A stretch of 64,000 nt of DNA from Ehretia macrophylla. Lineage: Eukaryota; Streptophyta; Magnoliopsida; Boraginales; Ehretiaceae. The notes below the pieces were generated by a model. The model saw nothing but the letters and a program-made list of their open reading frames with translations. It was not told the origin of the DNA and did no database searches. A program made the translations under genes and the position numbers. Location of the stretch: positions 19,131,425-19,195,424 of the forward strand of contig CM075771.1 in assembly GCA_037974665.1 (NCBI GenBank). Reading direction: 5' to 3'. Within the stretch, counting starts at the first letter, position 1. Each line of letters opens with the position of its first letter. Shown piece after piece: positions 1 to 64,000 of this stretch.

Positions 1-345
1 TTTGATGGATTAGGTTGTCATCCTTTTCGCGGCTCACAACGTACGATCCGGAACGGAAAAACAGCACAAAAGAAGAAAAGTGTCCCGAAACTGATGGAAA
101 CGTTCGATTTTGGGATCCGAAAATAGGCGCAGCCGAGCAGGCATGTTTCCCCCGTCGTAGAGCTCTCGGAGAGCTTTCCAATAGTATGCTGTGCGCCGCG
201 TAACTTCTTACGAATCCAAAGTTATGGGCACTGGAGCGACAGAGACCTGGTCCTAAGCCCCACGCCCTTGGTTTGCGGACCCAGTCTCTACGTGAAACAA
301 AGTTGTCTTGCCCAAGGTGGCATGGGATTCGGTAATAGAAATGTG
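1..345 (-). repeat. Inverted 5S rDNA spacer fragment
   Basis: This is the 5S intergenic spacer in reverse orientation. Read on the minus strand it shows the same ordered landmarks as the + units: the CTTGGGCAAGACAACTT block, the CGTAGAG block, CCCATAACTTT, the AGCTCTACGACGGGGG block, and the GAGCCGCGAAAAGGA block close to base 1. It matches this order up to about base 345, where the + orientation starts with TGTCGATAAGCCC. The 5S gene that should lie next to this spacer is missing at the junction. Confidence 0.85.
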
Positions 346-1114
346 TCGATAAGCCCATTGGGCCTTTTGAATGAGCTGCATCTCTGGGCTGGGACTGTGA
401 ACCGTCAACACATAAAGCCTTTGCCTACTTAATATGACAGGTGCGATCATCCCAGCACTAATGCAATGGATCCCATCAGAACTCCGAAGTTAAGCGTGGT
501 TGGGCGAGAGTAGTACTAGGATGGGTGACACCCTGGGAAGTCCTCGTGTTGCACCCCCTATTCGTTTTGTTTTTTTAACCCCGTTCAGCCTTGCCAAGTT
601 CCTTCTTCCATCACATTTCTGTTCTTGAGTCTCACAGTATCTTGGCAAGACAACTTCATTTCGCGTAGATGCTGGACCAACAAACCGAGGGCGTGGGGCT
701 TGTGACCAGGTTTCCGTCGCACTGGTGCCCATAACTTTTGATCCGTAAGAAGTTATGCGGGGCACAGTATATCGTTAGAAAGCTCTCCTGGAGCTCTACG
801 ATGGGGGCAGCAAGCATGCTCGGCTGCGTCTATTTTGGAACCCAAAATCGAACGTTTTTATCAGCTTCGGGCCATTTTTTTCCTTTTTGTGCTACTTTTT
901 CATCCCGGGTTGTTCATAGTGAGTCGCGAAAAGGACGACAACCTAACTCGCGAGACATTAGAGGGCCCTACAATGCGTCGATATCACGTCTAGCGAGGAT
1001 GCTGCATTGTTGAAGCAGATGAGTTGTCAATAAGCCTATTGAGCCTTTTGAATGGGCCATTCTCTGGGCTGGGACTGTGTACCGTCAACACATAAGGGCT
1101 TTGCACACTCAACA
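346..1114 (+). repeat. 5S rDNA tandem array, left segment
   Basis: Direct-orientation 5S rDNA: the end of one spacer, 5S copy 1, a full spacer and the upstream promoter half of the next unit. It is cut at 1114 by a Tekay-type LTR element. The spacer order is T-rich stretch after the gene, CGTAGAG block, CCCATAACTTTTGATCCGTA, a GC-rich AGCTCTACGA block, CTTTTTGTGCTA, GAGCCGCGAAAAGGACGACA, and TGTCGATAAGCCCATTGGGC before the next gene. Confidence 0.9.
439..557 (+). rRNA. 5S rRNA gene copy 1
   Basis: Full length (119 bp). Starts AGGTGCGATC and ends GTTGCACCCC, so the terminal helix can nearly form. The A box carries one change (GTGGTTGG for GTGCTTGG); the C-box core GGATGGGTGAC is intact. A T-rich terminator follows at about 566-577. 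This is one of the better-preserved copies, with roughly half a dozen differences from the usual angiosperm sequence. Confidence 0.85.
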
Positions 1115-3474
1115 TGTAAATCTCGACACGAGAATCTATATATAATTTTAGTGTTCATAGTGCATTCATATCATTTAATAAGCAATAGCAATAATTAATA
1201 AGCATTAATATCATTTAACGTGCATATTCATCGTTTTATGTGCCAAAATGTTCAATTACGTGCATTATTGAGTTTTACGTGTTGTAGGCATTAATTGTAC
1301 TCAAATAAGTCATGAGTAGTATCTAATTAGTTGTAATTGAACCAAAATGGCAAACTAGCAAAACATGACTTAGTTGGAGGGCACTCTCGTCATTTGCCCT
1401 CTTGATATTTGTTCACCGCTATTCACTCCCACTCAAAACACACACAAACACACAAATACACACACAAAAACACTACACACACACCCACACGTTTTCAGCA
1501 TACACACACATATATACATAACAAGCTTGAGAAGAGAGGAAGAAGAAGAAGAAGAAGAAAGAAGAGAGAAAGAGGAAGGGAAGAAGCTTGCTCAAGCCTT
1601 TCGTAGTCATTTTCGAGATTTTGCTTACATTCTACAACCTTGGTCTTGCAAAACTATCACTTTGGAGGTGAGGGATTCTTTAAAACTCTTTTTAAATGCT
1701 CATTCAAGATTACATAATGCTGATTTGGTGTTAATATTGTTATAGCTTGCGTATCTAAGCTTGGATAAGGAGATTAAGTATTTTGTGTGTTGTAGAACTA
1801 GGACTTGCTTAATTTGTGAATTGATGAACTTGAGAAATCGAGAGGTGGGCTTGGTGTTGCTCAATTTGTGTGTAAAAGTTAGGAGCATGAAGTTAGTATT
1901 TAGCGTTTGGAGGTTGATTTTGATGTTGTGTGTGATGTTGAATTCTTGGTAAGTTGGTAGTTGATTGTAGGTATAGAAGGTTTTGGTTGAGGTTTGAACC
2001 ATTATTTGGTGCCTAATAAATTACATTATGTGTGCTCGATTGTCTGTAAGAATTGGGAGGAATGGTAGTAGGAAAAGGAAAGTTCATGCATTTGATGCAT
2101 TGTAGCATTCACAAGCAGAATTGGCACGACCAGATAACCCCTAGTCTACTGGTCGACCGGTGGGAGGGGGGTTGTCTGCTGGAAAGGCTTCAGGTTTGAC
2201 AGCATTACACAACAATTTTCTGGAAGCAATATCTCACCCAATTCAACTCCGAATTACATTCCGTTTGATTCTAAAGTTATCTACATTCGATAAGCTTAGA
2301 TTATAAACCAAAATAAGATTAATGAGAGCTTGGGAAGATAGGTAAAATAACTATTTAAGTTGGGACTAGTACGAAGACATTGAGTTTAATGCATGTTATG
2401 TTCCTACATTAGGGGCAACCTATTCTGTTGACCTCTACTTGCTTGTTTATGCATTATATGAACTCTATTTGGAACATGATTACACTAATATGTCAATTGA
2501 TTATTGTTACTAACCGGTGGCAACCTACTTTGTTGCCTTCGAGCTTGTTTGTTATGATTGAACTACTCTCTCGCTTGGTGTGTTTCCTTGGAGAAATGGT
2601 TGGTATAATTAAGTTATTGAACACCATGGTGGAAGTTCTGGGCCACCTGGGTGGCGTTGGGCTTGCCAGGATGGACTCGGCTACTGTGGTTGGGTTGCCT
2701 CCTGAGTACCCTTATCGATTGGTGTTTTGGGTTTATCATGGAAGCTGATTCGAGACTGGCTATCTCCAACAACTGTTCGAGTTATCGTATCCTTTGATAT
2801 ATGGTAATTTACCTTCGCTTGGGCCCTTGAGGACCTCGGAGGGTAGAGATATGTGACACTGGTTGTTTATTAATTCTTATATTTATTTGTATCTCATGCA
2901 TAACATGTTTTCAAAAAGGGTTCCTAAATATTGGAAATGTTTCCGAAAACCTACCATGACCATTAACCCTCACTGAGCTAAGTGTAGCTCATCCCTTTCC
3001 ATGACAATCTTTCAGGTGAGGCTGAGCCTGAGCTAGGGACTCAAGCTGAATGCGAGACCTGCTTGTGTGACGAGTCGGACTTCTACTTGTTGTGATCATG
3101 CTTGTTGTTAATGCTATTTTGGTGGTTAAACTATGTTAATATTGAACAACTTCAAGACTGTAATATTCTTTTGGATTTGGTCATGTAACTAACTTCTAAT
3201 GTTGGGTTGTAACCTTATTGCTAGTTTATTCTTTTAAGGCCTAGAAGGCATTGATGTTTGTGGTGTGCCTGAGGGTTGAATGTTGGCCTTGTACATATGA
3301 ACGAACAAGTTAATGAATGTTGAAGTGTCGATAGATTTGGACACCCTTCTTGAAGTTACTTATGGATATTATAAATGATTAGGTCATGAATGGATGATTG
3401 TGCAGGGTTATCTATCTAGTCCATGTCACGTTCCGGCCTTGTCTTGGCAAAGAGTTCGGGGTCGGGGCGTGACA
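1115..3474 (+). repeat. 5' LTR of the Tekay element
   Basis: Begins TGTAAATCTC and ends GGGGCGTGACA. It matches 8256-10612 along its length. It carries a CA-rich stretch (about 1437-1520) followed by a purine-rich GAAGAA stretch, near where transcription is expected to start in this group. Confidence 0.92.
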
Positions 3475-3482
3475 CCTTTAGG

Positions 3483-3494
3483 TGGTATCAGAGC
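3483..3494 (+). other. Primer-binding site, initiator-Met tRNA type
   Basis: TGGTATCAGAGC, nine bases after the 5' LTR. This is the classic plant LTR-element primer site complementary to the 3' end of initiator tRNA-Met. Confidence 0.9.
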
Positions 3495-3750
3495 TTAGCT
3501 ATTTAGCTAGGCGTAAGCTAGATTTGGAACCCCTGGTTAGTGGGTAGGAAACTTGAGATGAGAATATGTCTGAGTACTTTCAGGAATTTATGTGCTTAAG
3601 TGAGCTTATGTGCTTAACGTGATGTATTTGCTTCTTGTCTATGTGTAACCTAGGTGTAGGAGCATTGTTAACACATGTATTTACATTAATCTCATATCAG
3701 AAGGCATACGTATGATATAACCATAAATGGTCCACATGCTATGTTTATAG

Positions 3751-6700
3751 ATGGCAGGTCGTAACACCCGTGCAAATGCCGGAACACAAGGAACATGGAA
3801 TGTTAACCCAGCCAACCTCGAGATAGCCATGTTTAACATGATGACAACTGTGATAGACCGCATGAGCAGAGCTATGGAACAGCAAGTAGCAACTGCAGCA
3901 GCCACAGCAGTGACAGCCGCAACTAACAACAATAACAATAACAACAACGGTGGAGGCAATGATAACAACAATCACTGAGGTGATGCAGATGATACATTGA
4001 AGGGCTTGCTAGGATATGGACCTTCTAAGTTCCTCGATGAGCCTGACAGTGAGATGGCAGAGGCATGGCTTGCCAAGGTGGAGAAGATTTATGTGGCCAT
4101 GGACTACAATGATGAGAGGAAGGTGGCTTTTGCAACCTTCTTGTTGGAGGAGGATGCGGAGGAGTGGTAGAGAAATGAGAAGACTCGTTGGGAGCGAAAT
4201 GGCACCCCAACAACTTGGGCTAACTTTGTGAGATCTTTCAAAGGCAACTATATGTCAGAAGTGGCTCAAGAGAGAAAGAAAGAAGAGTTTCTCACTGTGA
4301 GGCAAAGAAGTTTGTCGGTGGTGCAATATGAAGCCCGATTCAACAAACTCTCCAAGTATTTGCTGGGATTGGTCCAAACAGAAAGTGCAAGAATCAAACA
4401 CTTTGTTCAGGAACTAAGGCCCGAAATTCATGATTTTCTTGCGTCTCATCATTTCACTGATTATGCCGAGATGGGTGATTCGGCATCACAAGTTGAGAAG
4501 AGGAGATTGGATACTCGTAGGGGACCGAGTCAAGTGAATAAGAGGCCGATGTTGTCACAAGCACCACAGAGATCATATTCTGCCCAGACTCAAGCTTCAA
4601 GTCAAGCTAGATCAGCCCCTACCCGACCACAACCGAGTGCTTCGGTTACTCAATCGGCCAGTGGTTCTTCGGGAAGTACTGCTACTGCCCGTAATGTTGT
4701 GTGCAGGCATTATAATAAGATGGGGCATATGGAGGCCCAATGTTGGAGAAAGAATGGTAGATGCCTTAGATGTGGCAGTGATCAACATCAGGCAAGGTAG
4801 TGCCCAAAATGGCAAGGCAAATATCAGCAGCACCAGATCACAGTCAATGCACCAGCACAAAGAGTCCAAGCCCGAGTATATGTTGTTGATCAAGAGGAGA
4901 TTCTAGAGGCTACAGTAGTGGTTGAAGGTACTTTCTTAATTTTACAACAACCGGTAAAGGTGCTTATTGATACTGGAGCCACGCGTTCCTTTATTTCGCC
5001 TCAATGTGTGCATTGCATTAAGTTGCAAGTAGGACATTTATCATGTCATGTAGAAGTTAGCAATCCTATGGGCACAAAACATGTTTCTAGATATGGATGT
5101 AGAGAATGTAAAATTCAAATAAAAGACAGGGAGTTTTTGGTTGACCTCATTATACTTCCCTTTCAAAAATATGATGTTATATTGGGAATGGATTGGTTAG
5201 CTTGCAATTATGCCCAATTGGATTGCTGAACGAAGAATGTAAAGTTTTAGGTACCGAGTCAACTTATTGATTGAGGTAAAGGGTAGATGTAATTTTTCAA
5301 GTAATACTATTGTATCCTCGATCAGGGTTGTGAAATTAATGAGAAAGGGGTGTAGTAGATACTTGGCTTACTTGATTAACAAGCCAATTGATCATGTTAA
5401 GCTTGTAGAGGTGCTAGTGGTGAAAGAATATGTTGATGTGTTTCCGAAAGAACTACCGAGATTGCCATCGAAGAGGGAGATTGATTTTATAATTGAGGTA
5501 TTGCCAGGTACTTAACCCATCTCAAAGGTACCATATCGGATAACCCCGACTGAATTACAAGAATTGAAGATTCAATTGCAGGGATTGCTAGAAAAAGGGT
5601 TTGTTCATCCTAGTTCATCTCCTTGGGGAGCCCCAGTATTGTTCGTGAAGAAGAAAGATGGCACATTGAGGCTATGTATCGATTATCGGGGGTTGAATCA
5701 GGTGACTGTCAAGAATAAGTATCCCTTGCCATTGATAGATGAGTTATTTGATCAATTACAATGAGCCAAAGTTTATTCGAAGTTTGATTTGAGGCAGGGT
5801 AATTACCAGCTTCGTATCAAGAGAGAAGACATGCATAAATCAGCTTTTAGGACAAGGTACGGATATTATGAATTTGTTGTGATGCCGTTTGGACCAACAA
5901 ATGCTCCTACCGCCTTTATGGACTTGATGCATAGGGTGTTCCAGCCTTACTTGGATCAGTTTGTGGCGATATTCATTGATGATATTTTGGTATATTCCAA
6001 GACCAAAAAGGAGCATGACAAATATTTACACTTGGTGTTACAGAAGTTGAGAGAACATCAGTTGTACGCCAAGTTCAGTAAGTGTGAGTTCTGGCTTCAA
6101 CAGGTTGCTTTCTTAGGGCATATAATCTCCCAAGCGGGAATAACAGTGGATCCATCAAAGATTGAAGTGGTGCAAATGTGGAAGAAGCTCGACAATGCTA
6201 CGGAAGTACGCAGCTTCTTGGTTTAGCCGGGTACTATAGGCGATTTATGAAAGACTTCTCAAAGATTGCTACAAGATTGACTCAAAAGAAGGTGAACTTC
6301 ACATGGGACGACAAGTGTGAAAATAGCGTCCAAGAGTTGAAGAAGAGATTGACAACCGCTCCTATCTTAGCATTGCCCGAGGGAAGTCAAGGGTTTGTCA
6401 TCTACAATGATGCTTCGAAGGGGGGATTAGGATGTGTGTTGATGCAAAATGGTCAAGTCATTGCTTATGCCTCCCGGAAACTAAAGCCTTATGAAATGAG
6501 TTACCCCACTCATAATTTGGAGTTGGCGGCTGTAGTGTTCGCATTGAAGAAGTGGAGACATTATTTATGGGGAAGCAAGTTCGAGATCTTCACTGACCAC
6601 AAAAGCTTGAAATACTTGTTCTCTCAAAAGGAACTGAACATGAGGCAAAGGAGATGGAAGGAACTCTTGGAGGACTACAATTGCACCATCAACTATGTAC

Positions 6701-8214
6701 CCGGAAAAGTTAATGTGGTAGCGGATGCATTAAGCTGAAAGGCAAGCTTGGCAAGATTGGGGATAAATGCTCTTCTAATGATTAAATCATCATTGCTATC
6801 TCAAATTAAGGAAGCTCAACAACAAGATCCACAATTCCAGAAGATAAAAGAAGACAATCCGAATTTCAAATAACAAGATGGATTGTGGAGATTTTAGAAT
6901 CGGGTTTGTGTACCGAATGACCTGGAATTGAAGAAGAAGATACTTGAAGAAGCTCATAATACAAGGTATACAATACATCCTGGGGGAGCGAAGATGTATC
7001 GTGACTTGAGGCAATTTTATTGGTGGAATAATATGAAGCAGGAAATTGCGGAGTTTGTGTCGTGTTGTTTGACATGTCAAAGGGTTAAGGCAGAACATCA
7101 AAGACCTGCAGGACTCTTACAACCTTTGGAAATTCCACAATGGAAATGGGAGCATATAACAATGAATTTCGTGACGGAGTTACCGAGGTCACCTCGAGGT
7201 TGTGATACTGTTTGGGTGATCGTGGATCGGTTAACGAAGACAGCCCATTTTATCGCAATGAATAAGACGGATAGCTTGGTGCAACGAGTTGATTTGTACA
7301 TAGCTAACATTGTGAAATTGCATGGTGTACCCATGAGCATAGTGTTTGATAGAGATCCTAGGTTTACATCGCGGTTTTGGCAAAAGTTTCAAAAGGCGAT
7401 GGGGATAAAATTGAGCTTCAGTACAACCTACCATCCTCAAACTGACGGGCAGTCCGAAAGGACCATTCAGATCTTGGAGGACATGCTACGAGCTTGTGCA
7501 TTGGATTTTGGAGGAACATGGGAAAAACACTTGCCGTTGGCAGAGTTTGCCTACAACAACAGTTACCAAGTGACGATTGGCATGGCACCTTCCGAGCCCT
7601 TGTACGGAAGGAAGTGTAGATCCCCTCTATATTGGAGTGAGGTTGGTGAGATGAAGACTATTGATCCTACATTGTTGCCGGAGATGATGGAAAAGACAGA
7701 GAATATGCATTTGATCTGGAAAATGATGCTCACCATACAAAGTAGGCAGAAAAGTTATGCCGATAGAAGAAGAAAAGACTTGGAATTTGAAGAGGGTGAT
7801 AAGGTGTTTATAAAATTGTCTCATAGGAAGGGGTTGATTCGGCATGGTAAGGGTGGCAAATTGAGTCCGAGGTACGTGGGACCGTTCGAGATTGTAAAGA
7901 AAATTAGCAAGTTAGCATACTGGTTGAGTCTACCAACAAATCTCTCCGGTATACATGACGTGTTCTATGTCTCGATGTTGAGGAAGTATCAACCTGACCC
8001 TTCTCATATCTTGAAGCCGGAACCGCTACAACTTCGTGAGAACCTCTGCTATGAAGAAAGGCCCGTGCGAATCTTGGATGAACAAGAGCAAGAGTTGCGT
8101 AGGAAGAAGATTCATATGGTGAAGGTATTGTGGAACAACCATAGAATTGAGGAAGTAACCTGGGAGTTACGGGATCAAATAGAGAAGCAATATTCGGAGT
8201 TATTTGCAAGGTAA
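3751..8214 (+). pseudogene. Decayed gag-pol of the Tekay element
   Basis: Approximate parts: gag from 3751 with a CCHC knuckle near 4700-4800; protease 4918-5230 with the DTGATRSF active-site motif; reverse transcriptase 5560-6230 with FIDDILVYS; RNase H about 6370-6735; integrase about 6930-7640, with an HHCC zinc region and catalytic core; chromodomain about 8045-8210. The integrase-chromodomain part is the longest open stretch. The region is broken by several changes and is not a working gene. Confidence 0.88.
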
Positions 8215-8242
8215 GAAGAAATTGCGAGGACGCAATTCGTTT

Positions 8243-8255
8243 AAGAAGGAAAGGA
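8243..8255 (+). other. Polypurine tract of the Tekay element
   Basis: Purine-only run AAGAAGGAAAGGA directly before the TG of the 3' LTR, in the position expected for plus-strand priming. Confidence 0.8.
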
Positions 8256-10612
8256 TGTAAAATCTGACACGAGAATCTATATATAATTATATTATTCATA
8301 GTGCATTCATATCATTTCATAAGCAATAGCAATAATTAATAAGCATTAATATCATTTAACGTGCATATTCATTGTTTTACGTTCTAAAATGTTCAATTAC
8401 ATGCATTATGGGTTTTACGTTTTGTAGACATTAATTGTACTCAAATACGTCATGAGTAGTAACTAATTAGTTGTAATTCAACCAAAATGGCAAAGTAGTA
8501 AAACATGACTTAGTAGGAGGGCACACTCGTCATTTGACCTCTTGATATTTACTCACCTAACATTACACTATTCACTCCCACTCAAAACACACACAAACAC
8601 ACAAATATACACACAAAAATACTACACACACACCCACATGTTTTCAGCACACACACACATATACACACAACAAGCTTGAAAATAGAGAAGGAAAAAGAAG
8701 AAAGAAGAGAGGATGAGGAAGAGAGAAAGCTTGCTCAAGCCTTTTGTAGTCATTTTCGAGCTTTTGCTTACATCCTACAACCTTGGTCTTGCAAATCTAT
8801 CACTTTGGAGGTGAGGGATTCTTTAAAACTCTTTTTAAATGCTCATTCAAGATTACATAATGCTCATTTGGTGTTGATATTGTTATAGCTTGCGTATCTG
8901 AGCTTGGATGAGGAGATTGAGTATTTTGTGTGTTGTAGAACTAGGACTTGCTCAATTTGTGAATTGATGAACTTGAGAAATCGAGAGGTGGGCTTGGTGT
9001 TGCTCAATCTGTATGTAAAAGTTAGGACCATGAAGTTAGCCTTAGAGTTTGGAGGTTGATTTTGATGTTGTGTGTGATGTCGAATTCTTGGTAAGTTGAT
9101 AGTTGATTGTTGGTATAGAAGGTTTTGGTTGATGTTTGAACCATTATTTGGTGCCTAATAAACCACATTATGTATGCTTGATGGTTTGTAAGAAGTGGGA
9201 GGAATGGTAGCAAGAAAAGGAAAGATTGTGCATTTGATGCACTGTAGCGTTCACAGGCAGAATTGGCACGACCGGACGACCCCTAGTCCACCGGTCAACC
9301 GGTGGGAGGGGGGTTCATCCGCTGGAGAGGCTTCGGGTGTGGCAGATTTGCGCAACGTTTTTCTAAGGCCATAACTCACTCAATTCAACTCCGAATTGCA
9401 TTCCGTTTGATTCTAGAGTTATCTACATTCAATAAGCTTCGATTCTAAACAAAAATCAGATTAATTAGAGCTTGGGAAGATAGGTAAAATAACTGTTTAA
9501 GTTGGGACTAGTGTGAAGACATTAAGTTTAATGCATGTTATGTTCCCACATTGGGGGCAACCTATCCCGTGGACCTACACTTGCATGTTTATGCATTATA
9601 TGAACTCTATTTGAAACATGATTACACTAATATGTCATTGATTACTGTTACTAACCGGTGGCAACCTACTTTGTTGCCTCCGGGCTTGTTTCCTATGATT
9701 GAACTCCTCTCTCGCTCGGTGAGTTTCCTTAGAAAGATCATTGGTATAATTAAGTTATTGAACGCCATGGTGGAAGTTCTGGGCCACCTAAGCAGCGTTG
9801 GGCTTGCCAGGACGGACTCGGCTACGGTGGATGGGTTGCCTCCGAAGTACCCTTATCGATTGGTGTTTTGGGTTTACCATGGAAGCTGATTCGAGACTGG
9901 CCATCAACAACTGTTCGAGTTATCGTATCCTTTAATATATGGTAACCTACCTTCGCTTGGGCCCTTGAGGACCTCGGAGGGTAGAGATATGTGTCACTGC
10001 TTGTTTATTAATTCTTGTATTTATTTGCATCTCGTGCATAGCATGTTTTCAAAAAGGGTTCCTAAATATTGGAAAAGTTTGTGAAAACGACCCGTGACCG
10101 TTAATCCCTGCTGAGCTAAGTGTAGCTCATCCCTTTCTATGACAATCTTTCAGGTGAGGCTGAGCTTGAGCCAGGGACTCAAGCTGAGGGCGAGACTTAC
10201 TTGTGTGATGAGTCGGACTCTACTTGCAGTGATCATGCTTGTTGTTAATGCTATTTTGGATGTTAAACTATGTTAATATTGAACAACTTCAAGTTCTGTA
10301 ATATTCTTTTGGATTTGGTTGTGTAACTAACTTCTAATGTTGGGTTGTAACCTTATTGCTAGTCTATTCTTTTGAGGCCTAGAAGGCATTGATGTTTGTA
10401 GTGTGCCTGAGGGTTGAATGTAGGCTTTGTATTTATGAACAAACAGGTTAATGAATGTTGAAGTGCCGATAGATTTGGGCACCCTTCTTGAAGTTAGTTG
10501 TGGATATTTTAAATGATTAGGTCATGAATGGATGATTGTACTGGGTTATCTATCTAGTCCACGTCACGCTCCGGCCTTGTCTAGGCAACGAGTTCGGGGT
10601 CGGGGCATGACA
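8256..10612 (+). repeat. 3' LTR of the Tekay element
   Basis: Begins TGTAAAATCTG and ends GGGGCATGACA, followed by target duplication CAACA. It pairs with 1115-3474, with scattered base changes and small indels. Confidence 0.92.
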
Positions 10613-10621
10613 CAACATGAT

Positions 10622-10740
10622 GAGTACGATCATACCAGCACTAATGCAATGGATCCCATTATAACTACGAAATTAAGCGTGGTTGGGCGAGAGTAGTACA
10701 AGGATTGGTGACGCCCTGGGAACTCCTCGTGTTGTACCCC
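10622..10740 (+). pseudogene. 5S rRNA copy 2, promoter split by the Tekay element
   Basis: 119 bp. This is the gene whose upstream region received the retroelement. Only about nine bases of native 5' flank remain (the duplicated CAACA plus TGAT-type bases), and the TATA-like box now lies 9.5 kb upstream. The body carries many changes, for example CCCATTATAACTAC for CCCATCAGAACTCC and GGATTGGTGAC in the C box. It ends GTTGTACCCC. It shares the GTGGTTGG variant with copy 1. Confidence 0.8.
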
Positions 10741-11305
10741 CTATTCGTTTTGGTTTTTTAGCCCCGTTCAGCCTTGCCATGATGCTTCTTCCATCGCATT
10801 TCTTTTCTCGAGTCCCACATTATCTTGGGCAAGACAACATCGCTTAGCGTAGAGCCTGGACCAGCAAACCAAGGGCGTGGGGCTTGTTATCAGGTCTCCG
10901 TCGCACCGGTGCCCATAACTTTTGATTCGTAAGAAGTAATGCGGCTCACAGTATATCGTTGAAAAGCTCTCCGGGAGCTCTACGATGGAGGCAGCAAGCC
11001 TGCCCGGCTGCGCATATTTTCGAAACCCAAAATCAATAATTTTTATCAGTTTTGGGCCACTTTTTCTTCTTTTTGTGGTATTTTTTCATCCCAAGTTGTT
11101 CGTCGTGAGCCAAAAAAAGGACAACAACCTAACTCACGGGACATTAGAGGGCCCTACAACTCGTCGAAATCACATCTTGCAAGGATGCTACGTTGTTGAA
11201 GTTGATGGGCTGTCGATAAGCCCATTAGGCCTTTTGAATGGGCCGCTTCTCTAGGCTGGGATTGTGAACCGTCAACTCATAAGTACTTTGCACACTCAAC
11301 AGGAC

Positions 11306-11424
11306 GAGTGCAATCATACCAGCACTAATGCACTGCATCCCATCAGAATTGTGAAGTTAAGCGTGCTTGGGCGAGAGTAGTACTAGGATGGGTGACCCCT
11401 TGAAATGTCCTCGTGTTGTTTCCT
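11306..11424 (+). pseudogene. 5S rRNA copy 3, altered 3' end
   Basis: A box and C box are intact, but the 3' end reads GTTGTTTCC instead of GTTGCACCCC, so the terminal helix with GAGTGCAATC cannot form. It resembles copy 10 (16076), including the unusual GGAC just upstream of the gene. Confidence 0.8.
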
Positions 11425-11994
11425 CTTTTCGTTTTGTTTTTTTGCCCTATTCAGCCATGCCAATATGCTTCTTCCATCACAGTTCTTTTCTCGTATCCCA
11501 TGGCATCTTGGGCAAAACAATTTCGCTTCGCGTAGAGGCTGCGCCCACAAACCGAGGGTGTGGGGCATAGGGCCTGTGACCAGGTCTCCATCGCTTCGGT
11601 GCCAATTACTTTTGAACCATAAGGAGTTATGTGGCACACAGTATATCATTGGAAATCTCTCTGGGAGCTCTACGATGTGGGCAGCAAGCTTGCTCGGTTG
11701 CGCTTGTTTTCAGAATTCAAAATTAAACGTTTTCATCAGTTTTGGCCTATTTTTCTTCTTTTTGTGTTGTTTTTTCATCCCGGGTTGTTTGTCGTGAGCA
11801 ACGAAATAGAAGACAACCTAACTCGTGAGGCATTAGAGGGCCCTACAACGCGTCGAAATCACGTCTTGCGAGGATGCTGCGTTGTTGAAGCAGATGGGAT
11901 GTCGATAAGCCCATTGGGCCTTTTGAACGGGCTGCCTCTCTGGGCTGGGACTAGGAACGGTCAACACATAAGGGTTTTGCGCACTCAACATGAC

Positions 11995-12108
11995 GGGTGC
12001 TATCATACTAGCACTAACGCATCTCATCAGAACTCCAAAGTTAAGCGTGCTTAGGCAAGAGTAGTACTACGGTGGGTGACGCCCTAGGAATTCCTCATGT
12101 TGCACCCC
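11995..12108 (+). pseudogene. 5S rRNA copy 4, short form
   Basis: Lacks about six bases in the CACCGGATCCCATC region (reads GCATCTCATCAG). Shares CCTAGGAATTCCTCATG and TACTACGG-type C-box changes with copy 13 (18074). The 3' end GTTGCACCCC is kept. Confidence 0.8.
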
Positions 12109-12670
12109 CTTTTCGTTTTATTTTTTTAGCCCCGTTCAGCCTTGCCAAGATGTTTCTTCCATCATATTTCTTTTCTCAAGTCCCACAGCATCTTGGGCAA
12201 GGCAACTAGCTACACGTAGAGGCTAGACCTACAAACCGAGGGAGTGGGGCTTGTGACCAAGTCTCTGTCGTTCCGGTGCCCATAACTTTTGATCCGTAAG
12301 AAGTAATGCAGCGCATAGTATATCGTTGGAAAGCTCTCCGGGATCTCTAGGATGGGGTCAGCTAGCTTGCCGGGCTGTCTATGTTTTCGAACCCAAAATT
12401 GAACATTTTCATTAATTTCGGGACACTTTTTCTTCTTTTGGTGCTGTTTTTTCATCCCGGGTTGTACATCATGAGCAGCGAAAAGGACGACAACCTAACT
12501 CGCGGGACATTAGAGTCCCTATAACACGTTGAAATAACGTCTTGCAAGGTTGCTGCGTTGTTGAAGCAGATGGTTTGTTGATAAGCCCATTGGGCCTTTT
12601 GAATAGTCTGCCTCTCTAGGCTAGAACTGTGAACCGTCAACACATAAGGGCTTTGCACACTTAACATAAC

Positions 12671-12789
12671 GCGTGCGATCATACCAGCACTAATGGACTG
12701 AATCCCATCAGAACTCCAAAGTTAAGTGTGCTTGGGCGAGAGTAATACTAGGATGGGTGATCCCTTGCGATGTCCTCGTGTTGCTTTCC
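12671..12789 (+). pseudogene. 5S rRNA copy 5, altered 3' end
   Basis: Starts GCGTGCGATC and ends GTTGCTTTCC, so the terminal pairing is lost. The A box reads AAGTTAAGTGTGCTTGG. Its spacer (for example ACACAAAATCGAATGTTACC) is close to that of copy 14 (18751). Confidence 0.8.
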
Positions 12790-13350
12790 CATTTCATTTT
12801 CTTGTTTTGCCCCGCTCAGTCTTGCCAAGATGCTTCTTCCATCACATTTTTTTCTCGAGTCCCAAGGCATCTTGGGCAAGACAATTTCGCTTCGCGTAGA
12901 GGCTGGGCCCACAAATCGATGGCTTGGGGCTTGTAACCAGGTCTCCGTCGCTCCACTGCCCATAACTTTTGATCCGTAAGTAGTTATGTGGCACACAGTA
13001 CATCGTTTGAAAGCTCTCCAAGAGCTCTACGACGGGGGCACAAGGCCTGCTCGGCTGCACATGTTTTTGGAACACAAAATCGAATGTTACCATCAGTTTC
13101 GCGCTACTTTTCTTCTTTTTGGGCTATTTTTTCATCCCAGGATGTTCATCGTGAGCCGCGAAAAGGAAGACACCTAACTCGCGGGACGTTAGAGATCCCT
13201 AGAATGCATTGAAATCACGTCTTGCGAGGATGCTGCGTTGTAGAAGCTGATTGGTTGTCGATAAGCCCATTGGACCTTTTGAATGGGCCGCCTCTCTGGG
13301 TTGGGACTGTGAACTGTCAACATATAAGGGCTTTGCACACTCAACATGAT

Positions 13351-13470
13351 GGGCGCAATCATACCAGCACTAATGCACCGAATACCGTTAAAACTCCAAT
13401 GTTAAGCATGCTTGGGCGAGAGTATTACCTAGGATGGGTGACCCCCTTAGATGTCCTCGTGTTGTTTCCT
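13351..13470 (+). pseudogene. 5S rRNA copy 6, altered 3' end
   Basis: Starts GGGCGCAATC, has one extra C before the C box (TTACCTAGGATGGG) and ends GTTGTTTCC. It is preceded by a normal TATA-like ACATATAAG context. Confidence 0.78.
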
Positions 13471-14030
13471 CTTTTTGTTTTGTTTTTTTGCCCCGTTCAG
13501 CCTTGCCAAGATTCTTCTTCTGTCACAGTTCTTTCTCATGTCCCACGGCATCTTGGGAAAGACAACTTCTCTTCGCGTAGAGGCTGGGCCGGCAAATAGT
13601 GGGTGTAGGGCCAGTGACCATGTCTCCGTCGCTCCGGTGCACATAAATTTTGATCCGTAAGTAGTTATACGGCGCACAGTACATCGTTGTAAAACTCTCC
13701 GGGAGATCTACAACGGGGGCACAAGGCCTGCTCGGCTGCACATGTTTTTGGAACCCAAAATCGAATGTTTTCATCAGTTTTGGGCTACTTTTCTTCTTTT
13801 TGTGCTATTTTTTCATCCCGGGATGTTCGTCGTGAGCCGCAAAAGGACGACACCTAACTCGGGGGACGTTAGAGATCCCTACAACGCGTTGAAATCACGT
13901 CTTGTGAGGAAGCTGCGTTGTTGAAGCAGATAGGCTATCAATAAGATCATTAGGTCTTTTGAATGGGCCGCCTCTCTGGGCTGGGACTGTGAACCGTCAA
14001 CACATATGGGCCTTCCACACTCAACATGAG

Positions 14031-14149
14031 GGGTGCGAGCAAACCAGCAATAATGCACCGGATCCCATCAGAACTCCTAAGTTAAGCATGCTTGGGCGAG
14101 AGTAGTACTAGGATGGATGACGCCCTAGAAGGTCCTCGTGTTGCACCCC
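14031..14149 (+). rRNA. 5S rRNA gene copy 7
   Basis: Full length with 5' GGGTGCGAGC and 3' GTTGCACCCC. Changes include GCAATAATG for GCACTAATG, GCATGCTTGG in the A box and GGATGGATGAC in the C box. Length and ends are standard, but activity is doubtful. Confidence 0.78.
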
Positions 14150-14712
14150 ATATTCGTTTTGTTTTTTTAGCCCCGTTCAGCCTTGCCAAGGTGCTTCTTC
14201 TATCACATTTCTTTTCTCGAGTCCCACGGCATATTGGGCAAGACAACTTCGCTTTGCGTTGAGGCTGGGCCAGCAAAACGAGGGCATGGGGCCTGTCACC
14301 AGGTTTCCTTCGCTCCGGTGCCCATAACTTTTTATCCGTAAGGAGTTATGCGGCGCAAAGTATATCGTTAGAAAGCTCTCCGGGAGTACTACGATGTGGG
14401 CTAAAATCCTACTCGCCAACACCTGTTGTTTGAACCCAAAATCAAACATTTTCATCAGTTTTGGGCTATTTTTCTTCTTTTTGTGCTTTTTTTTATCCCG
14501 GGTTATTCTTTGTTAGCCGCGAAAAGGACGACAACCTAACTCGCAAGATATCAGAGGGCCCTACAACGCGTCGATATCACGTCTTGCAAGGATGCTGCGT
14601 TGTTGAAGCAGATGGGTTGTCGATAAGCCTATTTGGCCTTTTGAATGGGCTGCCTCTCTGGGCTGGGACTGTGAACCGTCAACACATATGGGTTTTCGAC
14701 ACTCAACATAAC

Positions 14713-14831
14713 GGGTGCGATCATACCAGCACTAAAGCATCGGATCCCATCAGAACTCTGAAGATATGCGTGCTTGGGCGAGAGTAGTACTAGGATAGGT
14801 GACGCCCTGAGAAGTCCTCGTGTTGCATCCC
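14713..14831 (+). rRNA. 5S rRNA gene copy 8
   Basis: Full length with good ends (GGGTGCGATC and GTTGCATCCC). The A-box region is damaged (GAAGATATGCGTGC), and the C box reads GGATAGGTGAC. Confidence 0.78.
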
Positions 14832-15395
14832 CTATTCGTTTTGTATTTTTAGCCCCATTCAGCCTTGCCAAGATGCTTCTTCTGTAACATTTCTTTTCTT
14901 GAATCCCACGACATCTTGGGCAAGACAACTTCGCTTCGCGTTGAGGCTGGGCCCGTAAACTGAGGGCGTAGGGCCTATGACCTGGTCTCCGTCGCTCTGG
15001 TGCCCATAACTTTTGATCTGTAAGGAGTTATACGGCCCACAGTATACCGTTGAAAAGCTCTCCAGGAGCTCTACAACGGGGACAGAAAGCCTGCTCGACT
15101 GCGCCTATTTTTGAAAACCCAAATCTAACATTTTCATCAGTTTTGGGGTATGTTTCTTCTTTTTATGCTATTTTTTCTTCCCGGGTCGTTCGTCGTTCGT
15201 CGTGAAAAGGCTGACAACCTAACTCGTGGGACATTAGAGGGCCCCACAACGCGTCAAAATCACGTCTTGCGAGGTTGCTGCGTTATTGAAGCAAATGGGT
15301 TGTCGATAAGCCCATTAGGCCTTTTGAATGGGCCGCCTCTCTGGGCTGGCACTGTGAACCGTCAACACACATGGGCTTTCCACACTCAACACGAC

Positions 15396-15514
15396 GGGTG
15401 TGATCATACCAGTACTAACACATCGGATCCCATCAGAACTCCGAAGTTAAGCATGCTTGGGCGAGAGTTGTACTTGGATGGGTGACGTCGTGGGAAGTCC
15501 TCATGTTGCACCAC
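15396..15514 (+). rRNA. 5S rRNA gene copy 9
   Basis: Full length, GGGTGTGATC to GTTGCACCAC. The C-box core GGATGGGTGAC is intact, followed by GTCGTGG. The A box has GCATGCTTGG. Several C-to-T type changes (AGTACTAACACATCGG) are present. Confidence 0.78.
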
Positions 15515-16075
15515 CTATTCGTTTTGTTTTTTTAGCCCCGTTCAGCCTTACCAAGATGCTTCCTTCATCACATTTCATTTCTTGAGTCCCATCGCATCTT
15601 AGGCAAGACAACTTCGCTTAGCGTGGAGGCTGGACCAACAAACTGAGGGCATGGGGCTTGTGATCAGGTCTTCGTCGTACCGGTGCCCATAACTTTTGAT
15701 CCGTAAGAAGTTATGCGGCTCACAATATATCATTGGAATGCACTCCGGGAGCTCTACGATGGAGGCAGCAAGCCTGCCCAGCTGTGGCTATTTTTGGCAC
15801 CCAAAATTGAACGTTTCATCAATTTCGTGCCACATTTTTACTTTTTGTGCTATTTTTTGGTCCCGGGTCATTCGTCGTGAGCAGCGAAAAGGACCAAAAC
15901 CCAACTCATGGAACATTAGAGGCTCTACAACGCGTCAATATGACGTCTTGCGAGGATGCTGCGTTGTTGAGGCAGATGGGTTGTCAATAAGCCCATTGGA
16001 CCTTTTGACTGGCCAACTCTCTTGGCTGGGATTGTGAACCTTCAACACATAAGGGCTTTGCACACTCAACTGGAC

Positions 16076-16194
16076 GGGTGCAATAGTACCAGCACTAATG
16101 CACTGGATCCCGTCAGAAGTCCAAAGTTAAGTGTGTTTGGGTGAGAGTAATACTAGGATGGGTGACCCCCTGGAATGTCCTCGTGTTGTTTCCT
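16076..16194 (+). pseudogene. 5S rRNA copy 10, altered 3' end
   Basis: GGGTGCAATAGTACC at the 5' end and GTTGTTTCC at the 3' end. The A box is AAGTTAAGTGTGTTTGGG; the C-box core is intact. Its closest relative in the array is copy 3. The following spacer lacks about 41 bases near 16392. Confidence 0.78.
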
Positions 16195-16714
16195 ATTTTT
16201 GTTTTGTTTTTTTGCCCCATTCAGCCTTACCGAGATGCATCTTCCATCACTATTCTTTTCTCGTGTCCCACGGCATCTTGGGTAAGACAATTTCTCTTCG
16301 CGTAGGGGCTGGGCCCGTAAACTGAGGGCGTGGGACCTGTGACCAGGTCTCTGTCGCTCCAGTGCCAATAACTTTTGAACCATAAGGAGTTACGACGGGG
16401 GTAGCAAGCTTGCTCAGTTGCGCTTGTTTTCAGAATCCAAAATCAAACGTTTTCATCAGTTTTGGGCCACATTTCTTCTTTTTGTGTTGTTTTTTCGTTT
16501 CGGGTTGTTCGTCGTGAGCAGCGAAAGGGACGATAACCTAACTCGTGAGGCATTAGAGGGCCCTACAATGCGTCGATATCACATCTTCCGAGGATGCTGC
16601 ATTGTTGAAGCAGATGAGATGTCGATAAGCCCATTGGGCCTTTTGAATGGACCGTCTCTCTGGTCTGGGACTGGGAACCGTCAACACATAAGGGCTTTAC
16701 ACACTCAACATGAC

Positions 16715-16828
16715 GGGTGCTATCATACCAGCACTAACGCATTACATCAGAACTCCAAAGTTAAGCGTGCTTTGGCGAGAGTAGTACTAGGATGGGTGAT
16801 ACCCTGGGAAGTCCTCGAGTTGCACCCC
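16715..16828 (+). pseudogene. 5S rRNA copy 11, short form
   Basis: Lacks about six bases (GCATTACATCAG) like copies 4 and 13. It reads GTGCTTTGGCGAG in the A-box/intermediate region and GGATGGGTGATACCC at the C box. The 3' end GTTGCACCCC is kept. Confidence 0.78.
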
Positions 16829-17391
16829 CTATTTGATTTGTTTTTTTTAGCCCCGTTCAGCCTTGCCAAGATGCTTCTTCCGTCACTTTTCTTTTCTCGA
16901 GTCCCACAGCATCCTATGCAAGGCAACTTCACTTCACGTAGAGGTTGGACCCGCAAACCGAGGGCGTGGGGCTTGCAACCAAGTCTCCGTCGTTTCGGTG
17001 CCCATAACTTTTGATCCGTAAGAAGTAATACGGCGCACAGTATATCGTTGGAAAGCTCTCTGGGTGCGCTACGACGGGGTCAGCCAGCCTGTTAGGCTGC
17101 GCCTATTTTCAAACCCAAAAGCGAACATTTTCATTAGTTTCAGGCCACTTTTCATCTTTTTGTGTTATTTTTTCATCCCGAGTTGTACGTCTTGAGCAGC
17201 GAAAAGGACAACAACCTAACTCGCGGGACATTAGAGACCCTATAACGCGTTGAAATAACGTCTTACGAGAATGCTTCGATGTTGAAGCAAATGGGTTGTC
17301 GATAAGCCCATGGGGCCTTTTCAATGGGCCGCTTCTCTAGGCTGGGACTGTGAACTATCAACACGTAAGGGCTTTGCACACTCAACATGAC

Positions 17392-17510
17392 CGGTGCGAT
17401 CATACCAGCACTAATGCACCGCATCCCATCAGAACTCCGAAGTTAAGCGTGCTTGGGCAAGAGTAGTACTAGCATAAGTGACCCCTTGGGATGTCCTCAT
17501 GTTGCACCCC
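17392..17510 (+). rRNA. 5S rRNA gene copy 12
   Basis: Full length, CGGTGCGATC to GTTGCACCCC. The A box is canonical (AAGTTAAGCGTGCTTGGG), but the C box is damaged (AGCATAAGTGACC). The 3' portion TTGGGATGTCCTC resembles the altered-3'-end copies, so this unit looks like a mosaic of both classes. Confidence 0.78.
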
Positions 17511-18073
17511 CTATTCGTTTTGTTTTTTTAGCCTCGTTCAGCCTTGCCAAGATACTTCTACCGTCACACTTCTTTTCTCGAGTCCCACGGCATCTTGGAC
17601 AAGACAACTTCGCTTCGCTTAGAGGCTGGCCCCGCAAAATGAGGGTGTGGGACCTGTGATCAGGTCTCCTTCGCTCCGGTGCCCATAACTTTTGATCCGT
17701 AAGGAGTTAAGCGTGCATAGTATATCGTTGGAAAGCTCTCCGGGAACTCTACGACGGGGACAGCAAGCTTGCTCGGTTGCGCCTATTTTTCTAACCTAAA
17801 ATTGAACGTTTTCATTAGTTTTGGGCCAATTTTCTACGTTTTGTACAATTTTTTTATCCCAGATCGTTCGTCTTGAGCCGCGAAAAGGACGACAACCCAA
17901 CTTGTGGGATATTAGAGGGCCCTACAACAAGTCAAAATCACGTCTTACGAGGATGCTGCGTTATTGAAGCAAATGGGTTGTTGATAAGTCCATTGGGCCT
18001 TTTCAACGGGTCGTCTCTCTGGGTTGGGATTGTGAACCGTCTGCACATAAGGGCTTTACACACTCAACATGAT

Positions 18074-18187
18074 GGGTACGATCATACCAGCACTAACGCA
18101 TCTCATCAGAACTCCAAAGTTAAGCGCGCTTTGGCAAGAGTAGTACTACGATGGGTGACGCCCTAGGAATTCCTCATGTTGCACCCC
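18074..18187 (+). pseudogene. 5S rRNA copy 13, short form
   Basis: Same six-base shortfall as copy 4 and almost the same 3' half (TACTACGATGGG, CCTAGGAATTCCTCATG). This marks the start of a duplicated block of three units, copies 13-15 against copies 4-6. Confidence 0.8.
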
Positions 18188-18721
18188 CGATTCGTTTTAG
18201 TTTTTTAGCCCCGTTCAGCCTTGCGAAGATATTTCTTCTGCCACATTTCATTTTTCGAGTCCCACGGCATCTTGGGCAAGACAACTTCGCTTCGCGTAAA
18301 GGCTGGACCAACAAACTAAGGGCGTGGGGCTTGTGACCAGGTCTCCGTCGTACCGGTGCCCATAACTTTTGATTCATAAGGAGTTATGCGACGCACAACA
18401 TACCGTTGAAAAGCTCTACGGGAGCTCTACAACGGGGGTAGCCAGCCTGCTTAGCTACACCTATTTTAGGTACCCAAATTCGAATGTTTTCATCAGTTTC
18501 AAGCCACTTTTCTTTTTTTGCGCTATTTTTTCATCCTGGGTAGTTCGTCATGAGCCGCGAAAAGGACAAGAACCCAACTCACGGAACATTAGGGGACCCT
18601 TCAACACGTCAAAATCACGCCTTGTGAGGATGCTGCGTTGTTGAAGCAGATGGGTTGTCGATAAGCCCATTGAGCCTTTCGAATGGGCCTCCTCTCTAGG
18701 CTGGGACTGTCAACCGCCAAC

Positions 18722-18750
18722 ACATAAGGGCTTTGCACACTCAGCATGAC
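18722..18750 (+). promoter_or_regulatory. Upstream promoter of a 5S unit (example: copy 14)
   Basis: The region from -29 to -1 shows the plant 5S layout: a TATA-like ACATAAG at -29 to -23, a GC pair near -15, and C at -1 before GGGTG. Most units keep this block. In copy 2 the same block is separated from its gene by the Tekay insertion. Plant 5S genes are known to use a TATA-like box near -28 together with the internal A box, intermediate element and C box; use in vivo here is inferred. Confidence 0.65.
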
Positions 18751-18869
18751 GGGTGTGATCATACCAGTACTAATGCACCGGATCCCATCAGAACTCCAAA
18801 GTTAAGTGTGCTTGGGCGAGAGTAGTACTAGGATAGGTGACCCCTTTGGATGTCCTCATGTTGCTTTCC
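18751..18869 (+). pseudogene. 5S rRNA copy 14, altered 3' end
   Basis: GGGTGTGATC to GTTGCTTTCC. The body is well kept apart from GTACTAATG, AAGTTAAGTGTGC and GGATAGGTGACC. The spacer is strikingly close to that of copy 5. Confidence 0.8.
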
Positions 18870-19431
18870 CTTTCTGTTTTGTTTTTTAGCCCCGTTCAGC
18901 CTTGCCAAGATGCTTCTTCCGTCACATTTCTTTTCTCAAGTCCCACGGCATCTTGGGCAAGACAATTTCGCTTCATGTAGAGGCTGGGCCCACAAATCGA
19001 GGGAGTAGGGCTTGTGACCAGGTCTCCGTCGCTCCAGTGCCCATAAATTTTGATCCGTAAGTAGTTATGTGGCGCACAGTACATCATTTGAAATCTCTCC
19101 AGGAGCTCTACGACGGGGGCACAAGGCCTGCTCGGCTGCACATGTTTTTGGAACACAAAATTGAATGTTACCATCAGTTTCGCGCTACTTTTCTTCTTTT
19201 TATGCTATTTTTTCGTCCCGGAATGTTCATCGTGAGCAGCGAAAAGGAAGACACTTAACTCGCGGGACGTTAGAGATCCCTAGAACGCATTGAAATCACG
19301 TCTAGCAAGGATGCTACATTGTTAAAGCAGATGGGTTATCGATAAGCCCATTAGGCCTTTTGAATGTGTCGCCTCTCTAGGTTGGGACTGTTAACCGCCA
19401 ACACATAATGGCTTTGCACACTCAACATGAT

Positions 19432-19550
19432 AGGTGCGATCATATTAGTACTATTGCACCGGATCCCATCAGAAGTCCGAAGTTAAGCGGGCTTAGGCGA
19501 GAGTAGTACTAAGATGGGTGACCCCTTGGGATGTCCTCGTGTTGTTTCCT
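19432..19550 (+). pseudogene. 5S rRNA copy 15, altered 3' end
   Basis: AGGTGCGATCATATTAG at the 5' end and GTTGTTTCC at the 3' end. The A box is changed (GCGGGCTTAGG) and the C box reads AAGATGGGTGACC. Confidence 0.78.
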
Positions 19551-20112
19551 CTTTTCGTTTTGTTTTTTAGCCCTGTTCAGCCTTGCCAAGATACTTCTTC
19601 TGTCACATTTCTTTTCTCCTGTCCCACGGCATATTGGGCAAGACAATTTTGCTTCTCGTTGATGCTGGGCTAGCAAAACGAGGGCGTGGGGCCTGTGACC
19701 AGGTTTTCTTCACTCCAATGCCCATAACTTTTGATCCGTAAGGAGTTATGTGGCGCACAGTATATCGTTGGAAAGCTCTTCGGGAGCTCTACGACGGGGG
19801 AAAGCATGCCTGCTCGGGTGCACCTATTTTTTGGACCCAAAATTGAACGTTTTCATCAGTTTTGGGCCACTTTTCTTTTTTTGTGCTACTTTTCATCCTA
19901 GGTTGTTTGTCGTGAGCTGTGAAAAAGATGACAACCAAATTCAGAAGACATTAGAGGGCCCTACAACACATCGATATCACATCTTGTGGGGATGCTGCGT
20001 TGTTGAAGTAGATGGGTTCTCGATAAGCCCATTGGGCCTTTTGAATGGGTCTTCTCTCTAAGCTGGGACTGTGAACCGCCAACACATAAGGGCTTTGCAT
20101 ACTCAACATGAC

Positions 20113-20231
20113 GGGTGCGATCATACTAGCACTCATGCACCGGATCCCATCAGAACTCAGAAGTTAAATGTGCTTGGGCGGGAATAGTACCATGATGGGT
20201 AACCCCTTTGGATGTCCTCTTGTTGCTTTCC
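20113..20231 (+). pseudogene. 5S rRNA copy 16, altered 3' end
   Basis: GGGTGCGATC to GTTGCTTTCC. The internal promoter is strongly changed (AAGTTAAATGTGC, GGGCGGGAATAG, CATGATGGGTAACC), so it is unlikely to be transcribed. Confidence 0.78.
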
Positions 20232-20792
20232 CTATCCGTTTTGTTTTTAGCCCCGTTCAGCCTTGCCAAGACGCTTCTTCCGTCACATCTCTTTTCTCAA
20301 GTCCCACGGCATCTTGGTCAAGACAACTTTGCTTTGTGTAGAGCTAGGCCCACAAATCGATGGCGTGGGGCCTGTGACCAGGTCTCCGTCGTTCCAGTGC
20401 CCTTAAATTTTGATCCATAAGTAGTTATGTAGCGCACAGTACATCGTTGGAAAGGTCTCCGAGAGCTCTACGACGGGGGCACAAGGCCTGCTCGGCTGAA
20501 CATGTTTTTGGAACCCAAAATCGAATGTTCTCATCAGTTTCAGGCTACTTTTCTTCTATTTGTGCAATTTTTTCGTCACAGGATGTTCGTCGTGAGCCGT
20601 GAAAAGGACGACAACCTAACTCGCGGGACGTTAAAGATCCCTACAACGCATCGAAATCATGTCTTGCGAGGATGCTGAATTGTTGAAGCAGATAGGTTGT
20701 CGATAAGCCCATTAGGCCTTTTGAATGGGCAGCCTCTCTAGGCTGGGACTGTGAACCGTCAACACATATGGGCTTTCCACACTCAATATGAC

Positions 20793-20911
20793 GGGTGCGA
20801 TCATATCAGCACTAACGCACCGGATCCCATCAGAACTCCGAAGTTAAGCGTGCTGGGGTGAGAGTAGCACTAGGATAGGTGACGCCCTGGGAAGTCCTCG
20901 TGTTGCACCCC
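20793..20911 (+). rRNA. 5S rRNA gene copy 17
   Basis: Full length, GGGTGCGATC to GTTGCACCCC, with standard terminal pairing. Changes include GTGCTGGGGTGAG and GGATAGGTGACG. One of the more complete copies. Confidence 0.8.
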
Positions 20912-20915
20912 CTAT

Positions 20916-20930
20916 TTGTTTTGTTTTTTT
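20916..20930 (+). terminator. Pol III T-run terminator of a 5S unit (example: copy 17)
   Basis: TTTGTTTTGTTTTTTT begins a few bases after the gene end and ends in seven T residues, followed by AGCCC. Nearly every unit has the same T-rich tract, as expected for Pol III termination. Confidence 0.7.
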
Positions 20931-21474
20931 AGCCCTGTTCAGCCTTGCCAAGACGCTTCTTCTGTCACATTTCTATTCTCGAGTCCCACAGCATCTTGGG
21001 CAACACAACTTCGCTTCACGTAGAGGTTGGGCCCGCAAACCGAGGGCGTGGGGCCTGTGACCTGGTCTCCGTCGCTCTGGTGCCCTTAACTTTTGATCCG
21101 TAAGGAGTTATGCGGCTCATAGCATACTATTGGAAAGCTCTCTGGGAGATCTATGACTGGGGTAACAAGCCTGCTCGGCTGCACCAGTTTTTGTAACTCA
21201 AAATCGAACGTTTTCATCAGTTTCGGACGACTTAACATCTTTTTGTGTTGTTTTTCATCCCGGGTTGTTCGTCGTGAGTCACGAAAAGGATGACAACCTA
21301 ACTCGCAGGACATTAGAGGTCCCTACAATGCACCAAAATTTCGTTTTGCGAGGATGCTGCGTTGTTGAAGCTGATAGGTTATCGATAAGCCCATTAGACC
21401 TTTTGAATGGACCGCCTCTCTAGGCTGGGACTATGAACCATCAACACATAAGGGCTTTGCACACTCAACCTGAC

Positions 21475-21593
21475 AGGTGCGATCATACCAGCCTTAATGC
21501 AACTGATCCCATCAGAAGTCCAAAGTTAAGCGTGGTCGGGCGAGAGTAATACTAGGATAGGTGACGCCCTGGTAAGTCCTCGTGTTGCACCCC
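21475..21593 (+). rRNA. 5S rRNA gene copy 18
   Basis: Full length, AGGTGCGATC to GTTGCACCCC. Changes include AGCCTTAATGCAACTG, GTGGTCGGGCG in the A box and GGATAGGTGACG in the C box. The GTGGT variant links it to copies 1 and 2. Confidence 0.78.
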
Positions 21594-22157
21594 CTATTCC
21601 TTTTAATTTTTTAGACTCGTTCAGCATTGCCAAGATGCTTCTTCCGTCACATTTCTTTTCTCGAGTCCTACATTATCTTGGGCAAGACAACTTCGCTTCG
21701 TTTAGAGGCTAGGCTCGCAAAACGTGGGTGTGGGGCCTGTTACCAAGTCACCTTCGCTCCGGTGCCTATAACTTTTGATCCGTAAGGAGTTATGCGCTGC
21801 ACAGTATATCGTTGCAAATCTCTCCGGGAGCTCTACGACGGGGACAGAAAGCCTACTCGACTGCGCCTGTTGTTAGAACCCACAATTGAATTTTTTCATC
21901 AGTTTTGGGCCACTTTTCTTCTTATTGTGCTATTTTTTTGTCCCGAGTTGTTCTTCCTGAGCCGCGAAAAGGACGACAACCTAACTCGCAGGACATTAGA
22001 GGGCCCTACAACGCATCAAAATCACGTTTAGCGAGGATGCTGCGTTGTTGAAGCAGATGGGTAGTCGATCAGCCCATTGGGCCTTTTGAATGGGTCGCCT
22101 TTCAGGGCTTGGACTGTGAACCGTCAACACATAAGGGCTTTGCACACTCAACATGAA

Positions 22158-22275
22158 GGGTGCAATCATACCAGCACTAACGCATCGAATCCCATCAGAA
22201 CTCCGAAATTTAACCGCTTGGGCGAGAGTAGTACTAGGATGGGTGACGCCCTGGGAAGTCCTCGTGTTGGACCCC
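22158..22275 (+). pseudogene. 5S rRNA copy 19, damaged A box
   Basis: 118 bp. The A box is disrupted (GAAATTTAACCGCTTGGG, one base short). The C-box core GGATGGGTGAC is intact, and the 3' end is GTTGGACCCC. Confidence 0.75.
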
Positions 22276-22837
22276 TTATTTGTTTTGTTTTTTAGCCCTG
22301 TTCAGCCTTGCCAAGATGCTTTTTCCGTCACATTTCTGTTCTTGAGTCCCACATTATCTTGGGAAGACAACTTCGCTTCGTGTAGAGTCTGGGCCAACAA
22401 ACTGAGGGCGTTGGGCTTGTGACCAGGTCTCCGTCGCTCCAGTGCCCATAACTTTTGATCCGTACGGAGTTATACGGCGCACAGTATATCATTGGAAAGC
22501 TCTCTGGGAACTCTACGACAGGGGCAGAAATCCTGCTCGGTTGTGCCTATTGTTGGAACCCAAAATCAAACGTTTTCATCAGTTTCGGGCTACATTTCTT
22601 CTTTTTGTGCTATTTTTTTGTCTCGGGTTGTTCGTCCTGAGCCGCAAAAATGACGACAACCTAACTCGCGGGACATTAGAGGGCCCTACAACGCGTCGAT
22701 TTTACATCTAGCGAGGTTGTTGTGTTGTTAAAGCAAATGGGTTGTCGATAAACCCATTGGGCCTTTTGAATGGGCCGCATCTCAGTGCTCGAACTGTGAA
22801 CCGTCAACACATAAGGGCTTTGCACACTCAACATGAT

Positions 22838-22956
22838 GGGTGCAATCATACCAGCACTAATGCACTGGATCCTATCAAAACTCTGAAGTTAAGCGTGCTT
22901 GGGCGATAGTAGCACTAGGATAGGTGACGCAGTGAGAAGTCCTCGTGTTGCACCCC
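22838..22956 (+). rRNA. 5S rRNA gene copy 20
   Basis: Full length, GGGTGCAATC to GTTGCACCCC. The A box AAGTTAAGCGTGCTTGGG is canonical, but the intermediate element reads GATAGTAGCAC and the C box GGATAGGTGACG. Confidence 0.78.
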
Positions 22957-23520
22957 CTATTCGTTTTGTTTTTCTTACCCCGTTCAGCCTTGCCAAGATG
23001 TTTCTTCTGTCGCATTTTTTTTCTCGAGCCCCACGGCATCTTGGGCAAGACCATTTCCCTTCGCGTAAAGGTTGGGCCTGCAAAATGAGGGTATGGGGCC
23101 TTTGACCAGGTCTCATTCGCTCCAGTGCCAATAACTTTTGATCTGTAAGGAGTTATTCGGCGCATAGTATATCATTGGAAAGCACTCCGGGAGCTCTACG
23201 ACGATGGCAAAAAGCCTGCTCGGTTGCGCCTGTTGTTAGAAACAAAAATTGAACATTTTTATCATTTTCGGGCCACATTTATTTTTTTTGTGCTACTTTA
23301 TCACCCAGGGTTGTTCGTCGTGAGCCGCGAAAAGGACGATAACCTAACTCGCGAGACATTAGAGGGCCCTAAAATGTGTTAAAATCACGTCTTGCGAGGA
23401 TGCTACATTGTTGAAGCTGATGGGTTATCGATAAGCCCATTAAGCCTTTTGAATAGGCCGCCTCTCTAGGCTGGAATTGTGAACCGCCAACACAAAAGGG
23501 CTTTGCACACTCAACATGAC

Positions 23521-23635
23521 TGGTGCGATCATACCAGCACTAATGCAACGGATCCCATCAGAACTCCAAAGTTAAGTGTGCTTGGGCGAGATACTAGGAT
23601 GGGTGACGCCATGGGAAGTCCTCGTGTTGCACCCC
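23521..23635 (+). pseudogene. 5S rRNA copy 21, deleted intermediate element
   Basis: Short (115 bp). Four to six bases of the GAGAGTAGTACTAGG region are missing (reads GGGCGAGATACTAGG). The C-box core GGATGGGTGAC and the 3' end GTTGCACCCC are kept. Confidence 0.76.
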
Positions 23636-24200
23636 CTATTCGTTTTGTTTTTTTTTGCCCCGTTCAACCTTCCCAAGTTGCCTCTTCCATCACATTTCTT
23701 TTCTCGAGTCCCACATTATCTTGGTTAAGACAACTTCGCTTCGCGTAGAGGCTGGGCCCAGAAAACGAGAGCGTGGGGCCTGTGACCAAGTCTCCGTCAC
23801 TCCAGTGCCCATAACTTTTGATCCGTACAGAGATATGCGGTGCATAGTATATCATTGAAAAGCTCTATGGGAGCTCTACGACGAGGGCAGCAAGCCTACT
23901 CGGTTGAGCCTATTTTCGGAACCCAAAAGCTAACATTTTCATAAGTTTCAGGCTACTTTTCTTCTTTTTGCAGTGTTTTTTCATCCCGAGTTATTTGTCG
24001 TGAGCCGCGAAAAAGACGACAACCTAACTCGCGGGAAATTAGAATGCCCTACAACGCGTCGAAATCACGTCTTGCGGTGATGTAGCGCTATTGAAGCAGA
24101 TGGGCTGTCGATAAGCCCAATAGGCCTTTTGAATGGGTCGTCTCTCTTGCCTTGGACTATGAACCGTCAACACATAAGGGCTTTGCACACTCAACATGAT

Positions 24201-24319
24201 AGGTGCGATCATACCAGCTCTAATACAACGGATACCATCAGAACTCCGAAGTTAAGTGTGCTTGGGCGAGAGTAGTACTAGGTTGGGTGACGGCCTGGGA
24301 AGTCCGCATGTTGCACCCC
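24201..24319 (+). rRNA. 5S rRNA gene copy 22 (last of the array)
   Basis: Full length, AGGTGCGATC to GTTGCACCCC. Changes include AGCTCTAATACAACGG, GGTTGGGTGACGG and GTCCGCATG. It is followed by a spacer that is cut at 24809. Confidence 0.78.
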
Positions 24320-24809
24320 CTATTAGTTTTGTTTTTTTAGCCCCGTTCAGCCTTGCCAAGATACTTCTTCCATCATATTTCTTTTCTCGAGTCCCACATT
24401 ATCTTGGACAAGACAACTTCGCTTCGCGTAGAGGCCGGGCCCACAAACCGAGGGCGTGGGACCTATGACCAGGTCTCCGTCACTCCAGTGTCTATAACTT
24501 TTGATCCGTAAGGAGCTATACGGCGCACAATATATCGCTTGAAGGCTCTGTGGGAGCTCTACAAAGGGGGCAGCGAGCCTCCTCGACTGCGCTTGTTTTC
24601 GGAACCCAAAATTGAAGTTTTCATCCGTTTCAGTCCACTTTTCTTCTTTTTGTGCTATTTTTTCATCCCGGGTTGTTCATTGTAAGCTGTAAAAAGGACG
24701 ACAACCTAACTCGCGGGACATTAGAGGGCCCTACAATGCATCGATATCACATCTAGCGAGGATGCTGTGTTGTTGAAGTAGATGGGTTGTCGATAAGCCT
24801 ATTGGGCCT

Positions 24810-24940
24810 GCCAATGGTAACGCAGACTAGTATTAGAAAAGAAACAAGTGAAAAGTTAAAACTTTCATATGAAAATAGACAAGTTAAAAGTTGAAAGTTT
24901 CATATCAAAACCAGACAACGGGAAACCAAAGAAAACATAC
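24810..24940 (-). other. Intron remnant at the 5S/AGO1 junction
   Basis: Directly after the array lies AGO1-derived intron, read on the minus strand from the donor GTATG at 24940 towards the array. It contains a degenerate direct repeat of about 30 bp (AAAGTTAAAACTTTCATATG-like units near 24850-24908). The last AGO1 exon expected after it (the PPAYYAHL region to the C terminus) is absent. Confidence 0.6.
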
Positions 24941-27284
24941 CAATGGTGACTAAGTGAGTGCATCTTGCATGTCTGCGAGGGCTTAATACAGATAGGAATA
25001 AAATTATACACACTTCATGCAGAATTTAACAACTCAATCCCATAGCCGAGGATTATACTTACGTGTAGCAAAGGTTGTTCATGACTGCAGACCATCAGCA
25101 GTAAACTTGTTCTCATAGCAGAGCACATGACAGTGGGTTGGTCGGCTAGTGCCCTACAAGAATTAAGAGCAAATCTAAATAAACATTGCATCATTATGCG
25201 GCACAAAAACAAGTCAACTAAGAGGGGAAGCTACTCCACCTGTATCCCAGCATGGCTACAAAGGTAGAAGTCAAACTCCATGAGGTGGCAAATCTTTGAA
25301 TCGACCACAGTCCCTATACAAAAATTATATATGTTTGAAGGAGAGATTCATGAGATAAAATTCCAGCAAAGTGAATCAAGTGAAATGTCTTACCAGGAAG
25401 TATATTTCCACTTCTATCGACTGCATTCGGGTCTTAATGGTTGTTAGCAAAAAGCCTAGTGTGATGACGTTTCTGAACAACAACAGATGTAACTGGGGGC
25501 TGATAGTTCGATTCCAAAGATATACATGCCTAAGACGCCACCAATTGTATATTTATTTCCCAATACTTAATTTTGTTTTTAGCGTGTAAGGAGAGGGGAA
25601 GAAGGGAAGAAAGTGGCAATAGAGAAAGAGAGGGAGGAAGAAATGAAGGAAGCCATCTTACTTTGTGGATTGCGTCAAGTCTATAGAGCAGTACTTGGTA
25701 AAACTGCCCTTCACTGACACCATCTCTGCAAAGAAAGAAATCTTAATAAGATGGATAGGATTGGAAAATGAGGGACAGGCAAAAATAGTCTTTAATCTTT
25801 ATACAGTACACCTATAGAAAATAATCTGTTGTGGCTTCTGTCCAGTTGCTCTACGAAAAGAAATTAGCAGTTCCCTAAACCAAAGCACTATTGCTATCAA
25901 GAATGCTCACACATATCGGAGACAGTAATTTGCAGCAAAGACACATCGAAAAACATTCAAGTACAAAATTTACAGTGTGCCGAGGAAGAGCCCATACTTG
26001 ATCATGCCACCAGTAACAGTCCTTTTAACAAGGTTTGCCAAGTTTTATACAGATCTTGAATGAGCTCCTGCCGATGGGCTTGCCGCACTGACTAAACCAG
26101 CATATTTTGTAACCTCAGGCCAGTCTTGAGAAGCAACGACCTAAATTGGAATTCTAGCAGCAGTCAGCAACAATAACAGCATGAATGACACCAAATGAGG
26201 CAGATAGACAAAAGAAGTATATCTCACAGTAGCAATGGAAGGGCCAGAATCCTCTCCAGGATGGGGATGGGTAACATCAGCACCAAAAATGATAGTAGGT
26301 ACATCACTGACTGAGGGTATGCGCCTAGATAGGGCATCAACAAGAATGGTGTTCCTTCCCCTAACTTTCACATTGATCTTCAAATAGACAGGCAGCCTCT
26401 TTCCAATATGTGATTTTCTTTAAAGTCTCACAAATTTTTCCATCACACTGCAATTAACACAACAAGATAAGACCTCTGGAGTGATTGACACCTGATATGG
26501 TGAAACAAAGATATAAACACATTTCAAGGTGATTATCACGAGCAAAAATTGGCCAGATGGAAACCAACAAAAGCAGACAGATGATTAGCAAAGAAATAAC
26601 TCACATCATACTAGTGCAAGTCTTTGTCAGGCAATTCAACAAAGAAGTGATTGGCCTTCACAATGCATCTGGTACCAGTGCTACCCTTTCCTAACCGAAG
26701 AGGAAATCTCATTGACTTGCTCGAGGCAAGTATTATAGCCTGGGTAGGAGCCGCTTCCTGTGGAATACTTAGTTGTTGGACCTGTTGTGTCACTTGTGAA
26801 GGTGTTGGCTCAGGAATCTAGGAAGAAGAACCAGCATCCATATGCGTTTCAACAGAGCTCCCATATGGCATTGGCTGTGTTTTCACTCCAGCTTGATAAG
26901 GTTGGGTTGCTTGGTGCAGCTCTGGAACTGGTATCCTAGCAGGCCCACCAGAAGGTACCCCACGGCCACCTCCCATGCCCCCACGGCACTGGGAAGGTGG
27001 TCCACCTCGTGGATACTGCTGACTGCCCCTACCACTTTGCTGATATTCAAGAGCACCACCATAGTACTGCTGAGAAGCCATTCCACCACGTTAGTGCCTC
27101 CATATCTTCCACGCTGAGGTCCCCAGCCTTTTCCTCCTCCACCTTGGTATCCTCCTCCTTGTTGCCGTGCCTGAAACTGCTGAGCTCGGGGGCCTTGAGC
27201 ACCACCTCCACGTCCTGCACGACTTTCCCGAGACTGGGAACTCTTGCCACTGCCCGGAAGTTCAGTATGTCTCTTCGTTACCAT
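24941..27284 (-). pseudogene. ARGONAUTE1 pseudogene (truncated, internally deleted)
   Basis: Relic of AGO1, the cytoplasmic slicer that loads miRNAs. Exon pieces on the minus strand: 27284-26605 (start MVTKRHTELPG, Gly/Gln-rich N terminus, then [10 protein letters not shown] and CIVKANHFF), 26491-26228, 26140-25998, 25874-25812, 25725-25662, 25529-25394, 25313-25240, 25153-25063 and 24972-24941, most with GT-AG borders. Recognised PIWI stretches include [16 protein letters not shown], the DGVSEGQFYQVLL helix and [10 protein letters not shown]. Exon 2 fuses GKRLPVY to LKINVKV, removing roughly 600 residues (DUF1785, PAZ, MID). Breaks include a frameshift near 27095, a stop at 26818-26820, TAG for Gln after LPDKDLH, TAA for Tyr near 26430, an extra G near 26090, TAA at 25434-25436 and a frameshift near 25085. 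The last exon is lost at the 5S array. Because introns are kept, this is not a retrocopy. Confidence 0.93.
26907..26927 (-). promoter_or_regulatory. miR168 target site retained in the AGO1 relic
   Basis: In live plant AGO1 genes, miR168 pairs with the codons for PELHQA. The same codons are present here. The + strand of this 21-base stretch equals mature miR168 at 18 positions, differing at miRNA positions 2, 14 and 17. The position-14 mismatch also occurs in the known Arabidopsis AGO1 site. Positions 10-11, where slicing occurs, are paired. The site would act only if the relic is transcribed on the minus strand. Confidence 0.8.
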
Positions 27285-28614
27285 TGTAGCAACTAAACCA
27301 CACAAAGTGATCAAATGTTACACGAGTCATAAAATTATCATAATAAATTAACTAGACACACAAACATAGTAACATTATTCAACAATGACTCCTCGAACCC
27401 CAATAAAAAAAAATTAGTTCATGAATTATATGTTATTTGTTAAGTGAAAAATATATACAATAGTTAGAACTCAACCAATCAAATCAAACTTCTGGTATTA
27501 ACCATAACAAGACTGCATTAACATGATGGCATTTGGTATCTTATGATAATAACTATGTAAGAATATTTAAAGAACCTGCCTAATATATCAAACAAGTCAA
27601 TTTATCACTTAATCACAACCTCAGGGCTAACATACCCATAGAAGATATAAGTAGTGGCAGAGGCAAAGATATAACATAAAGAAGATAATAAACTGTTAAT
27701 AGAGATTATTTCAGCACTTATTAACCACACCAACAACAAATAAAAATAAAAAGGAACAGAAGCCCATATAATATTTTACCCAAACAATGAGTTTTGATGC
27801 AGTCAAACAAGTAGTAGTAAAAATCAAGTACTTCTATTTAAGCAATAAATATAAGATAAACTAAGAAACTCTTTAATCATTCATCCCCCAAAGCATCCCA
27901 AAAAAAAGGTTAAATAAGAGAAAAATTGTGAAGAAAAAGGAAAGAAAGAGAAAGAAACCAACAAAAACCATTATGCGTAAGGATCAACAACCATTTCTTA
28001 GAACAAAAAAATATAAAACCTTAATGATGAAGTGAAAACATGAAAAATAAACTAAAATAGAAAAGAAAAACTTGAAAACCCTAATCATTAAAATTAATTT
28101 TAAACTAAAATAATTTTTTTATGAGAATAACTTCAAAACACTAAAACCAAAAAAAAATCATTTAACAACATTTCCAAAACAAAAAGAGAAAAAAAAAAAA
28201 ACATACACAGTAATTTTGACAAGTTTTTAAGATCTGATCGTTGTATAAACAAATAGAAAATTCAAAAAAGCAAAAACCGTAGGTCTAACCAATAATCAGT
28301 AAAAAAAAACCAGAACTAACTGAAAAAAGTGTAAAAAACAGTGAAGAATACCTCAAAAACACAGAGGAACAGTAAACAAATGGTGATATAAAGCCAGAAG
28401 AAAACGTTTTTGTGCTTTACCTCAAAGAGAAAACGGAAAAGCCTCTCTCTTACCAACCAAAACACACCACGCCAAACCCACCACACCACCCACTGATTGT
28501 GATATACACTAATAAAGAGAGAGCAAACAACAAAGCGATAAAGATAAAAGAGATAAAAGAAAGATAAAGTGTGTGTACGAAGGTTGGTAGACTCATTTTC
28601 TTATGAGAAGTATT
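27285..28614 (-). other. AGO1 relic 5' leader and upstream region
   Basis: AT-rich and A-rich on the + strand, with no coding potential. In live AGO1 genes the start codon is commonly preceded by a leader intron. Here the sequence just upstream of the ATG (GTGTGGTTTAGTTGCTACA, minus strand) contains a plausible 3' splice site. The CT-rich stretch near 28440-28570 (minus-strand CTCTCTTT-type runs) resembles a plant 5' UTR. The native upstream region is interrupted at 28614 by a solo LTR. Confidence 0.45.
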
Positions 28615-31373
28615 TGTGAGATCCCGTACCGAGCCAGTATAGATCCCAAGGGCATTTTATAGCATCTCATATATTTTTGCATCATTTAATATGCATTTAT
28701 ATTAATTAATATGCAAATACGTCGTCTTACGTGCGCATGCCTCGTTTAACGTGTATTTAAAATTCAAATTACGTGTCTTTGAGTAATTTAGGTAACGTAA
28801 ATAATAATTAAATCATTTTACATATTTTTATATTGATTTATGTGTGTTATCTTGAATTACGTGCATTTGCATTATTTTACGTGCAATTATGTCAAATACG
28901 TACATTTAAGTGTTTTAAGTATAGTAGGAATTAATTAACTACTACTAAGCTAAGACAAGCAACTATTTAGTCAAGACAACCAAAATGGCAAACTAGTAAT
29001 ACGCAAGCAAGTTCAAGGGCACTCTTGTCCTTGGCTAAAATTTACAAATATCCTAACACTATTTGGTCTCATCCAAGTCAAAAACACACAAACACACACC
29101 AATACACACTCACCCACTCAACACACATTACACCACATACACACACAAAAACACTACACATACATATACCCAAAACAATACACACACATATACATATCAT
29201 ATATACACAAAACAAAACACCATTTACACATACCACACACATACCTACATATTTTTCACACACACACTCACAAGTTGAGCTAGGAGAAGAGAAAAAGATA
29301 ACGTAGAAAAAGAAAGATAATGAGGAAAGAAGAGTTTTAAGCCAATCTTTTGCATTCTCTACCATCTTCAAAGCGTCCTCTTGCTTTTCTTGCTTTCCTT
29401 GCTATTAACTCAAGAACTACAAGGTGAGGGACTTTTCAAAACTTCTTTAAAAAGCTCATTCAAGGTTATTTGATGTTCATTTGATGTTAGTTTTGCTTAT
29501 GGTATGCTTACAAGATTTTTGAATGAAGTTGATTATATTGTGTGTTGTGGATCTAAGAATTAAAATTTCATGTTGGGTGTTTGTGGGTTGTTGAGGAAGG
29601 GTGATTGGGTGAAGTTTTGAACTCTTGTATGATGCCTAATAGCCACCTTGAACTTACTTGATTGCTGCTTAGAAGGTTGGGTTGTTGTAGGGTTGATTGT
29701 TAGAACAAGGTTTTTTTTGTAACAGCACGACCAAGGGACCCCTCATCCGCTGATGAGGTGTCGGGCAGAAGACCCCCTAGGATCGGTCAACCGGTTTTGC
29801 GAGGGTCTAGCGGTTTGATAGCTTCGCGCAATGAACTTGTTTTAATGATTTCGGGAGCTATAGATATCGGATTGGGGCATGGTCGAAGGCGTTAGAACCA
29901 TATCGAACCCTAGTTTATTATAGAAGAATTTAATTATGGAATTTTGCCATATTTTGGGTGCAATGTAGTAGCTAACCTTAATATGTTGCTTGGGATGCTA
30001 TTAAACGTAGGCAATGTTGACGTCTTTTGTTCTGTTGTCCTTGACTTGTTCCATAAACCTTCTTGGACTCTTGGTAAACATTGAACATAATAGTTAGCCT
30101 CTATTTTACTTATGTAATACATTGCATCAGAACTTAACTACGTGCACCGAATTAGCATAAACCTCTTGTTGCACTACTGATTATGCTTAGCTATTGGAAG
30201 AGTCCTACTTGGTCTATCTTCTCATGCAAGTTTATGTATTATATGAACTCTTTTGAATCATGATTCCACTATTATGTTTTTTATTACTGTTACTAACTGG
30301 TGGCAGACTACTTTGTTACTACCGAGCCTGTTTGCTATTTTGAATTTCTCTCTCATTTGGGATGTCACTTGGAGAGATGGAAGGTATATATATATTTGAC
30401 AAAATTAAGCAATCTAATGAACCCCATGGTAGAAGTTCTGGTATCGCCTGGGCAGCATTGGGCTTGCCAGGACAAACAGGCTACCGTGGCATTTGGGTGT
30501 ATATCCGGATTTCCCCTTCGTAATTGGTGTTTGGGGTTGTGATATTGATAAAGATGATTTGACAAGAAGTTCTGAGACCAGCCATCTCTAACAAGTTCCT
30601 GATATTGTATCATTTGATCTACTCTCTCTTGAACAACCCTCAGAGAGTAGAATTGAATACTTGTTCTATTATTATTGCCAGATATAGTGTTCCTCCTACT
30701 CTCTCTTGGTATAACCCTCAGAGAGTAAAGTAGCTTGCCTTGTATTAAGTTCGTTGTGATCCTGTTATATCCTGATTATACATGTTAAGTTGATCTCGTT
30801 CTAGTTATATGTTGTATTTGCATAGCATGGTTTTAGAAAGGAGTTTGCAAAAAGATAAAACCTTTGTGAAAAACCCTTCCTTGTTTCCATCCTCACTGAA
30901 CTATATGCAGGATTAGCTCACCCATCTTTTAACAATTTCAGGTGAAGATTAGCCCAAACAAGCTCCCATGTGGTTGCAAGCTTCATTGATGTTATAAGTT
31001 GGATTCCTGTTTATGTGATCTACATGCTTGCTTGTAAAGATATACACCTTGTTGTAATAAGCATGATTTTGTACAATTGAACTATTTAATCCATTGTAAT
31101 ATTCTTTTGGACAACTAGATACCTAGTTAAGTTGATTACTCTACTTAGTAGACCTAGGTTTGAAATGTTGACAGGTGGACTCAGGTATGGTAACATATAA
31201 CAGGGTGTTGTAAACCTTTAAGGCCGATGTTTTGGGACATTTTAGAAGTCTTTTGGAACTTCTTGTGGAATTTATAACTGTTCAAGTTTCTACTTTCCAA
31301 TCTTGCAGGGGATAAGCATTGACACGTCATGTTTTGGCCTTGCCTAGCGATAGGTTGGGGTCGGGGTATGACA
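28615..31373 (+). mobile_element. Solo LTR, Tekay-like Ty3/gypsy
   Basis: Starts TGTGAGATCCCGTACC and ends GGGGTCGGGGTATGACA. It is flanked by perfect 5-bp duplications GTATT (28610-28614 and 31374-31378). About 2.76 kb with no internal region, so it is the product of LTR-LTR recombination. Its ends, a CA-rich stretch (29080-29270), a CGGTCAACCGG-type block (about 29785) and the GGCTTGCCAGGA block (about 30460) mirror the LTRs at 1115 and 8256, but it belongs to a different subfamily. Confidence 0.9.
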
Positions 31374-31378
31374 GTATT

Positions 31379-33045
31379 TATTTGGGAGGACCCCCAAAGG
31401 AAGAGGGGGTAGGGTTCCGTCCACCATGGATGGAGCTCAACGAAAACACCAAATGTAACACTATTCAGCAATTAAGCAAGCAAGGAGGTGATTTGTATTG
31501 ATTTTCAACCGAGTTCATATGAACTTTGAAGGGAAAAGAAAAAAATACAGAAAAGGAAATAACAAAATAACTATCTGGTTAAATGATGATTCTCTCACAC
31601 CCTCCCTGCTCTCTATAACAGATTTTCTATTCACTTAGCCACATAATCAGTTAGGTAGCTCGGGCTGGACTTGGGCCTTGAGCTTCTTTTAATACTTGGG
31701 CATGTGTCTTGGACTGGTACATCATCTTGGGTCATAGTCACTTTATTTTTTTTTGGTTTTAGTGTTTTTAAGGTATTCTCATTAAAAAAAATATATATTT
31801 GAGTTTAACATTAATTTTAACAATTAGGGTTTAGAATTACCAAACCAATTCTAATTTTTTATTAGAAAGATCTAGAGTTTATGTTTATAATTTATGCTTA
31901 ACTTTGAGATTTAGATATTTTGTTACTATATTTTAGTCCTAACTAGAACTAGGATTGACAAAAAATAGAATCAATCTTACACATTGAATACCATTTTAAA
32001 AACAAATAAACAAATTAAGTGATGATAGAATTCAGTTAAACTTTATTATTAACAATTATTATAGTAAGAAGTCTGTTGAAAAATTGTGCGACTATTTTCA
32101 AAATAACTAATTGAATTCCATTAGATAAGTTTGATCATGCAAATTTAATAGTGATTAACAATTAAAAGTTTGATTGAGAAGTAATTAAGCATCTAAAAAG
32201 ATGAGTAGGGTTTTGAAAATTAGCTCGAATTTAGTTCCATAATTCAGTGAATCTAATAGTGCTAAACAATTATGATTTATATTAATTTAAGGTTTATAGT
32301 TTATGGTTTAAGTTTAGCTTATATCTAGATTATATTTAAGGTTTAGATTTAGTTTTGGTTTATATAGGTTTATTTTATTTAAGGTTTAGGTTTATTTTAA
32401 ATTTATAGGTTTATATAGTTTTGTATATTTAAGGTTTACATTTAGGCTTAGGTTTAGGTTTAGGTTTAGGTTTATATATATATATATTTATATTTATAGG
32501 TTTAGGTTTAAGATTTATGTTTCAATACAAGGTTTAAAGGTTTATAAATCCTAAACGCTTAAAACTCTAAATCCTAGACACTAAACGTTAAACAAATACA
32601 AGAATATCAATGCATCGATTTAAGGGACTATTTTATTAGGTTTGGCATGTCCAAATTTTATTATCATAAATGCCCCATAAATTAATAATGCATAGGCCAT
32701 ACATATATATAGTCGTCCATACATCAATGCATATATACATATCCATTATATACAACTACTATACAGTGTTGCGTGTATATAATAAATATATATATGATTA
32801 ATATATATATTTACAATATATACAATAATACTACAACAGTAATGGAGCTTTAACCCTATAATGCTTGCAAAATTAAACATAGTTTAGTGAAAATGCTCCC
32901 AATTGTACCAAAACCGATAAGAAATATCGGAACCCAATACGACCTCTTCTGATCAACCTGCTCCAAGCTACCCTTCAATGTTGGCCTTCGAACAGATGTC
33001 AACCCCCATACTATCCTATCACTATATATTACATCTCATTACAAA
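31379..33045. other. AT-rich intergenic DNA, no gene seen
   Basis: Begins with a purine-rich block (GGGAGGACCCCCAAAGG near 31383), then long AT-rich stretches with TA-rich palindromic segments near 32690-32830. I find no exon, RNA gene or clear element border. Confidence 0.5.
32441..32473 (+). repeat. TTTAGG-rich short repeat
   Basis: Four to five tandem copies of a hexamer close to GGTTTA, in a broader 32300-32530 stretch rich in GGTTTA and GTTTATA. It is one base short of the plant telomere unit TTTAGGG. Confidence 0.7.
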
Positions 33046-33240
33046 AATGATAGAGACCCCAAATCAGGGGAAAGTACATAAGAGGGAGGTGGAAGGTACA
33101 AGATAAGGTGAGGCACACAGGCCCCATTTTGTATACATTAAGCCATCATTAATTACATATGTAAACCATTAAATCCGTAGATCGAGTCAACATAAAACCA
33201 TACATCTCATGCAAAATTCTAAGCTCTATAACTATCTATT
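33046..33240 (+). repeat. Local duplication, copy a
   Basis: Shares AATGATAGAGACCCCAAATC, CATAAGAGGGAGG, a CATTAAACCATTAAAT-like segment and ATACATCTCAT, in the same order, with 34888-35066. About 75-80% alike by eye, so the duplication is old. Confidence 0.65.
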
Positions 33241-34887
33241 AAAAGTCGGGTTAGATATAAATACCTGGCAAGTAGCAATCTATCAATGGGAGAACCTCCA
33301 ATAACACATCGATTGTTGCTTACTCTCAACAAAGCTAGCTTGATCGCTGGAATCCTCCCTTGCCATCACAGCAACAAGAAAAGCAAGCTGCGACAATGCA
33401 TAAACTAATTTATGAAGGAAAGAAAAAAAGAGACTGAGAATAGAAATTCCAAAAGAAAAATCACTTGAGCAATTATTAGATGCATAGAAAGGTATAAAGA
33501 AATGCCCCTTATAAACACATTTTTTGCTTTTCTGTAAGGCTTGGTTTATTGACTACAGCAAGTCTGAAAAGCATTTACATCAAAGATTTTCAGAGATTGT
33601 AATAATTTGTCTGTGGACAGGAGGTAATAGAAGAAGATCAACCTAGGAGATGATCCAGTTGTTCTATGTTCTATGGCTAATTTCCTGAGGAAATAATGCA
33701 CCATTTCATGCAAAGAACTTGGAAAAGCAGTGACTAGTAACACCCCCATCAAAATACTATAGCTAATCTACTTCTAAGTTTTCTTTTTGATGCGTAGAGA
33801 TACTACTTATGATGGCAAAGTGTCAGATTAGTCGGACGGATGAACTACTGCATTCAAGAATAAACTCAAACTGCCTTAATATCATGTTTCTGTCCACTAA
33901 AAAAATAAAAATAATAATTCAAAAAGATGGGTTTATTGGTTTTAATCATTTCAATTTTTCAATAAAGTTTCAGCATTTCATTTTTTTCCTCAAATTACAA
34001 CAGTCAGTTTTAAACCCTTTAGAATCTTACCTACCATTTTGGTCACACTACAAAAACGTCTCTACAACTATTTGAAATCCTATGATGTACAGGTAAAACT
34101 ATTCTATTGTGAAAACAAGGCCTGAATGCACACAATCAATTACGTATAGGAACTGAGAAGAAGAGGATAGAGAGAGAGAAATGGGTAGGTTAGTTCAAGA
34201 TTGAGAATAAAAGCAAAGGGTGAGATCAAAAAGGGTACCTGAATATTTTTTGACTTCTTACGCAAATTGTTGAGTGTTATTGACAATGAAGCCTTCATAA
34301 CATTTATGTGAGTGCCATCATCACTTGTCCTTAAGCTATTAGCATATCCATGTATTAGTGTCTCAAAACGCATCATAATACATGTAAGAAAATTGTCAAA
34401 GGATAAAAAACTTATTAACTCATGATTGTATAGATATGATTATCGATACGAGGAGAAAGTGTGAATTATAGCAGTTTTTCGTTGTATCAAAATTAGATTC
34501 TACTTGTTGGGGAATAGAGGAGGGTTTTCTAATCATCCCTCTTTGGAGGAGCACGGGCTTAGTCAAATAGAACTGGGTTGCGCTGCTTGATGCTCCAATC
34601 AAAAACAAATCAAGGGTGGGAAGCTAATAAGGGATATTTGAATAAAAATGCAAGTAATTGTCAATTTCCTTTTAATCCTCTAAAGGTAAATGTTTTTCCT
34701 CCAACCCCTCAGACCAAATGACATTAGGATATGTACAAGAAAACACAAAAGTAGCAAAATGACATTACAAATATTCTTAAGTTGGCTTTAGTAAGATAAA
34801 GTACTACAAATTTAGGCCTCGAACCCAATAATATCTCTACTATATATAGTAAGTTTCCTGCTCGAGTAAAATAAGGACCTTATATTG
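33241..34887. other. No confident gene
   Basis: AT-rich. The short open stretch at 34140-34376 (minus) has a protein-like look but no clear 3' splice site and no family I recognise. A 34550-34610 block and the rest show nothing definable. Confidence 0.4.
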
Positions 34888-35066
34888 AAAAAACAGAAAT
34901 GATAGAAACCCCAAATCAGGGGGGGAATGGACATAAGAGGGAGGCAGGCATGCTGCATTTTCATACATTAGATCATCATCAAAGACAAACATTAAACCAT
35001 TAAATGCATACATTATGTCAAAATAAAATAATACATCTCATCAAAATAAAATAATACATCTCATAA
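34888..35066 (+). repeat. Local duplication, copy b
   Basis: Partner of 33046-33240. It additionally has a small tandem repeat (AAAATAAAATAATACATCTC, twice) at 35020-35063. Confidence 0.65.
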
Positions 35067-36424
35067 AACCAAGGAATATTTGTGCATCTGATTAGCTTTA
35101 AAACTCACATAAAACCAAGGAAAGCAAAGATTCTGACCAAGAGAGAGCTCCTTGTATATAAAACGAGGATTTGATTGTTAAAATGATTCAATTGAAGTAA
35201 TGGAGAACAGTGATTGACACATAAGAAGAAGCAAAATAGCTACCCTCAAGGAGAAAAATCAACTTTTGCAAGAATCTGGTTGCAAAAAAAGAAACTAAGG
35301 CGGAAAAGAACCATTAGTTGCATGCAGCTCTACATACATGCATCAGGAGTATAGCTAAACTAAAATGTCCCATATTGTAGAGTGTTGTTTGTACAAAGTA
35401 ATATATGAAAATTTGCTAAAGCATTAACATTATAAGTCTACTTACCTGCATCACAGGCAACTGTAATCCTAGTTACTTATATAACAGTACTACTTTCCCA
35501 CTTTTGAGTTCCATTCTTTCTATTTCGGAATGTTCAATAGTAATGTTTACTTTCAGATATGAATAACTTTGTCTTCTAATTAACAAGTCAAAGCAAAATA
35601 ACTGTATCCAAATTCCAACCAATGCTTAAGAGATAAAGCCAGTTCAAACCATCCCACTATTGAGCCAGTAGATGTTGTTATCTCAACTTGAATCATGTAC
35701 CTATACAACAGATATATCTTACTCGAGCTCCAACCTTTCAGCAAAAAGGACCGCTAAACAAGCATTGTTTACTTAACACCTAACTATAGCAGTCCAAAAG
35801 AACACAACATGCAACTTGAATGCTTCTCCAGAATCTACAAAGACAAACCAGTGACATACTACTTTGGGGGACAACCAACCCCAAACTGAAGCCCACCCCA
35901 AAGAAAGGAGAAAATTAAAAAGACAAAGCAATGACATACTACAATAATCATCAACTTTATTAGTCAAAATAATAATCAACTTTATGTCTTGTGATAAACA
36001 AAACAGAAAAAGCTAAAAATTGAACCACCCAGGCTTATTAACCTTTTATGTCTTCTAATTTATTGATGTGTTTGAAATACTTCGTAACCACACCTAAAAG
36101 GAATCAATGGATTGAAAATAATTTACATATATTGAGACCATGATTACTCCATCCATCAAATATGGGCGATAAATGAAATGGAAGAAGGTACATGAATTGC
36201 AACATCAAATGAAATGGAAAGAAATTAATGAGACCATGCTCAAAGTATAAGAAATGAAGAATGCATGTGAAAAAAATATCCTCATCTAAACAAACTTTGA
36301 AATTCAGGGTATAAGCAATTATTATAAACTTCTTATAGAAACATCACCAGATATCAAATCTGGCAAAATATCCCACATTTGTAGGTTACAAATGTGGATG
36401 AAAAAAGATAGTAAATTCACTTAC
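35067..36424. other. No confident gene; probable PICKLE relic intron/3' region
   Basis: Lies where the downstream exons of the PICKLE relic (minus strand) would be expected. I could not find the next conserved exon (the YGLLFLSHIAED region), so those exons are lost or too diverged. A GTAAGT donor-like site at about 35452 has no recognisable exon attached. Confidence 0.4.
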
Positions 36425-37356
36425 TCGCTCATTTCTTTGCAAGTCTTCTGCTTTAGGAGTGGAGTAAACTCAGTCCAATCATATTCCCCAACACCAAATC
36501 TGTTATGTAAGCTCTAATATCAAAGACCAGTTACATAGACACGCACATATACATAGAGAGAATCAAAAGAGTAAACAAGACATGAAATCTTGACCTCATC
36601 AAAATTTGGACAAATGCAACCCTTGACTTTGATTGAATCCCAGTACCATGAATGATTTTCCTTCACCTTCCATTAAAGAAGGAGGCTCAAATTTATCCAC
36701 TACTAAAGATTGAGAAAAAGATGCCCAGATTAGATGGAAACGATACAAAGATTAGATGGAACTATAAAATGGATCTAGTATCCACCGCTAAGGATTGAGA
36801 AAAAGACGCCAACATTAGATGGAAAAGATACCAAGATTATATGGAACTATACAATAGATCTAACTGGCAGAAAAGATTAATATCTTCTAATTGGCTTTAG
36901 AGATCATCGCAAGACATTCAAAGTATACCTCTAGACTTCTTTCTGGAAGGTCTTCTCATGACTGAAGCTCCAGCAGGGACCAGCTCACCATCAGCCAAGT
37001 CAGCTTCATAGTTATCATCAGAGCTTACATCTTCCAAACCAGCAAAGTCATCTTCTTCAACAGACACCATCTGGATGAAGGAGGCATAGATTTCGGATAT
37101 ATATACCAGAACAGTAACTCTAACTTTTCAATGAGAACAAAATCTCAAGAATGACATAGCAAACCTGTTTTCAGCTTCTCTTTCCCTTGCCCATGGCATT
37201 AAATTTTTCAACTTGATGCATCTCATATCTGTCTCGTAACAATTCCTCCCAGTAGCTTGCTCTTTCAGAATTGTTTGCAGTTGGTTTATTCTCTAGAGGA
37301 GCCAGTGGTCCTTCCTCTTCTGCCCCCACTTCTTCAATGTACTTAAAATTTGCCAC
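36425..37356 (-). pseudogene. PICKLE (CHD3 chromatin remodeller) gene fragment
   Basis: Four consecutive exons of PKL, a nuclear CHD3-type ATPase. Exons: 37356-37165 (VANFKYIEEV, SYWEELLRDRYE, AMGKGKRS); 37070-36929 (MVSVEEDDFAGLEDVSS, NYEADLADGE, RRPSRKKSR); 36702-36595 (EPPSLMEGEGKSF, VLGFNQSQ); 36499-36425 (FGVGEYDWTEFTP, KQKTCKEMSE). All have GT-AG borders. These lie C-terminal to the helicase, in the DUF1087/SANT-SLIDE-like region. Breaks: CGA to TGA in the KRSRKQ motif of the first exon, which looks like CpG deamination, and a one-base loss in the third exon after FNQSQ. The chromodomain, PHD and helicase exons and the C-terminal exons are not in the window. A CACTA element begins 515 bp upstream of the first exon. 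Confidence 0.9.
36697..36864 (+). repeat. Tandem duplication (85 bp x 2) at a PICKLE splice site
   Basis: Units start at 36697 and 36782 with CCACTACTAAAGATTGAG and CCACCGCTAAGGATTGAG. Both carry AGATTAGATGGAA-like segments. The unit contains the 3' splice site of the third PICKLE-relic exon, so that acceptor and its pyrimidine tract are present twice. Confidence 0.75.
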
Positions 37357-37871
37357 CTAACATGTCAACCTAACTTTTAGTTCCTTAAGAATCATAGGCC
37401 AACGGCTGGGGAAAGCATAAGTCAAGCATTTCACCTTTCACTAAGCAAGACATATGCCTGAGACAAGGCACACGCCTTGTGTGTTAAAAAGGTAAAATGC
37501 CAGAAAAATAAAAGAAGCCAAATATGTAATTAGCGAATATAGTTTCAAATTTTCAGTTGACTATCTCTGTTTCCTCTCTTTCTATCATACACTCTGGAAT
37601 TGCCAAGTTGTGCTACATCATTAAATATATGGGAAGATAAGGAAGAGGGGTTAACTTCATTTTTGTTAAGACTAAAATATGGGAAAATTCACCGAATATT
37701 GTTGGGAACCTAACAAACAGCAAGCATTCAAACTCTGGTCCAGTCCTTGAACTTCCAAAAGCTTCCATTTTTCAGGATCAAGCAAGCTCTAGTAAGTCTA
37801 CTATACTCTATGTTGTCCTTAAAAGAAGTTGGAAAGAGAAGCAGGTTAATCAGTACACAGTCACAGATATT
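37357..37871. other. PICKLE relic intron-like DNA
   Basis: No exon recognised. It contains a pyrimidine-rich stretch near 37560-37590 and ends at the CACTA terminus. Confidence 0.45.
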
Positions 37872-38765
37872 CACTACTAAAAATCGTCCTATTGGCATCG
37901 GTTTTTTTGGTCATATGTGGCGGTTTTAAACCGCCGCCTATATATCCGCAGTGGTTTGGAAAACCGCCACAAATACGACCATCACAAATGTATTAGCGGC
38001 GGTTTAGTGAACCACCGCCATTGCTCTCTTACCGTGGCAGTTACAAAACCGCCTTCTTTTAGCATGTTGTAAAACCGCCGCCTATGATAAAATAGTTTTA
38101 AAAAAAATAGATCTACTTTAGGCAGTAGTTGTGAAAACCGCCGCCTATAAGCACCATAAAAATTAAAAAAATTCACATCGGCAGCAGTTTTCATAATTGT
38201 ACCTATTCTAGAAAAAAATGAAAAAATAAAAATGACACTCATTGTGGACTGTATTCAACCAAATAACAATCAAAACAAACCTACACAACACCAATGTTCT
38301 CTTTCTTCTACATTATACCATTTCTCTAATCTTCATTGTTTCGCATTGTAAAGAAATTAACAAATATTCAATCGCAATTCAAATAAACAATATTCCATAT
38401 TTTTAAGATCCATCACTGTCGAAGTGCCTGAGAGCTGCCACAACCATTACACACACATGCTACAATATTATGGCAGCTTCTGCAAATAACGTAATAACCC
38501 ATTCTGACTCTTTAGGCGCCAAAACTTCAGCAGTCTTCTTACCAACAAGGGTTTTTGGTTCAGGTTCAGATAATTCTGGTTCACGCTCATGTTCTTCCTG
38601 ATTATCATCATCTACTTCATGAAGACCTTCTTTTTCACTTTCGCTTTCTTGTAAACACAAGTTGTCAAATACAATGGTCATTTCACAAGCAACAAACATT
38701 ATCCGATAAAGGTAGTTCGTCTTTCTCTTTCCTGATTTCAAAGTAATAAAAATTTATAGATACAA

Positions 38766-38873
38766 AACATAAGACCACTAGCAGTCGGCCGGATAAGAAA
38801 CATAAGTCCACTAGCAGTCAGATAAGAAACATAAGAGCACTAGCAGCTGGATAGGAAACATAAGTCACAAATT
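38766..38873 (+). repeat. Tandem repeat, about 30 bp x 3-4
   Basis: AACATAAG followed by an ACTAGCAGTC-like segment recurs at 38766, 38799, 38828 and 38857 inside the CACTA-like element. Confidence 0.75.
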
Positions 38874-39417
38874 ATAACAGGAAAAAGGAAACACCAAAAG
38901 GAGGAGAGGAGGAATAATATCTGGTTGTAATTAAGGTAGTAAATGCAATGAAGGCAATAAATGCAAAAAGGCACAGAGATGAATCAACAAATTCATCCAG
39001 TAAATGGTGATATTTGGAATAGGTTCTGCATTAGATACCCTAATTATACAGTGTGTATGATGCATTACAGCTCTTAGCTTAAGACAATGTGAAACACTTC
39101 ATTCACGAATTTATGTCCTACTACAATTCTCAAATATGTAAACTTTCAATTACGCATATTTTTATGAGTATTAGAGCTGCATAAAAATAGCCAAAAGAAA
39201 CAATAGTACCATTTTCCTTGCATTTTTTTCTAGTGTTCTCCAGGTATCTTAAAACTCGTACACAAATCATCACAAAACATCAAGAACAGAAAGCTAAGGT
39301 AGGTCTCACATCCAAGACAAAATTGATAGTTCATTTAAAAAACAAACAAAAAAAATAAGTTGTGATAATTCATGTTAAGAAATGCATCAAAAATTAAGCT
39401 GACCTGGAAAAGAAAAG

Positions 39418-39500
39418 TTCTTTTAGTGCCTCAAAATCTGTTAAGGAATGGAGTTTCCCAAATCTTTGTCCAAGGGTAAGATCAGGACAGGGTCCCTATC
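39418..39500 (-). other. Exon-like segment inside the CACTA element, unrecognised
   Basis: On the minus strand an open stretch of about 31 codons reads LTLGQRFGKLHSLTDFEAL, then KELFFS, and ends at CAG|GTCAGC, a donor-like site. The composition is protein-like, unlike the AT-rich surroundings. I do not recognise the family. With the acidic open stretch at 38460-38741 and the GC-rich block at 40620-40860 it could be cargo from a captured host gene. Confidence 0.35.
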
Positions 39501-40599
39501 ATACATACAACAGACTCAGCATATCAGAAAGAAATCCCAGTTCTAAGAAAAGATATAAAGGTGTTGGAAAATCAAGTATTGCAAGATACATTGGAAATAC
39601 TCTTTTGTCTTTCAATATCTTCAAAAACACAACCAAATTAATGGATTGTTAAAGTTAGGATCCAAAATAATTCTACCGAAACAAGTCCAAGCTCACTGTT
39701 TATCCAAATGCAAACTGAATATTTTACTGTATGTATATTTCTCATTAACACTAAGCAAGTTCATATATAATGAAAACAAAACTCAAGTCAGTGGCTTGCG
39801 ATTCTAATAATAACTTAATCTTAATTATCAATAACTTTTGTTGTTTTGGAACTTATGCTACCTCTTGACATCATTCAGCCAAATATATTTTTTGAGAAAT
39901 AATACAACCCAATATAATGGGTTCAATTACTAGAAAAGATTATAGGGCTTAAGATATTCAAGTTTCAAGGATGGTAGAGACAATTGACAATTTAAGGTCT
40001 TATTAGGGAAAGAAATATTTCAATTTTAGCTCTTCAGAAGCTTTTTACAATCTTGTAAAATGGTAAGTTCAGTACTTCTGGTCTACTTATGAATTTTTGG
40101 TTGAAGTTCTCAGAAAATTTTGAAACATAAAGAAATAGAAAAATATATTTAAACCTCAGTGATGGTGATCAGATACAGGTAGAACTATAGACAGCAAAAA
40201 AAGATGAACAGAAAGGACAATGAATAACTGATATGAGCATTTTTCCAAAATATAAATTATAACCCATAATTCGAGAAGCTTCCCCGAACTTCCATTTCCA
40301 CCATTGTATCATATCACAAGCCATAATATTCTAATAGCTTTCACCTCTATATAAACAGCACCAAAAAAACACAAATCACAGATTAATCGTAAACCATAAA
40401 AAGCAAAAAATGGCAACTGATTAATCGTTTTAACCCCTATTATTCACAAAAATACTGAGCACAAATCACAGATTGAAACCTAGAATTTTATAAATGAAAA
40501 AAGAAAGGCCTAACTGGGTCTAATAATTAAGAAACTAAAACATAATTTATAAAGTCAATAAAGTAGTCAAAGATGTTAATCGATTACTGATTGTACGTT

Positions 40600-40865
40600 G
40601 GTGGCTTATTGTTTGAGTTGTGTGTGTGTTGCGAGGAGTGAAGGAAGCAACGACACGAGATTGGGGTTTTGGATTGAAATCGTGGGAGATCCAACTGCCT
40701 GCAAGTGGAAAGCGCGATTACATCGTCTGTCACCAAGTGGTGACGCGAGATGATGGTACGCGAAATGATCGTGCGCGTGAGATGGTGGTATGCATGTTGG
40801 TGGTGCCGCGAGATAATGGTGGTGGTGGTGGTGGGAAGGGGCAGGTGAGGACGCTGTGATAAATG
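40600..40865. other. GC-rich island inside the CACTA element
   Basis: A block with many CG dinucleotides (GTGACGCGAGATGATGG, CGTGCGCGTGAG) and a GGT/GGTGG run near 40818-40835, in otherwise AT-rich DNA. It could be a captured promoter or 5' region. No confident protein on either strand. Confidence 0.4.
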
Positions 40866-41054
40866 GGGAGGAAACTGTATTGGTTAAAACGTGTAAAGGG
40901 TTCAAAAATGAGATAAAAAGATACAAGTGTTATAAAATAAGTGCAAAAACAACAAATATTATAGATAGAAAACTGCAACTCGAATGATTAGTTCTCTCAT
41001 TCATTTTTTAATGATTTACATTTCAATGAAATTTTTCTATTTATAAAGTTTTGG

Positions 41055-41233
41055 AAGTTAAGTAGCTGATAAGTGCAAGTTGCTGCTTAGTAGCTGATAA
41101 TTGTAAGTTATTTATGCTGTCGCTTATAAGTTGTTTAGTAGCTAATGACTATAAGTTATTTACATTGCTGCTTGTAAGCTGCTTAGTAGCTAATAACTGC
41201 AAGTTTTTTACGCTACTGCTTGTAAACTGCTTA
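41055..41233 (+). repeat. Tandem repeat, about 58 bp x 3
   Basis: Units contain GCTTAGTAGCTGATAA, GTAAGTTATTTA and TGCTGCTTGTAAG-like segments, with starts near 41088, 41146 and 41204. Confidence 0.7.
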
Positions 41234-41559
41234 TATTGATAGTGAATATCTACCAATTGATATTTCATAACAAAAAGTCCCTTATTATTATTTTGTTTTG
41301 GGTGAAAAGTCCATTATTTTTTTACTTAGGACCAAATAGGTCTATCAGTTTTTTTTTATCTCTTATGAAACCCTCAAGTTTAAAGGTATTTTTGAATTTA
41401 ACAAAAAGCGGGTGTTAGAATTATTTTAGTATTAATAAATAAATAAATGAATCACTTTTATTATAAACATTTCAAATTAATAAAGAATAAATGAATTTAT
41501 TCATTATATTTAACAGTTGTAAAAAGCATAATTAACTTAGTTTAAAAACATAGATATAT

Positions 41560-42300
41560 ATAAAGATAAAGTATATAGGTTAAGGGAAACCCAAAAAATG
41601 CATATGAATTAATGAAAGTTGTTATTAAATGAAATACGAATTCGAAGAAAAAGGTTTATATATAGAGAAAATTTAAAATTATTATGATAAATGAGGTCAA
41701 ACAATAATTAAATATGAGTTAAAAACAGTTATGAATGATTGGTGATTTTGAAGAAAAAAAATATATACATATAGATAAAGAAAAATTGAAGTTACTAGGA
41801 TAGCTTTAATAAAAAGTACATGTTAGTTCAAGAAAGTTGTACCTAAAGCAAATATAAATTTGAATCAAATAGAGTATAAGTAAAAGATAGTTAAAGTTCT
41901 TATGATAATTGAATTTGAATGGAAACTGAATTGTTAGTTAAAGAAAATTGTTATTGAATGATTGACGAATTTAAATAAAAGTAATATATATGAGTTAATG
42001 AAAGGCGTAATAAAAAAATGAATTTGAACATAAACAATATATGGTTTATTAAAATTGAATAGAGTTTAATAGAAAAAAATAGTATTTTGAACTATTAAAA
42101 AGCGTATTTGGACGATTAAAAATAGTATATAATCTATATAAGATTGTATTTGGAGAAAAATTGTGTAAAAGTTAAGGGAAATTGTACTTAAAATAATTAT
42201 TGAGATTGGATGAGGATGATATATGGGTTAGTAAAATTATAATTATAAAAAATATATATAAATTTGAACGGATATTTAAAAGATAATTAATTTGGATTTA
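41560..42300 (+). repeat. Degenerate AT-rich repeat region
   Basis: Recurring phrases (GTTATTAAATGAA, ACGAATTCGAAGAAAAA, TATATATAGA, AAAATTGAAGTTA) return at loose intervals of about 100-130 bp. I could not fix a unit. It carries no coding sequence and lies inside the CACTA-like element. Confidence 0.4.
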
Positions 42301-43822
42301 AACTAACACTTCAATTGAAAATTCATTATAACCATCATCACATATTATTTATATTGTTATATGTATTATATTTCAAGTCAAAATAATAATCAAGTATCTT
42401 GATATTTTTAATGTTAGTTTATAGGTGGTTACTATAAATCTTTTATTTAATACTAGACATAAGTCGCAGTTTTTGCAAAAAAACTATTGAAAGTATAGTG
42501 AAAAATATATAAAAAAATAAATTTTATACTTGTCAAAGAGCCTACTAAAGAAATTAAAAAAACAAGAACTCATTACATGTTAACCGCCGCCTAGAGTACG
42601 ATAGAAAAATAAAAACATATTTTATACTTCACATATATATATATGAAAGTTTCAATAAAACGCATCTTAAATTCATTTTCAAATAAAAAAATAAATTATA
42701 CTACTCCTCATAGGCGGCAGTGCAGGAAAACCGCCACCTATAACTAAAGGAAAATTGAATAAATTTTAAGGCGCCAACTTATCCCACGCACCTATTTTTG
42801 CCTTTCGTGCCGCAAAAAGTGTCTCACTTTTAGCGGTAGTCCACTATCAAAACCGTCGCTAAAAGTGTGCCATTTTTAACAGCGGTTGGTCAGATTTTAC
42901 GCCTGTTTTGTGAACCGTCGCAAAAAATCAATCAAAATGAACTTTTTGCGGCAATTCACTAAATCGCCGCAAAAAAGTGTCTATAATGTGCCTTTGTTTT
43001 GTAGTGGATTGGGTAATATACTCTATGTTTGGATCATGTTCACGAGAGGTTAGTTTTTCGTAGAGTCATAATCCTTACAATTATACCAAATTGTGATTGC
43101 TTGGCAGATCACCAATGAGTCTGAAAATGGGCAACGATTCTTATCTTAGTGTATCTATTTCAATTGAGCAAAATATGAAATTTGGTAACTTTTAATATAT
43201 ATCAAGTCTGGAAAAAAAAAAAAGGTGATTTAAAAGAAGAAAATGAAATACCAACACTAAAACAAGATTATCTTATTGAAATCTCCAAAAAGGTTCTCGT
43301 AGTTGTGTACGGTGCTAGCATTGGCCTTGATGAGGGTATTTATATGTAGGGGGTCGAGGATTATGTATATTTCAACTATTCTCAATGGCCAACATAATTT
43401 TCATCTTCTTAATCTTATAACTCTTCTATGGTCAATCACATTTTCCTCATATAACACCAAATATTCATGAGATATTTGGATCACAATAATATAGATACAA
43501 TGTAATCCACAATTTTGGCTTAAAATGATATACATATTTAATGCACAAAAGCTAATAAATGTGTATTTAAGATTATAGACATATTTTATTTCACATACTT
43601 GAAAATTTCAGTTATTTATACTTGCATTTTATTTTATCAATATCATTCTCTTCTCCATGTAATCTAATTCCAATATTCGGCAACTCGATATGCATATTTT
43701 AATTTTGTGATCCGTAAGCGTGAGTTTAATTATATAAATATATAAATGCAATCACACTTTATAAATCTAATTTTCCTTGATTTATTATCATCAAAATAAT
43801 ATATTTAGGTATAAGGCCAACA

Positions 43823-43845
43823 ATCTCCTCCTTTTTATGATGACA
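43823..43845 (-). other. Possible copia polypurine tract, reverse orientation
   Basis: Read on the minus strand, TTGTCATCATAAAAAGGAGG followed by AGATTG and then TGTTGGCC resembles the polypurine tract and LTR start of some plant copia elements. An LTR would run leftwards from 43822. Its other end was not found, so this is a weak fossil trace. Confidence 0.35.
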
Positions 43846-44610
43846 AATCACTATATGCTATAACAATAATAATATACCATTTAATTGCATTATAGCAAGA
43901 ATATTGAGTCTTTGAGACATGACTCCCCTTCATATTATGCATTTTATACATTGTGCCAAGTGAGTAGCATTTAAACAATAAAGCATGTGTAGAGTCTTTG
44001 AGAACTCCCCCTCAAATAAAGCATATAAGTACATAATGTATAGATGTTCAATCTCACATATTAATGTGTTTGTTGTCATCAAAATCTTGCAAATACCCTT
44101 GGTATGAAACCTTGGGATTATATTTGGGTAGTGAAAATTTACAAAATCTTAAGACATATTAGGCAAAGCTTTATTTATTTAATTAAGTATTTTTTCAAAC
44201 TAATACCTTAATGAAAATGGTCAAATATTTTAGCTTGTGAAAAACGAAAAATGTTAAGTTCATTGTACTAAAAACTTTACATTCTATATTAACTTATATT
44301 GTTTGGTTGAAAAGGGTACATTATGAAGTTCTTCCTCAAAGAAATCTAATGAAAATGTTTCAATTTGTTACATTTTAGATAGAAATATGTAACTATATAA
44401 ATTTCTATGAAATGTATATTAACTTTTTGGTAGACTATTTTGAAAATTATTCCCATGTTGATCATTTTCGTCCATGTAGATAAATCATTGATGTGTAAAA
44501 CATTGTATATACTACTAGTGATTGCAACATAGGTAGATTAAGAAAAAATGAAGCAATCAAATGAAGAAACTACTAGTATACAATATGATCAAATGAATGT
44601 GGATCAACTT

Positions 44611-44683
44611 AAAACTCTAACACTTGATCTCCAAGAGCTCAAATGGTTGACTCTAACACTTGATCCAAAAGCTCAAGTGGTTG
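44611..44683 (+). repeat. Tandem duplication, about 36 bp x 2
   Basis: ACTCTAACACTTGATC and GCTCAAATGGTTG / GCTCAAGTGGTTG occur twice in succession. Confidence 0.75.
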
Positions 44684-44922
44684 ATTGAGGCGATGAATCG
44701 CTAAAATCATTACACTTGTAAAATCAACTATCAAAAACATTTTATTTCAATACGTCATGTTACTATAATGCCGAATAAATATAAAGTGTGACGGGTTTAG
44801 ACTCTCTCGAAGGAGAGAGAACCAGGGCTATCGATGTGGAGGATTTCACACATTTTGGTATGTGTGTGTTTGGTGCTCTGAGAATGTGTATTTTCCAAGA
44901 AGGCGTCATGACTTACGTCAAA

Positions 44923-45058
44923 AGCCAATAATTATTGTAAAGTAACTAGAGTTGAAGAAAAAGTAATTATGGTTTAGATAGCCAATAATTGTTGTAAGGA
45001 AAGAAGAAAATGAATTAATCTTAGAGACCGATGCCAATAATTGTTGTAAAGTAACTAG
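44923..45058 (+). repeat. Three-fold dispersed motif
   Basis: GCCAATAATTRTTGTAA, followed in the first and third copies by AGTAACTAG, occurs at 44923, 44981 and 45033. Confidence 0.75.
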
Positions 45059-46379
45059 TCACTAATTTTGTTTATTCGGAAACAAATACAACAAATAATA
45101 GTTTGTCAAATTAAGTTTTGTAGGACCTTATAATTAAAAACTTAACAATTAATGTGTATTAGTTGTTAAAAATATTCAATGGGAACTATTGTAAACAGAA
45201 TATTTTCTTCCCATATCTTTGCAATTGGAGACCTTTGCAATTCTTGTTGGTTATTAGATGATAATTTGTAGCTCCAGCAATCAGCTTACTTGGTGCTTGC
45301 TACATTAATATCCATAGTTCAAAACTCGTCTTATAATAACATAGAAAATGAAAAAGAACCGATCAGCAAAAATATCTAAAATTTTGTGCAAAACAAAAAC
45401 TACTTCAAATTTTTATTTTTTATTTTTTAATCAAAGAAGACCTAAACAGTACAATACATATTAAAAGATGTGGTTCATCTCTCGCACTCACAACCAAAGA
45501 CATACCACTAAACCAAAGGCCCATGGTTAACTACTTCAAATTTCTAATAGTGCTCCAACCATTTGTGTCTTTCACTTTTTTTTGGCTGGTTGAAATGCTT
45601 GAAGATTTCAAAGGTAGCTTTTTGTCTTGGGCTAAGTTTTAAAGGCAGCTTTAATGGTGCTAAATTTCGCTTATGAATAAATCACAAAATGAACAATAGT
45701 GGGTCATGGGTGAATATAAACTCATATCTTCGACAAGCAAGCATCACAAAATCTGAAATTCCTTAACTCTTTTTTTTCTTCGTTAAAAGAGTGAACTTCA
45801 TCGATATCAACAGAAGTGATCAACCATCACCCATAAATTATTGCATTTCTATTTTTCCTTTAAGGTTTATAGCATTTATTTTGCTACTAGAAAGGATCAT
45901 CAATTATAATATAGATCTTGTTCCATTGCTTGTCCCCCAACTTTTGTCAAATTGACTTATGAATTTGTAGATTTAGCGTAGTTGTGCCCACGTTGATATA
46001 GTATTTACAACCGTCAATCTTAGTTGTCAAACTATTTAAAATATATAGCATACCATGATTGTTTGAATTTTTGAAACATTTTCTCTTCTAAGATGTCCTC
46101 GGTTACTAGTTTATCGTTAAATATTTAACTCGTTAAATTTCAAATGTCTCTTGACAATTTGAACCTCCATTTAACCGTGAAGGTTCATAGCATTGAGAAA
46201 AAAAAATATTTGACATGGATATCATCCACTTTTTTTTTTGTCAAAGAGTGTCCTCTTTATAATAGTAAAAGAGCGGTAGCTACATTGAACATTGAACAAT
46301 TTTCCTATGTTAAAGTAGATGACTGTAAAAACAACCTAAATTTTTAGACCTTAATATATAATTAAAAAGAACTAGTCAG

Positions 46380-46588
46380 TAACCCAGCACCTAGGCGCAA
46401 GAGGCGAGTGGTTCACGAATGCCAAACGAGGTCGAGAGATCGATATGTGAAGACGCCATGTTAAACAGCTTTGGGTCAGGTCTTTTCCTCCGAGTAAGAA
46501 TTAGACTCTGCGGGTATTACCCGGACCGAACTCTGAATTAGTCAGACCATTGTGGTCCCGGACACCGGGAACTTTAAGCAAAAAAAAC
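46380..46588 (+). mobile_element. SINE with perfect target duplication
   Basis: 209 bp, flanked by the identical 16-bp sequence aaaaagaactagtcag at 46364-46379 and 46589-46604. The 3' part (CTGCGGGTATTACCCGGACC, AATTAGTCAGACC, CCCGGACACCGGG) resembles AU-type plant SINEs, and it ends in an A-rich tail. A GGTCGAGAGATCG segment near 46428 could be a degenerate tRNA-type B box. Not coding. The perfect duplication suggests a fairly recent insertion. Confidence 0.85.
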
Positions 46589-46604
46589 AAAAAGAACTAG
46601 TCAG

Positions 46605-47333
46605 CAGTACCATAATTAAACAACCATCTCTCTTGTCTACTTTTAACAAACTGCTTCAAACAATCTTCTTAACTATTAAAATAAAATAAAAATACAAACA
46701 AAGTTTTGAAAGCAGCCTATGAAAACATGGTATTCCATTCTATACAAAAATTAATTGATCAAGCAAGATACACAATTGTAATAAAGAGATGCTAGGCAAA
46801 AACGATGAGCTATATGGAAAAATCAACTTAAAAACAGAACAACACCATGACCATGTACAATAATTAGAAGGGACGAAACTGGTGATATCTTATTTATTTA
46901 ATGCCATTAATTAATAATGATATAGCTTTGAATAACAAAATGTGGAAAACTAGAATAAGAACTGCCATTAATTAATTATACTTTAATTTTCACCCAAATT
47001 ACTATTATCATTCCCGTTGAAACATCCACTATCAGTGGGTCAAAGAACTGCCACGAGGAATTCTATCAGCCATAAGTAAGGAGATACTGTACTTTTAAGA
47101 ACAATAAAAAGAACGAACCTCTTAATACCATAAAAAAAATAGAGTAAAATTTTTTTAAAGAAAGATATTTCGAATGCAATCAAGTGAATTCATTCAATCC
47201 ACTGTCTGATTATACTCTGACATAACATAAACATATTTATCATCTTTTAAAATAAAAATAAAAATAATAAAATGACTATTCATGTAAATACTACTAGCTA
47301 AGTGAAAACACCGTGACGCTTGGTCAAATATTA
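46605..47333. other. 3' flank of the ureidoglycine aminohydrolase relic
   Basis: AT-rich with no gene. It lies downstream (minus strand) of the UGLYAH stop codon, so it probably holds the former 3' UTR and beyond. Confidence 0.45.
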
Positions 47334-47547
47334 TCACAGTGGGTTTCTGTTTACATCTTTATAGAGCAAATAGCGTGTCCGAACTTTACCAAGAGCAGCA
47401 TACCTGAAAAGGAAGTCAAATTTGTTAGTCTGCTTAACATGTCTTTTACTTCAGGGACAATAATTCTATTATAACCACACCCTACCATTGAGGAACGAAT
47501 GGAGCCATCCAAATGGCATCACCAGCTTGGACTAGATACCCAGTATT
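47334..47547 (-). pseudogene. Ureidoglycine aminohydrolase, last two exons
   Basis: The minus strand carries the C terminus of (S)-ureidoglycine aminohydrolase (UGLYAH), the manganese cupin enzyme of plant ureide breakdown in the ER. Exon about 47547-47486 reads YLVQAGDAIWMAPFVPQ and ends at a GT donor. Exon 47403-47334 follows a TTTTCAG acceptor and reads YAALGKVRTRYLLYKDVNR, then NPL and stop (47336-47334), with the Trp codon split between the two exons. Both are in frame, with no stop. However, the upstream exon lacks an obvious 3' splice site. Earlier exons are not found up to 47791 or in 56747-57923 beyond the copia element, so this is a fragment or a gene split by very long introns. Confidence 0.85.
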
Positions 47548-47791
47548 AGTGAAAAAAGGCTATGAAACAAAGTCGTATAATTGCAAAACAAGACTGGAAT
47601 TGGAAATAGCACACAAAATGATGCATAAAAATAACCTAGACCGGAAATTTCTAGAATTCAAATGGGAGCAAGCTTAAACAAACATTTCATATGATTTGGT
47701 TTTAATACACTATTGGTATTTGCAAGATTCTCATATTTCAAGTCAAAGCTCTGCTGATTATTTCAGATTTGTTGTACTTGAGCGTAAGGTC

Positions 47792-49266
47792 TGTTAGATT
47801 ATATGTCTTAAAAGTCAATTTTAGGACATAATAATTATATTATTTATTTAATGTGGGCAGTCCATTTAAATATAATTAATACGATTAATTATTTAAATAA
47901 GAGTCCTTAGAATAATATTTAAAGATTCTATCCTTAAGAGTAAGGATATGAGTGACAGAATCTATATTCATAAATATATTCTAAAATAGTCCTCAATCGT
48001 ATGATAAATTAATTGGGCGTTGATTTATCCGGAAAGATCGGATTACAATCTACCATCTAAATAATATGAGATATTGATTTGGGCAATTAGTCTCATATCG
48101 TAAGGGTAAATGTATAAGTGCTTGCTGAGAACAAGTGACTGGACATGACCGCTAATACAATGAATTACATGGAATGGTCAATAATTCATTGTACAGTGTA
48201 ATGATGTAATTAAGTCCTTAGACCTGAGATACCACGGTTATCTTGTGTTAGGGATAACGTGATTTGCTGGTGCAATAAAGCTAGTACTCATCAAGGATTA
48301 GATAATATACTTAGTGGTTACGATCTATTCCGGCATAGAGATAGGTGTGTGTAGATACGGAATCTGTCAATTAGGGATCCTATGCGATCTATTGATTGAG
48401 TAACTAGAAATCTTTGGCCAAGGTAAAATAGTAGAAGTCGTTCCACGTATTATTCATAAGTTACTGATTAAATAGATTTGGACATATGATTGAGTAATAG
48501 AGTTTGACGACCCTATCCATGACTCTGGCTCAATCGGGACGATTCAGACAGAAGGAATTAGTTGCATGATAATTACTAAGGATTCGAAGAATTTCACTTC
48601 ATTATTAGTTGGGTAGTTGTGATATACTGCTAAGTATCACTCACGACTTGCGATAAATAAATTAGAAGAGTTCTAATTAAATATTAATTGGATTAATATT
48701 ATTTCGCTGCTAATTAATTATGAACCCGATAGGTCACACACAAATGGAATTTACAGATTAATTGGATTAGAGAAAAGATTAAATTAATTTTAGGGTCGTC
48801 CTAATATTAATTTAACTAGGCTCGTAGTAACTTGATATTGATCTGGTTATTATGAGTCCAAGACTAGTCTATTTAAGACTGGCCTATATGTGGCCCTAGG
48901 TCATATATGTTTCCTATATAATGTACTATTCTGAAACAGGTTTAGCTAGCACAAAAATCATAGTCAGAATAATATATAAGATTTCTCTAGAAAACCTAGT
49001 GGGGTGAAATCCAATTAAGGGTGCAAATTCTGTGTGGATACTTTTGGAGGCTTCACAATTGGGGAGCTTTGGATTGTTCAGATTCTGTAACAGATTCGTC
49101 ACTAGAAAGGTAATCTTGAAATCTTTAATGCGTAATTAATAGTTGATTATTTATGCATGTTGTAATCTACGTAATTAGCCATGAACAGATGCATGAGTAT
49201 TAATTTATTTTCGCTGCATTTTATTTAATTATAAAATTATTTAAATACCATGCACGATTTCTAACA
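47792..49266 (+). repeat. 5' LTR of the copia element
   Basis: Begins TGTTAGATTATATG and ends GATTTCTAACA. It matches 55273-56746 throughout. Confidence 0.93.
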
Positions 49267-49267
49267 A

Positions 49268-49279
49268 TGGTATCAGAGC
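49268..49279 (+). other. Primer-binding site of the copia element
   Basis: TGGTATCAGAGC one base after the 5' LTR, initiator-Met tRNA type. Confidence 0.9.
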
Positions 49280-49679
49280 CACCGTTCATGCCTGTTACGT
49301 GGTTATTTCAATTTTTAGCACAAAATTGTATAGCACAATTAATAGTGTCAATTTTAATAATTTGTGAAATTATTGGATTAATAGATTTTGAATATATTAT
49401 TTGGTATGCCCATAAATTTAATTCGATTAAATCGTAGCCCTGAAAGCTCTTCCCAAATTTAGTTTTGTAAAATTATTCTATGAAACTAATTTTTGTTTTA
49501 TGAGATAAACAGTTTCAAAATTGTTTGAAAAACAATTTGTTGTTTTTGAAATTGTTTAGTATAGTTTCGGAAAAAGGGTTTTTGCAGTTTCAAAATTGGT
49601 TTTGGACTATTTTGCATTTTTTCTGAAACTGTTAACAAAAAAAAAAATAAAAAAATTTCTCACCCATCTTCTTCACAGA

Positions 49680-50110
49680 CAGCGATGGACCACCTTGGTG
49701 CCGCCGCTGCCATGGCCTGACTAAGCTGCGAGAAAGAGTCCTCGCGACTCAGCCCATGGCTTAAAGCCATGGTAGAGCCGCAAGGCTCTCACGGCTTCAA
49801 CCGCGAGGAGCCTCGCGACTTCAACCACGAGGAGCCTCATGGCTCCTATGGCTGCAACGTGAAGGGCCGCGAGGGACACCTCGCAGCCCTCTCACGCCCA
49901 GCCACCATGGCTGCGAGGAGGTTGTCCTCGCAGCCGTAGTGGCTGTCGCAACAGAGGGGTTTGCCACCATGGCTGCACGACAACCGTGGTGGCTGAACCA
50001 TCGTGACATCCACCATGGTTGTCGCGACAGAGGGGTTTGCCACCATGGCTGCAAGGTGCAGCCATGGTGGTAAGGGAAAAATGAAGAAGATGGAGAAAGG
50101 TGGGCTGGTG
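49680..50110 (+). other. GC-rich leader segment with internal repeats
   Basis: A GC-rich block within an AT-rich element, with recurring CACCATGGCTGC, GCCATGG inverted pairs and a duplicated piece (AACAGAGGGGTTTGCCACCA and its near copy, about 75 bp apart). It lies between the primer site and the expected gag. No recognised protein. It may be a captured host segment or a structured leader. Confidence 0.55.
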
Positions 50111-50125
50111 GCGCAAGGAAGAAAG

Positions 50126-50142
<17 letters not shown>

Positions 50143-50222
<80 letters not shown>
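50143..50222. repeat. (AT)n microsatellite
   Basis: About 80 bases of near-perfect AT dinucleotides following an A-run. Confidence 0.95.
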
Positions 50223-50224
<2 letters not shown>

Positions 50225-50999
50225 GGATTTGGGTAGGGTTTCGAATCCGACCCAGATCCATATTCGGGTTGGATCCGAATATGGATCCGCCCAGATCCAA
50301 ATCCCAATCTGTTTGGGTTTTGGGTTAATTTTGTTTTATTATTCTTGAAAGTTTTAATTGAGCTTATGGACTTGGGCTTTCAATTAAAATGTTTGATTTT
50401 TTTTCTTTGAGTAATTGAGCATACAAATACTTAGGCTAATTTTAGATTTACACCTTAATAAAATAATTGGACTTATTTTATTGTCAGGGCTATTTTAAAG
50501 TGTTTTAAAATAGCATTGGACTTCCTTTGTGGTCTGAATTGGGCCAGGCTTTAATTCGGACTTGGAATAAATAGTGTGGACTATTTTGTTTTATGAATTA
50601 GGCTGTTGGCTTCTGGACTGGACTTTAAATCAAATAAATTGGATTTATTTATCTTTTAAAGTTAAGAGTTAATTAATTTGTGTTTGGCAAAATTAATTAA
50701 AGAAGTTCAAATACATTTTTGACACTTTAAATTAATAAATAGTTTATTAATTATTAAATATAATTTGATTATATTTATATTTTATAAATATGAGATATTT
50801 ATGGAATAAATTTAATAAAGAGTTTATTAAATAGAATAAATTTAATAAATGGTTTATTAAATTGAAAAAAAAAATCTAATGTACATGGTTTATATTAGAA
50901 AATTAATTGTGCTATACTTGTAGTTAATTAATAAATTATTTATTAATTAATTACTACAAATATAATGAGATTATATTTATTTAAATATGAGATATTTAA

Positions 51000-53900
51000 G
51001 GATCCAAATTAATGACGGTGTTTATTGATTGGATTAATCTAATATAATGAGATTATATTAGGAAACTAATTGTGCTATATTCGTAGATTACTTTTCTTTA
51101 TTATTTGCTATGTATGTGGGTGATCATGGACTAGTCTTGTGTGTATGAATGGATGAATGAATGAATGTCATTATTTTATTTATTTACCCATTTTAGATTT
51201 TATGTAATATTTTAAAATGGGGTTTGCATGCCTCTTATCCCCGTTTTAAATATGTAAAACCCTATTCCCATTTATGTATCCCCATTAGATTAGGAATCTA
51301 TGTACATAAATGTAATGGAAGATCAAGATGAAGACATCAAGAGTTGGTGAGCCCAGTTCGCGAAAGGAGTTTTGTGAAGCCGAGGTAGAGCAGCCCATGA
51401 ATCTATCATGTGAGCCCTTTATTTGATTTAGGTATTCAACCCAGTGGCTCGGGTTGATAAGTGCTCCTAGTCCATGATCATCTCTTTTTTTTTTATGCAT
51501 TTATTTATTTATTTATGCGATAAATATATGATGAATGTATGTATGTTTCTATTTTATTTATGCGATAAATTAAAATTAGAAGCATGTGAAAAGTGAGAGC
51601 TAAATTAAAGACCAGCAAACCTTCTCAAATTAAATATTAAGTTAATAATGGTGTAGTCTTGAGAAGATTATATCATTGCATTCCGTTATCGTAGATTAGT
51701 TTGTGTATTGGGTAAGTAAGTAGCTGGCTATGGACACATAGGGGTTATTTATTTGTATTAACATATGAACTAAGTCTATATAAGCATGAGATGTGGAAAA
51801 TTTAGATTCTTACTGGCAATCATAAATCTATCATGTAAGGTATCGGTATTGCATTGATCCAAATTTCCAGAATAATGGGTTTAACTTAAACAATCTTGGA
51901 GACCAAAAAAATCTATAATGTGAGGTCGAAATGATTGGAGGCAAGAACAAATTGGAATTTATATGAGATACATTGAATAAGAGGTTATTCACCTATTTGT
52001 TTTAACTTCGCCAAAAATCTAAAATGTGAGTTGGGTTAAAATGAATGGTTCCCCAATTCCGCTAAGAAAAACATCTTATTGTTTTTTTGTTTTCCACTAG
52101 GGAAGTGTGGGATCCGAAAAATTTAGTGGGGGTTACTGTTTGATTTAAAGACCCAAATCAAATGGTTAATAATATAATTATCTAACATCCTTAGAAATTA
52201 CTGCCTATATAATATCGGATAGGAACCCAACCTTCTATTTTAACTAAGACCAAACTTCGATGACTAGCTCTATGTTTTGAGAATTGTTCTCAAATCTAAG
52301 AAAGTCATACACGTTCTAGATGCAAAAATAAGTTGTCAAAAGATGCAAGAGAGCATGGATAATGTATCCATCATTAATTACTTACAAGAGTTGTAAAGTA
52401 AGCAAGATAAGACAACTAGGTATGAGATATCTAGTGGTAGATATGAGATATCTTGAAAATTGTCCCAAAGAATAACTAGAGGAATTGATTTGAGAGTATA
52501 TGTTCTCAGGATGAGTATCTTAAGTCCATGAGTTTATTTATGGTTTATCATATGCAGACAAATCTAATCCTTAAAATCAATTCTTAATTCTCTCTTGTCA
52601 TTCATAATGGATTTTTTCATGTGAATACATTTGACACAACCCTTGGAAATGAGAGTCATATATCAAGGGTAGATTTGGAAGAGTGGAACATAATTGGTAA
52701 AATGAAATTATTTTCACTTCAAGAAAAGGAGAACTACTAGGACAGGAAAATCCAAAAGACTTCAAAGAGTTTGAAGAGAAATTGATGTCCTCTATAAATA
52801 CATCTCGTCTTCTCGTTTACCCATCTGGGTGTTCATTAATTTTGGAATAATTGTTATTCATGTATTTCATTTATTTGGAAAATAAATGAATTGACACTAA
52901 TAAATTAATGAATAAAGTCTTATATAGATAATGACAAGATAAACGAGTAATATGAGAGATTTAGAGATACTGATAACTCTGGATTATCGTGGCACTTACA
53001 AGTAGGTCATAAAGGAGAAACAAGAATCACACAATTGGTGAAAGAAGGACTGGTAAGCCCTTGAGGCCCCAGGACATTCCCACACGTGAATCTTGTGTTC
53101 TTAAAAAATGATCAAATCACCCTTTGAAGGACAAAGTCAAAGGACCACAAATATTTAGGGTTTATACATAGAGATGTATATGGGCCTTTTGGTGAAATAG
53201 CCCAATAAGGATTTAGCTACCTTACATATGATTGTCATAAGTATGAATCTGAATCTTTTGAAATGTTCAAGGAATTCAGAGCTAAAGTAGTAAATCAAAC
53301 TAGAAATGAGAAGTAAGTCTCAATGATGAGATCATGGAGAATTCTTCGCTTCAATTTCTAAATAAGTATCTCAAAGGAAAATAACATAGTTACTTCATTA
53401 ACTCCTTCTAGTATTCCAATGCTTGATGAAGTGTTGGAGAGAATAAGTTGGACCTTGTTGGACATGGTCTTGTAAATAATAAACTATGTTGATTTATAAT
53501 TTAGCTTGTGAGGCTACATTCTCCTTATAGCAGTTCGTCTTTTGGATAAGGTCACTTCCAAATTAATCTTAAGTACTTTATATAGGATATGAGAGAACAA
53601 GATACCTAGTCTTAAGGTGTTAAGAATGAGGGTTATCATGTTTTCAATTAAAGGCTTTAGATTGATAAATTGGAAATGAGATTAATTGGTTATCCCAAGG
53701 ATTTGTTGAGATATACTTTCCCTTACTGACTAGAGAGTTTGTTAGCAAGTACAACTTCTTCTTAGAAGAATAGTTCATCTGAGAAGATAGTGTGGGAATA
53801 AAGTATAACTCAATAAGGAGTTACTGAGCAACCAGTTAACCTGAGTCAAATCTAGGATTTGATTCTAGAAAACTTAATCCAAGAGCAGCTGATTATTTAA

Positions 53901-55250
53901 CAGTTTTTTTTCAGATTAGAAAGATGACAATAATCATGTTGATGATTTTTGTCAGCTATGAATAGTTATGTTTGACATAAACTTAAATGGCTTGGGGCCA
54001 TAAGATCTTAAATGAATAAAGGTAGAGACCTTTAGGACAAATGGTAAAAGATTATTGTCATAGGTAATAAGTTGACTATGAGGAAATCTTTTCACCAATT
54101 ATTAAAATTCATTATGATTTATTGGCGATAGTTGCACACTATTATTATGAGATGAGGTAGATGGATGACAAAACGACATTTCATAATGACTTCATTAATG
54201 AAGACATTCATATGGATTTGTCGATACATTTTGAGTCCAATGGTAAGTCACAAAGAGTGCAAACTAAAAGGGTCCATTTATGGACTTAATCAAGTCTAAA
54301 GAATCTAGAACATTCGATTGACTTCATTAAGAATGAAGTTGAATCTTGACTACACAAGTAGGTCTAGTTATTCAAATAATTTCTCCAAATAAATTTTGGG
54401 ATAATCCACTTGAGTCCTTAGAAATCGATCTATAGCGATAGATCAAAAGGATTAATGGGTTTTTCCAAAAGGGTGTTAAAGATGTTTAACATGTATACAT
54501 GTTCTAAAAGAGGATTGTTCTCTTTTAAGATATGACGTTTATCTCTCTAGGGCTGTGAGTCCTATAACTGCTAAAGAGAGAGAGACTGGACACATGAGGT
54601 TCAAAGTGCTGCAGAAATTGAGAATCTTATGTACGTCATGCTGTGTTCAAAGACATGATATCATAAATGTTATAAGCAGATGTCTGTCTAATCCAGGTTA
54701 GGAACGCTGGAAAGCAATCAAGAACATTCTTAAGTACTTGAGAAGCACTGAAGAAATGTTCTTGGTATATGGAGAAAAGTAAAATTTAAAGTTTTATAGT
54801 TTCAGGCTGAGAGTCTGAAATGGATTATTGAAAATCCATATATGGGTTCATACTTACCTGTAACGGAAGATCAATTATTTGGAAATATTCCAAATATTGG
54901 TACAATTGCAGATTCCAGAGGTTGAGTGTATCGTTGCATCAGATGTAACAAAAGGAAGTGGTTTGGATCTAGGAGTTCGTAACTGAACTCAGGATGGTTC
55001 CTTCCATTAAGTCAACGGGTAGTGCTGTGACGATAATGGAGCTGTAGCGCAAGCTAAGGAGTCTAGGTCTCACTAGAGATCCAAGCACGTTAAAGAGGCA
55101 TTACCACATTGATCAGAGATTGTGGAGAGAATGATATTATGCAGTAAATAACGTCAACAGTTGGCGGTGCTAGTCCACTAACTAAGGCAATGATTCAACA
55201 GTCATTAGATTACCATCTTGAGAAGATAGGTATGAGATACCGGGGTAATT
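51000..55250 (+). pseudogene. Decayed gag-pol region of the copia element
   Basis: No long frame remains. Short islands show copia reverse transcriptase and, near 54920-55190, the end of RNase H. Earlier parts (gag, protease, integrase) are too decayed to place by eye. Confidence 0.6.
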
Positions 55251-55260
55251 GGTTTTAGTG

Positions 55261-55272
55261 CAAGTGGGAGAT
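55261..55272 (+). other. Polypurine tract of the copia element
   Basis: CAAGTGGGAGAT just before the 3' LTR, the usual plant copia form. Confidence 0.85.
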
Positions 55273-56746
55273 TGTTAGATTATATGCCCTAAATGCCAAT
55301 TTTAGGACATAATAATTATATTATTTATTTAATGTGAGCAGTATATTTAAATATAATTAATGCGATTAATTATTTAAATAAGAGTCCTTAGAATAATATT
55401 TATAGATTCTATTCTTAAGAGTAAGGATATGAATGACAGAATCTATATTCATAAATATATTCTAAAATAGTCCTCAATCATAGTATAAATTAATTGGGCG
55501 TTGATTTATCCGGAAAGATAGGATTACAGTCTACCATCCAAATAATATGAGATATTGATTTGAGCGATTAGTCTCATATCGTAAGGGTAGATGTATAAGT
55601 GCTTGCTGAGAACAAGTGACTGGACATGACCACTAATATAACGAACTACATGGAATGGTCAATAATTCATTGTACATTGTAATGGTGCAATTAGTCCTTA
55701 GACCTGAGACACCACGGTTATCTTGTGTTAGAGATAACGTGATTTGCTGGTGCAATAAAACTAGTCCTCATCAAGGATTGGATAATGTACTCAGTGGTTA
55801 CGATCTATTCCGGCAAGGAAATAGGTATGTGTAGATATGGAATCTGTCAATTAGGGATCCTATGCGATCTATTAATCGAGTAACCAGAAATCCTTGGCCG
55901 AGGTAGAATAGTAGAAGTCGTTCCACGTATTATTCATAAGTTACTGATTAAATAGATTTGGACATATGATTGAGTAATATAGTTTGACGACCCTATCCAT
56001 GACTCTGGCTCAATCGGGATAATTTAGACAAAAGGAATTAGTTGCATGATAATTACTAAAGGGTTTGTAGAATTTCACTTCATTATTAGTTGAGTAATTG
56101 TGATATACTGCTAGGTATCACTCACGACTTGCGAGAATTAAATTAGAAGAGTTCTAATTAAATATTAATTAGATTAATATTATTTCGCTGCCGATTAATT
56201 ATGAACCCGAGAGGTCATACACAAATGAAATTTACAAATTAATTGGATTAGAGAAAAGATTAAATTAATTTTAGGATCGTCCTAATATTAATTTAACTGG
56301 GCTCGTAGTAACTTGATATTGATCTGGTTATTATGAGTCCAAGACTGGTCTATTTAAGACTGGCCCATATGTGACCCTAGGTCATGTATGTTTCCTATAT
56401 AATGTAATATTTTGACACAGGTTTAGCTAGCACAAAAATCATAGTCAGAATAATATATAGGATTTCTCTAAAAACCTAGTGGGGGTGAAATCCAATTAAA
56501 GGGTGCAGATTCTGTGTGGATACTTTCGGAGGCTTCACAATTGAGGAACTTTGGATTGTTCAGATTCTGCAACAGATTCGTCACTAGAAAAGTAATCCTG
56601 AAATCTTTAATGCGTGATTAATAGTTGATTATTTATGCATGTTGTAATCTACGTAATTAGCCATGAACGGATGCATGAGTATTAATTATTTTCGCTGCGT
56701 TTTATTTAATTATAAAATTTTTAAATACCATGCACGATTCCCAACA
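55273..56746 (+). repeat. 3' LTR of the copia element
   Basis: Begins TGTTAGATTATATG and ends GATTCCCAACA, followed by the target duplication AGGTC. Confidence 0.93.
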
Positions 56747-57923
56747 AGGTCAGTCTTTCAAAAATTAGCAATTTGTGAAGGATGCAGGAGCAATTTCACA
56801 ATCAACCAATATCATGTACACGTGTCATGTTCCAGAAAGTTATAATAGCAATTGACAAGTTGGCACCTTCTCACAAAAGTCATGCACAAAAAGTACAAAT
56901 TTTACCAGCTACCGCCTAAGCGATAAACACCCTGCCCTCTTCCAAAAGCAACAAACCATGCTAATTGTAATGGACTTCATGCAATAACCAATATGGCAGG
57001 CACAAACTATATAAGAGCATTGTTGGAGTTGCAGCTTAAAGAACTATTTTATCAAAATTTAAAGGCTCTACCTTCTACCTAGATTGTAACATTTTCTGGA
57101 GCCTTGTTTTAGAATAACTTGTTGGTACCCAAGAGGGTGAATTACCATGTACAAGAGCAATTGTGAATCTCAAAGGAGACATGAATAGTTCTATCCAAAA
57201 TTCAAGGAAAAAAAAAAAAACTCAATGTAAAACGTTACTCTATCACCTTATTCATGCTGTCTTACTTTCCTGGTTACTACATTCTTTCCATCTCTGTTAA
57301 ATTTCAGTCACTAGGTAAGGTCTTGCTTTCCCTTTATCAATTAGTAACTGCCCAAAACTTTTTTAGTGTCTCCCAACTCGGGACCGTTTACCTTTGACTA
57401 GATCTGCCCAATACAAATCTAAGGCATTTGTGCTATCCTTTTTAAAATCAAAAGCAGATGTATGTTAAGGCTTGAAATCCTATATATAGGATCTCAACCC
57501 AACTTGCAAGACTGTCAGTAATGCCTCTACATTCATCTTTAAATGTCTACCACGTGAGTTCAAGGTCCAGTTTCTCCACCACAATAGCTAGCAGTATAAT
57601 CATTAATCATTCCTTTTATTACTACTATCGCGGACAGAGATGTTTCCATCCTTTTCTCAATCTGATAAATTTATCACATAATCTGTCACTCTCAAGGTTA
57701 AGGAGACTAATGGTTTCCTCCCTGTTTTCTTCTTTAATGCATTTTCAATCTAAAAGCAATACAAACCTCAAGGATTGTCTTAATCTTTTAGAAGTCATGA
57801 ATCCATTCTATGAGTCAACTTGGCCAAATTTTGGTTCAAAATCACTGATATCTCCTGTAACACAATATCTCCGAAAGCAATTTCTCTACTAGGGAACTAA
57901 AAAACAAGGGGAACCACAGTCAC
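56747..57923. other. Continuation of the pre-insertion locus, no gene recognised
   Basis: Native DNA to the right of the copia insertion. It may be UGLYAH intron, but I found no UGLYAH exon. The open stretch at 57521-57892 (+) has no recognisable domain and looks like chance. Confidence 0.45.
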
Positions 57924-59955
57924 TGTCACGCCCCGACCCCAATCTATCGCTAGGCTAAGACCGAAACATGACGTTTGTAACTCTTAAACTTGTAAATTGA
58001 AATTTTAACAACCTGTACAACAATTCATATTCCATAGAGGTTCAAAAGTCTGTCAATTACATCAGCCTAATAGGATGACCATAATCTGTTACATATATAC
58101 AATACCTTGATTTACCTGTTCAATCATAAGGACTATCCAACAATCAAGTATCTAGGTCTCAAAAGAATAGGAGTAAAAACTTAGTTACATTAAGTTGTCC
58201 AAAAGAATATTACATAATCCAAGTTGTCTGAATAGTATTTGACTTCAATTAACAAATAAGCAGATCACAATAAGCAAAAGTCATTCTCATCGAACCATGG
58301 TTCTCCATCATCAACTTGAAGGGCCTGATCGGGCACTGCCTCACATGTAATTGATCAAAAGAGGGGTGAGCTAATCCTGCATATAGCTCAGTGAAGATTG
58401 AATAGGTAGGGTTTTCACAAAGGTTTTATCATTTCGCAATCGTTTTAGCAATCGTGCAATGTATAGAATATCATAATGGGTACATTCATAAATCATATCT
58501 TCTCCCGGGGTATCATTGGTTCCCGGAAATTAGATTGTTCCGGGGTATTCAATGGCACTCGGCAAGAGAATGAGACAATTATTTGGTAGTCGAGATATAC
58601 CGGCAAACCCGGAGGTCCCGTCATTACCCCCAATCAATTATCTTAGTAGTCGAGGTATACCGGCAAACCCGAAGGTCCTGTCACTACCCCAATCAATTAT
58701 GGTTGCAACCTAACCGCGCATTTACAATTCATATACATATGCATTTTACATAAGCATGCAAGTTCAATCAATCATGTAGCATATTAAAGTGCCTCCCATA
58801 TTCCGCATCATGCAAACATACCAAACGAATGTCATATACTCAAAGGGCATATAACACACACAATATCTAACATGTAAGTTCTTTTAATACTAACACATAA
58901 TAACGAAAATCTACAAGTTGGCCATCACACCTAAGTTAACGTAGGAATGGCATAATGCATATAAAGAGTCAAAGAAGTTGTCATCTTACATTGTCGACAT
59001 TCATTAGCCTCCCAAGCACCATATAAGAGTTAGCAACTATCTAGCCCCAATCCAAGGCACAAATTATTCAATTAAAGTCAATTAAAATAAACTAGGGTTC
59101 GATGCGGTTCCAACGCAACTGACCGTGCCTCAATCCGACATCTATAACTCCCGAAATTACTAAAACAAGTTATTTACTCTTTTCAGCATTTTGGACAACC
59201 GGGCGATACATGTTCCATCCAGTCGACCGGATGAAGAAGGTAATGACCTGATGGCTCAGTGGGAAAAACACAACTTCTACAACAATCAATCTTGCAACCA
59301 CACAACTCCCTACCAAAAATCAAGCATGCTCAAGGTGATTATTAGATATCATACAAGAGTTCAAACTTCACCCAATCACCCTTCCTCAACAATCCACAAA
59401 CACCCAACATGAAATTTCAATTCCTAGATCTACAACACAGAAAATACTCAATCTTCACATTTAAACTCTTGCATGCAACTTTAGCAAGACTAGCAACACA
59501 TAATCATCAAATAACTTGAATGAACTCTTTAAATATTAGTTTTGAAGAATCCCTCACCTTTACAAAGAGTTTGAATGGAATAACAAGTGCTAGAAAGCTT
59601 GTATGAGCAAGAAAATAGCTTGAGGGTGACTCAAAATGACTGAACTTCCTTCTCCTTCCCTCTTCTTCCTTCTTCTTCTTCTCCTCTTCAAATAGTGTAG
59701 TTATGTATGTGTATGTGTGCTATAGAGTTTTTGTGTGTGTGTGTGTGTGGTGTAATAGGTGTGTAATTGTGTGTGTAATGTACGTATATAGATAGGATAT
59801 TTTAGTTTGGTTGCCAAAAGACAAGAGTGCCCTCCAACTAAAAGCTCATCTTCTAGTTTGCCTTTCTAGCTAGTTTCTAACTAATTAGTTGCTAGTGTAA
59901 TGCAATATGATTTAATTATTAACTACGCCATCTAAATTACTCAAAGACACGTAAT
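57924..59955 (-). mobile_element. Tekay-like LTR, reverse, interrupted
   Basis: The + strand starts TGTCACGCCCCGACCCC, the reverse complement of the conserved LTR end seen at 3474, 10612 and 31373. A GT-rich stretch near 59730-59770, the GAGTGCCCTCCAACT block (about 59827) and the AATTACGTGTCTTTGAG block (minus strand, about 59938-59954) match the LTRs at 1115 and 28615. It has an internal tandem duplication of about 65 bp (TATACCGGCAAACCCG twice, 58583-58700). The rest of the LTR is cut off by the element at 59956. Confidence 0.82.
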
Positions 59956-61545
59956 TGATAAATTCGTATTTTTAGTAACTTTAACCTATTAAATCATGTA
60001 TATTGCATTATTATTTCAAGCTTAATTGTATATTTTACACAAATTTAATGCAATATAGGTTCTGAAGAAGAAATAGCAAAAATGGCCACAAAAGCCAACT
60101 TTTGAAGTGAATTTTCGGCGCAATACTAAAGGAGGAAGGTAGAACGACCTTGATACAAGCAAATCGATATTGAATTTTGCCAAACGGAGTGCGAAAACGG
60201 ATTCAGGACGCTGAAAAATCTTGAAGTAGCCTTGGTCAACTTTTTTGTCAAAGTCAATGGATGAATAGTAAAAGTCAACTTTTGGTCAAGGTCAAAGTCA
60301 AAGTCAACGGGTAAATAGTAAAAGTCAAAGTCAATGCATAAATAGTAAAGTCAACGTGTGAATAGTATCTTCACTGACATCATGCTGACACAATGATGAC
60401 CTAGGCGAATAACATCATGCTGACACAATGATGACCTAGGTGAATGACATCACACTGACACATTGATGATATCATGATTTGAATAGTACTTGTGAATAGT
60501 GCCAAAATTTCTCTATAAATACTTCATTCCTCATTTCATTTTTCTGGTACCATTTTCTCTTCTTAGCTTATATTTTGCTCTTGTGTTTGAGTGCTTTAGT
60601 TATTATTCTGAGTTGCGTGCAAAGTTTTAATCCCAAAGGGAGGGCTAATGAGCCATCATCATACCGAAATCATACCGATCTACCAAAATCCGTTCAACAT
60701 GATAAGTATTCTTTTATTTTGGTTTTCGTTATGATTTCTTGTACTTTACAGTTTATTATGACACACTAGACCCGAGATTCGGGGTGGTACATGTGAGGTT
60801 ACTCTTGTACATATGTTGTGATTCAGATTTATTAAAGTCTCGTATTTCTATTTTTAAGTATTATTTGATTAATTATACGTATACTTGTAGTTATGTTATA
60901 TTTAATTGAAAGTACATATATGCCCGGTTTTGTAAACCAGTGGTAATACGAAACTACCTCGGATGGATTCTAGTCTGGTTGTACCGACACCTCCAGGTTA
61001 CATAAGTGAAAGATTAATTGAGAGATTGGAAACGTTAGGTTGTACCAACACAACCAGTCTTGTTAATTAATTAATCTTATCACTTACGTAATTAAAGGCT
61101 CATTTCAGTAGTGGGAGCTTGTAGCCCTATCTCTGAAAGACTTAACTTTTAATCTAAATCAATAACTTTGTACTTGCGTATACCGAGCTATAACCACCCT
61201 GAATCATTAACCATTTGGATTTTTAGTGTTGAGTGTTGTGTTTCTTTAATTTCGTCTTTTTGTTTAATTCACTTTTGGACTTTGTTACTACCGTATCTTT
61301 GGACATTTTTTAGACATTTCTTGGACTTAATTTTCCGTACTTCCGTACTTTTGAACTTTTGGACTTAATCAAACTTATCCGTGACGGGAGATAGTCAAAC
61401 AATTCTAAATTAAGGACTTAACTTAATTTGATAACCCAATCTCCGTGGATCGACCCTCTACTCGCCACAGCTAGAGGTAATTCAAGATAAGCAATATTTT
61501 CAATCATTTAACCTTACTATTTTTGAGCGCAAAACGATGCGATCA
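59956..61545 (+). repeat. 5' LTR of the Athila-like element
   Basis: Proposed from TGATAAATTCG to GATGCGATCA. It contains two tandem-repeat tracts: AAAGTCAAC/GTAAATAGTA units (about 60235-60365) and TGACATCATGCTGACACAAT units (about 60375-60470). The left limit is inferred from loss of Tekay-LTR similarity and from the TG start. Confidence 0.65.
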
Positions 61546-61550
61546 AAATT

Positions 61551-61568
61551 TGGCGCCGTTGTCGGGGA
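61551..61568 (+). other. Primer-binding site, Athila/Tat type
   Basis: TGGCGCCGTTGTCGGGGA, five bases after the proposed LTR end. It is nearly the standard Athila/Tat primer site, usually ascribed to tRNA-Asp. Confidence 0.85.
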
Positions 61569-61843
61569 TCAGTGTTCATTAAATAAGGTAAGTCTTTGAT
61601 TTATGTATATAAGTGTTTATATGTATATATTTTAGATTTTAGTTTTTATTTTTATTTAAGTCAATTTAGCTATTTTGTATAGACTTTATTATTATTATTA
61701 TTTTTATTTTTTATTTTTTTATTTTTTTTGAGTTTTAGTTTTGTATGCATGGTTGGAGATCTTTAAACCCACCCATCTTTGTCTTGGATTCAGAAATTGA
61801 GAAAACCTTTAAATCAAGAATCAAAGCACGAACTTTTCTAATC

Positions 61844-62825
61844 ATGGCTTATCAACATTTGAATCAAAACCAAAATCATGATCAAGTTGAAGGTAGAGAA
61901 GTAGGAAATGTGAGGAGGAGCATAAAAGATTTTTCCACACCACAAGATTATGTTCCTCCATGATCTATCGCCTTACTTGAAACTGATGATGGTTTTAAAA
62001 TAAAGTCACATGATTTCAATGCTTCCCTTGTTCCACGGTCTTTCTAATGAAAACCCATATGATCCCATTAATACTTTTGTTCATACATGCAGATCGATCA
62101 ATACTAGAACTGCCTCAGAAGAGGTTGTTAAATTGAGATTGTTTCTTTGCTCTTTAATGGGTCAAGCACAAAATTGGCTTTATAGATTACGATTTGGTTC
62201 TATTACTTCTTGGGATCAATTGCAAAGATAATTTCTTGAAAGATTTTACTCTTCTTCAAAAACCAATGAATGTAGGAATCAATTAAATAATTTTTCTCAG
62301 TTACTTGGAAAGGCACTTCATGAGAGTTGGGACAGATTTGAAACCTTAACTTATGAATGTCCACACCACAGTATTCCAGATTGGAAATTAGCTCAAAATT
62401 TCTATTAAGGGTTAAATGAGCATAATCAAAGTTTGCTCGATTCAGCTTGTAATGGCTCACTTCTTGAAAAATCCCCAGAAGAAGCCACAGAATTGTTCAT
62501 AAAACTGAGCAACAATTCACGAAAGCGTGCAACTTCATCTAGAGAAAAGAGAGAAAGTGTAGGATCAAATGATTACAATTCTTTGACATCAAAGATTGAA
62601 AATCTAACTCTTGCATTGGAAAAAATGGTCAAAAGGAAAGAATCATTGTATGTAGTTGATTCAGGTGAAGGTGTTCTTGCATCAAATCCCAATTCAATTT
62701 CAGAGCAAACTTGTGCTACTTATAGATATCCCCGTACTTATGATCCATTCTCTAACACTTATAATCCAGGTACACGAGATCATCCAAATTTTTGGTGGGA
62801 TCAGAATCGGGAAGATGTTCAATAA
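61844..62825 (+). pseudogene. Decayed gag of the Athila-like element
   Basis: Begins MAYQHLNQNQNHD. It carries the capsid-like stretch with DPINTFVHTCRSINT and LFLCSLMGQAQNWLYRL, typical of Athila/Tat gag. It is broken and not functional. Confidence 0.8.
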
Positions 62826-63574
62826 CAAAGACCAAGAAGCTATCCTCCAGTATTTCATTCAGTTCCACAAGGACAGGTACCTACGAGCTCCAATTCATGT
62901 TCCAATTCTTATGGGACTACTTTTGAAGAACAGGTTTTGAAAAAGCTTCACAGTTGGGAACCAACTATGCAACTGGTAAGTACACATACAAAGGTAATTG
63001 CCAACTTGGAAAGACAAATTGGGCAATTAGCTAACACAATTCAGAAAAGGGAAGAAGGAACACTCCCTGCCCAACCAGATGGAAACCCAAAAGGTAAGGC
63101 CCATGTAGCATCTACAAGTCAAATAGTGGAGGATCTTCAAGCTGTCACTACATTGCAAAGTGGTAAGAAAGTTGATAACAAGATAAGTGTTGAAGCTTAC
63201 GAAAATACAAGACTTGTAAAGTAAAAAGCTAAGTCTCAAGTTACTGTTGATTCATCAAAAGAAACTGCAAATGAACCTGAAACTTTCATTTCACATGAAA
63301 ATATTCCATTGACACTGAGTTACAAGACACCCTTTCCACAGGAATTAGGTAATCCACCTAATAAAGATTCAAAAAGGGAAGAAATGCTTGAAACCTTTAA
63401 GCAAGTTAAAATCAATTTACCTCTTTTATAAATCATCACGCAAATTCCTGCTTATGCAAAGTTTCTTAAGGATTTATGCACTCAGAAAAGAAGGAATTCA
63501 GCTTTGATATCAAACAAAGTAAGATTGACTGAAAAGGTAAGCAGCATTCTTACTTTTCATGTTCCACCAAAATT
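62826..63574 (+). other. Athila gag-protease linker region
   Basis: Spacer between gag and protease with short open stretches (for example NLERQIGQLANTIQKREEGT), typical of Athila elements. Decayed. Confidence 0.6.
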
Positions 63575-64000
63575 GAAAGATCCAGGTGCATTTACCATTC
63601 CTTGCTATATTGGTAATCATTGTGGAGATCGTACCCTTCTTGATTTAGGAGCTAGTGTGAATCTTCTCCCCTTTAATCTTTTTGAGCAGTTAGATATAGG
63701 AGAATTGAAACCTACTCCTGTCACCCTTCAACTGGCTGATAGATCGCTTAGAATTCCTAGGGGCATGATTGAAGATGTGTTGATAAAGGTTGATGAATTT
63801 TATTTTCCTGTGGATTTTGTTGTGCTAGATATGGAACCAGGAGAAATTCAAAAGTTCCAAACTCCAGTTATATTAGGGAGACCATTTTTAGCAACAGCTA
63901 ATGCAAAAATTCACTGTGCAACTGGAGAATTGGAGTTTACATTTGGAGATATTAAGGTAAAGCTGAATGTTGCTAATGCTGCTAGGTTTGCAGATGGAGA
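63575..64000 (+). pseudogene. Athila protease region (runs off the window)
   Basis: Retropepsin-like region with TLLDLGASVNLLPFNLF as active-site loop, then TLQLADRSLRIPRG and the VILGRPFLATANA flap/core motif. Family-typical DLGAS replaces DTG. Only the left part of pol is in the window. Confidence 0.85.

Follow-up and report, generated by a model that had tools for sequence, protein, structure and literature searches.

A Tekay-like chromovirus between the TATA-like box and the start of a 5S rRNA gene copy in Ehretia macrophylla

The 5S rRNA array and its surroundings

The window analysed here is a 64,000-nucleotide stretch of the Ehretia macrophylla genome (1.58 Gb, 20 contigs), located at G000:C8:19131425-19195424 and free of N throughout. 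There are 22 5S rRNA copies in the window (Rfam, gathering score), all on the plus strand. The first (439..557, +; RF00001, 89 bits) lies 5' of a Tekay-like retroelement and the second (10622..10740, +; 70.7 bits) lies 3' of it, the gene of this second copy differing from the array consensus at 13 positions. From there on, 21 of the 22 copies form an array with a period of ~680 bp (10622..24809, +), which ends at 24809. Apart from the interrupted spacing, the distances between successive copies (n=20) are 639–689 bp, the commonest being 680 bp (6/20). No tRNA genes were found in the window, nor in 28 insertion flanks that were scanned.

The 140 kb upstream of the window (L009-L022, G000:C8:18991425-19131424) are not 5S array, and consist instead of a 341-bp satellite made of the 5S spacer only (unit 169-510), with 192 spacer matches, mostly on the minus strand, and 0 matches to 5S genes. 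This satellite continues into positions 1-348 of the window and joins the 5S array at 344-348, five bases that are common to both.

Beyond the array, an Argonaute-like Piwi fragment (26144-26419, -; Pfam Piwi, 30.4 bits; Argonaute 10 chain 7sva, E 1.4e-20) is accompanied by an Argonaute-like N-terminal frame (26883-27317, -) that was recognized by eye and has no match in Pfam. A second Tekay-like element, a solo LTR of another family with the duplication GTATT (28615..31373, +), lies in non-5S DNA outside the array. Another LTR element at 47792-56747 has LTRs of about 1.48 kb that are 93.6% identical, the duplication AGGTC and the primer site TGGTATCAGAGCC, and it showed no coding match to the pieces of the element between the 5S copies (1115-10612). 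A Tekay-like LTR remnant (57924-59958, -) has a located 3' end, while its 5' end was not located.

Structure of the interrupting element

The element between the first two 5S copies is bounded by a 5' LTR (1115..3474, +) and a 3' LTR (8256..10612, +), which are 91.3% identical (K2P 0.093). The sequence 3' of the 5' LTR contains a primer binding site, TGGTATCAGAGC (3483..3494, +), which we take to be of the initiator-Met tRNA type, and a polypurine tract (8243..8255, +) is found 5' of the 3' LTR. Between them, all on the plus strand, are pieces for gag (4171..4800; Pfam Retrotrans_gag, 38.2 bits), protease (4801..5229; RVP_2, 131 bits), reverse transcriptase (5765..6226; RVT_1, 84.9 bits), RNase H (6166..6738; RT_RNaseH, 124 bits) and an integrase with a putative C-terminal chromodomain (6898..8214; Integrase_H2C2, rve and SH3_Tf2-1). 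The reading frames are interrupted by stops and frameshifts. LTRs, primer site, polypurine tract, the order gag-protease-RT-RNase H-integrase and a 5-bp duplication are together those of a Ty3/gypsy LTR retrotransposon, and the integrase matches the Ty3 integrase structure 7q5b with an E of 8e-58.

The chromodomain is less clear. Its Pfam Chromo match is weak (20.8 bits, E 3.7e-4, under the curated cut-off of 25.1), although the motif TWE and V..W can be seen by eye. The Tekay chromodomain is described by two motifs, (K/R)X(L/T)RX(k/r) and EEXTWEXE (PMC3350952), and by eye both are one residue off in the decayed copy of the window. The integrase frame ends at 8214, before the polypurine tract, as expected for the Tekay clade, where the chromodomain is 5' of this tract (PMC3605345), an arrangement common to other non-CRM clades. 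Beet Bongo, of the Tekay clade, shares the Ty3/gypsy order, the 5-bp duplication and the position of the chromodomain before the polypurine tract; however, the account of Bongo3 describes FISH signals dispersed along the chromosomes and reports no 5S promoter insertion (PMC3605345). The first-pass annotation had called this a chromodomain Tekay element. It is here termed a Tekay-like Ty3/gypsy chromovirus, a name taken from motifs and domain order. A single-sequence model of the integrase C-terminus (pLDDT 47.8) was too poor for use, and searches of viral and prokaryote sequence collections with plant 5S and with integrase sequence gave no match.

The insertion site

The element begins with TG at 1115 and ends with CA at 10612, and is flanked on both sides by CAACA (1110..1114 and 10613..10617, +). 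Because Rfam places the start of the second 5S copy at 10622, the duplicated bases correspond to -9..-5 of that gene, which has the same orientation as the element. A TATA-like CATAAG (1091..1096, +), presumably a plant 5S promoter element, lies at -28..-23 of the interrupted unit, and the duplication thus falls between the TATA-like box and the 5S start, as first annotated. When the element and one CAACA are taken out, copies 1 and 2 are separated by 680 bp, the commonest spacing of the array, which bears out the earlier claim that the empty site restores the array period. With 91.5% identity, the rejoined unit comes closer to the array consensus than any other of the 21 units.

Of the 21 other 5S copies, 15 also carry CAACA at -9..-5. 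Palindromy and A+T content at the insertion site are both unremarkable. A single insertion placed uniformly would hit a given 12-bp stretch with a chance of 1.8%, a figure that applies to a stretch picked after the fact.

Time order and state of the array

Divergence among the 5S units was compared with that of the LTR pair, using 21 units (the 20 complete ones from copy 2 on and the rejoined one, with the last, incomplete unit excluded). In K2P, all 210 pairs of units (0.103–0.260) lie above the LTR pair (0.093), and all 210 also exceed it in transversions, the mean ratio of unit-pair to LTR transversions being 2.43 (bootstrap 95% 1.85–3.33), a comparison that depends on the substitution rates of LTR and 5S DNA, which may differ. 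For the nearest unit alone the ratio is 1.39 (0.92–2.08), and since this interval includes 1, the time order is uncertain from that pair alone. Because every one of the 210 pairs exceeds the LTR divergence, decay of the array had probably begun before the element was inserted. At rates of 1.3e-8 to 4e-9, which we assume to apply to this LTR pair, its K2P of 0.093 corresponds to 3.6–11.7 million years. The rate of 1.3e-8 has also been used elsewhere (PMC5688495).

Relative to the array consensus, CG sites carry 0.173 transitions each and A/T sites 0.019, a bias that marks cytosine methylation of the 5S units. Judged from these substitutions, the target of the insertion was probably a decaying, methylated 5S unit. 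Group II chromodomains have been reported to localize to such DNA (PMC2832683, PMC12786077), and new insertions of LORE1, an element with a group II chromodomain, are described as having no strong preference (PMC2832683).

Other insertions of the same family

Searches of the genome for LTR ends of the element's family gave 417 and 499 first-look candidates, of which 40 were scored each time. Outside the window, 38 ends belonged to the family (family A), seven of which were set aside because their paired spacing is that of 5' LTRs. The ends fetched overall also number 38 (31 + 7), and removal of 10 internal ends (recognized by the primer site or by matching internal sequence downstream), one masked end and three copies of another site leaves 24 independent insertions. 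The base rate was taken from 52 random positions, the first 40 from 17 of the 20 contigs and the other 12 from 19 of the 20; three were all N, leaving 49.

Six of the 24 family insertions lie within 5S-unit sequence, as do nine of the 49 random positions (Fisher p 0.55), and with 24 sites a modest excess could escape detection. The random fraction was 7/31 at first and is 18% overall (Wilson 10–31%). A family preference for 5S arrays, suggested early on by 5 of 19 flanks, was dropped after these two random counts. The nine random 300-bp positions (out of L071-L103 and L105-L123) fall in 5S-unit or 5S-spacer sequence, and a genome search for the 5S family returned 274,483 first-look candidates; 5S-derived satellite may thus account for some 18%, or roughly one fifth, of the genome.

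In the coordinates of a 683-bp consensus unit (+1 = 1), the window element occupies 675-679 (-9..-5). The insertion L025 is at 2-6 (+2..+6), in the orientation of the 5S gene, with GGTGT as its 5' copy and GGTAC as its 3' copy, while the solo LTR L030 is at 499-503 (about -185..-181) with CCGAT on both sides. L039 (about 594-598; about -90..-86) and L068 (656-660; -28..-24) are opposite to the 5S gene, and L036 (267-271) and L038 (480-484) are in spacer repeats without gene sequence; these last four positions were determined from the 3' side only.

Across all seven insertions uniformity is not rejected (Rayleigh p 0.20, or 0.31 without the window element). The five in clearly full units give 0.029 (0.076 without the window element); two of the five are centred no more than 10 bp from +1, at -7 and +4, and another occupies -28..-24. 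For the four others, uniform placement would put at least one within 10 bp of +1 with a chance of 0.12, and at least two within 30 bp with a chance of 0.042. This is a hint of clustering near +1 in full units, from a small sample picked after looking. The first-pass annotation had held that an even spread of other insertions over the unit would speak against targeting. Such a spread is largely what was found, with sites near -185 and near -90 and others in the spacer repeats. The sites at +2..+6 and -28..-24 do not conform to it, nor do the many LTR ends that a genome-wide pattern places near 5S starts.

Recurrent sites in the satellite and near 5S starts

The upstream satellite is interrupted by another Tekay-like family, S, with an LTR of about 3.6 kb and with sites that span near G000:C8 19007558-19128492. 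Ten insertions were placed, three of them (S1, S4 and S11) from one side only, and an eleventh (S9) was excluded for its inconsistent edges. Four share unit 386-390, two are at 233-237, and one each is at 239-243, 314-318, 317-321 and 358-362. For 342 positions, four insertions at one site have a chance of 5e-6 if they are independent. One of these four has the opposite orientation, and the LTR 5' ends are 72–76% identical where compared (S2, S4 and S7), which argues that at least some of these insertions are independent. The idea that family S avoids the promoter was dropped, as a satellite without 5S genes makes these insertions uninformative on promoters.

LTR ends near 5S starts were also sought genome-wide, with the chromoviral LTR end GGGGYRTGACA placed 0–30 bp ahead of ATCATACCAGCAC, a conserved 5S-start anchor whose first base is +8. 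There were 110 matches (55 per strand), a raw count, and 0 for the reversed control. The 100 matches listed contain 44 distinct junction strings, non-uniform within the 31-bp stretch and clumped at -20 (10), -11 (5), -2 (5) and +2 (4). The clumps at -20, -11 and -2 are about 9 bp apart. Many rows repeat one string on several contigs, and block copies therefore probably inflate the 110; with 5S-unit sequence at ~18% of the genome, some hundred junctions may be expected from chance alone.

Both data sets bear on the suggestion that chromoviral integrases prefer a handful of precise positions within the 5S unit and hit them recurrently, through local DNA or nucleosome properties and without Pol III. 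The clumped strings and the shared S site would fit it. However, distinct strings are perhaps not independent insertions, several identical rows resemble block copies, duplication may account for part of the S copies, the window site (-9) is a single row among the matches listed, and its base composition and symmetry are ordinary, all of which leaves this account unlikely. More doubtful still is that group II plant chromoviruses pick exact sites (about -20, -11, -9, -2 and +2) through TFIIIB or the bound 5S promoter; if they did, the 110 junctions would be the remains of Ty3-like Pol III aiming in a plant.

Discussion

The position of the element had suggested aiming like that of Ty3 or Tj1, in which the integrase, perhaps via its chromodomain, would bind TFIIIB on the 5S promoter and insert a few bases ahead of the start site. 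Tj1 of Schizosaccharomyces japonicus inserts 1–10 bp 5' of tRNA starts and is oriented like the gene, and 5S genes received 3 of its 17 insertions; the window element resembles it in orientation and in a distance inside this range. However, 16 of the 17 Tj1 insertions are at Pol III genes, whereas the window family has no measurable excess in 5S-unit sequence (PMC4600332). Yeast Ty3 has a related integrase and also inserts 5' of Pol III starts, and its chromodomain, without an aromatic cage, contacts TFIIIB, which aims it at -6..-2 and not at the -9..-5 of the window element (PMC8632968). Plant group II chromodomains are described as missing most of the cage, with an unknown partner (PMC2832683, PMC12786077). 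The second family copy at +2..+6 in the same orientation and the raw count of LTR ends would add to this case. Against it stand the absence of measurable enrichment, the further insertions well upstream and in gene-less spacer repeats, the opposite orientation of two of the seven insertions, and an array that was probably degenerate beforehand. The suggestion of Ty3-like aiming is not supported, and we regard it as improbable. Present evidence gives no support to targeting of Pol III or of the 5S start, because 5S-like repeats seem to fill about a fifth of the genome and the sampled insertions of the family are not clearly commoner there than random positions. Among titles and abstract beginnings in the open literature, none was found that reports targeting of Pol III starts by a plant chromovirus.

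Tandem arrays generally assemble poorly and the junction is known from assembled sequence alone, but the exact duplication, the TG..CA ends, the 680-bp register and the lack of N in the window make an assembly or recombination artefact extremely improbable.

We consider it likely that the locus records an old, ordinary, integrase-mediated insertion of a Tekay-like element into a decaying, probably cytosine-methylated 5S array. Such an element may have been attracted to heterochromatic repeats, or tolerated in them, and the exact base would be due to chance or to a weak local bias of the integrase rather than to any Pol III initiation complex. The full-unit clustering (p 0.029) and the 110 LTR ends before 5S starts run counter to chance as the whole account. 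In wheat 5BS, diverged and degenerate 5S units are likewise interrupted by transposable elements, including LTR retrotransposons, a few million years old, but families and species differ, and all insertions but one, which is in a gene, are in spacers (PMC5688495). Beet Beon1, of the Galadriel clade, is also a plant chromovirus within an rRNA gene array, but at a conserved gene-body position in the 18S gene (PMC3605345).

The base rate matters for any such locus: where apparently about one fifth of the genome is 5S-unit satellite, a certain number of insertions should fall close to 5S starts anyway. If aiming were true after all, it would give a clue to what plant group II chromodomains interact with, and would extend Pol III targeting to a plant. 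In any case, the 5S-unit satellite of E. macrophylla offers ample natural material in which chromoviral integration could be mapped base by base.
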